Source: Planctomycetota bacterium
GTDB taxonomy: Bacteria > Planctomycetota > Phycisphaerae > Sedimentisphaerales > Anaerobacaceae
Reading direction: 5' to 3'
Assembly: GCA_023135865.1 (NCBI GenBank)
Contig: JAGLSG010000088.1
Coordinates: forward strand, 1 to 33,521
DNA length: 33,521 bases
Both the position numbers and the translations under genes were made by a program. Positions 1 to 33,521 of the stretch are shown here, in pieces (positions within the stretch are counted from its first letter, which is position 1; the number at the start of each line of letters is the position of its first letter). A model generated the notes under the pieces. The model was not told the DNA's origin. It did no database searches and worked only from the letters and a program-made list of their open reading frames with translations.

Positions 1-624
1 GCCTTTTGATTTTAATCGATGTTCAAACTGCCACTGCTGCAAACTGCCCTGTGCGATATTTTGAGCAGCGAGAACTGTTTTGGTATTTTGCTCGTAAAAT
101 TTTATGTCCTGCTTTTGCCAATAGAAAAACTGCTCGCTGCATTGCCAGGCCGAAACAACGCCGACAGCAGCGATGATTGTCAGCAGCAATTTGATTTTCC
201 ATTTTGAATCCAGCAATTGCACCAGTAAAATGCACATCAGGATTGGCGCAACAAGTGTTGTGAAACTTATGATTGCAATTCTTTTATCTGCTGCCGCAAA
301 ACCGCTTATTGCAGCTGCGATAATAAAAATACACAAACCGATTTCCATATTTGTAAATCGATACGAAAAATTTTTACCAAAAATTGCAGCCACCAGCCAG
401 AGCAGAAAAGCCATTATTAAAACAGCTGACATTGTGCTGCTGTAAATCAGGCCGGCCAAATTATTTTGTTTGGCCAATTGCGAAACCGGCTCTTCGGTTA
501 AAGTTGGGCCAAGAGCGACTACGCAAAGACAAATTCCAAGCAGGGCGTATTCAAAAATTACACGAGCTGTGCTTTTAGCCGGATTTGAATTTTTTAAATT
601 TGGATTAGATATTTGTTTTATCAT
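1..624 (-). CDS. O-antigen ligase/polymerase-like membrane protein, N-terminal part (runs off the window)
   Basis: The frame stays open for 208 codons from ATG 624-622 to base 1, so the C-terminus lies outside the window. The product starts MIKQISNPNLKNSN and has about five hydrophobic segments near residues 22-42, 56-83, 93-112, 117-138 and 145-160. These are followed by a hydrophilic stretch (EQFFYWQKQDIKFYEQ) that looks like an external loop. This layout resembles O-antigen ligase/Wzy-type proteins, which join or polymerise lipid-linked glycans at the outer face of the inner membrane. No catalytic motif is visible in the part present, so the family call rests on topology and context. The start overlaps the end of the upstream sugar-1-phosphate transferase gene by 20 bp, which implies translational coupling and a shared glycan pathway. 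It could instead be another polytopic glycan enzyme or flippase. Confidence 0.6.
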   Translation of the reverse strand, partial: MIKQISNPNLKNSNPAKSTARVIFEYALLGICLCVVALGPTLTEEPVSQLAKQNNLAGLIYSSTMSAVLIMAFLLWLVAAIFGKNFSYRFTNMEIGLCIFIIAAAISGFAAADKRIAIISFTTLVAPILMCILLVQLLDSKWKIKLLLTIIAAVGVVSAWQCSEQFFYWQKQDIKFYEQNTKTVLAAQNIAQGSLQQWQFEHRLKSKG

Positions 625-1741
625 TTTTATTTGCCGCCTCAAAGACAGCGATAATTGCCAGCACCATAATTGTTTGAGCAAAAATCAAAATAGCTCCAGT
701 CAGGTTTACCTGATAGAGAAATGTCGCACCAAGGCCGGTAGTCAGCGTCGCCAGATATAATGTAAGAACTGTTTGCGTATCGGTTAAGCCGTGTGTTTTT
801 AATCGGTGCGAAAAATGCTGCGTATCGCCTTTGAACGGATTTTTGCCCTGACTGATTCTAAGCAGCAATACAGTTCCAAGGTCATAAAGCGGCACGGCCA
901 AAGCTATGAGCGGCAGCAGAACCGGATACCATTTGCCGGAATTTAACTCATGGTAATATGTGGTTCTAAGAGTGAGCATTCCAATTATAAATCCGATTAC
1001 GAGTGAGCCGGCATCGCCCATAAAAATTTTGGCTGGCGGAAAATTGAATATCAAAAATCCCAATACCGCTCCAATAAAAACGAGAGCTAATCCGCCGACA
1101 AAAATCTGTCCACTAAAAGCCGCTGCGGTAAAAAGGATTGAAGAAACGATGACCGCTATTCCAGCTGCAGCGCCGTCCATATTGTCGAGCAGATTAAAAG
1201 CATTCATAATTACCACCAGCCAGACAGCGGAAATTAGAGTAGTGATTATTTTACTTTCGATGAAAAACTCAACCCTTATTTCGCCAAGGCCGGCTGCTGC
1301 AATTGCGACCGCCATTTGAGTGGCCAGTTTCGCAATAGCTCCGAGATTTTTTTTATCGTCGAGCAGGCCGAGTATGAATAATGCGGTTATGGCAAGCAGT
1401 ACAATTATAAGCTGGTTTATTTTCGCTGAAAAATCCGCAAGGTTTATATTGGCCGCTTGTGCGAGCGAATCGAATCTGGTCGGCAGAAACTTTATTAACA
1501 TAGCAGCTGTCAGAATAAAAACGAATAGCGTAGCAAAGATTGCGATTCCTCCGCCGAGTGGAACGATTTTATTTGAGAATCTATCGGCTGACGGCTGAGA
1601 AACAAAGCCCGCCTTTAATGCAATTTTTCGGACGCTCGCCGTTGAGACAACTGAAAACAAAAATGCACTTGTGGTTAAAATTATTGCTGATGAAATTAAT
1701 GTTGTGATTTTAATTCCTCCAGTAGTTTTGAGTTTGGCCAT
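605..1741 (-). CDS. Polyprenyl-phosphate sugar-1-phosphate transferase (WecA/TagO/MraY family, GT4)
   Basis: A 378-aa polytopic membrane protein of the MraY/WecA superfamily, which transfers a sugar-1-phosphate from a UDP-sugar to undecaprenyl phosphate as the first step of surface glycan synthesis. Visible family motifs are P61-LGGG, the Asp pair D128-D129 in GLLDDK, N187/D189 in LLDNMDG, the NFPPAKIFMGDAGS stretch at about 233-246 with D243, and a cytoplasmic His loop HFSHRL at 309-314. It lacks MurNAc-pentapeptide transferase features and its length fits WecA/TagO better than MraY, though the sugar cannot be read from sequence. It starts 24 bp after proS ends and overlaps the next gene by 20 bp, so the three probably form one transcript. 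No strong Shine-Dalgarno is visible before the ATG. Confidence 0.88.
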   Translation of the reverse strand: MAKLKTTGGIKITTLISSAIILTTSAFLFSVVSTASVRKIALKAGFVSQPSADRFSNKIVPLGGGIAIFATLFVFILTAAMLIKFLPTRFDSLAQAANINLADFSAKINQLIIVLLAITALFILGLLDDKKNLGAIAKLATQMAVAIAAAGLGEIRVEFFIESKIITTLISAVWLVVIMNAFNLLDNMDGAAAGIAVIVSSILFTAAAFSGQIFVGGLALVFIGAVLGFLIFNFPPAKIFMGDAGSLVIGFIIGMLTLRTTYYHELNSGKWYPVLLPLIALAVPLYDLGTVLLLRISQGKNPFKGDTQHFSHRLKTHGLTDTQTVLTLYLATLTTGLGATFLYQVNLTGAILIFAQTIMVLAIIAVFEAANKNDKTNI

Positions 1742-1765
1742 TGCCGGTATGGCGATGATATATTT

Positions 1766-3508
1766 CTACGCTTTTAGTTTTGCTTTTAGTGTATTTACAA
1801 TTTCAATGGCTTTTTCGGCTGCGATTTCGATAGCAACTTTTTCGCTTTGCGATTCGCTTCGCAGTTTTATTTCGACATTGCCATCGGCTACCGCTCTTTT
1901 GCCGACTGTGATTCTAATTGGTATTCCAATTAAATCGGCATCTTTGAATTTTGCTCCGGCTCGCAGGTCGCGGTCGTCAAATAATACATCGATATTATTT
2001 TCCAGCAGCTTTTTGTAAATGTCATCAGCTGTTTTGGCGACAGTTTCATCGTCCTGATTTAAGGGGGTTATTAAAACTTCAAATGGTGCAATGTTGAGCG
2101 GCCAGATAATGCCGTCGGAGTCGCTGCCGGTTTCAATTGCCGAGGCAAATATTCGGTTAATGCCTATTCCGTAACAGCCCATAATACAGGCAGATTCTTT
2201 GCCATTTTCGTCGAGGAATTTTGCACCAATTTTTTTGCTGTATTTTGTTCCGAGCTTGAATAACTGGCCGACTTCAATGCCTTTTTTGAAAAGCAGTTTT
2301 TTGCCGTTGTAAGTATCGCCTTCGACTGCGTTGCGAACATCGGTTGCAATTACATTTTCACCTTCGATGGCAAAATCTCTACCCGGCACGACATTTTTAA
2401 TATGGTAATCAGTTTTGTTTGCACCTGTTATGGCGACTGCCATTGCAGAGACGGCGTAGTCGATTATTGTGTAGTCCCATTTGTTCGACATTAATCCAAC
2501 GGGGCCGGCAAAGCCGACTTTGGCACCGGTTGCTTTTTCGATTATTTTTTCGTTTGCCAGCTCAACATGCTCGCCTTTGAAAATCTGAGCGAGTTTTTCG
2601 GAATTAACATCGTGGTCGCCGCGAACCAATACGCCAACTACTTTTTCACCGACGAGATAGATAAGCGTTTTGAGCATTTGCTGCGGCTTGGTTTTCAGGA
2701 AATCACAAACAGCTTCAATCGAGCCGACGTTTGGCGTGTGAATTTCTTCGGCAGCTGGAATTTCAATATCACTTTTTTGTTTTGGCAATTGGTCAACAGC
2801 TGCCTTTTCTATATTTGCTGCGTAAGAGCTGTCTTCGGTGTAAACTATTACGTCTTCGCCGGATTCGCAGGGAATAGTGAATTGGTGCGAGCCGGCTCCG
2901 CCCATCTCACCGGTTTCAGCTTCGACGATTACATATTCCAGGCCGCATCGTTTGAAAATTCGGCAATACACATCGTACATTTGTGCGTATGTTTTTTCCA
3001 AATCTTCGCCCGTAGCGTGAAAACTATAAGCATCTTTCATTATGAATTCACGGCTGCGAAGTGCGCCGAATCGCGGCCGAAATTCATCGCGGAATTTGAA
3101 ACTGATTTGGTAGATATTTATTGGCAGCTGTTTGTATGAATTTATTTCACCAGCCGCCAAACTTGTTACCACCTCTTCAGCGGTTGGAGCAAGGACGTTT
3201 ATTCTGCCGTGGCGGTCTTTGAATGTTACCATTGTTTCGCCGTAATCGACATCTCTTCCGGTTTTTTGCCACAGCTCGATGGGCTGAACGGCGGGCATAA
3301 GGATTTCCTGAGCGCCGGCTTTATTCATTTCTTCGCGGACGATGTTTATAATCTTTTGCAGGCAACGCCATCCGAGCGGAAGATACGTATATGTTCCGCT
3401 GGCCAGTTTACGGCAAAGCCCAGCTCGCAGCATTAGTTGATGGCTGATAATTTCCGCATCAGCTGGAACTTCTTTGACCGTTGGTATTAACATTTTACTG
3501 TATCTCAT
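1766..3508 (-). CDS. proS: Prolyl-tRNA synthetase, bacterial type with editing domain
   Basis: This 580-aa class II aminoacyl-tRNA synthetase charges tRNA-Pro and is close to the 572 aa of E. coli ProS. The N-terminus (MRYSKMLIPTVKEVPADAE) aligns with the family start, which supports this ATG. Motif 1 lies around TYLPLG (41-46), an ATP/proline site segment around LAPTAEE (106-112), motif 2 around FKFRDEFRPRFGALRSREF (137-155), the GGAGSHQF segment at 203-210 and motif 3 around CYGIGINRI. The stretch at about residues 225-400 between motifs 2 and 3 is the inserted domain that removes mischarged Ala-tRNA-Pro. The C-terminal 110 residues form the anticodon-binding domain. It leads the minus-strand transcript with the glycan genes and is divergent from the malate dehydrogenase gene. 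Confidence 0.97.
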   Translation of the reverse strand: MRYSKMLIPTVKEVPADAEIISHQLMLRAGLCRKLASGTYTYLPLGWRCLQKIINIVREEMNKAGAQEILMPAVQPIELWQKTGRDVDYGETMVTFKDRHGRINVLAPTAEEVVTSLAAGEINSYKQLPINIYQISFKFRDEFRPRFGALRSREFIMKDAYSFHATGEDLEKTYAQMYDVYCRIFKRCGLEYVIVEAETGEMGGAGSHQFTIPCESGEDVIVYTEDSSYAANIEKAAVDQLPKQKSDIEIPAAEEIHTPNVGSIEAVCDFLKTKPQQMLKTLIYLVGEKVVGVLVRGDHDVNSEKLAQIFKGEHVELANEKIIEKATGAKVGFAGPVGLMSNKWDYTIIDYAVSAMAVAITGANKTDYHIKNVVPGRDFAIEGENVIATDVRNAVEGDTYNGKKLLFKKGIEVGQLFKLGTKYSKKIGAKFLDENGKESACIMGCYGIGINRIFASAIETGSDSDGIIWPLNIAPFEVLITPLNQDDETVAKTADDIYKKLLENNIDVLFDDRDLRAGAKFKDADLIGIPIRITVGKRAVADGNVEIKLRSESQSEKVAIEIAAEKAIEIVNTLKAKLKA

Positions 3509-3556
3509 AGCTTGCTTTTATATAATCTGGAGCCGGAATTTGCAAGTTGTATTTTT

Positions 3557-3587
3557 TGTTCGCAATGCGTTGGAATCTGCGTATAAT
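3557..3587 (+). promoter_or_regulatory. Possible sigma-70-type promoter for mdh
   Basis: A perfect TATAAT hexamer lies at 3582-3587 in the 124-bp gap between divergent proS and mdh. A weak -35 candidate (TTGTTC, 3557-3562) is 19 bp upstream, slightly longer than ideal. The -10 lies 45 bp before the GTG start of mdh. On the opposite strand an AT-rich TATATAA stretch sits very close to the proS start and is a poorer candidate. Confidence 0.3.
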
Positions 3588-3632
3588 CACGATTTGTTAT
3601 TGAAAATGCAAAGATGTTTAAGGGTAATTGTT

Positions 3633-4565
3633 GTGAAGAAAAACAAAATTACGATTGTTGGAGCTGGAAATGTCGGAGCGACAGCGGCTTTTATTGCCAG
3701 CCAAAAACAGCTCGCTGAAATAGTGCTTTTGGATATTGTTGACGGGCTGGCCGAAGGTAAAGCTCTTGATATGTCTCAAGCCGGCTCAGTTAACGGCTAT
3801 GATGCCGATGTAACCGGAACCTGCGACTGGTCAAAGGCAGCTGGAAGTGATATTGTGATTATAACCAGCGGTATGCCGAGAAAACCCGGGATGAGCAGGG
3901 ACGACCTGCTCGCTAAAAATGTCCAAATTATAAAATCTGTCAGCGAAAGCACAGCAAACTATTGTCCCGATAGCTTTGTTATAGTTGTGGCCAATCCGCT
4001 TGATGCGATGGTTTATGCAGCGGCAAAAGTTACAGGTTTTGCGAAAAATAAAGTGATGGGAATGGCCGGCGTATTAGATAGTGCCCGGCTCGGCTGTTTT
4101 ATCGCCAAAGAGCTTAATGTCAGTACCGAAGATATAAAATGTGTTTTGATGGGCGGCCACGGCGATGATATGGTTCCATTGGTCAGATTCACGACCATTA
4201 GCGGTGTGCCAATAAGCGAACTTTTAAGTGCCGAAACAATTGATAAATTGGTCAAAAGAACGAGAAATGGCGGAATTGAAATCGTCAACCTGCTCGGCTA
4301 CAGCGGCTATTATGCACCGGCAGCTGGAGCGGTTAAAATGGCTGATGCTATTTTGAAGGATAAGAAAGAGCTGCTTAGTTGCTGCGCGTATTGTGATAGT
4401 GAATATAAGGCAGGCGGTTATTTTGTTGGCTCGCCGGCTGTTCTTGGCAAAAAAGGCGTAGAAAAAATTGTCGAACTCGATTTGAATAAGCAGGAAGCAG
4501 AGCAGTTTGCTGTATCGCTCGCTCATGTAAAAGAGCTTTCCGTAAAAGTTGACGGGATTTTGTAA
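3633..4565 (+). CDS. mdh: NAD-dependent malate dehydrogenase (LDH-like type)
   Basis: Oxidises malate to oxaloacetate with NAD. I choose GTG 3633 because it gives the usual 310-aa protein beginning (V/M)KKNKITIVGAG, and AAGGG sits 8 bp upstream. The longer in-frame extension to 3474 is a hydrophobic stretch overlapping proS and unlike the family. Visible residues: dinucleotide fold G10-AG-NVG15, D34 in LLDIVDG for NAD preference, R83 and R89 in the mobile loop PRKPGMSRDD, D149/R152 in LDSARLG and the catalytic H176 in GGHGDD. Arginine at the first loop position, where lactate dehydrogenases have Gln, marks malate rather than lactate specificity. A terminator-like hairpin follows, so it is probably monocistronic. 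Confidence 0.95.
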   Translation: MKKNKITIVGAGNVGATAAFIASQKQLAEIVLLDIVDGLAEGKALDMSQAGSVNGYDADVTGTCDWSKAAGSDIVIITSGMPRKPGMSRDDLLAKNVQIIKSVSESTANYCPDSFVIVVANPLDAMVYAAAKVTGFAKNKVMGMAGVLDSARLGCFIAKELNVSTEDIKCVLMGGHGDDMVPLVRFTTISGVPISELLSAETIDKLVKRTRNGGIEIVNLLGYSGYYAPAAGAVKMADAILKDKKELLSCCAYCDSEYKAGGYFVGSPAVLGKKGVEKIVELDLNKQEAEQFAVSLAHVKELSVKVDGIL

Positions 4566-4598
4566 AGTTGGCCTGTTTTTAATGTATTATTTTTTTGT

Positions 4599-4625
4599 AG
4601 CTGCTTAAAAGTTGCAGCTTTTTTG
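4599..4625 (+). terminator. Rho-independent terminator after mdh
   Basis: Stem AGCTGC (4599-4604) pairs with GCAGCT (4614-4619) across a 9-nt loop and is followed directly by a run of T (4619-4624). It lies 34 bp after the mdh stop and before the V-ATPase operon, where a terminator is expected. The stem is only 6 bp. Confidence 0.6.
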
Positions 4626-4739
4626 CAGCCGAAAAATATACTTTAGTTTGACGTTTAATCTTCGATAATTACGTTATGTGCTATAAACATTTTGTTTTAG
4701 CCGTTTTGAACGATAATATAGAGCAAACAGGACAATCAA

Positions 4740-5045
4740 ATGGAATTGATAAAGAAGATTAAGCAAGCCGAAGTACAGGCGAAGGAAATCATCGCCCAGG
4801 CCGGAGTTAATGCGGCTGAGCAAATCGAGCAAATCGGGGTCAAACGCACCCGAACACTTCAGCAGGCCGAAATTGTTAGAAAAAAAGCGATTCAAACGGC
4901 AATAGCTGATGCGAAATCACAGGCCGCCGGCGAAGTCGAGCAGTTAAAATCACAGGCCGCCGAGCAGCGAGAGCAGCTTAAAAATAAGGCCGCAGAAAAA
5001 ACAGATGCAGCAGTGAAAAAGGTAATGGACTACTTTAAGAGCTGA
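4740..5045 (+). CDS. V-type ATPase peripheral-stalk subunit H/G
   Basis: A 101-aa, almost wholly helical protein rich in Ala, Gln, Glu and Lys with no hydrophobic membrane segment (MELIKKIKQAEVQAKEIIAQ at the start). The repeating QAAE/KSQAAE pattern predicts a long coiled coil. In A/V-ATPases this subunit (NtpF, AhaH or G) pairs with subunit E to form the peripheral stalks that hold the catalytic head to subunit I. It is the first gene of the operon, in the same place as ntpF of E. hirae. The stop is only 3 bp before the next ATG. An AGGACA sequence precedes the start. The family call depends mainly on position, length and coiled-coil character, as this subunit is poorly conserved. Confidence 0.85.
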   Translation: MELIKKIKQAEVQAKEIIAQAGVNAAEQIEQIGVKRTRTLQQAEIVRKKAIQTAIADAKSQAAGEVEQLKSQAAEQREQLKNKAAEKTDAAVKKVMDYFKS

Positions 5046-5048
5046 TTT

Positions 5049-7052
5049 ATGGCCGTTGTTAAAATGAAAAAATTTCTGATTGCCAGCCATCAAAGCGATG
5101 CAGCTGCTCTTCTCGAACGCCTGCAGGGCGAAGGAATTTGCCAGTTATTAAATTCTGACCAGGCAATGGTTACGAAAGAATTTCCCGAATTGACCGTCTC
5201 GGCAAAGCGGCCAAAAGAAATTGAGGATTTACTCAGCCGGCTTTCAAAATGTATTTCATTTCTGAAAAATTATGCTAAACCGGCAGCTGGCCTTGGCAGC
5301 GCATTGGCTCCGCTGAGGGAAATCGATAGAAAAACGTATGATGAAATAGTCAGCGATGAAAAATTTAACGAATCAGTTGAAGAAGTTTTATCTGTCGGGC
5401 TTGGAATAGAAAATACATCATCCAAAATAGAAAATCTAAACGGCAGTTTAGCTCAGCTGCAATTATGGAAGGCATTGCAAACGCCGGTTGAAGAAATTAG
5501 CGAGTTGGAAAATTCAACTTGCCTTGCCGGATTATTGCCGAGCCAGAAGTTTGAGGAAATTGGCGGTCGGCTTGATGAATTTGGCACAGCCGTTGAATCA
5601 ATTGCCCAAGCTGATAATAAAACTGCTTGTCTTATTGTTTGTTTGAATTCCAATCTTAATGAAGTGCAAAAATTGCTGCGTTCGGTGGATTTTGAAGCCG
5701 CAAATTTTGATGCAATGGAAGGCACACCCGCTGAATTAATAGCTGATTACAATAAGAAACTTGGCCAGGCCAAAGAGCAATTGCAAAATCAAATCGAAAC
5801 CGCAAAATATTTAAGCGAAAATCTTAGCCGTTTTGAAATCCTTTACGACCATTACAATAACTTTTTAACAAGAGAGCAGACCCGTACGCAGTCAGCGGCC
5901 ACCGAAAAAGTAATTGTTTTTGAGGGCTGGGTCAAAAAGCACGATTACAAACGATTGGAAAAAATCGTTGCCGGTTTTTCAGCTTCAAATCTGAACGGCG
6001 TTACGGTCGGCGAAGATGAGCAGCCGCCAATTGAGATAGAGAATAATGCGGCGGTAAAACCGTTTGAAACTATTACGCGTTTGCACGGTATGCCGAATGT
6101 CGGCGACGTTGACCCGACGGCGTTTCTCGCTCCGTTTTTTGCCCTGTTCTTTGGAATTTGCCTGACCGATGCTGCCTACGGAATAATAATAATGGTTTTT
6201 TCCTGGTGGCTTATCAAAAAATTTCAGGGCGACAAAAAAGCATTCTGGATGTTGCTAATCTGTTCGATTTGCACAGTTGTTGCGGGCGCTTTGACCGGCG
6301 GCTGGTTCGGCGATGCGTTTCAATCTTTGCTCCCGCAGGGCACAGCGGCTTACAGTGCAATTAACGGCTTGCGCGAAAAAATTATGCTCTTTGACCCAAT
6401 GAAAGAGCCGATGATATTTTTTGTCATTTCGATAGGTCTTGGATATTCGCAGATTATGTTTGCGCTTTTCATTGGCCTGTTCAATAACATAATTCGTAAA
6501 GATTATGCGACAGCTGTTTTCAATTTTCTCGTCTGGATAATTTTCCTTAATTCGCTCGCTGTTTTTGGCTGGAGCAAATATGCGCAAATGCCGACAGTTG
6601 GCAAAATTGCCGGCTGGCTCGCTGTTTTGCAGGCAGTTTTGATATTTCTTTTCACAGAGCGAAAATCCGGCTTGGCTGGCCGACTTGGCGGCGGATTCTT
6701 TTCGCTGTTCAGTACGGTCTTTTATTTCGGCGATGTTTTAAGCTACGTTAGATTGATGGCTTTGGGGATGGTAACGGCTGGTCTTGGAATGGCTGTGAAT
6801 ATTCTCGTCAAACTGCTTATGGATATTCCTTATGTCGGATTTATACTTGGCGCTTTGCTGTTTGTAGTGGGGCATTTACTCAATCTTGCACTTTCTGTTT
6901 TGAGTTCGTTTGTGCATAGTTTAAGATTGCAGTTTGTCGAATTTTTCCCGAAGTTTTTTACAGGCGGCGGCGAAGAATTCAAGCCGCTGGCGTTGTGCAA
7001 TAAATATTTCCTGATGAAAGAAAAAAAAGCGGCATCGAATTTAGAAATATAA
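5049..7052 (+). CDS. ntpI: V-type ATPase subunit I (a-subunit homologue)
   Basis: This 667-aa protein has a cytoplasmic N-terminal half (about residues 1-350) with coiled-coil stretches and a membrane C-terminal half of roughly seven or eight helices (about 360-645). It forms the ion half-channels against the K ring. The family signature is at 561-571, GDVLSYVRLMA, with the essential arginine R568 in the ring-facing helix. The HLLNLALSVLSSFVHSLRLQ stretch and EFFPKFFTGGGEEFKPL near the end are also characteristic. It is 3 bp downstream of the H/G subunit gene, and the N-terminus MAVVKMKKFLIASH is typical of the family. Confidence 0.95.
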   Translation: MAVVKMKKFLIASHQSDAAALLERLQGEGICQLLNSDQAMVTKEFPELTVSAKRPKEIEDLLSRLSKCISFLKNYAKPAAGLGSALAPLREIDRKTYDEIVSDEKFNESVEEVLSVGLGIENTSSKIENLNGSLAQLQLWKALQTPVEEISELENSTCLAGLLPSQKFEEIGGRLDEFGTAVESIAQADNKTACLIVCLNSNLNEVQKLLRSVDFEAANFDAMEGTPAELIADYNKKLGQAKEQLQNQIETAKYLSENLSRFEILYDHYNNFLTREQTRTQSAATEKVIVFEGWVKKHDYKRLEKIVAGFSASNLNGVTVGEDEQPPIEIENNAAVKPFETITRLHGMPNVGDVDPTAFLAPFFALFFGICLTDAAYGIIIMVFSWWLIKKFQGDKKAFWMLLICSICTVVAGALTGGWFGDAFQSLLPQGTAAYSAINGLREKIMLFDPMKEPMIFFVISIGLGYSQIMFALFIGLFNNIIRKDYATAVFNFLVWIIFLNSLAVFGWSKYAQMPTVGKIAGWLAVLQAVLIFLFTERKSGLAGRLGGGFFSLFSTVFYFGDVLSYVRLMALGMVTAGLGMAVNILVKLLMDIPYVGFILGALLFVVGHLLNLALSVLSSFVHSLRLQFVEFFPKFFTGGGEEFKPLALCNKYFLMKEKKAASNLEI

Positions 7053-7087
7053 AAATAAGAGTTAATTTTTATTGAAAGGTTTTCAAA

Positions 7088-7570
7088 ATGGATTACGCAA
7101 TGGCAATAGCTTTGGCTGGAGCGGCAATAGCAACATTTATGGCTGGCATTGGTTCATCAATCGGACTGGGAATCGCCGGCCGAGCGGCAGCTGGCGTGCT
7201 TGCTGAAAAGCCCGAAAGATACGGACTTATGACACTTCTCGTTGTGCTGCCGAGTACGCAGGGCATTTACGGCTTTGTAATCAGTTTGTTCGTAATGCTC
7301 AAGCTCAATATGTTTGGCGGCGGAGTTGACAGTTTGTCTATCGCTACTGCCTGCCAGCTTTTTGCCGGCTGTTTGCCGGTGGCTGTAGCCGGCCTGTTCA
7401 GCGGTATTCATCAGGGCAAGGCCTGCGCGGGCGGAATTGTTATGGCGGCGAAGAGGCCTGATATGGGTATTAAGGCCGGCCTTGTTTACGCAGCTTTGGT
7501 TGAGTTCTATGCGATTCTTGGCTTCCTTGTTTCGCTGCTGATAATTATGATTGGCATAACGGTTGGTTAG
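7088..7570 (+). CDS. ntpK: V-type ATPase membrane rotor subunit K (c-ring, two hairpins)
   Basis: A 160-aa proteolipid with four transmembrane helices formed by an internal duplication of the c-subunit hairpin. Only the second hairpin has the ion-binding acid, E139 in LVEFYAILGF. The first hairpin has LPSTQGIYGF (54-63) instead. Residues equivalent to the Na+ ligands of E. hirae NtpK are all present by motif alignment: L54, T57, Q58, Y61, Q109 (in SGIHQGKAC) and E139. This suggests a Na+-translocating ring, though it has not been tested. One acid per four-helix subunit means fewer ions per rotation than a simple c-ring. The gene is 35 bp after subunit I and has an AAAGG ribosome site 9 bp before ATG. 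Confidence 0.96.
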   Translation: MDYAMAIALAGAAIATFMAGIGSSIGLGIAGRAAAGVLAEKPERYGLMTLLVVLPSTQGIYGFVISLFVMLKLNMFGGGVDSLSIATACQLFAGCLPVAVAGLFSGIHQGKACAGGIVMAAKRPDMGIKAGLVYAALVEFYAILGFLVSLLIIMIGITVG

Positions 7571-7628
7571 AGCTGACTGCTGATGGTCATTTGATTTAAG
7601 TGTGAGTGCTGCAAAAGAGGAAAAATAA

Positions 7629-8222
7629 ATGGGTACTGAACAGGTAGTTGAAAAAATACTTTCTGATGCGAGTAAGCAGGCGGCTGAAATAAAAAGCCAG
7701 GCCGCTGAAAAAATATCGGCTGCACAAGCCGAGCTGGCAGGGCAGATTTCTGACTATGAAAAGCAGACTGAGCGGCTGGCTGAAAAAAATGCAGAAGATG
7801 AAAAGTCGCATATTCTCGCTGCTGCGAGAATGGAAAACGCAAGAGAATTTCTCGTTGAAAAGTGCAGGATTCTTGACGATGTTTTTGAAAAATCTGCTGA
7901 GAATCTGAAAAATCTGCCGGACGCTGAATATAAAAAATTGTTCGCTGATTTAATGCTCGCAGCTGTTGAAACCGGTGATGAAGAAGTTGTTGTTGGAAAA
8001 GATGAAACGAGAATCGACGAATCGTTCGTTAGAGAGGTCAGCGGAAAGCTGGCACACGGCTATAAAAACGAATTGCACTTGTCGCTGCAGAGAGAAAAAC
8101 TGTCAGCTGGTTTTATTTTGAAACGCGGTAAAATAAAAAATAATGTTTCGCTTGAAGTACTGCTCGTTCAGGCGAGAAAAGAATTGGAAATAGAATTGGC
8201 AAAGGAACTTTTTGTAAACTAA
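7629..8222 (+). CDS. ntpE: V-type ATPase peripheral-stalk subunit E
   Basis: A 197-aa protein with a long N-terminal coiled coil (about residues 1-95, rich in KSQAAEK-type repeats) and a C-terminal mixed alpha/beta domain (about 100-197) that binds the top of the A3B3 head. It pairs with the H/G subunit. The end, LVQARKELEIELAKELF, is typical of subunit E. A good AGAGGA ribosome site lies about 7 bp before ATG. It is followed by the first large gap of the operon, which is filled by an AT-rich inverted repeat. Confidence 0.9.
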   Translation: MGTEQVVEKILSDASKQAAEIKSQAAEKISAAQAELAGQISDYEKQTERLAEKNAEDEKSHILAAARMENAREFLVEKCRILDDVFEKSAENLKNLPDAEYKKLFADLMLAAVETGDEEVVVGKDETRIDESFVREVSGKLAHGYKNELHLSLQREKLSAGFILKRGKIKNNVSLEVLLVQARKELEIELAKELFVN

Positions 8223-8326
8223 AAACTTAAAGCTAAAAACTTAAAACCAAAGTTTAAAGTTGAAAATTTAGTTGCCTTTAATTTTAAGTTTTAGGTTTTG
8301 GTTTTACACTTTAAGTTTTAAATTTT
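8223..8326. repeat. AT-rich imperfect inverted repeat between subunits E and C
   Basis: The gap has AAAACTTAAAG-type units on the left (8222-8266) and their inverse (CTTTAAGTTTT) on the right (about 8280-8320), so it can fold into a long, weak hairpin. It resembles the arms of the repeats at 10117, 12011 and 13530 but lacks their GC-rich core. There is no clear ribosome site before subunit C, so the structure could affect its translation. Confidence 0.6.
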
Positions 8327-9355
8327 ATGTTTGAAATGATTGAACAGCCTGTTGTGAATTTTCATTTGTATCCTTCGGTGGGCGAAGAGGATTGGCGGTA
8401 TTGCTTTGCCACAGCCGAAGTGCGTACACTTGGAGCAGGAATGCTCAGTAAAACTGAATTGCTGAATATGGCCAATGCAGTTGACTTTGCCGATGCGGTT
8501 GATTTGCTCTCTTCGGGTGAATATGCTCTGCCGGCGAGAGCGGATTTGGCGGAGATAGAAAATATTCTGCTGGTTAAAAGAAGTGAAGTTAGAAAATTAG
8601 CTTGCGGTTTAATGGATGAATCGATTGCAGAGCTTTTCGAAGCTCGCGACGATTTTGCAAATATGCGTTTGGCCTTAAGGAGAACGCTGACAGATAAAGA
8701 ACTTGGATTGGATTACAGCGGCGATGGTAATGTGGCTGCTGAACGGTTCGAGGATATTTTTGCAAGAGAAGATTATTATTCCCTGCCGTTTTATTTGGCC
8801 GAAGCTGTCGAAGAGGCGGTTCTCGGCTACTATCAAAATAAAGATATTCGCCAGATTGATTATGCGATAGATTCGGCTCACGCAAGACATAACATTGCAA
8901 CGGCTCAGCGATTGGAAAATCATTTTTTGCTTGAGTTGTTCAGGATGCAGATTGATTTGACGAACATTCGCACAATGCTGCGACTGAAATTTACCGAGTC
9001 TCAATTGCGGGATGTGTTTTTGGCTGGCGGATACATTGACCCGCGGCGATTGAAGCATTGCATCGAAATTGATTACGAAGCGATTGCTCCTTTGTTTATT
9101 GCTTCGCCGTATTACCCGGCTATTGAGCAGGGCGTTTCTTATTTGGCGGCGGAAAAATCTTTTCTCAAACTTGAATCCTGCTGCTGGGAGCATTTGGAAG
9201 GATTTCTCGATTCGACTGACCAGATTTCAGCTGGAATTCAGCCGGTGATTGCTTATTTATTGAAAAAGGAAAACGAAATTCGCACGGTCAGATTAATATT
9301 GACCGCAAAGAAGAATTTTTTGGATACGAAATTGATTTTGGATCGTATTTCGTAG
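8327..9355 (+). CDS. ntpC: V-type ATPase subunit C (d-type central-rotor adaptor)
   Basis: A 342-aa soluble, mainly helical protein that couples the D-F central shaft to the K ring. It has no membrane segment. Its repeated helical layout (for example LFRMQIDLTNIRTMLRLKF near residues 204-222) and the C-terminal RTVRLILTAKKNFLDTK stretch are typical of the AtpC/d family. Position between E and F in the conserved order supports the call. The first ATG (8327) has only an A/T-rich leader with no Shine-Dalgarno, and a second in-frame ATG lies at 8336, so the start is uncertain by three residues. Confidence 0.9.
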   Translation: MFEMIEQPVVNFHLYPSVGEEDWRYCFATAEVRTLGAGMLSKTELLNMANAVDFADAVDLLSSGEYALPARADLAEIENILLVKRSEVRKLACGLMDESIAELFEARDDFANMRLALRRTLTDKELGLDYSGDGNVAAERFEDIFAREDYYSLPFYLAEAVEEAVLGYYQNKDIRQIDYAIDSAHARHNIATAQRLENHFLLELFRMQIDLTNIRTMLRLKFTESQLRDVFLAGGYIDPRRLKHCIEIDYEAIAPLFIASPYYPAIEQGVSYLAAEKSFLKLESCCWEHLEGFLDSTDQISAGIQPVIAYLLKKENEIRTVRLILTAKKNFLDTKLILDRIS

Positions 9356-9382
9356 TCCGTGTCCCGTAACTCGTGGAGATGT

Positions 9383-9745
9383 ATGACAGTTAAAGATTAT
9401 AAGGATTTGAAAGTCTGGCAGAAGGGAATTGAAATTGTAGATAAAATATATTCGGTAACACATAAATTTCCAAGAGATGAAATGTAGGGCTTAGTTAGTC
9501 AGATGAGAAGGGCGTCCGTGTCTATTCCATCGAATATAGCGGAAGGTTTTTTAAGGCATTATAGTAAGGAATATAAGCAATTTTTATATGTATCTCTTGG
9601 CTCATGTGCCGAGTTGGATACACAACTTATTATTTCTTGCATGAGGAAATATATAACAAAGGAAAAATTAGAGGAATTAGCCGAAGATATAAATCACGAG
9701 ACCCGTATGCTTGTGAGCTTAATCAATAAGATTATAACGAATTAA
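9383..9745 (+). pseudogene. Four-helix-bundle protein (S23/IVP family) broken by an in-frame TAG
   Basis: Reading from ATG 9383 gives TVKDYKDLKVWQKGIEIVDK, the typical start of 23S-rRNA-intervening-sequence/four-helix-bundle proteins. The same frame later has QMRRASVSIPSNIAEGF and continues to TAA 9743-9745. A TAG codon at 9485-9487 replaces the Tyr normally found in the (E)xYGLxxQ(I/M)RRAS motif; one base change from TAT/TAC would explain it. Without the stop it would be 120 aa, a normal size. The gene sits inside the V-ATPase operon between C and F, flanked by related CCCGTAACTCGT-like and ACGAGTAACG strings in opposite orientation. A restart at ATG 9503 would lack helix 1. The function of the family is unclear; some members are linked to rRNA insertions and some to retroelement accessory proteins. 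Confidence 0.85.
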
Positions 9746-9792
9746 GAGCTGTTAAATACGGACGACGGGTCACGAGAGACGAGTAACGAACC

Positions 9793-10116
9793 ATGGAAAA
9801 TAAAGCAGCTGTTTTGGGTGATGTGGATTTTGTGCTCCCGTTTTCGGCTTTGGGACTCGATACGTATGCGGTGGATTCTTCCGCTGAAAAAATCACCGAA
9901 GCTGCTGCGGAAATAATCGAAAATAATTATAGTTTTATTGTTGTTGCTGAAAATATCGCTGCGATTGCAGACAAGGTTTTTGCAGCTGTTGAAAATAAAG
10001 CGGTGCCGTGTATTGTGGTTGTGCCATTTACCACTGAGCCGAGCGGCTTTGCAACGCGAGCTCTTTCGGATGTTCTGAAAATGGCTACTGGTATTGATAT
10101 TATGCAGGATGATTAG
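9793..10116 (+). CDS. ntpG: V-type ATPase subunit F
   Basis: A 107-aa protein with a Rossmann-like CheY-type fold: alternating beta strands (AAVLGD, FIVVAE, CIVVVPF) and helices. It starts MENKAAVLGDVDFVLPFSAL, where the GD and later G-L-D motifs match subunit F. It binds subunit D in the central rotor and may regulate ATP hydrolysis. The C-terminal helix (SDVLKMATGIDIM) is typical. It is separated from subunit C by the broken four-helix-bundle gene and has no strong Shine-Dalgarno. Confidence 0.9.
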   Translation: MENKAAVLGDVDFVLPFSALGLDTYAVDSSAEKITEAAAEIIENNYSFIVVAENIAAIADKVFAAVENKAVPCIVVVPFTTEPSGFATRALSDVLKMATGIDIMQDD

Positions 10117-10243
10117 ACACAGAAACAAAAGGTGCAAAGTGTAAAATGTAAAGTGCAAAATTAAGGAAGTCATCGCAACAGAGATGCGATTCCGCAATTT
10201 TGATTTTTTATTTTTGATATTTAATTTAGCTTAGGGTTTTAAT
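10117..10243. repeat. Palindromic intergenic element, copy 1 (between F and A)
   Basis: Units such as AAAGTGTAAA and AAGTGCAAAATT lead into a core GGAAGTC-hairpin-TCCGCAATTTTGATT. The hairpin stem is ATCGCA (10172-10177) with TGCGAT (10185-10190). CAAAATT (10156-10162) and AATTTTG (10196-10202) extend the fold outward. Copies with the same layout but different hairpin stems lie at 12011-12128, 13530-13703 and, inverted, at 14322-14420. AGGG at 10233-10236 serves as ribosome site for subunit A. Confidence 0.75.
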
Positions 10244-12010
10244 ATGAGCGAAACAAGACAAGGCAGGGTAGTTAAGGTCGCCGGGCCGGTTGTAATTGCT
10301 GACGGAATGACCGGAGCTCGAATGTATGACGTTGTCCGGGTTGGCAAATTGAATCTTATTGGCGAAATCGTTGAACTAAACGGCGATCTGGCTTCGATTC
10401 AGGTTTACGAGGAAACGGTTGGCATTGGTCCTGGTGAGCCGGTAGTTGATACTGAGGAACCGCTTTCCGTTGAATTGGGACCTGGCTTGATTGAGAGTAT
10501 TTATGACGGCATACAGCGGCCATTGGATTCGCTCGTAGAAGCTGAGGGTGAATTTATGAGTCGCGGCTCTGCTATGCCGGGCTTGAATAGAGAAAAAAGA
10601 TGGCTCTTCAAACCGACAATCGAAAACGGAGCAGAAGTTTCTGTTGGCGATATTGTCGGCGAAGTTAAAGAAGGACCGCTGCTCGTTCATAAAATTATGG
10701 TTCCCTTTGGCGTGTCCGGCAAAGTTGAAAACTTAAAAGAGGGCGAATACACAGTTGTTGAAACCATCGGTGTTGTAAAAGCTGCTGACGGCAATGAAAC
10801 GAAATTAAAATTGATGCAAAAATGGCCTGTTCGTAATTCGAGAGCTGTTATAAATCGTCTCGCTCCAAACCAATTGCTCCTTACAGGCCAGCGTGTGATT
10901 GATACTTTTTTCCCAATCGCAAAAGGCGGAACCGCTTGTGTGCCAGGCCCGTTTGGAACGGGTAAAACAGTTGTTCAGCACCAGCTTGCAAAATGGGTTG
11001 ATGCTGATGTTGTAGTTTACGTTGGCTGCGGCGAACGCGGAAACGAAATGACAGGTGTACTAACCGAGTTTCCCGAATTGAGAGACCCGAGAAGTGGCGA
11101 GCCGTTAATGAAACGTTCGGTCTTAATTGCCAACACATCGAATATGCCGGTGGCTGCGAGAGAGGCCTCGGTTTACACGGGAATTACAATCGCCGAATAC
11201 TTCCGGGATATGGGTTATGTAGTTGCACTGATGGCTGACAGTACGAGCCGATGGGCTGAAGCGATGCGGGAAATATCGACACGGCTCGAAGAGATGCCGG
11301 CTGAAGAAGGTTATCCGGCCTATCTCGGTGCGCGAATTGCAGCTTTTTACGAGCGAGCCGGCAGAGTCGATTGTTGCGGCAAGCCAAAACGTGAAGGTGC
11401 GCTTTCGATAATCGGAGCGGTCAGCCCGCCCGGCGGTGATTTGTCCGACTCGGTCGTTCAGGCCACGCTGCACGTAGTAAAGGTTTTCTGGTCGCTAATG
11501 GCAAAGCTCGCTCAACAGCGGCATTTTCCAGCTATTGATTGGCTTACGAGCTATTCGTTTTATAAACAATATCTGCCGAACTGTTTCAAAGATAAAGCTC
11601 AGGCGGAAAAGATGACGGCTCTTACCGTTGAAGCGATGGGACTGCTTGAGCAGGAATCGCAGCTTCTTGAAATCGTGCGACTGGTCGGCGCTGAAGCACT
11701 CTCGCCGGCTGACAGAGTTGCACTTGAAACGTCCCGCACAATTCGTGAGGATTACCTGCATCAAAACGCTTTCCATAAAGTTGATACTTACACGTCTATG
11801 GAAAAGCAGTTCGAGATGCTCGAAACGATTATGTATTTCCATAGGCAATCACTCGCTGCGATTGACAAGGGCGTTTCAACGAATGACATATTCAAACTAA
11901 CTGTGCGAGAAGAGATTGCCCGTGCAAAATATATCCCGCAGGAAGAAATTGAAAAGATTGTGAAAATCCGAGAAACGATTGACGAGCAGATAACAAAGTG
12001 TAAAAGTTAA
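10244..12010 (+). CDS. ntpA: V-type ATPase catalytic subunit A
   Basis: This 588-aa subunit hydrolyses or makes ATP in the A3B3 head. The P-loop is G235-PFGTGKT with K241. Downstream are the catalytic GERGNEM motif and the [20 protein letters not shown] signature, then [17 protein letters not shown]. The non-homologous insertion of V/A-type catalytic subunits, absent from F1 beta, occupies the region before the P-loop (around residues 110-195). The start [20 protein letters not shown] is standard and AGGG lies 7 bp before ATG. Length is typical of the family. Confidence 0.98.
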
Positions 12011-12128
12011 AGTGTAAAATTTAAAATTAAAGAAGTCGTCCCGAAGGGACTCCGCAATTTTGATTCCTTCGACTTTGCTCAGGACAAGTTTTTATTTTTG
12101 ATATTTAATTTATCTTTAAGGGTTTATT
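12011..12128. repeat. Palindromic intergenic element, copy 2 (between A and B)
   Basis: AAAGTGTAAAATTTAAAATT-type arm, then GAAGTC, a hairpin GTCCC-GAA-GGGAC (12038-12050), then TCCGCAATTTTGATT. A second element follows (TTCGACTTTGCTCAGGACA, about 12068-12086) that recurs after subunit B. The hairpin differs in sequence from copies 1 and 3 while the flanks are kept, so the stem itself is what is conserved. A ribosome site AAGGG lies near 12120. Confidence 0.75.
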
Positions 12129-13529
12129 ATGTTGTCCATAAAAGAGTATCAAACGGTTACGAGTATTTCCGGCCCATTGATGATGGTTGAAATGGTTGAC
12201 CAGGCCAAGTACGGCCACATCGTTGATATTGAATTGCGCGATGGCTCGATTCGGCATGGCCAGATTTTGCAGGTGGAAAATGACAAGGTTTTGGTTCAGG
12301 TCTTTGAGGGAACAAGCGGAATTGACGTTGAAAAAAGCACAGTTCGCTTTCTCGCCAAACCGCTTGAGCTTGCTGTTTCGCCGGAAATTCTTGGCAGAGT
12401 TTTTAACGGCCTCGGCCAGCCGAAAGATGATGGCCCTGCGATTATTCCTGAAAAACGTTTGGATATTAACGGCCAGCCAATCAATCCTTATGCTCGAAAT
12501 TATCCGAACGAATTTATCCAGACCGGCATTTCAACAATTGACGGCCTGAACCCTTTGGTTCGTGGCCAGAAGTTGCCGATTTTTTCAGGAGCCGGTTTGC
12601 CGCACGACCAAATCACTGCCCAAATTGCGCGACAGGCAACGGTTCTCGGCCACGGCGAACAGTTTGCTGTCGTTTTTGCTGCGATGGGAATTACTTTTGA
12701 AGCGGCCCAATTTTTCATTAACGACCTTCACGAAACAGGAGCAATCGAGCGTTCTGTGATGTTTGTCAATCTTGCAAATGACCCGGCGATTGAGCGAATA
12801 GCTACTCCGCGATTTGCGCTTGCCTGCGCCGAATATCTTGCCTTCGAGCAGGATATGCACGTTCTTGTAATCTTAAATGATATGACTAATTATTGCGAAG
12901 CCCTTCGCGAAATCAGCGCTGCCCGCAAAGAAGTGCCCGGCCGCCGCGGCTATCCCGGCTATCTTTACACAGATTTAGCAACGATTTACGAGCGTTCCGG
13001 CCGCATCAAGGGCAAGGACGGCTCGATTACGATGGTTCCGGTTCTTACAATGCCGGAAGACGATAAAACTCATCCGGTTCCCGACCTGACCGGCTATATT
13101 ACTGAAGGCCAGATAATTTTATCTCGTTCGCTGCACCGCAAAGCCGTTTCGCCGCCGGTTGATGTATTGCCATCTCTTTCGCGTTTGAAGGATAAGGGAA
13201 TTGGCGAAGGCAAAACCCGTGAAGACCATGCCGATTTGTATAACCAACTTTATGCCGGCTATGCCCGCGGTAAAGAGGCGCAGGAATTGGCTACCATTAT
13301 GGGCGAAGCGGCTCTTTCAGCTGAAGATAAAAAGTATATGACCTTTGCCAACGAATTTGAGAAGAGATATATTTCGCAGGGCTACTATGAAAACCGCTCT
13401 GTGGAAGATACGCTCAATCTTGGCTGGGAACTTTTGAGTATGTTCGACGATTCCGAGTTGAAACGAATCGATGTGGAATTGATAAAGAAATATATGCCGC
13501 GCTTTCGAAAGAATTCGAAAGCGAATTAA
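12129..13529 (+). CDS. ntpB: V-type ATPase regulatory subunit B
   Basis: This 466-aa non-catalytic nucleotide-binding subunit alternates with A in the head. In place of a P-loop it has [13 protein letters not shown], as expected for B subunits. [54 protein letters not shown] and the [16 protein letters not shown] signature are all present. AAGGG precedes the start. The last codons (RFRKNSKAN, stop) lie over a perfect 10-bp palindrome at 13500-13523, so the end of the mRNA forms a stable hairpin. Confidence 0.98.
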
Positions 13530-13703
13530 AAATGTAAAGTGCAAAGTGTAAAGTTAAGGAAGTCATCGCAGCAAAGCTGCGATTCCACAATTTTGATTCC
13601 TTCGACTTAGCTCAGGACAGGTTTGTTTAGGATTTAGAATTTAACGCAATACGCTTCACCCATTCGACTGCGCTCAGGGCAGGCGAGATACGAGATACGA
13701 ATT
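13530..13703. repeat. Palindromic intergenic element, copy 3, with added TTCGACT/GCTCAGG repeats (between B and D)
   Basis: AAAGTGCAAAGTGTAAAG arm, GGAAGTC, hairpin ATCGCAGC-AAA-GCTGCGAT (about 13565-13583), then ATTCCACAATTTTGATT. The TTCGACTTAGCTCAGGACA element follows as in copy 2, and a further variant, TTCGACTGCGCTCAGGGCA, lies near 13665-13685. It ends in two GAGATAC units directly before the subunit D start, which has no Shine-Dalgarno. Confidence 0.75.
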
Positions 13704-14321
13704 ATGTTAGCTAATGTAAATGCGACACGAATGGAATTGCTTGGCCTGCGAAAGCGGGTTGTGCTTGCGACGCGCGGCCATCATCTGCTGAGCGAAAAGC
13801 GAGATGAGATTTCGCGACAATTGATTGGCATTGCCCGCAAGATTAAGCCGCTTCGCAAAAAGGTGGAAGCTGAATTATTGGAAACATCGCGGCGGTTTAT
13901 GATGGCTCGTGCATCTATGGAGCCGGAGGACATTAAATCTTCTCTTGAGATTCCCATTCGGAAATTTTCTCTTCTTGTTAAGTTTTCACGGATAATGAGT
14001 GTTGAAGTTCCCGAGCTTTTGCAGAAAGCGTCTGGCGAGATTATTTGTTACGGCTTTTCCAATACATCCGGCGAGATGGACGTTGCTTTAATGGCTTTGG
14101 ACAGGGCTTTTGAAAGTTTGATTGAATTGGCCGAGAAGGAAAAGCAGGCACGTTTGCTTGCTGTCGAATTACAGATGACACGCCGACGGGTGAATGTTTT
14201 GGAGCACGTATTGATTCCTGATTTGAAGAGTGCGATTCGTTTCATTTTTGATAAACTCGCTGAAGCTGAGCGGGACAACACCAGCCGCTTAATGAAAATC
14301 GCCGATATCATCCGAGCGTAG
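13704..14321 (+). CDS. ntpD: V-type ATPase central-shaft subunit D
   Basis: A 205-aa coiled-coil protein forming the rotating shaft inside A3B3. N- and C-terminal helices pair (about residues 5-75 and 135-200). The starting segment NATRMELLGLRKRVVLATRG and the RRVNVLEHVLIPDLKSAIRF stretch are family hallmarks. It is the last gene of the operon. The leader before ATG is made of repeats and lacks a ribosome site, so translation may depend on coupling or on mRNA structure. Confidence 0.95.
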   Translation: MLANVNATRMELLGLRKRVVLATRGHHLLSEKRDEISRQLIGIARKIKPLRKKVEAELLETSRRFMMARASMEPEDIKSSLEIPIRKFSLLVKFSRIMSVEVPELLQKASGEIICYGFSNTSGEMDVALMALDRAFESLIELAEKEKQARLLAVELQMTRRRVNVLEHVLIPDLKSAIRFIFDKLAEAERDNTSRLMKIADIIRA

Positions 14322-14420
14322 CTCTGTAATGTAGAATTAAGAATGTAGAATGTGGAATTGCGGAATCCCTTCGGGATGGTTTTCTTAATTTTTAATTCTC
14401 AATTACTAATTCTAAATTCT
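14322..14420. repeat. Palindromic intergenic element, copy 4, inverted (after subunit D)
   Basis: Read on the minus strand this has the same order as copies 1-3: AAGAAAACC, a hairpin ATCCC-GAA-GGGAT, then TCCGCAATT. On the plus strand it reads TTGCGGAATCCC-TTC-GGGATGG. The arms are GAATGTAGAATGT-like on the left and TAATTCTCAATTACTAATTC-like on the right. As the last gene of the operon precedes it, it may help end or protect the transcript, but it has no clear T-run. Confidence 0.65.
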
Positions 14421-14424
14421 TTTC

Positions 14425-14639
14425 CTGCCTGCCCGACGAAGCCCTTTGGGCGAAGGCGGGTCATTGCGAGGCAGCTTCGCTGCCGCGGCAATCTCAAGTT
14501 GATTATTATTTTACTTTTCGTTTAGCCCTGCCGCGGCGTAGTCGAAGACAAAGACGGAAGCCGATAGACGAATGGGTTGTTCAAGTCGCTCAATCAGGTT
14601 GAAATTGCGATGGATACTGTTATGTTGAGAGAATAAAAC
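14425..14639. repeat. Compound REP-like palindromes between the V-ATPase operon and the next gene
   Basis: Two palindromes abut. The first, about 14430-14460, has an inner stem GCCC-TTT-GGGC and an outer CCCG/CGGG. The second, 14460-14496, starts GTCATTGCGAGGCAGC and has an inner stem GCAGC-TTC-GCTGC. The second shares its ends with the element at 25807-25885. The rest (14500-14639) has no gene and no clear promoter that I can see. Confidence 0.6.
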
Positions 14640-15992
14640 ATGAAAAAACAATACTTCATTCCTCTATTTATTGTTACTTTAACGACACTTTTGCTTCTCA
14701 CTTTTTTGAATCCTGCACATGCAAAACGAGCATTACTACAGCCAGGGACTATTGAAGAACATTTCTCAGAAAATAAGAATTACCGTATTGAAATAAAATA
14801 TCTCGGAGAACATCCTGATAAAATTGTGGAAGCAACTCTTTATGAGAAGAATATAAAGAAATGGCAAAAGTTCTACCCTGTTCACCCTGGACTTATCAAT
14901 GTTTCTGATGACGGCTCACGCATTGCATTTGCAAATTGGGGCTGGTATGACGAAGGTGGTTTCAAAAGTCTCACCATATGTGATGGGCAAGGAAATGTCC
15001 TAAAAGAGTTGACGTTTAGTGAAATCCAAGAATCGGAACGTGGATACAAGGGATATATGCTGTGGTTACGAGATTCGGCGATTTCAAGCAGTGGAGATTA
15101 CTACGCAATGGGAGCGTACGGTAAAGAGAAAGCGGGGATTTATCTGCTGGATATCAAAAAAATGACATTTTTGTGGCAGCAGGCATGTGGTTATGAAAGG
15201 TTAGAAGATATTAAAGTATTTGATAATGGCATTGTTTTAGTTGCAACTTCAGATTATCCTTCCGGCAAACTATCATTTTCTGTCTTGAATAATCTTGGGC
15301 AAGTGTTGTGGGAAAAAGGTTGTAGTTGGCGGATTAATTATGCGGTAGCAAATTATTTGAAAATTAAAGGCGATAGTTTTGGAATTCTAAATACTTTGGA
15401 TAATGATTTTATAGCACTCCAAGTCAGAGACGGGAATATATATCCGCGAAATGAATTTCTGATTTATGAAGGCGGAGTTGGCGCAATAAAATGTGGTATG
15501 TCCATAGAGAGTTTATATTTCTTGTATCCGTATTCTATTATTAAGCTGCTGGATTTACACGCAGATGGATTGTTTTCTCCTTTTATTGGAATCTACTTTG
15601 AGGGCAATCATCCATCTCTTTTAGCAGAACTTGGCTGGAACAATGAAAAAGGGTGGATTGTGAATAGAATCTGGGCTTATGATCCTAGGTTTAAAACCGA
15701 AACCGGAGTTGCAGTAAACTCAACCTTAGGTGACGCAAAGAAGACAAATGTGATATCCTGGATTATATCTAACGAAAATAGAGATGTTATTGGATATATC
15801 CAGAAACTACAGATAGTATTTCTTCTTGAATCATCAAACATACCAGAGAAATTCTATAAAAATCATGAGGTTTCTCTTGTACCCGAAGATGCAAAGATTT
15901 TGGCCATAGGGACCACGTCAAAAGGAAAAACATTTAGCTGTCACAACTTTTTCCCGAAACTTCCGCTACGGTTTTTGATAGCCCCGAAATGA
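14640..15992 (+). CDS. Secreted protein of unknown function, possibly beta-propeller-like
   Basis: I do not recognise the family. The 450-aa product starts with a clear signal peptide: KK, a hydrophobic run to about residue 24 and a likely cut after NPAHA (about residue 28). The remainder is soluble and rich in aromatic residues and short beta-like segments. Repeated D-x-G turns (VSDDGSRIAFANW, SSSGDYYAMGAYG, NLGQVLWEKG) recall WD40/TolB-type propeller blades, but no complete blade motif repeats convincingly. It stands alone between repeat-rich gaps, with only a weak GAGAG ahead of the ATG. The gene uses AT-rich codons more than the V-ATPase genes do, which may indicate a separate history. 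Confidence 0.7.
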   Translation: MKKQYFIPLFIVTLTTLLLLTFLNPAHAKRALLQPGTIEEHFSENKNYRIEIKYLGEHPDKIVEATLYEKNIKKWQKFYPVHPGLINVSDDGSRIAFANWGWYDEGGFKSLTICDGQGNVLKELTFSEIQESERGYKGYMLWLRDSAISSSGDYYAMGAYGKEKAGIYLLDIKKMTFLWQQACGYERLEDIKVFDNGIVLVATSDYPSGKLSFSVLNNLGQVLWEKGCSWRINYAVANYLKIKGDSFGILNTLDNDFIALQVRDGNIYPRNEFLIYEGGVGAIKCGMSIESLYFLYPYSIIKLLDLHADGLFSPFIGIYFEGNHPSLLAELGWNNEKGWIVNRIWAYDPRFKTETGVAVNSTLGDAKKTNVISWIISNENRDVIGYIQKLQIVFLLESSNIPEKFYKNHEVSLVPEDAKILAIGTTSKGKTFSCHNFFPKLPLRFLIAPK

Positions 15993-17046
15993 CCCGTCTT
16001 CGTCCCTTTGGGACTTCCGCCTTCGTTAAAACTTCGGCGAGACAAGACGACGCGACAAGCCGATTGCGCAATACGAAATGCCCATAATAAAATACCACTC
16101 CTTGACAGGATGGGCTCTGTTGCGAACTAAACACGAAATATGCAATAAGAAACTACCAACGCAATACGCATCACAAAATTCAAAAAAATCAGTGAAATCT
16201 GGTTCGACAAGCTCACCATGTTCAGCGTAATCTGCGATTAAACAAAAACAAAAAATCCGTGAAAATCTGTGTAATCCGTGGTTAATTTCCATGTCTTTTT
16301 AATCTGCGTAATCAGCGATAAATTTAGTGTTCCAAAAACTTTCCAAAACAATCGATTGAAAACGGCATACCCACCAAAAAAACTGGCTCTTTTTTGACAA
16401 AAAACGGTAAATTCCAACTCTTTTTTGACCAAAATTGACAAAAAACGACAAAAAATGACTACTTTTTGGCCACTTTTCGGCAAAAATCGTAGTTTTGATT
16501 GACGCAAAACCGGCTTTTCAGTATGAAAAACAAAGAAACGCCCCCAAAAATCACTTTTTCAACCTCGAAAAAACACTATATTTTCAGAAAAATTCACCCC
16601 AAAATCGCAAATTTATATGCTGCTTTTGATTGAAATTGAAAATAGTTGCTCCCTCCTTCGCAAGCTATGGAGGGCAAGCGTTGCTCGTTGCTGGTTGTTA
16701 GCTCGTTCTGAGCGTTGAGTTCTTGAGTTAAGGAAGTCATTCCGAAATTCTCAATTCTCAATTCCACATTCTAAATTCGCTTTGCTATCCAAAATACAGG
16801 GTTTTTAGAGATGCAAAACCAGAGAATTTCTGGGTATATTGCTGAACTAAAATGCCGACAAATCAGTAGTGAATACACGATACGCATCAGTCGCTTGCGA
16901 AATGATTATCGGAATATGCAAAAATATATTGGGGGATGCTGGTTAAGACATCCTGATTCAATATTTTCTAATTCAGGACCTTATCTATGTGTCCGATGGG
17001 ATATTTGAGTTTATAAAAAAACTATTTTGTAAAAAGGGGCTACCAA
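15993..17046. other. 1-kb intergenic region made of repeat fragments; no convincing gene
   Basis: It begins with a GTCCC-TTT-GGGAC hairpin (16002-16014) and an imperfect CGCC/GGCG hairpin. Around 16190-16330 come fragments of a degenerate repeat with units like AATCTGCG, AATCTGTG and AATCCGTGG. From 16381 to 16507 there is a tract of recurring TTTTTTGAC and GACAAAAAA strings. Around 16650-16675 is a CCCTCC/GGAGGG hairpin, and near 16730 a partial copy of the GGAAGTC element seen in the V-ATPase operon. AGGGG at about 17035-17039 serves as ribosome site for the next gene. A 65-codon frame at 16811-17008 has no family features. Confidence 0.6.
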
Positions 17047-19719
17047 ATGAGACTTAAACACCTGCATCCTGGAATGATGAAACTTACTGCATTGGCTATG
17101 GCTGTTTTCGTTGCCCTGTCAGGCGTTGCTCTCGGAACACAAGGAGAGCAAGATAAGGTCTATAAAATCGGCGTGCTGGCAAAAAGAGGTCAGGAAATCT
17201 GCTCTGAAAGATGGTCGGATACAAATCAGTACTTAACCAGCAATATCGAAGGTGCCGCTTTCAAAATAGTTTTCCTTAATTTCGATGAAGTACATTCAGC
17301 AGTTGAGCAGGGTGATATTGACTTTGTTTTTGTTAATTCTTCCTTCTACGTGGAACTGGAGGCGATGTATGGTGCGGAGAGGATAGCCACACTGAGAAAC
17401 CTCGGCTCAGGAAAACCATGCACTGTTTATGGGGGAGTAATTTTCACCACTGCTGACAGGGGCGATATAAACAGCTTTAAGGATTTGAAGGGCAGGAATC
17501 TTGCTGCTGCCCATGAATCTTCGCTTGGTGGATGGAGGGCATGCTGGCGAGAACTCAAAGACAAAGGCATTGACCCATATAGAGATTTTGCCAATTTGAC
17601 ATTTGAAGGCACCCATGATGCGGTTGTCTATGCGGTCAGAGATGGCGTAGTTGATGCCGGCATTGTGCGGACGGACATACTTGAGTGCATGGCTCAAAAG
17701 AATGAAATAGATATTCGTGATTTCCGCATTATTCGCGAAAAAGATACATTCCAAAGTGAAGATTTCCCTTTTTTACATAGTACACGGCTTTATCCTGAGT
17801 GGCCGCTGGCAAAATTGAAAAACACACCTGATGATATAGCGGAAAAAGTTGCAGTGGTACTTATGTGCATAAAACCATCCTATCAATGCGCCGTTGTCGG
17901 AAAATATGCCGGATGGACAATTCCACACAATTATCAGCTGGTACACGATTGCTTAAAAGAACTAAAAGTCGGACCTTACAAAAATTATGGCAAGATTACT
18001 CTTGCTGGTGTCATCAGCCAATATTGGCCATGGATTATTACGATTGTCGTTGTTGTGGCCTCAATGGGCACCGTTGTATTTGTTTTGCTATCAAATCGAA
18101 AATTAAGATCTTCGCGGAAGGCACTCAAAAAGGAAATAACAGGCCACAAGCAGGCCGAAAAAGCACTTGTCGAAAGCGAAGAGCGTTTTCGACAGGTAAC
18201 AGAAAATGCTCACGAGTGGGTATGGGAAGTTAATCCGCAAGGCCTATACACGTATGTAAGCCCGGTTGTGGAAAAAATTCTGGGCTATAAAGTCAATGAA
18301 ATCGTGGAAAAAAAATATTTTTATGAACTCTTCCATCCCGATGACAGGGAAGAACTGAAGAAAAAAGCATTCGATGCTTTTGCTGAAAAGAAATCATTCA
18401 GCGAACTTACAAATAGAAACATACATAAAGACGGCCAAGTCGTCTGGCTTTCAAGCAGCGGTGTAGCCATCCTTGATGATGATGGAAAACTGCTCGGCTA
18501 TAGGGGGGCTGATATAGATATTACCAACCATAAAAAAACCGAACAGAAAGCGGCCAGTGAAAAAGCGCTGCTTTGTGCGCTTATGGATAATCTGCCGGAT
18601 AGAATCTACTTCAAAGATATTGAAAGTAGGTTTATCAGGGTCAGCAAGGGTTTGATAAAGTATCACGATCTCGGCTCGCCGAAAAAAGTAATTGGAAAAA
18701 CAGACTTCGACCTCTTCGCAGGTGAACATGCAAATAAAGCATACGAAGATGAGAAGAAAATTCTCAAGACCGGCCAGCCCCTGCTCGGCATAGAGGAAAA
18801 AGAAACATGGCCGGATGGCAAAGTTACATGGTCGTCAACTACTAAAATGCCGCTGCGGGATAAAAACGGAAAAATAATAGGAACTTTCGGAGTCTCAAGA
18901 GATATTACCAGCAGATGTGTAGCAGAGCAGCGGCTGGCACATACAGCTCTCGAACTGAAACGTTCAAATGCTGACCTGCAGCAGTTCGCATCAGTGGCTT
19001 CACACGATTTGCAGGAGCCGCTTAGAATGATAACAAGCTATCTGCAGCTGCTCGTAAAACGATACGAAGAAAAATTCGACAGCGATGCAAAAGAATTTAT
19101 TGCATTTGCCGTTGATGGTGCAAAACGTATGCAGGGACTTATCAACGATTTACTGCAGTACTCCAGAGTTGGAACAAGAGGCAAGCCGTTTGCGCCGTGT
19201 AGTCTCGAAGACCTTGTAACAAGATCAATCAGAGACCTTGGCCAAAAAATCGAAGAAAATCAGGCGGTTGTTACGCATACGCGTATGCCAAATGTAATAG
19301 CTGACAGTACGCAACTCGAACAGATATTCAGAAACATTGTCAACAATGCTCTCAAATACCGTCATAAAGAAGTGCTGCCAAAAATACATATAGCATGTGA
19401 GCAGAAAGGCAAAGAGTGGGTTTTCAGCATAAAAGACAACGGCATCGGAATGGAGAAAAAATACTTCGATAGAATCTTTGTAATCTTCCAGCAGCTGCAC
19501 GCAAGGAATGAATACGGCGGAAGCGGAATCGGCCTGGCGGTCTGCAAAAGAATCATCGAAAGGCACGGCGGACAAATCTGGGTCGAATCCGAATTTGGAA
19601 AAGGCTCGACATTCTACTTTACGCTGCCAGTAGAAAGAAACGATGAAGAAAATATTGAAGAAAAAGGTGAAGATGAAATTAATACCGAAGAATTGGAAAC
19701 AATAATAAGGGATAAATAA
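17047..19719 (+). CDS. Membrane sensor histidine kinase with PhnD-like periplasmic sensor and two PAS domains
   Basis: This 890-aa kinase has a signal peptide or N-terminal anchor at 1-30. It is followed by a periplasmic domain (about 35-310) like the substrate-binding proteins of phosphonate/phosphate ABC transporters (YKIGVLAKRGQE, then GDIDFVFVNSSFY, LKGRNLAAAHESSLGG, GVVDAGIVRTD). A transmembrane helix lies at about 327-349. Two PAS/PAC units follow, near 370-495 and 505-625. The phosphoacceptor is H653 in SHDLQEPLRM, the phytochrome-like HisKA type, and the ATPase domain has DNGIGM and GGSGIGLAVCKRI. PhnD-like sensors occur in kinases such as the tetrathionate sensor TtrS, but this ligand cannot be read from sequence. 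The acidic tail after the kinase core is unusual. Three response-regulator genes follow directly. Confidence 0.93.
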   Translation: MRLKHLHPGMMKLTALAMAVFVALSGVALGTQGEQDKVYKIGVLAKRGQEICSERWSDTNQYLTSNIEGAAFKIVFLNFDEVHSAVEQGDIDFVFVNSSFYVELEAMYGAERIATLRNLGSGKPCTVYGGVIFTTADRGDINSFKDLKGRNLAAAHESSLGGWRACWRELKDKGIDPYRDFANLTFEGTHDAVVYAVRDGVVDAGIVRTDILECMAQKNEIDIRDFRIIREKDTFQSEDFPFLHSTRLYPEWPLAKLKNTPDDIAEKVAVVLMCIKPSYQCAVVGKYAGWTIPHNYQLVHDCLKELKVGPYKNYGKITLAGVISQYWPWIITIVVVVASMGTVVFVLLSNRKLRSSRKALKKEITGHKQAEKALVESEERFRQVTENAHEWVWEVNPQGLYTYVSPVVEKILGYKVNEIVEKKYFYELFHPDDREELKKKAFDAFAEKKSFSELTNRNIHKDGQVVWLSSSGVAILDDDGKLLGYRGADIDITNHKKTEQKAASEKALLCALMDNLPDRIYFKDIESRFIRVSKGLIKYHDLGSPKKVIGKTDFDLFAGEHANKAYEDEKKILKTGQPLLGIEEKETWPDGKVTWSSTTKMPLRDKNGKIIGTFGVSRDITSRCVAEQRLAHTALELKRSNADLQQFASVASHDLQEPLRMITSYLQLLVKRYEEKFDSDAKEFIAFAVDGAKRMQGLINDLLQYSRVGTRGKPFAPCSLEDLVTRSIRDLGQKIEENQAVVTHTRMPNVIADSTQLEQIFRNIVNNALKYRHKEVLPKIHIACEQKGKEWVFSIKDNGIGMEKKYFDRIFVIFQQLHARNEYGGSGIGLAVCKRIIERHGGQIWVESEFGKGSTFYFTLPVERNDEENIEEKGEDEINTEELETIIRDK

Positions 19720-19781
19720 AATCCACAAAAACTGATGCAAATTAAGTCCTGTTTGGCAGGAGTAAACAGAAAGGTAATATT

Positions 19782-20243
19782 ATGGCTGAGCAACGAATAA
19801 AATGTTCGGATGATTCGCTGATGAATGTCCTGCTTGTTGAGGATAATCTCGGGGATGTGCGGCTGACTGAAGAGGCAATAAAAGATGGCAAGCTGGCAGT
19901 CAATCTGTATGTGGCAAGCGATGGCGTTGATGCAATGGAGTTTCTCAGAAAAGAAGGTGAAAATGCCAATGCACCTACGCCAGACCTGGTTTTGCTGGAT
20001 TTGAATCTGCCGAGAAAAAACGGACACGAAGTTCTTTCAGACATAAAAACAGATAGCAAATTGAAAAGCATTCCGGTTGTGGTTTTAACAAGTTCGGAAG
20101 CCGATACGGATATTGTCAAGTGTTACGATCTTTACGCAAATTGTTATATCGCAAAGCCAGTGGATCTCGAGCAGTTTGCTATAGTCGTAAAGACAATTAA
20201 AAATTTCTGGTTCACAATTGTAAGACTACCTGAGGAGGCATAA
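19782..20243 (+). CDS. Single-domain response regulator (Rcp1-like), first of a tandem pair
   Basis: A 153-aa receiver domain with no output domain. The acidic pocket is E20-D21 in LLVEDNLGD, the phosphoacceptor is D73 in LVLLDLNLP, the switch Thr is in VVVLTSSEAD and the Lys in CYIAKPVDL. The NLPRKNG and FWFTIVRLP strings are typical of Rcp1-type regulators that partner phytochrome-like kinases, which fits the kinase 62 bp upstream. An AAGG site precedes ATG. Its end contains the ribosome site of the next gene. It probably acts as a phosphate relay or protein-protein switch. Confidence 0.93.
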   Translation: MAEQRIKCSDDSLMNVLLVEDNLGDVRLTEEAIKDGKLAVNLYVASDGVDAMEFLRKEGENANAPTPDLVLLDLNLPRKNGHEVLSDIKTDSKLKSIPVVVLTSSEADTDIVKCYDLYANCYIAKPVDLEQFAIVVKTIKNFWFTIVRLPEEA

Positions 20244-20245
20244 TA

Positions 20246-20680
20246 ATGGACGAGAAAAAAGTCAAAATTTTACTTGTCGAAGACAATCCAGGAGATGTTC
20301 GGCTTGTCCACGAGGCATTGAAAAACAGTAAACTTGCCGTTGATTTGTACATAGCAAGAGATGGAGAAGAGGCAATGTCTTTTCTCCGGCGAGAGGATGA
20401 CCATAAAGATGTTCCTATGCCTGACCTTATCATTCTCGATTTGAATCTGCCGAAAAAAGACGGAAGAGAAGTGCTCGCTGAGGTCAAAGCTGACAGTCGC
20501 CTCAAGAGAATTCCAGTGGTAGTAATGACTTCATCAAAGCTGGATGAGGATGTGGAAAAGTGCTACAAACTGCACGCCAACTGTTACATTTCCAAACCAG
20601 TAGATTTGGATTTGTGTTCAAGTATTGTACAAAATATTGAGGACTTCTGGTTCACAATTGTGAAACTGCCGGAAGAATGA
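20246..20680 (+). CDS. Single-domain response regulator (Rcp1-like), second of a tandem pair
   Basis: A 144-aa paralogue of the preceding gene, alike over its full length: LLVEDNPGDVRL, LIILDLNLPKKDG with phosphoacceptor D65, VVVMTSSKLD, CYISKPVDL and FWFTIVKLPEE at the end. The pair arose by tandem duplication. The start lies 2 bp after the previous stop, and its GAGGAGG ribosome site is inside the previous gene's last codons, so the two are translationally coupled. No output domain is present. Confidence 0.93.
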   Translation: MDEKKVKILLVEDNPGDVRLVHEALKNSKLAVDLYIARDGEEAMSFLRREDDHKDVPMPDLIILDLNLPKKDGREVLAEVKADSRLKRIPVVVMTSSKLDEDVEKCYKLHANCYISKPVDLDLCSSIVQNIEDFWFTIVKLPEE

Positions 20681-20684
20681 AAAA

Positions 20685-22418
20685 ATGGATGAAAAAAATA
20701 AAACAATAAAACTACTGCTGATAGAAGATAATCCCGGCGATGCACGTCTGATGAAGGAAATGCTGACAGACGGTATGGACAGTCCCTTTACAGTGGAGTT
20801 TGCAAGCTGTCTTGCTGAAGGACTTGAGCAGCTCGACAAAGCGAACTTCGATGTGATAATACTGGATTTAATGCTGCCGGACAGCTACGGCCTTGAGACC
20901 TTTGTGAAGGTCAATGAAAAAGCGCCGCGTTCGCCGATTGTTGTTACGAGCGGATTGAACGATGAGGCGCTTGCCGTTAATGCCGTGCAAAGAGGCGCAC
21001 AGGATTATCTTGTAAAAGGCCATGCTGACAGCGGTGCGATGCGGCGATCTCTTAGATACGCTATAGAGCGAAAGCAGATTCAGGAAAACCTGCGAATCAA
21101 AGACCGTGTAGTCGAATCTTCAATCAACTCAATAGCAATAGCTGATTTGCAGGGAAAGCTGACTTATGCAAACCATGCTTTTCTGGATTTATGGGGTTAC
21201 GAAAGTATTGATGAAGTTAAAGGAAAATCAATAGAGGAATTTTCGCACAGATTTACCGAGGCGCTCTGGATTACTGAAACCGCACTAAGTCGCGGAAGCT
21301 GGCAGGGTAAAATGCGAGGACAGAGAAAAGACGGAGTTGCTCTGGATTTGCAGCTTTCAGCTTTTATAGTTTCCGAAAGCGATGAGGTACATAAACCAAT
21401 GTGTCTCGTATTTTCATTCGTGGATATTACAGAGCTGTCACAATTGCGCCGCCGACTTGAAAGCGAAAGATCGTTTGCAGGAATCATCGGCTGCGATGCG
21501 AAAATGCTCGAACTGTTCGACACGATAAGAGAGGTTGCTGAAGTTGATGCACCGGTTCTGCTGCAGGGTGAAAGCGGGACAGGGAAAGAACTTGTCGCAA
21601 TCGCAATACATAATCAGGGAACGCTTTCAAATAGGCCGTTTGTGCCGGTCAATTGCGGAGCTTTGCCGGAAGGCGTACTCGAAAGCGAACTTTTCGGACA
21701 TGTAAAAGGTGCGTTTACAGGGGCTATAAGAGATAGAAAAGGAAGATTCGAGCTGGCAGATGGAGGAACGATATTCCTTGACGAAATAGGCGAGCTGCCG
21801 AGGGAAATGCAGGTGAAACTTTTAAGAGTTTTGCAGGATGGAAAATTCCAGCCGGTTGGCTCGGAAAAAACCATGAAAGTTGATGTCAGGGTAATCAGCG
21901 CAACAAATAAAAATCTCGCTGAAGAAGTCAGCAACGGAACATTCAGAGAAGACCTTTTCTATCGGCTGTGTGTTGTTCCGATTTATATGCCGCCGCTACG
22001 CGAAAGAAGAAAGGATATTCCGCTGCTCGCAAATCACTTCCTCAGAGAAGCATTGGCTGAAATGCACAGAGAAAAAGTCGTGCTCTCAACCGAAGCGATT
22101 GATTTCCTTATGGAGTACAACTGGCCGGGAAATGTGAGAGAGCTGGAAAATGCAATGCAATACGCATTGATGAAATGCAAGGGCGACCAGGTTTTGCCCG
22201 AACATTTTTCTCTCAGAGACAGAAGCGTTGCTTTTGAAGAATCAACGCAGGACAAAAAACAGAGAAAAACAAAAATCGATACAGATTCAGTCACAAAGGC
22301 ACTTGAAGAAACCGGCGGAAATAAAATCGCCGCCGCTGAAAAGCTCGGAGTTTCAAGAGCAACACTGTATCGACATATTCAGGATGGTCAAGAATCAAAC
22401 AAAACCGGAGCGAGGTAA
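20685..22418 (+). CDS. Sigma-54-dependent transcriptional activator (REC-PAS-AAA+-Fis HTH)
   Basis: The 577-aa enhancer-binding protein has a receiver domain at 1-125 with phosphoacceptor D61 (VIILDLMLPD), a PAS domain at about 145-260 and an AAA+ core at about 265-500. Walker A is G295-ESGTGKE, the sigma-54-contacting loop GAFTGA is at 342-347 and Walker B has D366-E367 in FLDEIGEL. A Fis-type helix-turn-helix ends the protein (GGNKIAAAEKLGVSRATLYR, about 545-564). The intact GAFTGA loop shows that it should activate sigma-54 promoters. It is 4 bp after the second response regulator. Its likely target lies downstream: a TGTCTCA array and a -24/-12 promoter at 24337-24641. Closest functional analogues are PilR/AtoC/NtrC-type activators. 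Confidence 0.95.
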   Translation: MDEKNKTIKLLLIEDNPGDARLMKEMLTDGMDSPFTVEFASCLAEGLEQLDKANFDVIILDLMLPDSYGLETFVKVNEKAPRSPIVVTSGLNDEALAVNAVQRGAQDYLVKGHADSGAMRRSLRYAIERKQIQENLRIKDRVVESSINSIAIADLQGKLTYANHAFLDLWGYESIDEVKGKSIEEFSHRFTEALWITETALSRGSWQGKMRGQRKDGVALDLQLSAFIVSESDEVHKPMCLVFSFVDITELSQLRRRLESERSFAGIIGCDAKMLELFDTIREVAEVDAPVLLQGESGTGKELVAIAIHNQGTLSNRPFVPVNCGALPEGVLESELFGHVKGAFTGAIRDRKGRFELADGGTIFLDEIGELPREMQVKLLRVLQDGKFQPVGSEKTMKVDVRVISATNKNLAEEVSNGTFREDLFYRLCVVPIYMPPLRERRKDIPLLANHFLREALAEMHREKVVLSTEAIDFLMEYNWPGNVRELENAMQYALMKCKGDQVLPEHFSLRDRSVAFEESTQDKKQRKTKIDTDSVTKALEETGGNKIAAAEKLGVSRATLYRHIQDGQESNKTGAR

Positions 22419-22515
22419 TTTGTTATTTTAAAACAAATTTACAGGGAGAATGTGAATACGCAAAAAATGCCGACAGAATCGGTACGTTTTGTGGTTTATA
22501 GATTGCGGGTGATTT

Positions 22516-24279
22516 ATGAGTGTGGCAACAAAAACCAATAAACCAAAGCCAGGCGTAAAACTTGGTGTTCGCTTCGGCGAATGGCTTGTTAGCAAAAATG
22601 TGATGAGCACGGACAAGCTCAATGAAGCCCTGCGAGAACAAAGAACGAGTGGCGGCCGATTGGGAGAAGTTCTGCTGAGATTGGAAATACTCAGCCATAA
22701 AGATATTACAAATGCTCTTGCTGAATACCTCGGAATAGATTGCGTAAATCTTGAGGACACTTCCAAAATCAATATGGACGTAGCAAGAAGTATTCCAGAA
22801 GCAATCGCAAAACGGTTCTGCTTAATCGCAACCGGTGAAGCAGATGGTAAAATCATTGTGGCAATGGGCGACCCGCTAAATGTAGTTGCAATAGATACGA
22901 TAGCACTGAAATTGAAAAGACGTATCAAGCCGGTCATAAGTTCTATTCCGGAAATTCAGCACGCAACAGAAGTTGTCTATCACGGAAGCGACCTTGAAGA
23001 ACAAAAACTAAAAGACATCGTCGAACTCGATGCAAAAAACAGCAAAAGCGATGAAATAATAGAAAACCTTATGGAAACAGACATTAGCAAGGAAGCCGAT
23101 GCTAATGATGCTCCTGTAATTCAATTTGTAAATCTGCTGCTCAGCCAGGCCGTAAAATCAAAGGCCAGTGATATTCACATTGAGCCGCGAGAAAAAGTAA
23201 TGAGCATTCGAATGAGAACTGACGGTGTGCTCAGAAATATGGTGCCGCCGCATCCAAAAATGCAGGCAGCTGTAACTACAAGATTGAAAATCCTCTCGGA
23301 AATGGACATTGCGGAAAGAAGATTGCCGCAGGATGGAAGATTCAAAATAAAAGCGACAGGAAGAGATGTGGATGTGCGTGTCTCAACAATACCAACAATA
23401 TACGGTGAAAAAATCGTTATGCGATTGCTCGATAAAACAGCGGTCGACCACAATATTGAAAAGCTGGGATTTTCACCTGAAATGCTGAAAAAATTTAAAG
23501 CTGTTCTGACTCAGCCGCACGGAATTATAATTGTTACAGGGCCAACCGGAAGCGGTAAAAGTACTACGCTTTACTCTTCGCTGGCGTATCTGAACGACCC
23601 CAAAAAGAATATCACAACAGTTGAAGACCCTGTGGAATACCGGCTCGAAGGAGTTAATCAGGTACAGGTTAAGCCGGAAATCAAGCTGGATTTTGCAAGG
23701 TGCCTGAGGGCAATACTAAGGCAGGACCCGGATATTGTTTTAATCGGCGAAATCCGAGATAAAGAAACAATGGAAATCGCAATCAAGGCCTCGCTTACCG
23801 GCCATCTTGTGATGAGTACTTTCCACACAAACGATGCGCCAAGTGCAATCAGCCGATTGGTTTATATGGGACTGGAGCCGTATTTACTGGCTTCAACTTT
23901 GAATATGATAATTGCGCAGCGGCTCGTCAGAAAAATCTGCGATAAATGCAAAGAGCCGGTCGAACTTAATGATGAAGTTTTGAAGCATCTTCACATTGAC
24001 CCGGCTGAGGCGAAAGATAAAGTTTTCTATCACGGCAAGGGCTGTAATGCGTGCGGCGGAACCGGCTATAAAGGACGGCTGCCAATTTTTGAGGTCTTGA
24101 TGTTCGACAGGGACATTCGTGAAAAACTCGTCGCCGGGGCAAAAGAAGCAGAATTAAGGGCAGCTGCAAGAGCAAACGGATACGGCGGATTGCTCGAAAG
24201 CGGCGTGGAAAAATTGCTGGCCGGACTTACAACAGCTGAAGAAGTTCTGAATGTAACATTTGAAGAGGATGTAACGTAA
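22516..24279 (+). CDS. pilB: Type IV pilus assembly ATPase PilB (GspE family) with MshEN c-di-GMP-binding domain
   Basis: This 587-aa ATPase drives pilus extension at the inner-membrane platform. The N-terminal MshEN domain has two 24-residue motifs separated by exactly five residues: R19-FGEWL to Q42, then RTSGG, then R48-LGEVL to Y71. That is the layout known to bind c-di-GMP. Walker A is G342-PTGSGKST with K348, followed by the Asp box TTVEDPVEY, Walker B DIVLIGEIRD and the His box STFHTNDAPSA. A four-cysteine zinc site (CDKCKEP and CNACGGTGYKG) is typical of PilB/GspE and absent in retraction ATPases. GGGTGA lies shortly before ATG. It could instead be a type II secretion GspE, but the pilMNO operon nearby favours a pilus. 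Confidence 0.93.
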   Translation: MSVATKTNKPKPGVKLGVRFGEWLVSKNVMSTDKLNEALREQRTSGGRLGEVLLRLEILSHKDITNALAEYLGIDCVNLEDTSKINMDVARSIPEAIAKRFCLIATGEADGKIIVAMGDPLNVVAIDTIALKLKRRIKPVISSIPEIQHATEVVYHGSDLEEQKLKDIVELDAKNSKSDEIIENLMETDISKEADANDAPVIQFVNLLLSQAVKSKASDIHIEPREKVMSIRMRTDGVLRNMVPPHPKMQAAVTTRLKILSEMDIAERRLPQDGRFKIKATGRDVDVRVSTIPTIYGEKIVMRLLDKTAVDHNIEKLGFSPEMLKKFKAVLTQPHGIIIVTGPTGSGKSTTLYSSLAYLNDPKKNITTVEDPVEYRLEGVNQVQVKPEIKLDFARCLRAILRQDPDIVLIGEIRDKETMEIAIKASLTGHLVMSTFHTNDAPSAISRLVYMGLEPYLLASTLNMIIAQRLVRKICDKCKEPVELNDEVLKHLHIDPAEAKDKVFYHGKGCNACGGTGYKGRLPIFEVLMFDRDIREKLVAGAKEAELRAAARANGYGGLLESGVEKLLAGLTTAEEVLNVTFEEDVT

Positions 24280-24336
24280 AAAAAGTTAAAAAAAATAATT
24301 AAAATCAAATCACATAAAAAAAACATCATTCCAAAC

Positions 24337-24537
24337 TGTCTCAAATTTATCAAAAGTGTCTCATTTAATCGAAACTGTCTCATTTGTTAATGAGACAGTC
24401 TGTCTCATTTCGCAGGCGTTCTGAAAAATCGTAAACTCATTTTTGGCATAGCTTTATCAAATCTGTCTCAATAAAAGTGTATCACAAAAATTGAGACAAA
24501 CTGTCTCACTGTCTCATTAAGAACGCCAAATGAGACA
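24337..24537. promoter_or_regulatory. Array of ten TGTCTCA sites: candidate enhancer for the sigma-54 activator
   Basis: Exact copies on the plus strand start at 24337, 24357, 24376, 24401, 24464, 24502 and 24510. Inverse copies (TGAGACA) start at 24391, 24492 and 24531. Two pairs form the same 17-bp palindrome TGAGACA-N3-TGTCTCA (24391-24407 and 24492-24508). A wider 26-bp palindrome with 11-bp arms spans 24374-24399. Many centre-to-centre spacings are close to whole helical turns (20, 19, 10, 63, 10, 21). Nine of ten copies are preceded by C or G, giving (C/G)TGTC. GGCGTTCT (24415-24422) and its inverse AGAACGCC (24519-24526) further mirror the two halves. The array ends about 115 bp upstream of the predicted sigma-54 start. 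Confidence 0.85.
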
Positions 24538-24624
24538 GTTGTAAATCTTATAACGTAAAAAATAATCACTCCCAAGTCGTTTGTATTGCTGAAGTTACAA
24601 TCTTTTACTGCAATGTCCGATAAT

Positions 24625-24641
24625 TTGGCACAACGATTGCT
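24625..24641 (+). promoter_or_regulatory. Sigma-54 (-24/-12) promoter
   Basis: TTGGCACAACGATTGCT matches the YTGGCAC(G)-N4-TTGCW consensus. GG is at 24627-24628 and GC at 24639-24640, with the required ten bases between them. The only mismatch in the core is A for G after TGGCAC. Transcription should begin near 24652, giving a leader of about 50 nt to the ATG at 24703. The presence of a sigma-54 activator gene 2.2 kb upstream and of a repeated-site array directly upstream makes this much more than a chance match. Confidence 0.88.
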
Positions 24642-24702
24642 CATAAACACCAATGTATGGCATCAAACAAAAAACAAAATCGGTGGGGTCAGGAGAGAGA
24701 GA

Positions 24703-24969
24703 ATGGTGAGTCATATTGGAAATGAATATATCTCGGAGGCAATGAAGATGGCTCAACGTATTATGCGTATGGCTAATTGCGGTGAACTGTTGACGAATAA
24801 CGATGAATGCGGAGTGCTCTTTGGAGTGCTGCGGGATTGTGCTTACAAAATCCGCAAACAGGCAATGCGAGATACTCAAATTCAAAAACAAAAAACAATA
24901 GCTGATGAAATCGAATATCTGTTGAGTGAGCAGTCCGAGATTCAAAAACCAAAATGCGAACAGTCGTAA
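24703..24969 (+). CDS. Small protein of unknown function (88 aa), first gene behind the sigma-54 promoter
   Basis: I do not recognise the family. ATG 24703 is chosen because AGGAG lies 7 bp upstream and because it is downstream of the predicted transcript start; the frame is open back to 24586 but that ATG precedes the promoter. The product starts MVSHIGNEYISEAMKMAQRI and is predicted to be mostly helical, with Met-rich and amphipathic segments. It has three cysteines in the ordered part (ANCGELL, DECGVLF, RDCAYK) and one near the C-terminus. There is no signal peptide, membrane helix or pilin motif. The charged C-terminal half (KQKTIADEIEYLLSEQSE) could form a coiled coil. It is followed at 16 bp by another small gene. 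Confidence 0.7.
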   Translation: MVSHIGNEYISEAMKMAQRIMRMANCGELLTNNDECGVLFGVLRDCAYKIRKQAMRDTQIQKQKTIADEIEYLLSEQSEIQKPKCEQS

Positions 24970-24985
24970 AGGAAGAGGCAATACT

Positions 24986-25183
24986 ATGACTCACAACATT
25001 AACATAGAAAATGAATACAATAATTATATCGCCAGTAAGTGGCAGAAACTTTCCAAAACAACACAACATGCCTTAAAAATGGAAAAAGACGGAGTAAGCC
25101 AGAACTACGTTAATGCAATATCTATGTGGACTATAAAATTTCTTCAGGAAAAATTAAATAATCTGGAAACAGAAACGAAATAA
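24986..25183 (+). CDS. Small protein of unknown function (65 aa), second gene behind the sigma-54 promoter
   Basis: I do not recognise the family. The start ATG 24986 has a strong GGAAGAGG ribosome site (24971-24978). The frame is also open upstream to 24926, inside the previous gene, but without a comparable site. The product starts MTHNINIENEYNNYIASKWQ and ends KFLQEKLNNLETETK. It is hydrophilic and likely helical, with no Cys, signal peptide or membrane helix. Its size and spacing suggest co-expression with the 88-aa gene. The stop is directly followed by the purine-rich tract. Confidence 0.65.
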   Translation: MTHNINIENEYNNYIASKWQKLSKTTQHALKMEKDGVSQNYVNAISMWTIKFLQEKLNNLETETK

Positions 25184-25195
25184 AAACCGACCAAT

Positions 25196-25480
25196 GCAGG
25201 ATAGAGCGAGGAGTTGAGAGAGAAAGAGGCGGGAGCTGAGAGAGAGTGAGATGTCGGAGGAGAGGGAGAGGAAAGAGTAGGGAGAAAGTGGAGAGGTGAG
25301 AGTAGAGAGAGTGTCGAAGCAGAGGCAGGGTGAGTGAGTTGGAGAGAAAAGGGAAAGAGGCAGGGAGAGTAGAGAGCAGGAGAGTTGGTCGAGAGAGAGT
25401 TCTATAGGAAGAGGATTTTTAGTAAATAGTAACTGGTTTCAAAGTTAGAAATTGGCTTAATGGAGGATAGAGAGAGGATG
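25196..25480 (+). ncRNA. Purine-rich, GGA-repeat tract, candidate non-coding RNA or mRNA 3' region
   Basis: From 25201 to 25380 only 27 of 180 bases on the plus strand are pyrimidines by my count. The tract is low-complexity GAGAG/GGAGAG/AGGGAG with no open frame of note on either strand. Between 25199 and 25545 I count about 22 GGA triplets, roughly four times chance. On the RNA these resemble ribosome-site (AGGAGG) or CsrA-site (GGA) sequence. The region lies directly after the two small genes and should be on the sigma-54 transcript. It could also be a simple-sequence expansion without function, or form triplex DNA. Confidence 0.5.
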
Positions 25481-25485
25481 ATGAA

Positions 25486-25638
25486 TTTGGCCCAGTCGAT
25501 TTGGGCCAAAAAAACAGGGCTAATTCAACGGAGGAGAGGAGGAGGTTGAGTTAGCCCCGACAATTGTTAGCGTAACAAGCACACCTGTACCCAAAATTAC
25601 GCTAATAACAAAAAGCCCCCCAGGACATTTTTGTTATT
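25486..25638 (+). ncRNA. Structured RNA element: four hairpins, one with a GGAGGAGAGGAGGAG loop
   Basis: Hairpin 1 has a perfect 9-bp stem (25486-25494 with 25502-25510). Hairpin 2 has a 13-bp stem (25517-25529 with 25545-25557), including one U-G pair, and a 15-nt loop GGAGGAGAGGAGGAG (25530-25544). Hairpin 3 has a 12-bp stem (25564-25575 with 25597-25608), again with one G-U pair. Hairpin 4 has a perfect 11-bp stem (25604-25614 with 25628-25638) and a GCCCCCCAGGACA loop; its left arm overlaps the right arm of hairpin 3, so 3 and 4 exclude each other. Both wobble pairs hold only in a plus-strand RNA; on the other strand they become A-C or C-A mismatches. That indicates transcription from the sigma-54 promoter side. 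No known RNA family is recognised. Confidence 0.6.
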
Positions 25639-25806
25639 CAAATTTACTACTTACCAGCAGTTTTCCTTTCAAAAATTATTCGGCAATTCAGCTCTTTTGC
25701 AAAACTGACTATATACAGTTTAAGCTATAAACCAGCAAAAGCCAATTACGGTCATTACGTGTTTATTGAAGTAAAACAAAATTGCCCCAGGACACACCAA
25801 TTCGGG
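25639..25806. other. AT-rich spacer without a recognised feature
   Basis: No gene or strong motif is visible. A weak 6-bp stem (AAACTG/CAGTTT) lies around 25702-25721, and the string CCCAGGACA seen in the loop of hairpin 4 recurs near 25786. Confidence 0.4.
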
Positions 25807-25885
25807 GTCATTGCGAGCGAAGCGAAGCAATCTCAAAAACTCAAAAATCGAGATTGCCACGGCAGAGAAGCTGCCTCGCAATGAC
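25807..25885. repeat. REP-like palindromic element (GTCATTGCGAG type)
   Basis: It starts GTCATTGCGAG and ends with the inverse CTCGCAATGAC. Inside, GCAATCTC and GAGATTGC pair across an A-rich loop. A related half-element lies at 14460-14496. Elements with these ends are common between genes in many environmental bacteria. It sits between the convergent small-gene unit and the secretin operon. Confidence 0.75.
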
Positions 25886-25925
25886 AATGGTTGAGGTGCT
25901 ATTCTCTACAGAATAATTACAAATA

Positions 25926-25962
25926 TTAAAAAAACCGCTGTCTATTTGAAATAAACAGCGGT
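25926..25962 (-). terminator. Rho-independent terminator of the pilus operon
   Basis: Read on the minus strand, ACCGCTGT (25962-25955) pairs with ACAGCGGT (25941-25934), with a further AT stem inside, and a T-run follows (TTTTTTT, about 25934-25928). It lies 40 bp after the secretin stop, so it ends the minus-strand operon. Confidence 0.85.
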
Positions 25963-26001
25963 CTTGAATAAGCTCACTAAAAACAATTATTTAATTGTTC
26001 G

Positions 26002-27672
26002 TTATTTATTTTCCTCGGAAACATCACCAAAACTTACTTTTGACGTTTTGGCTTTTGGGATATTGGTTCTTTTAAGTGCTTCAATATCGTCCGGTGAAAG
26101 AGTCGGCTCTATAACAATTCGCGGAGTTATGAATATAAGCAATTCGTTGGTTTTCACCGATTCGCTCGTATCTGTGAACAGTCCTCCGAGCAAGGGCAAA
26201 TCGCCAAGTAAAGGCATTTTGCGAATGTCCTGCGTGATTTCCCTTTTGCGAAGTCCGCCGAGAACTACGGTCTGATTGTTCCTCACCAACGCTTTTGTGT
26301 CAAGCATTCGGGTACTTACGGTGGGAACAAGCAGGGCGCCTGTCGAGTCTCTCTGCTGGTCTTCAACAATGCCGAATTCAGGAATAATGTGTAATCTGAG
26401 CATTCCGTCTCTTGTAATGTGGGGTGTAACCTGAAGCTGTACACCGACATCCTTGAACTGAGTTGAAGTCATACTGCCGCCATCAGATGTTGCACTTTGC
26501 TCCTTGTATGGAATTTCGCGTACAATCTTAAATTGAGCTGTTTCATTGTCGAGTACGAGTATGCTCGGATTTGCGAGAAGGGTGGCTCCTACCTGTTTGT
26601 GAAGCATACTCAGAGCTATATCTATATCGACCATATCATTCATCAGACCAAAACGTATAGAGCCGCCGGTTTCACGGTCGAATCCGCCGCTTACAAATGG
26701 TCTGCTTCGATAACTTGTTGATTCTGTTGTTGTTTCCTGTGTTTTGACAATGCCTCTGCCGTCCGATGCCGGTGTTTCGGTTCTAACCGTTCCAGTACCA
26801 GTCGTTGCGGGTGATTGAGTTGTAACCGTTTCTGTAATTACTGGCGCTGTGGCATCGGGGTCGTCACTTTCGGTTATGGTGGTTGTGTAAGTATCAGTAG
26901 CTGATGTATCGGTTGTGGTGGTTGTGTAAGTATCAGTAGCAGGCGTATGAGTATCCGTTATCGTTTCTTTGTCTGTTTTTGTGATGGTGTCAATGGCTGT
27001 ATTGCGGCCGGCATCCCAATCTACTATAACATCGAAACTTTCTGTGCTGGTTATGTCATAGATTCTAACCTCAACCATAATCTGCGGTGTGATGCGGTCG
27101 ATTTCCTCAATGAAAGTATCAATCGCCTTGATTTTGCTCTCAGTGTCAGTAACGATTATGTTACTCGTGCCGGGACTGGAAGACAGTGAGCCGCGATTGG
27201 ATATGAATTTTTCCAACGACTTTTCGACTTCATCAACGTTTGCATAAATGATGCGGTATATCCTATTGACAAGCTTTTCAGATTCGTCACTGATTTCTGC
27301 TGAAGGAGCTATTCTTATCATATTTTTATCGAGAATATAGCCAAAATCGTGCGCTCTAAGAATGTTGTTAAGTGCCTCCTCGAGAGGAATCTCCGTTAGC
27401 GTAGCGGTCACATTTCCGAATACTTTGGGACTCTTGACAATATCAACATCGGCTTGCTCGGCCATTATTCGCAGTACGTCTTCGATTGCCGTATCCCTGA
27501 AATCAACGCTGATTTTTTTCTGCATCCGCTGCTCAAGCGATGTTAAGACCTCCTTGTTTACAGAATTCGGGTCATTATTTTCGGCGTCGGTTGCTGCCGG
27601 CGTTGCGCAGATGAATGTCACAAGCACTAACAGCCATATTCCTTTTCTTGTTTTTTTTATAAAACCGCTCAT
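26002..27672 (-). CDS. pilQ: Outer-membrane secretin (PilQ/GspD family) with Thr-rich repeat insertion
   Basis: Forms the outer-membrane channel for the pilus. I choose ATG 27672 because AGGAAGGA lies 7 bp upstream; the ATG at 27699 has no ribosome site. The 556-aa product has a signal peptide to about residue 30 (ending TPAATDA). An STN/N-domain follows (ISVDFRDTAIEDVLRIMAEQ, then LTEIPLEEALNNIL), then a second N-domain with SSPGTSNIIVTDTESKIKAI. The secretin domain is at the C-terminal half (QVTPHITRDGMLRL, VLGGLRKREI, PLLGDLPLLGGLF, LLIFITPRIV). Between the first secretin strand and GGSIRFGL, about residues 220-325 are Thr-rich, with a 13-residue unit repeated (TDTYTTTTTDTSA, TDTYTTTITESDD). 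It could be a type II secretion GspD, but PilM/N/O upstream favour PilQ. Confidence 0.9.
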   Translation of the reverse strand: MSGFIKKTRKGIWLLVLVTFICATPAATDAENNDPNSVNKEVLTSLEQRMQKKISVDFRDTAIEDVLRIMAEQADVDIVKSPKVFGNVTATLTEIPLEEALNNILRAHDFGYILDKNMIRIAPSAEISDESEKLVNRIYRIIYANVDEVEKSLEKFISNRGSLSSSPGTSNIIVTDTESKIKAIDTFIEEIDRITPQIMVEVRIYDITSTESFDVIVDWDAGRNTAIDTITKTDKETITDTHTPATDTYTTTTTDTSATDTYTTTITESDDPDATAPVITETVTTQSPATTGTGTVRTETPASDGRGIVKTQETTTESTSYRSRPFVSGGFDRETGGSIRFGLMNDMVDIDIALSMLHKQVGATLLANPSILVLDNETAQFKIVREIPYKEQSATSDGGSMTSTQFKDVGVQLQVTPHITRDGMLRLHIIPEFGIVEDQQRDSTGALLVPTVSTRMLDTKALVRNNQTVVLGGLRKREITQDIRKMPLLGDLPLLGGLFTDTSESVKTNELLIFITPRIVIEPTLSPDDIEALKRTNIPKAKTSKVSFGDVSEENK

Positions 27673-27732
27673 AACAGTTTCCTTCCTAATTGTGTTCATT
27701 GTTCATTAACAGTTTTTTTATCTATGAACTAA

Positions 27733-28731
27733 TTATTTTTGGACCTTTTGTCCCCACGTTTTTCCATTAAGTTCAAACACTACGCCGTCTTCGAGTATTT
27801 TTACGACAGTTGCATCGGATATTTTATCTCCTTCATGCACAATTTGTGTGCCTACGATTGCAGCTGCCTGGTCCTTACTGTGGACGATTCCTTTTACAAT
27901 AAATTGTCCGCCCACTGCATAGCCGGCAGATTCAGAACCCTGTTTCATAGGGTCGCGTATCGCTTCAGGATACGGATTGGGTATTTCCCAGTTAATCTTG
28001 CTTGCCGATGCAGTACCAGCTGTATCCACCGCAGCCGAATTCTCAGAAAGAGCCGCTTGTGGACTGGCTGAACCGAAAGTGCGAATAAGGACGATAATAA
28101 AAACCACAACAAGAATCGGCATAAGTATGAGCATTTTCTTTTGCCTTGGGTCTTCGACCTTACTGGTGAGCTTCTGGATTTTTCTCGTTAGCTTTTCTGT
28201 TATTGGTTTTAAGCTGTGCGAAAGCTGAACAGTTTTATCTGCTACAAATTCGGCATTTTTTCGCCATTGAATGTGTTTTACTTTTTCGATTAAAACCAAA
28301 GTTAAACTAATTACTGTTTGCCAGATTTTACGCCAATCAATTCTCGCAAAAAGCTGTTTGACTGAATCAATTTTTATTTTTTGTTTTATGGTTTCAATTT
28401 TCTTTTTAGTTGGTTCTGATATTTCGGCTATTTCTGTTTCCGGTTGCAGCGGCTTTGGCTCAAATGTTACTTTTTGCTCCAGCTGACCTGGCGTGGCAAC
28501 TTTTGGTTTTTGTATAACATCTTCAACTGGCTTTTCAACCAACTCGACAACCGGCTCGACAAAATCGTCTATTGAAGCCGGCTTTGAAATAATGTCATCA
28601 TTCGCTTTTGGCGGCTGGCTCAGCGGCTGCGAATATATGTGCGGCTTCTGCTCAGTGTCGTTTTTCGGAATCGGCACGCCGTCAAAAATTGATGATATTT
28701 TCTTATGAAGTCCTGTTCTATCTTTTGGCAT
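27733..28731 (-). CDS. PilP/GspC-like inner-membrane protein with long cytoplasmic N-terminus
   Basis: This 332-aa protein has a Pro/Glu/Lys-rich, probably disordered cytoplasmic region (about 1-110), a basic helical region (about 110-198), one transmembrane helix (about 200-217) and a periplasmic end. The last 55 residues (GGQFIVKGIVHSKDQAAAIV, then VHEGDKISDATVVKI, DGVVFELNGKTW) form the small beta domain of PilP/GspC that contacts secretin N-domains. Classical PilP is a lipoprotein of about 175 aa; this one has no lipobox and is anchored by a helix as GspC is. The start overlaps parA by 14 bp, with a GGAG site inside parA, so the two are coupled. It precedes the secretin by 60 bp. Confidence 0.75.
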   Translation of the reverse strand: MPKDRTGLHKKISSIFDGVPIPKNDTEQKPHIYSQPLSQPPKANDDIISKPASIDDFVEPVVELVEKPVEDVIQKPKVATPGQLEQKVTFEPKPLQPETEIAEISEPTKKKIETIKQKIKIDSVKQLFARIDWRKIWQTVISLTLVLIEKVKHIQWRKNAEFVADKTVQLSHSLKPITEKLTRKIQKLTSKVEDPRQKKMLILMPILVVVFIIVLIRTFGSASPQAALSENSAAVDTAGTASASKINWEIPNPYPEAIRDPMKQGSESAGYAVGGQFIVKGIVHSKDQAAAIVGTQIVHEGDKISDATVVKILEDGVVFELNGKTWGQKVQK

Positions 28732-29482
28732 TGCTTATCTCCTCAACGAGAGCTTTGTATTCAATTGCACCTTTACTTTGCGGAGCGTAAGTCAGAATCG
28801 ATTCGCCTGCGCTTGGTGCTTCGGCAAGACGAATCGTTCGGTGAATCACAGTATCAAACATAAGCTCACCGAAAAACTCCTGCATTTGGCTGCGTATCTG
28901 TTTACTTAGAAGTGTCCTGTTTTCAACGAAAGTCATAAGCACGCCGAGAATTTTCAGCTGACGATTGAAACGCTCTTTGACAATGTCAATCGTTTCTAAC
29001 AGCTGCTTTAATCCCTCAAGAGCATAATAATGAGTTTGAACCGGAATTATAATATCCGAACTTGCCACAAGGGCATTTAGTGTAAGCAAACTAAGCGAAG
29101 GCGAGCAGTCAATAATGCACATATCGTAATTACCGCCGACAAATGCCAGCTGCTGACTTAATGCGTATTCTCTGCCTTGCAGCATTGTCAAATTGGAATC
29201 AACACCGCTGAGCAGGACATTGCTCGGAGCTAAATCCAGTCCGTCAATTCGGCTGGGGATTATTATTTCAGAAATTGAAGTTTGATTATCGCACATGGCA
29301 TCATAAATGGTTTTCTCCATCTGCTCCGGCTCAAAACCAAGTCCGAGAGTTGTATGTCCCTGAGGGTCAAGGTCAACGAGCAAAACCTGTTTGCCGGCCA
29401 TAGCGAGAGCGGATGCGACATTTACAGCTGTGGTAGTTTTGCCGCAGCCGCCTTTCTGATTTGCTATAGCTATTGTTCTCAT
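28718..29482 (-). CDS. ParA/Soj-family ATPase encoded within the pilus operon
   Basis: A 254-aa ParA-type ATPase with deviant Walker A K10-GGCGKTT, Walker A' LLVDLDPQGH and Walker B CIIDCSPSLS. ANQKGGCGKTTTAVNVASAL at the start and RLAEAPSAGESIL near the end are typical of Soj/ParA. No parB gene or parS site is visible next to it, so chromosome partition is unlikely. Inside a pil operon such a protein more likely positions the pilus machine, as related MinD/ParA-like proteins do for flagella, pili and chemotaxis arrays. It lies 34 bp after pilO and overlaps the PilP-like gene. Confidence 0.92.
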   Translation of the reverse strand: MRTIAIANQKGGCGKTTTAVNVASALAMAGKQVLLVDLDPQGHTTLGLGFEPEQMEKTIYDAMCDNQTSISEIIIPSRIDGLDLAPSNVLLSGVDSNLTMLQGREYALSQQLAFVGGNYDMCIIDCSPSLSLLTLNALVASSDIIIPVQTHYYALEGLKQLLETIDIVKERFNRQLKILGVLMTFVENRTLLSKQIRSQMQEFFGELMFDTVIHRTIRLAEAPSAGESILTYAPQSKGAIEYKALVEEISNAKR

Positions 29483-29516
29483 AAGTTAATATCCAATAAT
29501 TTTTATGCAGTTCGTA

Positions 29517-30089
29517 TTAACTGCCCTTCATATTCTTAACAAAAACAGCCAACTCCATATCTATCAGCGGCTGCGATTTATCACAGTCTTTCTGCGTTAT
29601 TTTGAATTCATCCACAAAAATAATTGGGCGATGTCGTTCAAGTGAATTCAGAAAAGCAGCACACCGATTAAAGCTGGCATTGAAACTTACGTTTATACGC
29701 TTTTCATTTATGTAGCTGTACTCTTGTCCCTGCAAGTTTTGACATTTATTTTTGAATCCGATTTTGAAGGCAGAGACCTTTTTTTCAGATGCGATTTTAC
29801 CTATGTCAAAAGTCAGATTAGCTGAATCTTCAAAATCGACCACAAAATCGGTCAGTTTGCTGCGCAAAAGCTCAATTTGTTCGCTGAGCTTGTCTTTATT
29901 GTCCTGGAGAGTGGCGCTTATGGCGTATTCGTAGTTTTCTTTCTGTGAAATCAATTGCTTTTTAAGCGATTGCATTTGTTTTCTCTGCGGAACCAGCATA
30001 GTTGTGTAGCCGAACAGCAGTAGTACAAAGCCGCCGCACCATACCATGGCTATTGTAGTAATATATTTTTTGAAAGCTGATTTTGTCAT
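29517..30089 (-). CDS. pilO: Type IV pilus alignment protein PilO-like
   Basis: Chosen start ATG 30089 gives 190 aa beginning MTKSAFKKYITTIAMVWCGG. The frame is open to ATG 30131, inside the end of pilN, but the downstream start leaves a clean short N-terminus before the membrane helix (about residues 10-30), and AGGAG lies upstream at an 11-bp spacing. The helix is followed by a periplasmic coiled coil (about 35-80) and a C-terminal alpha/beta domain with INVSFNASFNRCAAFLNSLE, the ferredoxin-like fold of PilO. It pairs with PilN in the inner-membrane alignment complex. Sequence similarity is weak; order and topology carry the call. Confidence 0.75.
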   Translation of the reverse strand: MTKSAFKKYITTIAMVWCGGFVLLLFGYTTMLVPQRKQMQSLKKQLISQKENYEYAISATLQDNKDKLSEQIELLRSKLTDFVVDFEDSANLTFDIGKIASEKKVSAFKIGFKNKCQNLQGQEYSYINEKRINVSFNASFNRCAAFLNSLERHRPIIFVDEFKITQKDCDKSQPLIDMELAVFVKNMKGS

Positions 30090-30108
30090 TTCTAACTTCG
30101 CTCCTGCG

Positions 30109-30765
30109 TTACATTTCTGATTTGAAAACACAGTTTATTTCATAAAAAACAACGTCTTTTTCCTTGTAATTTTCAACCTGCTGAGATACCTGCACAGTTT
30201 CAAGTTTTGAACCAAGATTTTCAGGCAGCAGGAGCTGCCGGCGAAAATCCCGCACTTCTTTGGCACTGTCATATTTGGCATTGGCCATTATTTTCATATA
30301 AAGTGTTCTAACAGGAACCGAGACGGAAATCATTTTTTCAAAGTTTTCTTTGCTTGGAACGCTTTTACTTACAAAATTTTGCTTAACAGAAAGTTTAGTT
30401 AATACAACTGAATTCGGCAGATTCTTTATCATTGTTTCCAGGACCGGCGACCACTGCATATGATTGGCAATGGCAGAGGATACATCCGAAAGGCAGCCGT
30501 TTATAGTTTTTTTCTCGTTTTCGAGCGACCTTTGCAGATTCACCGCTTCAGCTAATTTATTCGTATTTGATTCGTAATTTCTTATCTCCTGAGTTCGCAC
30601 GGAGATGATGATTGTAGTGCGGAGATAATAGCCGAACATAGCCATTGCGATGAGCAGCGGTATGATAAAAGCTATTGCCATAACAGCAATGCTTTCAGGC
30701 CGACTCTTTATCGGAATGCCCTGTCCCTTTAATAAATCTATTTTGAACATAGCTTGATTTTTCAT
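30109..30765 (-). CDS. pilN: Type IV pilus alignment protein PilN-like
   Basis: A 218-aa bitopic protein. The short cytoplasmic N-terminus has FKIDLLKGQGIPIK, in the place of the conserved INLLP segment that binds PilM. A transmembrane helix lies at about 27-48, then a periplasmic coiled coil (about 50-95) and a C-terminal domain with LPNSVVLTKLSV. It starts 11 bp after pilM stops, with AGGG in front. It lacks strong sequence landmarks, so the call rests on the N-terminal motif, topology and gene order. Confidence 0.8.
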   Translation of the reverse strand: MKNQAMFKIDLLKGQGIPIKSRPESIAVMAIAFIIPLLIAMAMFGYYLRTTIIISVRTQEIRNYESNTNKLAEAVNLQRSLENEKKTINGCLSDVSSAIANHMQWSPVLETMIKNLPNSVVLTKLSVKQNFVSKSVPSKENFEKMISVSVPVRTLYMKIMANAKYDSAKEVRDFRRQLLLPENLGSKLETVQVSQQVENYKEKDVVFYEINCVFKSEM

Positions 30766-30776
30766 TTTATGCCCTA

Positions 30777-31835
30777 TTAGATACTCCTCATAGCAAGTCC
30801 GGCTGCGACCGCGAGAGCAGGCCCATTTTTAGTCACAATTTCCGGAAGGTCTATTTGTTGTGCTGATTCATCGTACGCCATTTCATCAAAGGGATTCCAC
30901 AGCACAGCTGCCGTAGGAAGCTGCTCATTGAGTATTTCAACGAAACCTTCGACAAGTGCAAAGCCGCCGCAAACAAATATTTTATCAATAACAGCCGACT
31001 GCTCCTGAGCTGTGTAGTATCTTAGAGTTTCAGTAACATCAACGACGAGCTTTCGGCAGGCCTCTTCGAGCAATTTCGGATTCGGTGCTTTGTGCCTGAT
31101 GTCCAGTTTTTCGTAGCCACTTTCTGTTACGGCGTATTCGCCGTGCTTGGCGATTTCCTTTATAATATCTCTTCCGGCGTACGACAAGTCGCGAACGAAA
31201 GGAAGACCATTGTCACCCATAATCACCAGGTTCGTAAAAGAATTTCCAACATTCAAAATAGCTGTCGTTTGTCCCTGCTGGAATTTATTATGTTCACCGA
31301 AATAGTTTAAAAGAGCCAATCCGTCAACGTCCATCATAACGGTGTTAAGCGAAGTGTTTTTAACGAGATGTGTTTTTTTGTTTATAATTTTATTTGTAGC
31401 TGCAACCATAACACCACGAATGTTATTTTTGTCATTGCTTGGCACCACCTGATAATCAACAACACCTTCATCAACATTGAAAGGGCAGACCTGCTTGGCT
31501 TCCATTAGAGCTGCTCCCGCTATTTCATCGTTCGCGAGAGATGGAAACTTGAAACGACGAACCGCAACTTCCGGCCCACAAATTCCGCAAACCGCAAACG
31601 GCGTTTGAATTCCAGTAATAAGGAGAGAATCACGAATAGCTTTGGCTGTGTTTATTTCCTGATGAGTTTTTCCATCCTCATCTGCTTCAATGATATCAAC
31701 AATACCAGCGGCGTTGACAGTCCAGTGCGAATTATTTTTGCTAAGCTGGACCATCTTTACCGAAGACGTACCAATGTCGAGGCCAAAGACTTCATCGTGG
31801 TCGATTTGAAGCAATTTTTTCAAATTAAAATCCAT
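30777..31835 (-). CDS. pilM: Type IV pilus assembly protein PilM (actin-like ATPase)
   Basis: A cytoplasmic actin-like protein that binds the PilN tail and links the alignment complex to the pilus motor. ATG 31835 is preferred and gives 352 aa beginning MDFNLKKLLQIDHDEVFGLD, close to the usual PilM start; the longer frame to 31889 adds 18 unconserved residues. Nucleotide-binding motifs: GLDIGTSSVKMVQL (phosphate 1), LNVGNSFTNLVIM (phosphate 2, with the adjoining FVRDLSYAGRDI) and KIFVCGGFALVEGF (adenosine). The leader is 290 bp long and separates it from the prepilin-like genes, so a promoter probably lies there, though I see no strong one. Confidence 0.92.
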   Translation of the reverse strand: MDFNLKKLLQIDHDEVFGLDIGTSSVKMVQLSKNNSHWTVNAAGIVDIIEADEDGKTHQEINTAKAIRDSLLITGIQTPFAVCGICGPEVAVRRFKFPSLANDEIAGAALMEAKQVCPFNVDEGVVDYQVVPSNDKNNIRGVMVAATNKIINKKTHLVKNTSLNTVMMDVDGLALLNYFGEHNKFQQGQTTAILNVGNSFTNLVIMGDNGLPFVRDLSYAGRDIIKEIAKHGEYAVTESGYEKLDIRHKAPNPKLLEEACRKLVVDVTETLRYYTAQEQSAVIDKIFVCGGFALVEGFVEILNEQLPTAAVLWNPFDEMAYDESAQQIDLPEIVTKNGPALAVAAGLAMRSI

Positions 31836-32059
31836 TTTGTATCTCACATACACAATAGTGTTCTCGTTCACACATACCTCTTGCGGCATCTATGCGTATG
31901 TCGGCTTAAAAAAGGAGATGTTTAATCTTAAAATTATGATGTGCAGCAGCGAAATAGTGGTTGTGTGCTTTTATTGCATATAGCCCTATAAAAAACAGGC
32001 GACTGATTATTTAAGCGGCTTTTTTGAAACAGGAATAATTTATTGCTGGAAAAAATAGA

Positions 32060-32076
32060 AATGTTCTTGAAACATT
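32060..32076 (-). terminator. Weak terminator-like hairpin after the pilX-like gene
   Basis: On the minus strand AATGTT (32076-32071) pairs with AACATT (32065-32060) across a 5-nt loop, followed by a T-rich run (TCTATTTTTT). The stem is only AT-rich and 6 bp long, so termination may be partial and the pilW-pilX and pilM-secretin genes may still be joined. Confidence 0.35.
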
Positions 32077-32126
32077 ATCGGGCGTTTTTGGGCGTTACAA
32101 ATGGTACATAGCTTACGATGAACTCA

Positions 32127-33026
32127 TTAGAATTCTGACCAGGACAGGACTGTTGGTTCGGGCGGGTCTGGAAATGTGAGCAAATTGCCGAATGCAGCAT
32201 CTATAGCGGCCTGGTCGAAGTTTATATTCGCTGTTCCGGTAACTCTGGTATCCACCGTAATATCGCCTTCTACAAATATCGAGCCGTTAACTTCTATGTT
32301 ACCGCTTATAAATAATTCTCCTATAACCCAGATTACACCGTCAAATACACCGCCGGCCATATCTAAATCACCGTTAATTACCATGATACCGCTGCCCACC
32401 CAATTGCCGGTTTTTGTTATTTTAAACTGGTTATTATCATCAATCCATGTGATTTGCTCAACAGGTGTTTCGTTGTGAGGGGGGTTAGTATAGTCATACG
32501 TAGCATAATCTCGCATTTCTGTTTTTGTTACGCCGAATACTTCTTCGAAGTTGGGAGTAGTGTTGTCCTCATATACGCCGTTGACATCAGCAGCTCCTTG
32601 AATTCTCAGCTCGCCGCTTGTCATCATAACTGTGGTTGCATTTGCCCCGACAGTAACTCTGACATTTCGTGTTGTCGTATTAGCAGCAGTGCCGGTGGAT
32701 TCAACAGTCCATCTGTATGCAGAAACAGGTGTGATGGTTACGCTATAGTCGCCACTTCCAAGTGTTCCGGTGAGTGGATTTGTCGGCGGCATTACTGGCA
32801 AATAACTAATCGCCATATTCAATCCGGCTTCGGCAATCCAGAATGCCTGCGTGGATTTCGTTGCCTTGGCCGTCTCCATCATATCCGTTCCGCTTTGACT
32901 AAGCAGCCCCACGCCCAGTATACTAATAACCACTAACATTATGATTACAAGGCCCAGTATAAAGCCGCTTCTGTTCGCCGCCGCCTTTTTTTGAGGGCTT
33001 CTGCCGATATGGAATTGTATTTTCAT
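32127..33026 (-). CDS. PilX-like minor pilin/assembly protein with beta-helix-like C-terminus
   Basis: A 299-aa protein starting MKIQFHIGRSPQKKAAANRS, with a hydrophobic helix at about 22-44 (GFILGLVIIMLVVISILGVG) and then QAFWIAEAGLNMA, typical of PilX N-terminal domains. The C-terminal part (about 200-270) has short repeated beta strands with Gly turns (GIMVINGDLDMAG, GVIWVIGELFISG, GSIFVEGDITV), as in beta-helix or bactofilin-like folds. It lies 3 bp after the pilW-like gene, with its AGGAA ribosome site inside that gene's last codons. The N-terminal helix lacks a Glu5, as is usual for PilX proteins of this type. Confidence 0.8.
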   Translation of the reverse strand: MKIQFHIGRSPQKKAAANRSGFILGLVIIMLVVISILGVGLLSQSGTDMMETAKATKSTQAFWIAEAGLNMAISYLPVMPPTNPLTGTLGSGDYSVTITPVSAYRWTVESTGTAANTTTRNVRVTVGANATTVMMTSGELRIQGAADVNGVYEDNTTPNFEEVFGVTKTEMRDYATYDYTNPPHNETPVEQITWIDDNNQFKITKTGNWVGSGIMVINGDLDMAGGVFDGVIWVIGELFISGNIEVNGSIFVEGDITVDTRVTGTANINFDQAAIDAAFGNLLTFPDPPEPTVLSWSEF

Positions 33027-33029
33027 AGT

Positions 33030-33515
33030 TTAGTTCCTGAAAGCGGATACTACATTGGTCAATGTAATTTCATTACCGTTTGCATCTTGCAGTTCCAGCA
33101 CTATCGATATACCTGCTCCCGTTGCCAGGTTCGTAACGGTAAAAGTTTTCAGACGACCGTTATCAACAATAGCAAGTTCGCCTCCTGTAACATTGGTATC
33201 GGAGTCGTAAAGAAGGCACGAATTGCTGACTCTAAATTCCGAGGGCGGATTGGTCAGAATGGTCAGTTGTGTCGCTGTTTGTCCTGTAAGCGGAACAGTA
33301 ACATTGCCTGCTGACGTTGCTCGTATAGAGCGCGACAATCGCGACATTGCAAGTGTTGCATCACGCTGCAATTCCAGAGTAACAATATTTCTGCTCCAAC
33401 TTGAGTTGGCATTGACCAGCGTAATTCCAGCTGTAATAGCCAACACGCAGGCGGCTGCCGCTGCAATCATTAGTTCCACTATTGTAAAACCAGCGTTATG
33501 TTTTGCTTTGTTCAT
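33030..33515 (-). CDS. Prepilin-like protein (PilW/GspJ-type minor pilin)
   Basis: This 161-aa protein has a type III (class) signal MNKAKHNAG cut before F10 (TIVELMIAAA), with Glu at +5, so PilD-type peptidase would process and methylate it. The hydrophobic helix extends to about residue 30. ATLAMSRLSRSIRAT follows, typical of PilW/GspJ proteins. The remaining beta-rich region has no further landmarks. An in-frame TAG lies two codons before ATG (33519-33521), so this is the first possible start. The gene continues a minor-pilin cluster that probably extends beyond the window. Confidence 0.85.
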   Translation of the reverse strand: MNKAKHNAGFTIVELMIAAAAACVLAITAGITLVNANSSWSRNIVTLELQRDATLAMSRLSRSIRATSAGNVTVPLTGQTATQLTILTNPPSEFRVSNSCLLYDSDTNVTGGELAIVDNGRLKTFTVTNLATGAGISIVLELQDANGNEITLTNVVSAFRN

Positions 33516-33521
33516 TTTCTA

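Follow-up and report, generated by a model that had tools for sequence, protein, structure and literature searches.

A cluster of TGTCTCA heptamers in the stretch of Planctomycetota DNA studied here probably forms the enhancer of a sigma-54 promoter, is predicted to be bound by the product of the adjacent activator gene, and would belong to a regulon that extends across phyla; judging from sequence, we put the probability of this reading at roughly 85%. As far as sequence comparison can tell, the array, an activator of a single clade and a small protein gene make up a conserved unit found in Planctomycetota, Desulfobacterota, Acidobacteria and a Kapabacterium MAG. What had been an odd repeat array thereby becomes a testable regulon, whose components (a specific DNA word, a specific activator clade and a small protein without a name) stay associated in different phyla, and it is this cross-phylum regulon with its unnamed protein, rather than the number of sites, that is of main interest. 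Positions are those of the window, i.e., the whole stretch of 33,521 nt that was analysed, and the features under discussion are collected in Table 1.

The heptamer array and its promoter

The first-pass annotation had listed ten exact copies of TGTCTCA or its reverse complement TGAGACA, and all ten were found in their places within 201 bp (24337-24537); it had overlooked a further site, the variant TGTATCA, which brings the array to 11 half-sites. At the background density of the genome (92 other copies in 1.69 Mb) 0.011 copies would be expected in 201 bp (Poisson P ~7e-27). The window as a whole holds 13 copies against 3.1 expected from dinucleotide shuffles, and 0 of 100 shuffles reached 13. 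Pattern searches of the genome counted 60 forward and 42 reverse copies (controls 44 and 56), and the scatter of the ninety-odd single copies matches chance. The same type of search was used to look for TGTCTCA clusters lying elsewhere in the genome without a promoter, which the first-pass annotation had said would speak against its reading; the array proved to be the sole cluster, even with the wider word TGTMTCA, so by this criterion the genome holds no further regulon members.

Table 1. Features of the window (half-sites numbered by exact heptamer)
Feature	Position	Strand	Remarks
Histidine kinase, PhnD-type sensor and PAS domains	17047..19719	+	possible input, from adjacency only
Two tandem paralogous single-domain response regulators	19782-20243, 20246-20680	+	adjoin kinase gene
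REC-PAS-AAA+(GAFTGA)-Fis activator	20685..22418	+	putative array binder, from domains and clade
GspE/PilB-type ATPase gene	22516..24279	+	between activator and array
Half-site TGTCTCA 1	24337..24343	+	exact match; kept in sibling
Half-site TGTCTCA 2	24357..24363	+	exact match; kept in sibling
Half-site TGTCTCA 3	24376..24382	+	opens triple module A; exact match; kept in sibling
Dyad TGAGACA-GTC-TGTCTCA (half-sites 4+5)	24391..24407	.	completes triple module A; kept in sibling
Half-site TGTCTCA 6	24464..24470	+	exact match; kept in sibling
Variant half-site TGTATCA	24478..24484	+	opens triple module B; 36-fold enriched elsewhere; altered in sibling
Dyad TGAGACA-AAC-TGTCTCA (half-sites 7+8)	24492..24508	.	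completes triple module B; left arm altered in sibling
Half-site TGTCTCA 9	24510..24516	+	exact match; kept in sibling
Half-site TGTCTCA 10	24531..24537	-	exact match; kept in sibling
Sigma-54 promoter TTGGCAC-N5-TTGCT	24625..24641	+	both boxes identical in sibling
88-aa protein gene	24703..24969	+	first after promoter; previously unannotated; unnamed helical-hairpin family
65-aa ORF	24986..25183	+	probable second operon gene; no family match (Pfam, NCBIfam)

The centres of adjacent half-sites lie 20, 19, 15, 10, 63, 14, 14, 10, 8 and 21 bp apart. These spacings had been described as near whole helical turns, a claim that did not survive a Rayleigh test at 10.5 bp (P = 0.87). The two TGAGACA-N3-TGTCTCA palindromes, reported as identical, are so in their arms but not in their three central bases. 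What recurs is a triple, TGTMTCA/TGAKACA/TGTMTCA, which is present twice (24376/24391/24401 and 24478/24492/24502) with gaps slightly shorter than those of its counterparts in relatives, and from these spacing counts we infer that the array may be composed of three-half-site modules. Relatives have 1-6 half-sites against the 11 of the window array, and the high count is a lineage-specific elaboration.

About 90 bp separate the array from the -24 box of the promoter. The -24/-12 promoter with GG-N10-GC reported by the first-pass annotation is indeed present in a TGGCAC-N5-TTGCW context, with GG at 24627-24628 and GC at 24639-24640, ten bases apart, and a predicted +1 near 24652. This promoter pattern has seven matches in the genome versus none for the reversed control pattern.

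The array recurs in another species of the genus, with 9 of its 10 heptamers intact. The aligned flanks of the two species are 90% identical overall, with 97% identity in the heptamer columns versus 84% in the spacers between them (Fisher P 0.005), and both promoter boxes are 100% identical while the bases between them have changed. The sites that this sibling has lost are TGTATCA and the heptamer forming the left arm of the second dyad.

The gene for sigma-54 itself (PF04552) was found in five relatives and was not detected in the incomplete assemblies of the window's genome (G000, 94.5% complete) or its sibling (G001, 79%). Since -24/-12 logic requires sigma-54, the missing gene counts against our reading. 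Both genomes are incomplete, and seven textbook promoters and several intact activators suggest that the gene may be present but unassembled.

The small protein gene and its relatives

The first-pass annotation had left its promoter without a target gene. The promoter serves the 88-aa gene, whose frame is preceded by a purine-rich ribosome-binding stretch, and the operon of the window consists of the two small frames only, flanked by type II secretion/pilus genes. No match to the 88-aa protein was found in Pfam, NCBIfam, PHROG or the PDB; its model is a two-helix hairpin (pLDDT 85), with which a fold search returned no significant structural match. Homologs are present in 80+ genomes, mostly Desulfobacterota, and no viral relatives were found. 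The genome scan for homologs used a subset alignment (A2), as the first alignment (A1) had no stretch conserved enough. The 80 loci of named genomes are likewise mostly from Desulfobacterota, joined by Planctomycetota, two Acidobacteria MAGs and one Kapabacterium MAG; further homologs were seen in other families of the order and in one other family of the class.

When the 500 bp upstream of the 80 homologs were searched with no motif supplied, the most widespread 7-mers were TGTATCA (54 loci) and TGTCTCA (47 loci), enriched 36x and 45x over background, respectively. Other single-base variants were nearly all enriched less than 10x (TGTCTCG, at 15x, being the main exception), and as changes at other positions mostly abolish enrichment, the word can be written TGT[C/A]TCA. 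It occurs 8-10 times per kb between -400 and -200, as opposed to 0.16 per kb far away, and its density is zero in the last 100 bp upstream and the first 200 bp of the gene. At least one copy is present at about seventy of the 80 loci, and about 10 of the 80 homologs have no exact TGTMTCA within the 520 bp searched. Strong -24/-12 boxes were found at 22 of the 80 loci versus 1.2 in shuffles, most loci having no textbook box under this strict scoring; where a strong box is present, it is mostly found 54-100 bp ahead of the start, and 82-110 bp usually separate its -24 from the nearest half-site upstream. The commonest pairings in relatives (TGAKACA-N4-TGTMTCA, TGTMTCA-N10-TGAKACA, and direct pairs 28 apart) sum to the triple TGTMTCA / TGAKACA / TGTMTCA. 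In most other relatives TGTCTCA pairs look scattered, at a rate about equal to that of the reversed control, and phage records gave chance matches only.

In Desulfobacterota, the small gene leads operons with rubrerythrin, desulfoferrodoxin, flavodoxin, CydA/CydB and sometimes a FUR-family gene, these partner families having been confirmed on examples; rubrerythrin is the next same-strand gene in 30 loci. Behind the small gene of a second Planctomycete family come genes named by sequence likeness as NifU/NifS-like, and in two related Planctomycetes (G024, G074) the small domain occurs as a fusion with a PEP-CTERM protein. The unit of regulation is thus a constant and the genes it would control differ between lineages, with oxygen or redox stress, judged from the neighbourhoods, the likely ancestral theme. 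At L104-L107, in another Planctomycete family, the small gene has NifU/NifS-like genes on one side and a gene for a sigma-70-like factor on the other, and TGTMTCA is present upstream. In the fusions seen in two related Planctomycetes (L097:8101-9141, L100:9979-11025), the partner of the small domain is a repetitive secreted protein that ends in a PEP-CTERM signal.

The activator clade

The activator encoded upstream of the array matched PF00158 at 236 bits and PF02954 at 36 bits, and its translation has the intact GAFTGA loop that had been ascribed to it. In the related Planctomycetes G070, G024 and G074, and in many Desulfobacterota, the small gene is immediately preceded by an activator gene. 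Across the 80 named loci, an activator of this kind was found in the fetched flank of 30, on the same strand and upstream in 28; at L152 the end of the activator gene runs directly into TGTATCATGAGACAgtttTGTCTCA. Another Planctomycete family has no linked activator, but the six of its genomes examined each encode a single one with the same RATL(Y/H)RF recognition helix. Upstream of their own genes, 4 of these 6 unlinked activators have TGTMTCA, versus 1 of 24 background activators. In a maximum-likelihood tree, the window activator, the array-linked activators and the six unlinked ones formed one clade of 36 rows with 100/100 support, outside which fell four other activators of the window's own genome and the 24 background activators; some own-genome activators, too short or unusual, had been left out of the tree. 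The first-pass proposal that the REC-PAS-AAA+-Fis protein is the predicted binder of the array thus gains strong support from the conservation of TGTMTCA and from this clade.

Input domains vary within the clade, being PAS alone, REC-PAS or low-molecular-weight (LMW) phosphatase-PAS. An N-terminal LMW phosphatase before PAS-AAA+-Fis was confirmed by Pfam at L201:2951-4684, and such a domain can be inferred from sequence at L144:2962-4725 and L163:2930-4726.

Proposed mechanism and alternative explanations

With the array, the promoter, their conservation and the activator clade all legible in the DNA and its translations, we propose that the array acts as the upstream activating sequence of the sigma-54 promoter, each TGTMTCA being a putative half-site for the Fis-type helix-turn-helix of the activator. 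Dimers would occupy the inverted pairs TGAGACA-N3-TGTCTCA as well as flanking half-sites, and the many sites in 200 bp would promote the loading of activator oligomers; looping of the DNA would then bring the AAA+ ring to the sigma-54 polymerase at the promoter, from which transcription of the 88-aa gene, and probably also of the 65-aa ORF, would start near the predicted +1. Since the activator of the window lineage carries a receiver domain, a histidine kinase, probably the adjacent one, may switch it. The Planctomycete unit may serve the same stress response as that of Desulfobacterota. More broadly, one activator lineage with interchangeable sensors might read TGTMTCA arrays throughout a cross-phylum sigma-54 regulon, controlling a new small-protein family that is central to the oxygen or oxidative-stress defence of anaerobes and is possibly the activator's feedback partner, a tentative picture to which we give somewhat less than even odds.

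Besides the undetected sigma-54 gene, points against this mechanism are the GspE/PilB-type gene that separates the activator from the array, a site number above that of relatives, and the homologs that lack an exact TGTMTCA or a textbook -24/-12. As an alternative, the array could be bound by some other regulator (e.g., a FUR-family or other nearby-encoded protein), the activator acting from elsewhere or not at all. FUR-family genes are found at some loci, and in one Planctomycete family the gene beside the array is a divergent sigma-70-like one rather than an activator. We consider this improbable, however, since in every group examined the motif is accompanied by activators of a single clade, TGTMTCA precedes the genes of unlinked clade members in contrast to those of background activators, and the sites are placed some 80-110 bp or more ahead of the -24, which is enhancer range. 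A PilR identity for the activator, which would make the array a pilin-type enhancer for the neighbouring type IV pilus/type II secretion genes, draws on GTCT elements being described as a hallmark of PilR sites (PMC6058289) and on the pilM, secretin and GspE/PilB-type genes that flank the locus, a neighbourhood with a similar counterpart in G074. Yet the promoter points into a helical protein that has no pilin signature, the pilus genes (26002-33515) are on the opposite strand, and the same motif in Desulfobacterota heads oxidative-stress genes rather than pilins. We therefore judge this identity very unlikely and take the shared GTCT core as a partial resemblance only.

In its tandem and inverted short repeats with TG...CA termini the array looks like the ends to which transposases bind, so that a remnant mobile-element end (IS21-like multiple end repeats or a MITE) also had to be weighed. 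This origin is scarcely credible, and we rejected it: the genome has no second cluster, no matching direct repeat flanks the array, no transposase was found among the window proteins scanned, and the array and the gene downstream of it are conserved together in different phyla.

Comparison with known systems

The preferred reading, a sigma-54 enhancer, has its closest general parallel in the enhancers of the NtrC family, with which it shares dyad half-sites before a -24/-12 promoter and an AAA+/GAFTGA activator with a Fis helix-turn-helix encoded near the target. It differs from them in its motif, in having up to eleven half-sites and an unnamed small-protein target, and in its conservation across phyla with changing inputs (PAS; REC-PAS; LMW phosphatase-PAS). 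In the PEP-CTERM box/PrsR regulon of Proteobacteria, a sometimes repeated upstream motif with a -24/-12 promoter has been assigned to an NtrC-like activator (Haft 2006, PMC1569441). Our system resembles it in that combination and in the fusions of the small domain to PEP-CTERM proteins; the PrsR motif 1 ends in TTTACA, however, and the targets differ. The window activator itself was rejected as PrsR (TIGR02915), scoring 369.6 bits against a curated cut-off of 502.6. PilR sites at pilA promoters are alike in their GTCT elements upstream of a sigma-54 promoter and in the pilus genes nearby, but the target here is not a pilin, and in the wider family the association is with genes for oxidative stress or Fe-S assembly.

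The enhancer-binding protein (EBP) regulons of Desulfovibrio vulgaris (PMC4641369), as presented in the main text of that paper, are similar in being small, in having the activator gene beside the sigma-54 operon and, for DVU2956, in a site of three half-sites. Neither rubrerythrin nor cytochrome bd nor oxygen is mentioned in that main text, and the motif is not written out there; a described regulator of our clade may be included in the paper, which shows motifs in a figure. The control circuit is apparently undescribed. Among the papers listed by our searches of the open literature, none had the exact heptamer together with sigma-54 or enhancer terms, and those searches found no paper on a sigma-54/rubrerythrin/cytochrome bd regulon. 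The results provide a searchable motif and a testable protein family, and relatives of Desulfatitalea alkaliphila, for example, might serve as genetic models.

Other features of the window

The histidine kinase with its PhnD-type periplasmic binding domain partly resembles the tetrathionate sensor TtrS. Just 3' of the small operon is a GA-rich (strongly purine) low-complexity tract (25195-25430), and a REP-like inverted repeat (cattgcgagcgaagcgaagcaatc ... gattgccacggc ... ctcgcaatgac) is located at 25800-25890. The window of this small Planctomycete genome also contains a V/A-type ATP synthase operon (5049-14321) with subunits I, C, E, AC39, A, B and D.

Follow-up and report, generated by a model that had tools for sequence, protein, structure and literature searches.

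Genomic context of the hairpin

The window, by which we mean the whole stretch of 33,521 nucleotides analysed here, contains a pilB/gspE-like gene (22516-24279, plus strand), a secretin gene of the pilQ/gspD type (26002-27699, minus strand) and a pilM-like gene (30777-31889). The hairpin under study lies at 25517-25557, between the convergent pilB and pilQ genes, in an interval that also holds two small ORFs, a GA-rich tract and several other hairpins. The small ORFs, one of 88 aa (24703-24969) followed by one of 65 aa (24986-25183), are both on the plus strand and are matched in 7 and 4, respectively, of the 89 genomes of the family, their own included; in some relatives their neighbours are presumably STAS, MsrA or sigma-54 regulator genes. 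Upstream of them, positions 24330-24540 contain five copies of a TGTCTCA-containing repeat together with nested inverted repeats, which are kept in the sister species (G048) and are possible regulator sites. The GA-rich tract (25195-25480, plus strand) reaches 87% purine per 100 nt, and similar tracts occur in two other family genomes (L004, 1421-1600, plus strand; L005, 1406-1605 in reverse-complement coordinates).

On the minus strand, pilQ is directly followed by a strong intrinsic terminator of its own (25965-25931), and the hairpin studied here is thus not needed for ending pilQ. Between the two, positions 25804-25888 hold a dispersed repeat of the GTCATTGCGAGCGAAGCGAAGCAATC type, which recurs many times in this genome and in G048; another repeated palindrome of these two genomes, GGTTAGCCCTGCCATCACTATGGCAGGG and its variants, is often followed by T-rich sequence (L067, L070, L072, L077, L079). 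Nearer to the hairpin are a TATAGT hexamer, read from the sequence at 25713-25708 (minus strand), and a weak sigma-70-like promoter match (25675-25703, minus strand, 9/12). Six promoter-like matches were found where 4.3 are expected by chance, and this candidate promoter does not rise above chance level. Two further hairpins (25564-25608 and 25604-25638) separate this match from the studied one, and the CU-loop motif described below is absent from both.

Structure of the hairpin

Read on the plus strand, positions 25517-25557 are GGGCTAATTCAAC-GGAGGAGAGGAGGAG-GTTGAGTTAGCCC, a stem of 13 pairs, one of them U-G, closed by a 15-nt loop, exactly as a preliminary description of this DNA had it. The loop (25530-25544) is GGAGGAGAGGAGGAG on the plus strand, with AGGAGG twice within it or at its edge, and the CU-rich CUCCUCCUCUCCUCC on the minus strand. 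Both strands of 25510-25565 are predicted to fold far better than their shuffles, at -20.4 kcal/mol on the plus strand (shuffle mean -8.6, z -5.3) and -18.4 kcal/mol on the minus strand (shuffle mean -7.3, z -5.3). As in an intrinsic terminator, the GC-rich stem (about -18 kcal/mol on the minus strand) is followed on that strand by TG and then by a T7 tract (25508-25514, running from 25514 to 25508). The claim that a loop made only of such motifs is unlikely by chance was borne out: when the whole window was dinucleotide-shuffled 20 times, none of the 70 resulting stems of at least 13 bp (overlapping stems counted separately) carried two GGAG motifs in its loop, so that the composition of the window alone would not yield this loop. 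The hairpin sits just 3' of the GA-rich tract, and purine-rich sequence is thus common locally.

A second hairpin upstream of pilT

A BLAST search of 25185-25620 against its own genome returned one other weak match, of 18 nt (G000:C45, E 0.05). The matched segment is the loop of a hairpin, GGGGCTAACCGA-CGGAGGAGAGGGAGAGGAGA-TCGGACTAGCCCC, whose stem core is the same as that of the window hairpin and which precedes, by about 110 nt, a minus-strand gene that we take, from its sequence, to be pilT. In the window, the exact 18-nt copy of this loop falls within the GA-rich tract, at 25255-25272. The pilT-locus hairpin is identical at 45 of 45 positions in the sister species, whereas the adjoining intergenic stretches are identical at 86 of 108 and 55 of 63. 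Upstream of it is a 70-aa ORF, in which differences between the species are spread evenly over the three codon positions (6/6/7), unlike those of pilT itself, which fall mainly on third positions (23/14/73); judged by this pattern of substitution, the region 5' of the hairpin is probably non-coding.

A covariance model built on the pilT-locus hairpin alone (R1) and run against 45.6 kb recovered the hairpin of the window with a score of 34.2 bits (E 8.9e-8). Between the two stems, 3 of 12 pairs are doubly compensated, none is changed on one side only and one is broken. As only two distinct sequences enter, the shuffle control for this covariation is weak (62/500); slid structures, however, gave no doubly changed pairs. 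The palindrome GGGCTA..TAGCCC occurs only three times in this genome, and two of these occurrences are the window and pilT-locus hairpins. The window loop has CGGAGGAGAGG in common with the loops at G000:C45 and G048:C322; taken alone, an 11-nt match from loop to loop is reached by 4% of loops with this composition. The preliminary description had proposed stem covariation and loop conservation as checks. Both are found in part, the former as the three compensated pairs between two loci of one genome and the latter as identity between two species at the pilT locus, but the window copy has no ortholog to compare, because the sister species' contig ends before the locus. A possible degenerate third copy, weak at 14.4 bits (E 0.068), lies at 25452-25494 on the plus strand.

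Related hairpins in the order

A second covariance model (R2), trained on the window and pilT-locus hairpins, was searched against 161 genomes of the order and gave matches at E<=0.1 in 14 of them, training loci included. Beyond the training loci these were G009 (1.7e-6), G023 (0.007), G040 (0.009), G035 (0.065) and eight genomes of genus g40 (0.0125-0.026). A search of this size should yield about 16 matches at E<=0.1 by chance, so that only G009 is significant by score; the matches in G023, G040, g40 and G035 are not significant on score alone, and G010 and G011, of the same genus as G009, gave no R2 match. In a control run of R2 on 348 kb from 100 other loci, from which loci known to hold the hairpin were excluded, two matches arose by chance, at 17.4 and 11.1 bits.

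On the CU-rich strand, the stem is directly followed by a U-tract in most hairpins of the family, a feature absent from the model. Counted over the first 8 nt after the stem, the T residues on the CU and GGA strands number 7 and 3 in the window, 4/4 and 5/4 at the pilT locus of the two species (L003 and L010), 7/5 in L167, 7/2 in L168, 6/2 in L169, 7/4 in L170 (g40) and 6/2 in L178. The stem also shows covariation over seven distinct rows, in which 54 of the 56 cells of the outer eight pairs are paired, against a mean of 45 and a maximum of 52 in 2000 shuffles, a figure favoured by the alignment having been fitted to the structure. These are seven of 11 rows, after removal of three duplicates and of the minus-strand row for the window; a MAFFT alignment was discarded, as its loops were out of register.

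In pattern searches of the 89 family genomes the matches were mostly chance, no more numerous than in a reversed control, except in g1 and g6. A pattern scan of genome contigs returned six stretches, namely the G048 record, two matching the g6 terminator and three from unrelated organisms, which we took as chance. The g6 terminator (L083, 1497-1555; L082, 1440-1520) is built of tandem units, two or three in number, whose loops are CGGAGGAGG. On these comparisons of sequence and predicted structure, we conclude that the window hairpin is real and is a member of a small, previously unlisted hairpin family in this planctomycete group.

Genus g40 provides a compact arrangement. Seven of its eight matches are one identical 49-nt hairpin followed by TTTTT, found in seven of the nine g40 genomes listed, and the eighth (G080) is a partial match of different sequence. 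Upstream of the hairpin, CTTG and TATAGT are invariant and stand at promoter spacing, from which an RNA of about 40 nt would precede the hairpin. Mean pairwise identity is 1.0 in the core versus about 0.3-0.5 in the far flank. A divergent neighbour of 295 aa, presumably cysM from its sequence, was found at six of the seven loci, the other five being 79-92% identical to the first; the gene on the opposite side is convergent at six of seven loci. The g40 unit, whose hairpin has no upstream gene on its own strand, has the appearance of an independent small RNA gene read from the CU strand. A weak score, the CU loop and the tail hint at its kinship with the window hairpin.

The strand and a candidate function

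The preliminary description read the hairpin on the plus strand, which was probably the wrong one: we prefer the minus strand because of the tails, the conserved promoter of g40 and the way in which the neighbouring hairpins fold. The stretch 25500-25668 is predicted to fold at -55.5 kcal/mol on the minus strand (z -4.0, none of 200 shuffles as good) and at -38.8 kcal/mol on the plus strand (z -1.4, 17 of 200 shuffles). It folds better on the minus strand because the two neighbouring hairpins pair more there, with 19 pairs versus 12 at 25564-25608 and -13.0 versus -8.2 kcal/mol at 25604-25638. Against the minus-strand reading, the energetics of the family hairpins are mixed: the fold is slightly better on the GGA strand for the window hairpin, L169 and L178, and better on the CU strand for L003, L010, L167, L168 and L170/L172. 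Also against it, the g6 relative L083 has GGAGG on the strand with the T6 tail. The earlier idea of a role for Shine-Dalgarno complementarity in the loop survives with the strand exchanged, the relevant sequence being the anti-Shine-Dalgarno CUCCUCCUCUCCUCC of the minus-strand loop and not GGAGG.

We put at roughly 0.5 the probability that the hairpin is the terminator of a minus-strand small RNA with an anti-Shine-Dalgarno loop, acting like LhrC of Listeria. The RNA would probably run from about 25700 to 25505 and end 3' in this hairpin, whose single-stranded loop CUCCUCCUCUCCUCC, complementary to Shine-Dalgarno sequences, would pair with the ribosome-binding sites of mRNAs and so repress their translation. 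As in small RNAs that bind Shine-Dalgarno sequences, an unpaired CU-rich motif of this complementarity is seen in the loop sequence, the predicted folds and the predicted duplexes. When the loop was paired in silico with 24 start regions of the window, 5 gave duplexes better than 95% of random 30-mers. By far the best predicted target is the ribosome-binding site of the 88-aa ORF at 24703 (-20.8 kcal/mol; 1% of random 30-mers reach -13.6), which is unchanged in G048. The small RNA reading is favoured by the pair of hairpins within one genus, the stem covariation, the loop conservation in the sister species, the U-tracts on the CU strand and the promoter-terminator unit of g40. An own promoter and terminator are both conserved in g40; the window has the terminator tail, with a promoter at chance level. 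Transcription at the window locus, the 5' end of the RNA, the pairing with targets and a function common to the family are inferred.

The main alternative is that this is an ordinary intrinsic terminator whose loop does nothing by itself and is alike between loci by descent or duplication, which we consider unlikely but deserving of serious weight. The T7 tail and the position between convergent pilB and pilQ are what such a terminator would have. Several relatives also occupy usual terminator sites: L169 follows a tRNA, L178 lies between convergent genes, and in genus g6 a similar hairpin terminates a gene, presumably PEP-CTERM-like, which stands opposite what we take to be a tRNA gene. However, pilQ is already terminated at 25965-25931, the pilT-locus loop is fully kept while its flanks diverge and the stems change by compensation, and in g40 the promoter is conserved and the hairpin's own strand lacks an upstream gene. 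Moreover, a loop of 15-30 nt is unusually long for an intrinsic terminator.

A plus-strand RNA that binds and titrates CsrA through its GGA-rich loop and the GA-rich tract was one of the readings offered previously, and we find it improbable. A csrA gene is present in the genome (G000:C1:23352-23507, E 6.9e-26), 22 GGA motifs occur in 25185-25560, and the window hairpin, with its plus-strand U-G pair, folds better on that strand. The CsrA consensus is ANGGA, however, and known CsrA sites have short loops. Only 6 of the motifs in 25185-25560 are ANGGA, about one of them reaches into the loop, which is not short, and the U-tracts and the g40 promoter are on the opposite strand. The GA tract is moreover unstructured (z -0.1), so that it forms no array of short GGA stem-loops.

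A palindrome or repeat acting at the DNA level, as a protein site or a REP-like element, with no RNA function, appears highly unlikely: the element is palindromic, intergenic and present at two places in one genome, and its strand energetics are mixed, but the pattern finds only two such copies, and neither the asymmetric U-tracts nor the long conserved loop would be expected. By eye, an integron attC, a dif site and KOPS were rejected, the stem being fully paired, the spacing wrong and no KOPS octamer noticed. It is most improbable that the plus-strand loop pairs, as had also been suggested, with the 3' end of 16S rRNA, so as to sequester 30S subunits or serve as a standby site, since its two AGGAGG motifs are outweighed by the U-tracts and the g40 promoter on the other strand and no plus-strand ORF of at least 80 aa starts close downstream of the hairpin.

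Returning to the minus-strand small RNA, a plus-strand transcript of the GA tract would complement the CU loops, because 25255-25272 copies the pilT-locus loop, and we speculate that the tract, if transcribed, serves as a sponge for them. One to 11 of 5000 Markov copies of the tract reach the 18-nt match, depending on the order of the model (0.0002, 0.0012, 0.0022); because they do so and because the match was picked as the best in the genome (E 0.05), it is only suggestive. A broader scheme, in which a clade-wide family of planctomycete anti-Shine-Dalgarno small RNAs has siblings beside type IV pilus genes, and in which the GA-rich plus transcript of the window is a built-in sponge with an 18-nt complement of the sibling loop, starting from the small gene whose ribosome-binding site pairs best among the starts tested, seems doubtful, and we would not expect it to hold in full.

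Comparison with known systems

If the small RNA reading is true, Planctomycetota have a small RNA family that Rfam 15 lacks, whose pairing loop is defined and of which two copies adjoin pilus genes (pilB/pilQ and pilT); g40 would be a compact, directly testable unit of promoter, leader of about 40 nt and terminator loop, and the GGAGG-loop hairpin may be the antisense image of an anti-Shine-Dalgarno loop. The window has no match to Rfam 15 at gathering score. At E<=1 its intergenic region gave only one implausible miRNA, in a release that may or may not include alpha-r14, and six related loci gave only tRNAs and two sub-threshold leaders, none credible. The element is not described in those parts of the literature on anti-Shine-Dalgarno small RNAs, cuckoo/CcsR RNAs, small RNAs with C-rich motifs and Planctomycetes small RNAs and CsrA that our searches covered.

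The family shares with intrinsic terminators the GC-rich stem and minus-strand U-tract, and differs from them in its long conserved CU loop and in the free-standing unit of g40. CsrA sponges of the CsrB/RsmZ type are arrays of short GGA hairpins; the plus strand of the window resembles them in its loop-exposed GGA and the presence of csrA, whereas such an array is missing. The NfeR1, alpha-r14 and cuckoo RNAs of Alphaproteobacteria likewise present an unpaired anti-Shine-Dalgarno motif, CCUCCUCCC, on stems that are variable, and covering of the ribosome-binding site by these loops has been proposed for NfeR1/alpha-r14 (PMC10746234). Alpha-r14 is characterized there by three hairpins, each with an identical CCUCCUCCC, whereas the window locus has one CU-loop hairpin, and the window element is not a member of that family. 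In its features, and across different phyla, the element resembles LhrC1-5 of Listeria monocytogenes. These multicopy small RNAs bind the Shine-Dalgarno region through CU-rich motifs, of which the terminator loop holds one, and have been shown to repress translation by covering the ribosome-binding site (PMC4132741). LhrC RNAs have three CU-rich motifs in 111-114 nt and exist as near-identical copies (PMC4132741), whereas the planctomycete element has one long conserved CU loop on stems whose sequences differ. By analogy, we infer that its mode of action would be like that of the known CU-rich small RNAs that bind Shine-Dalgarno sequences.
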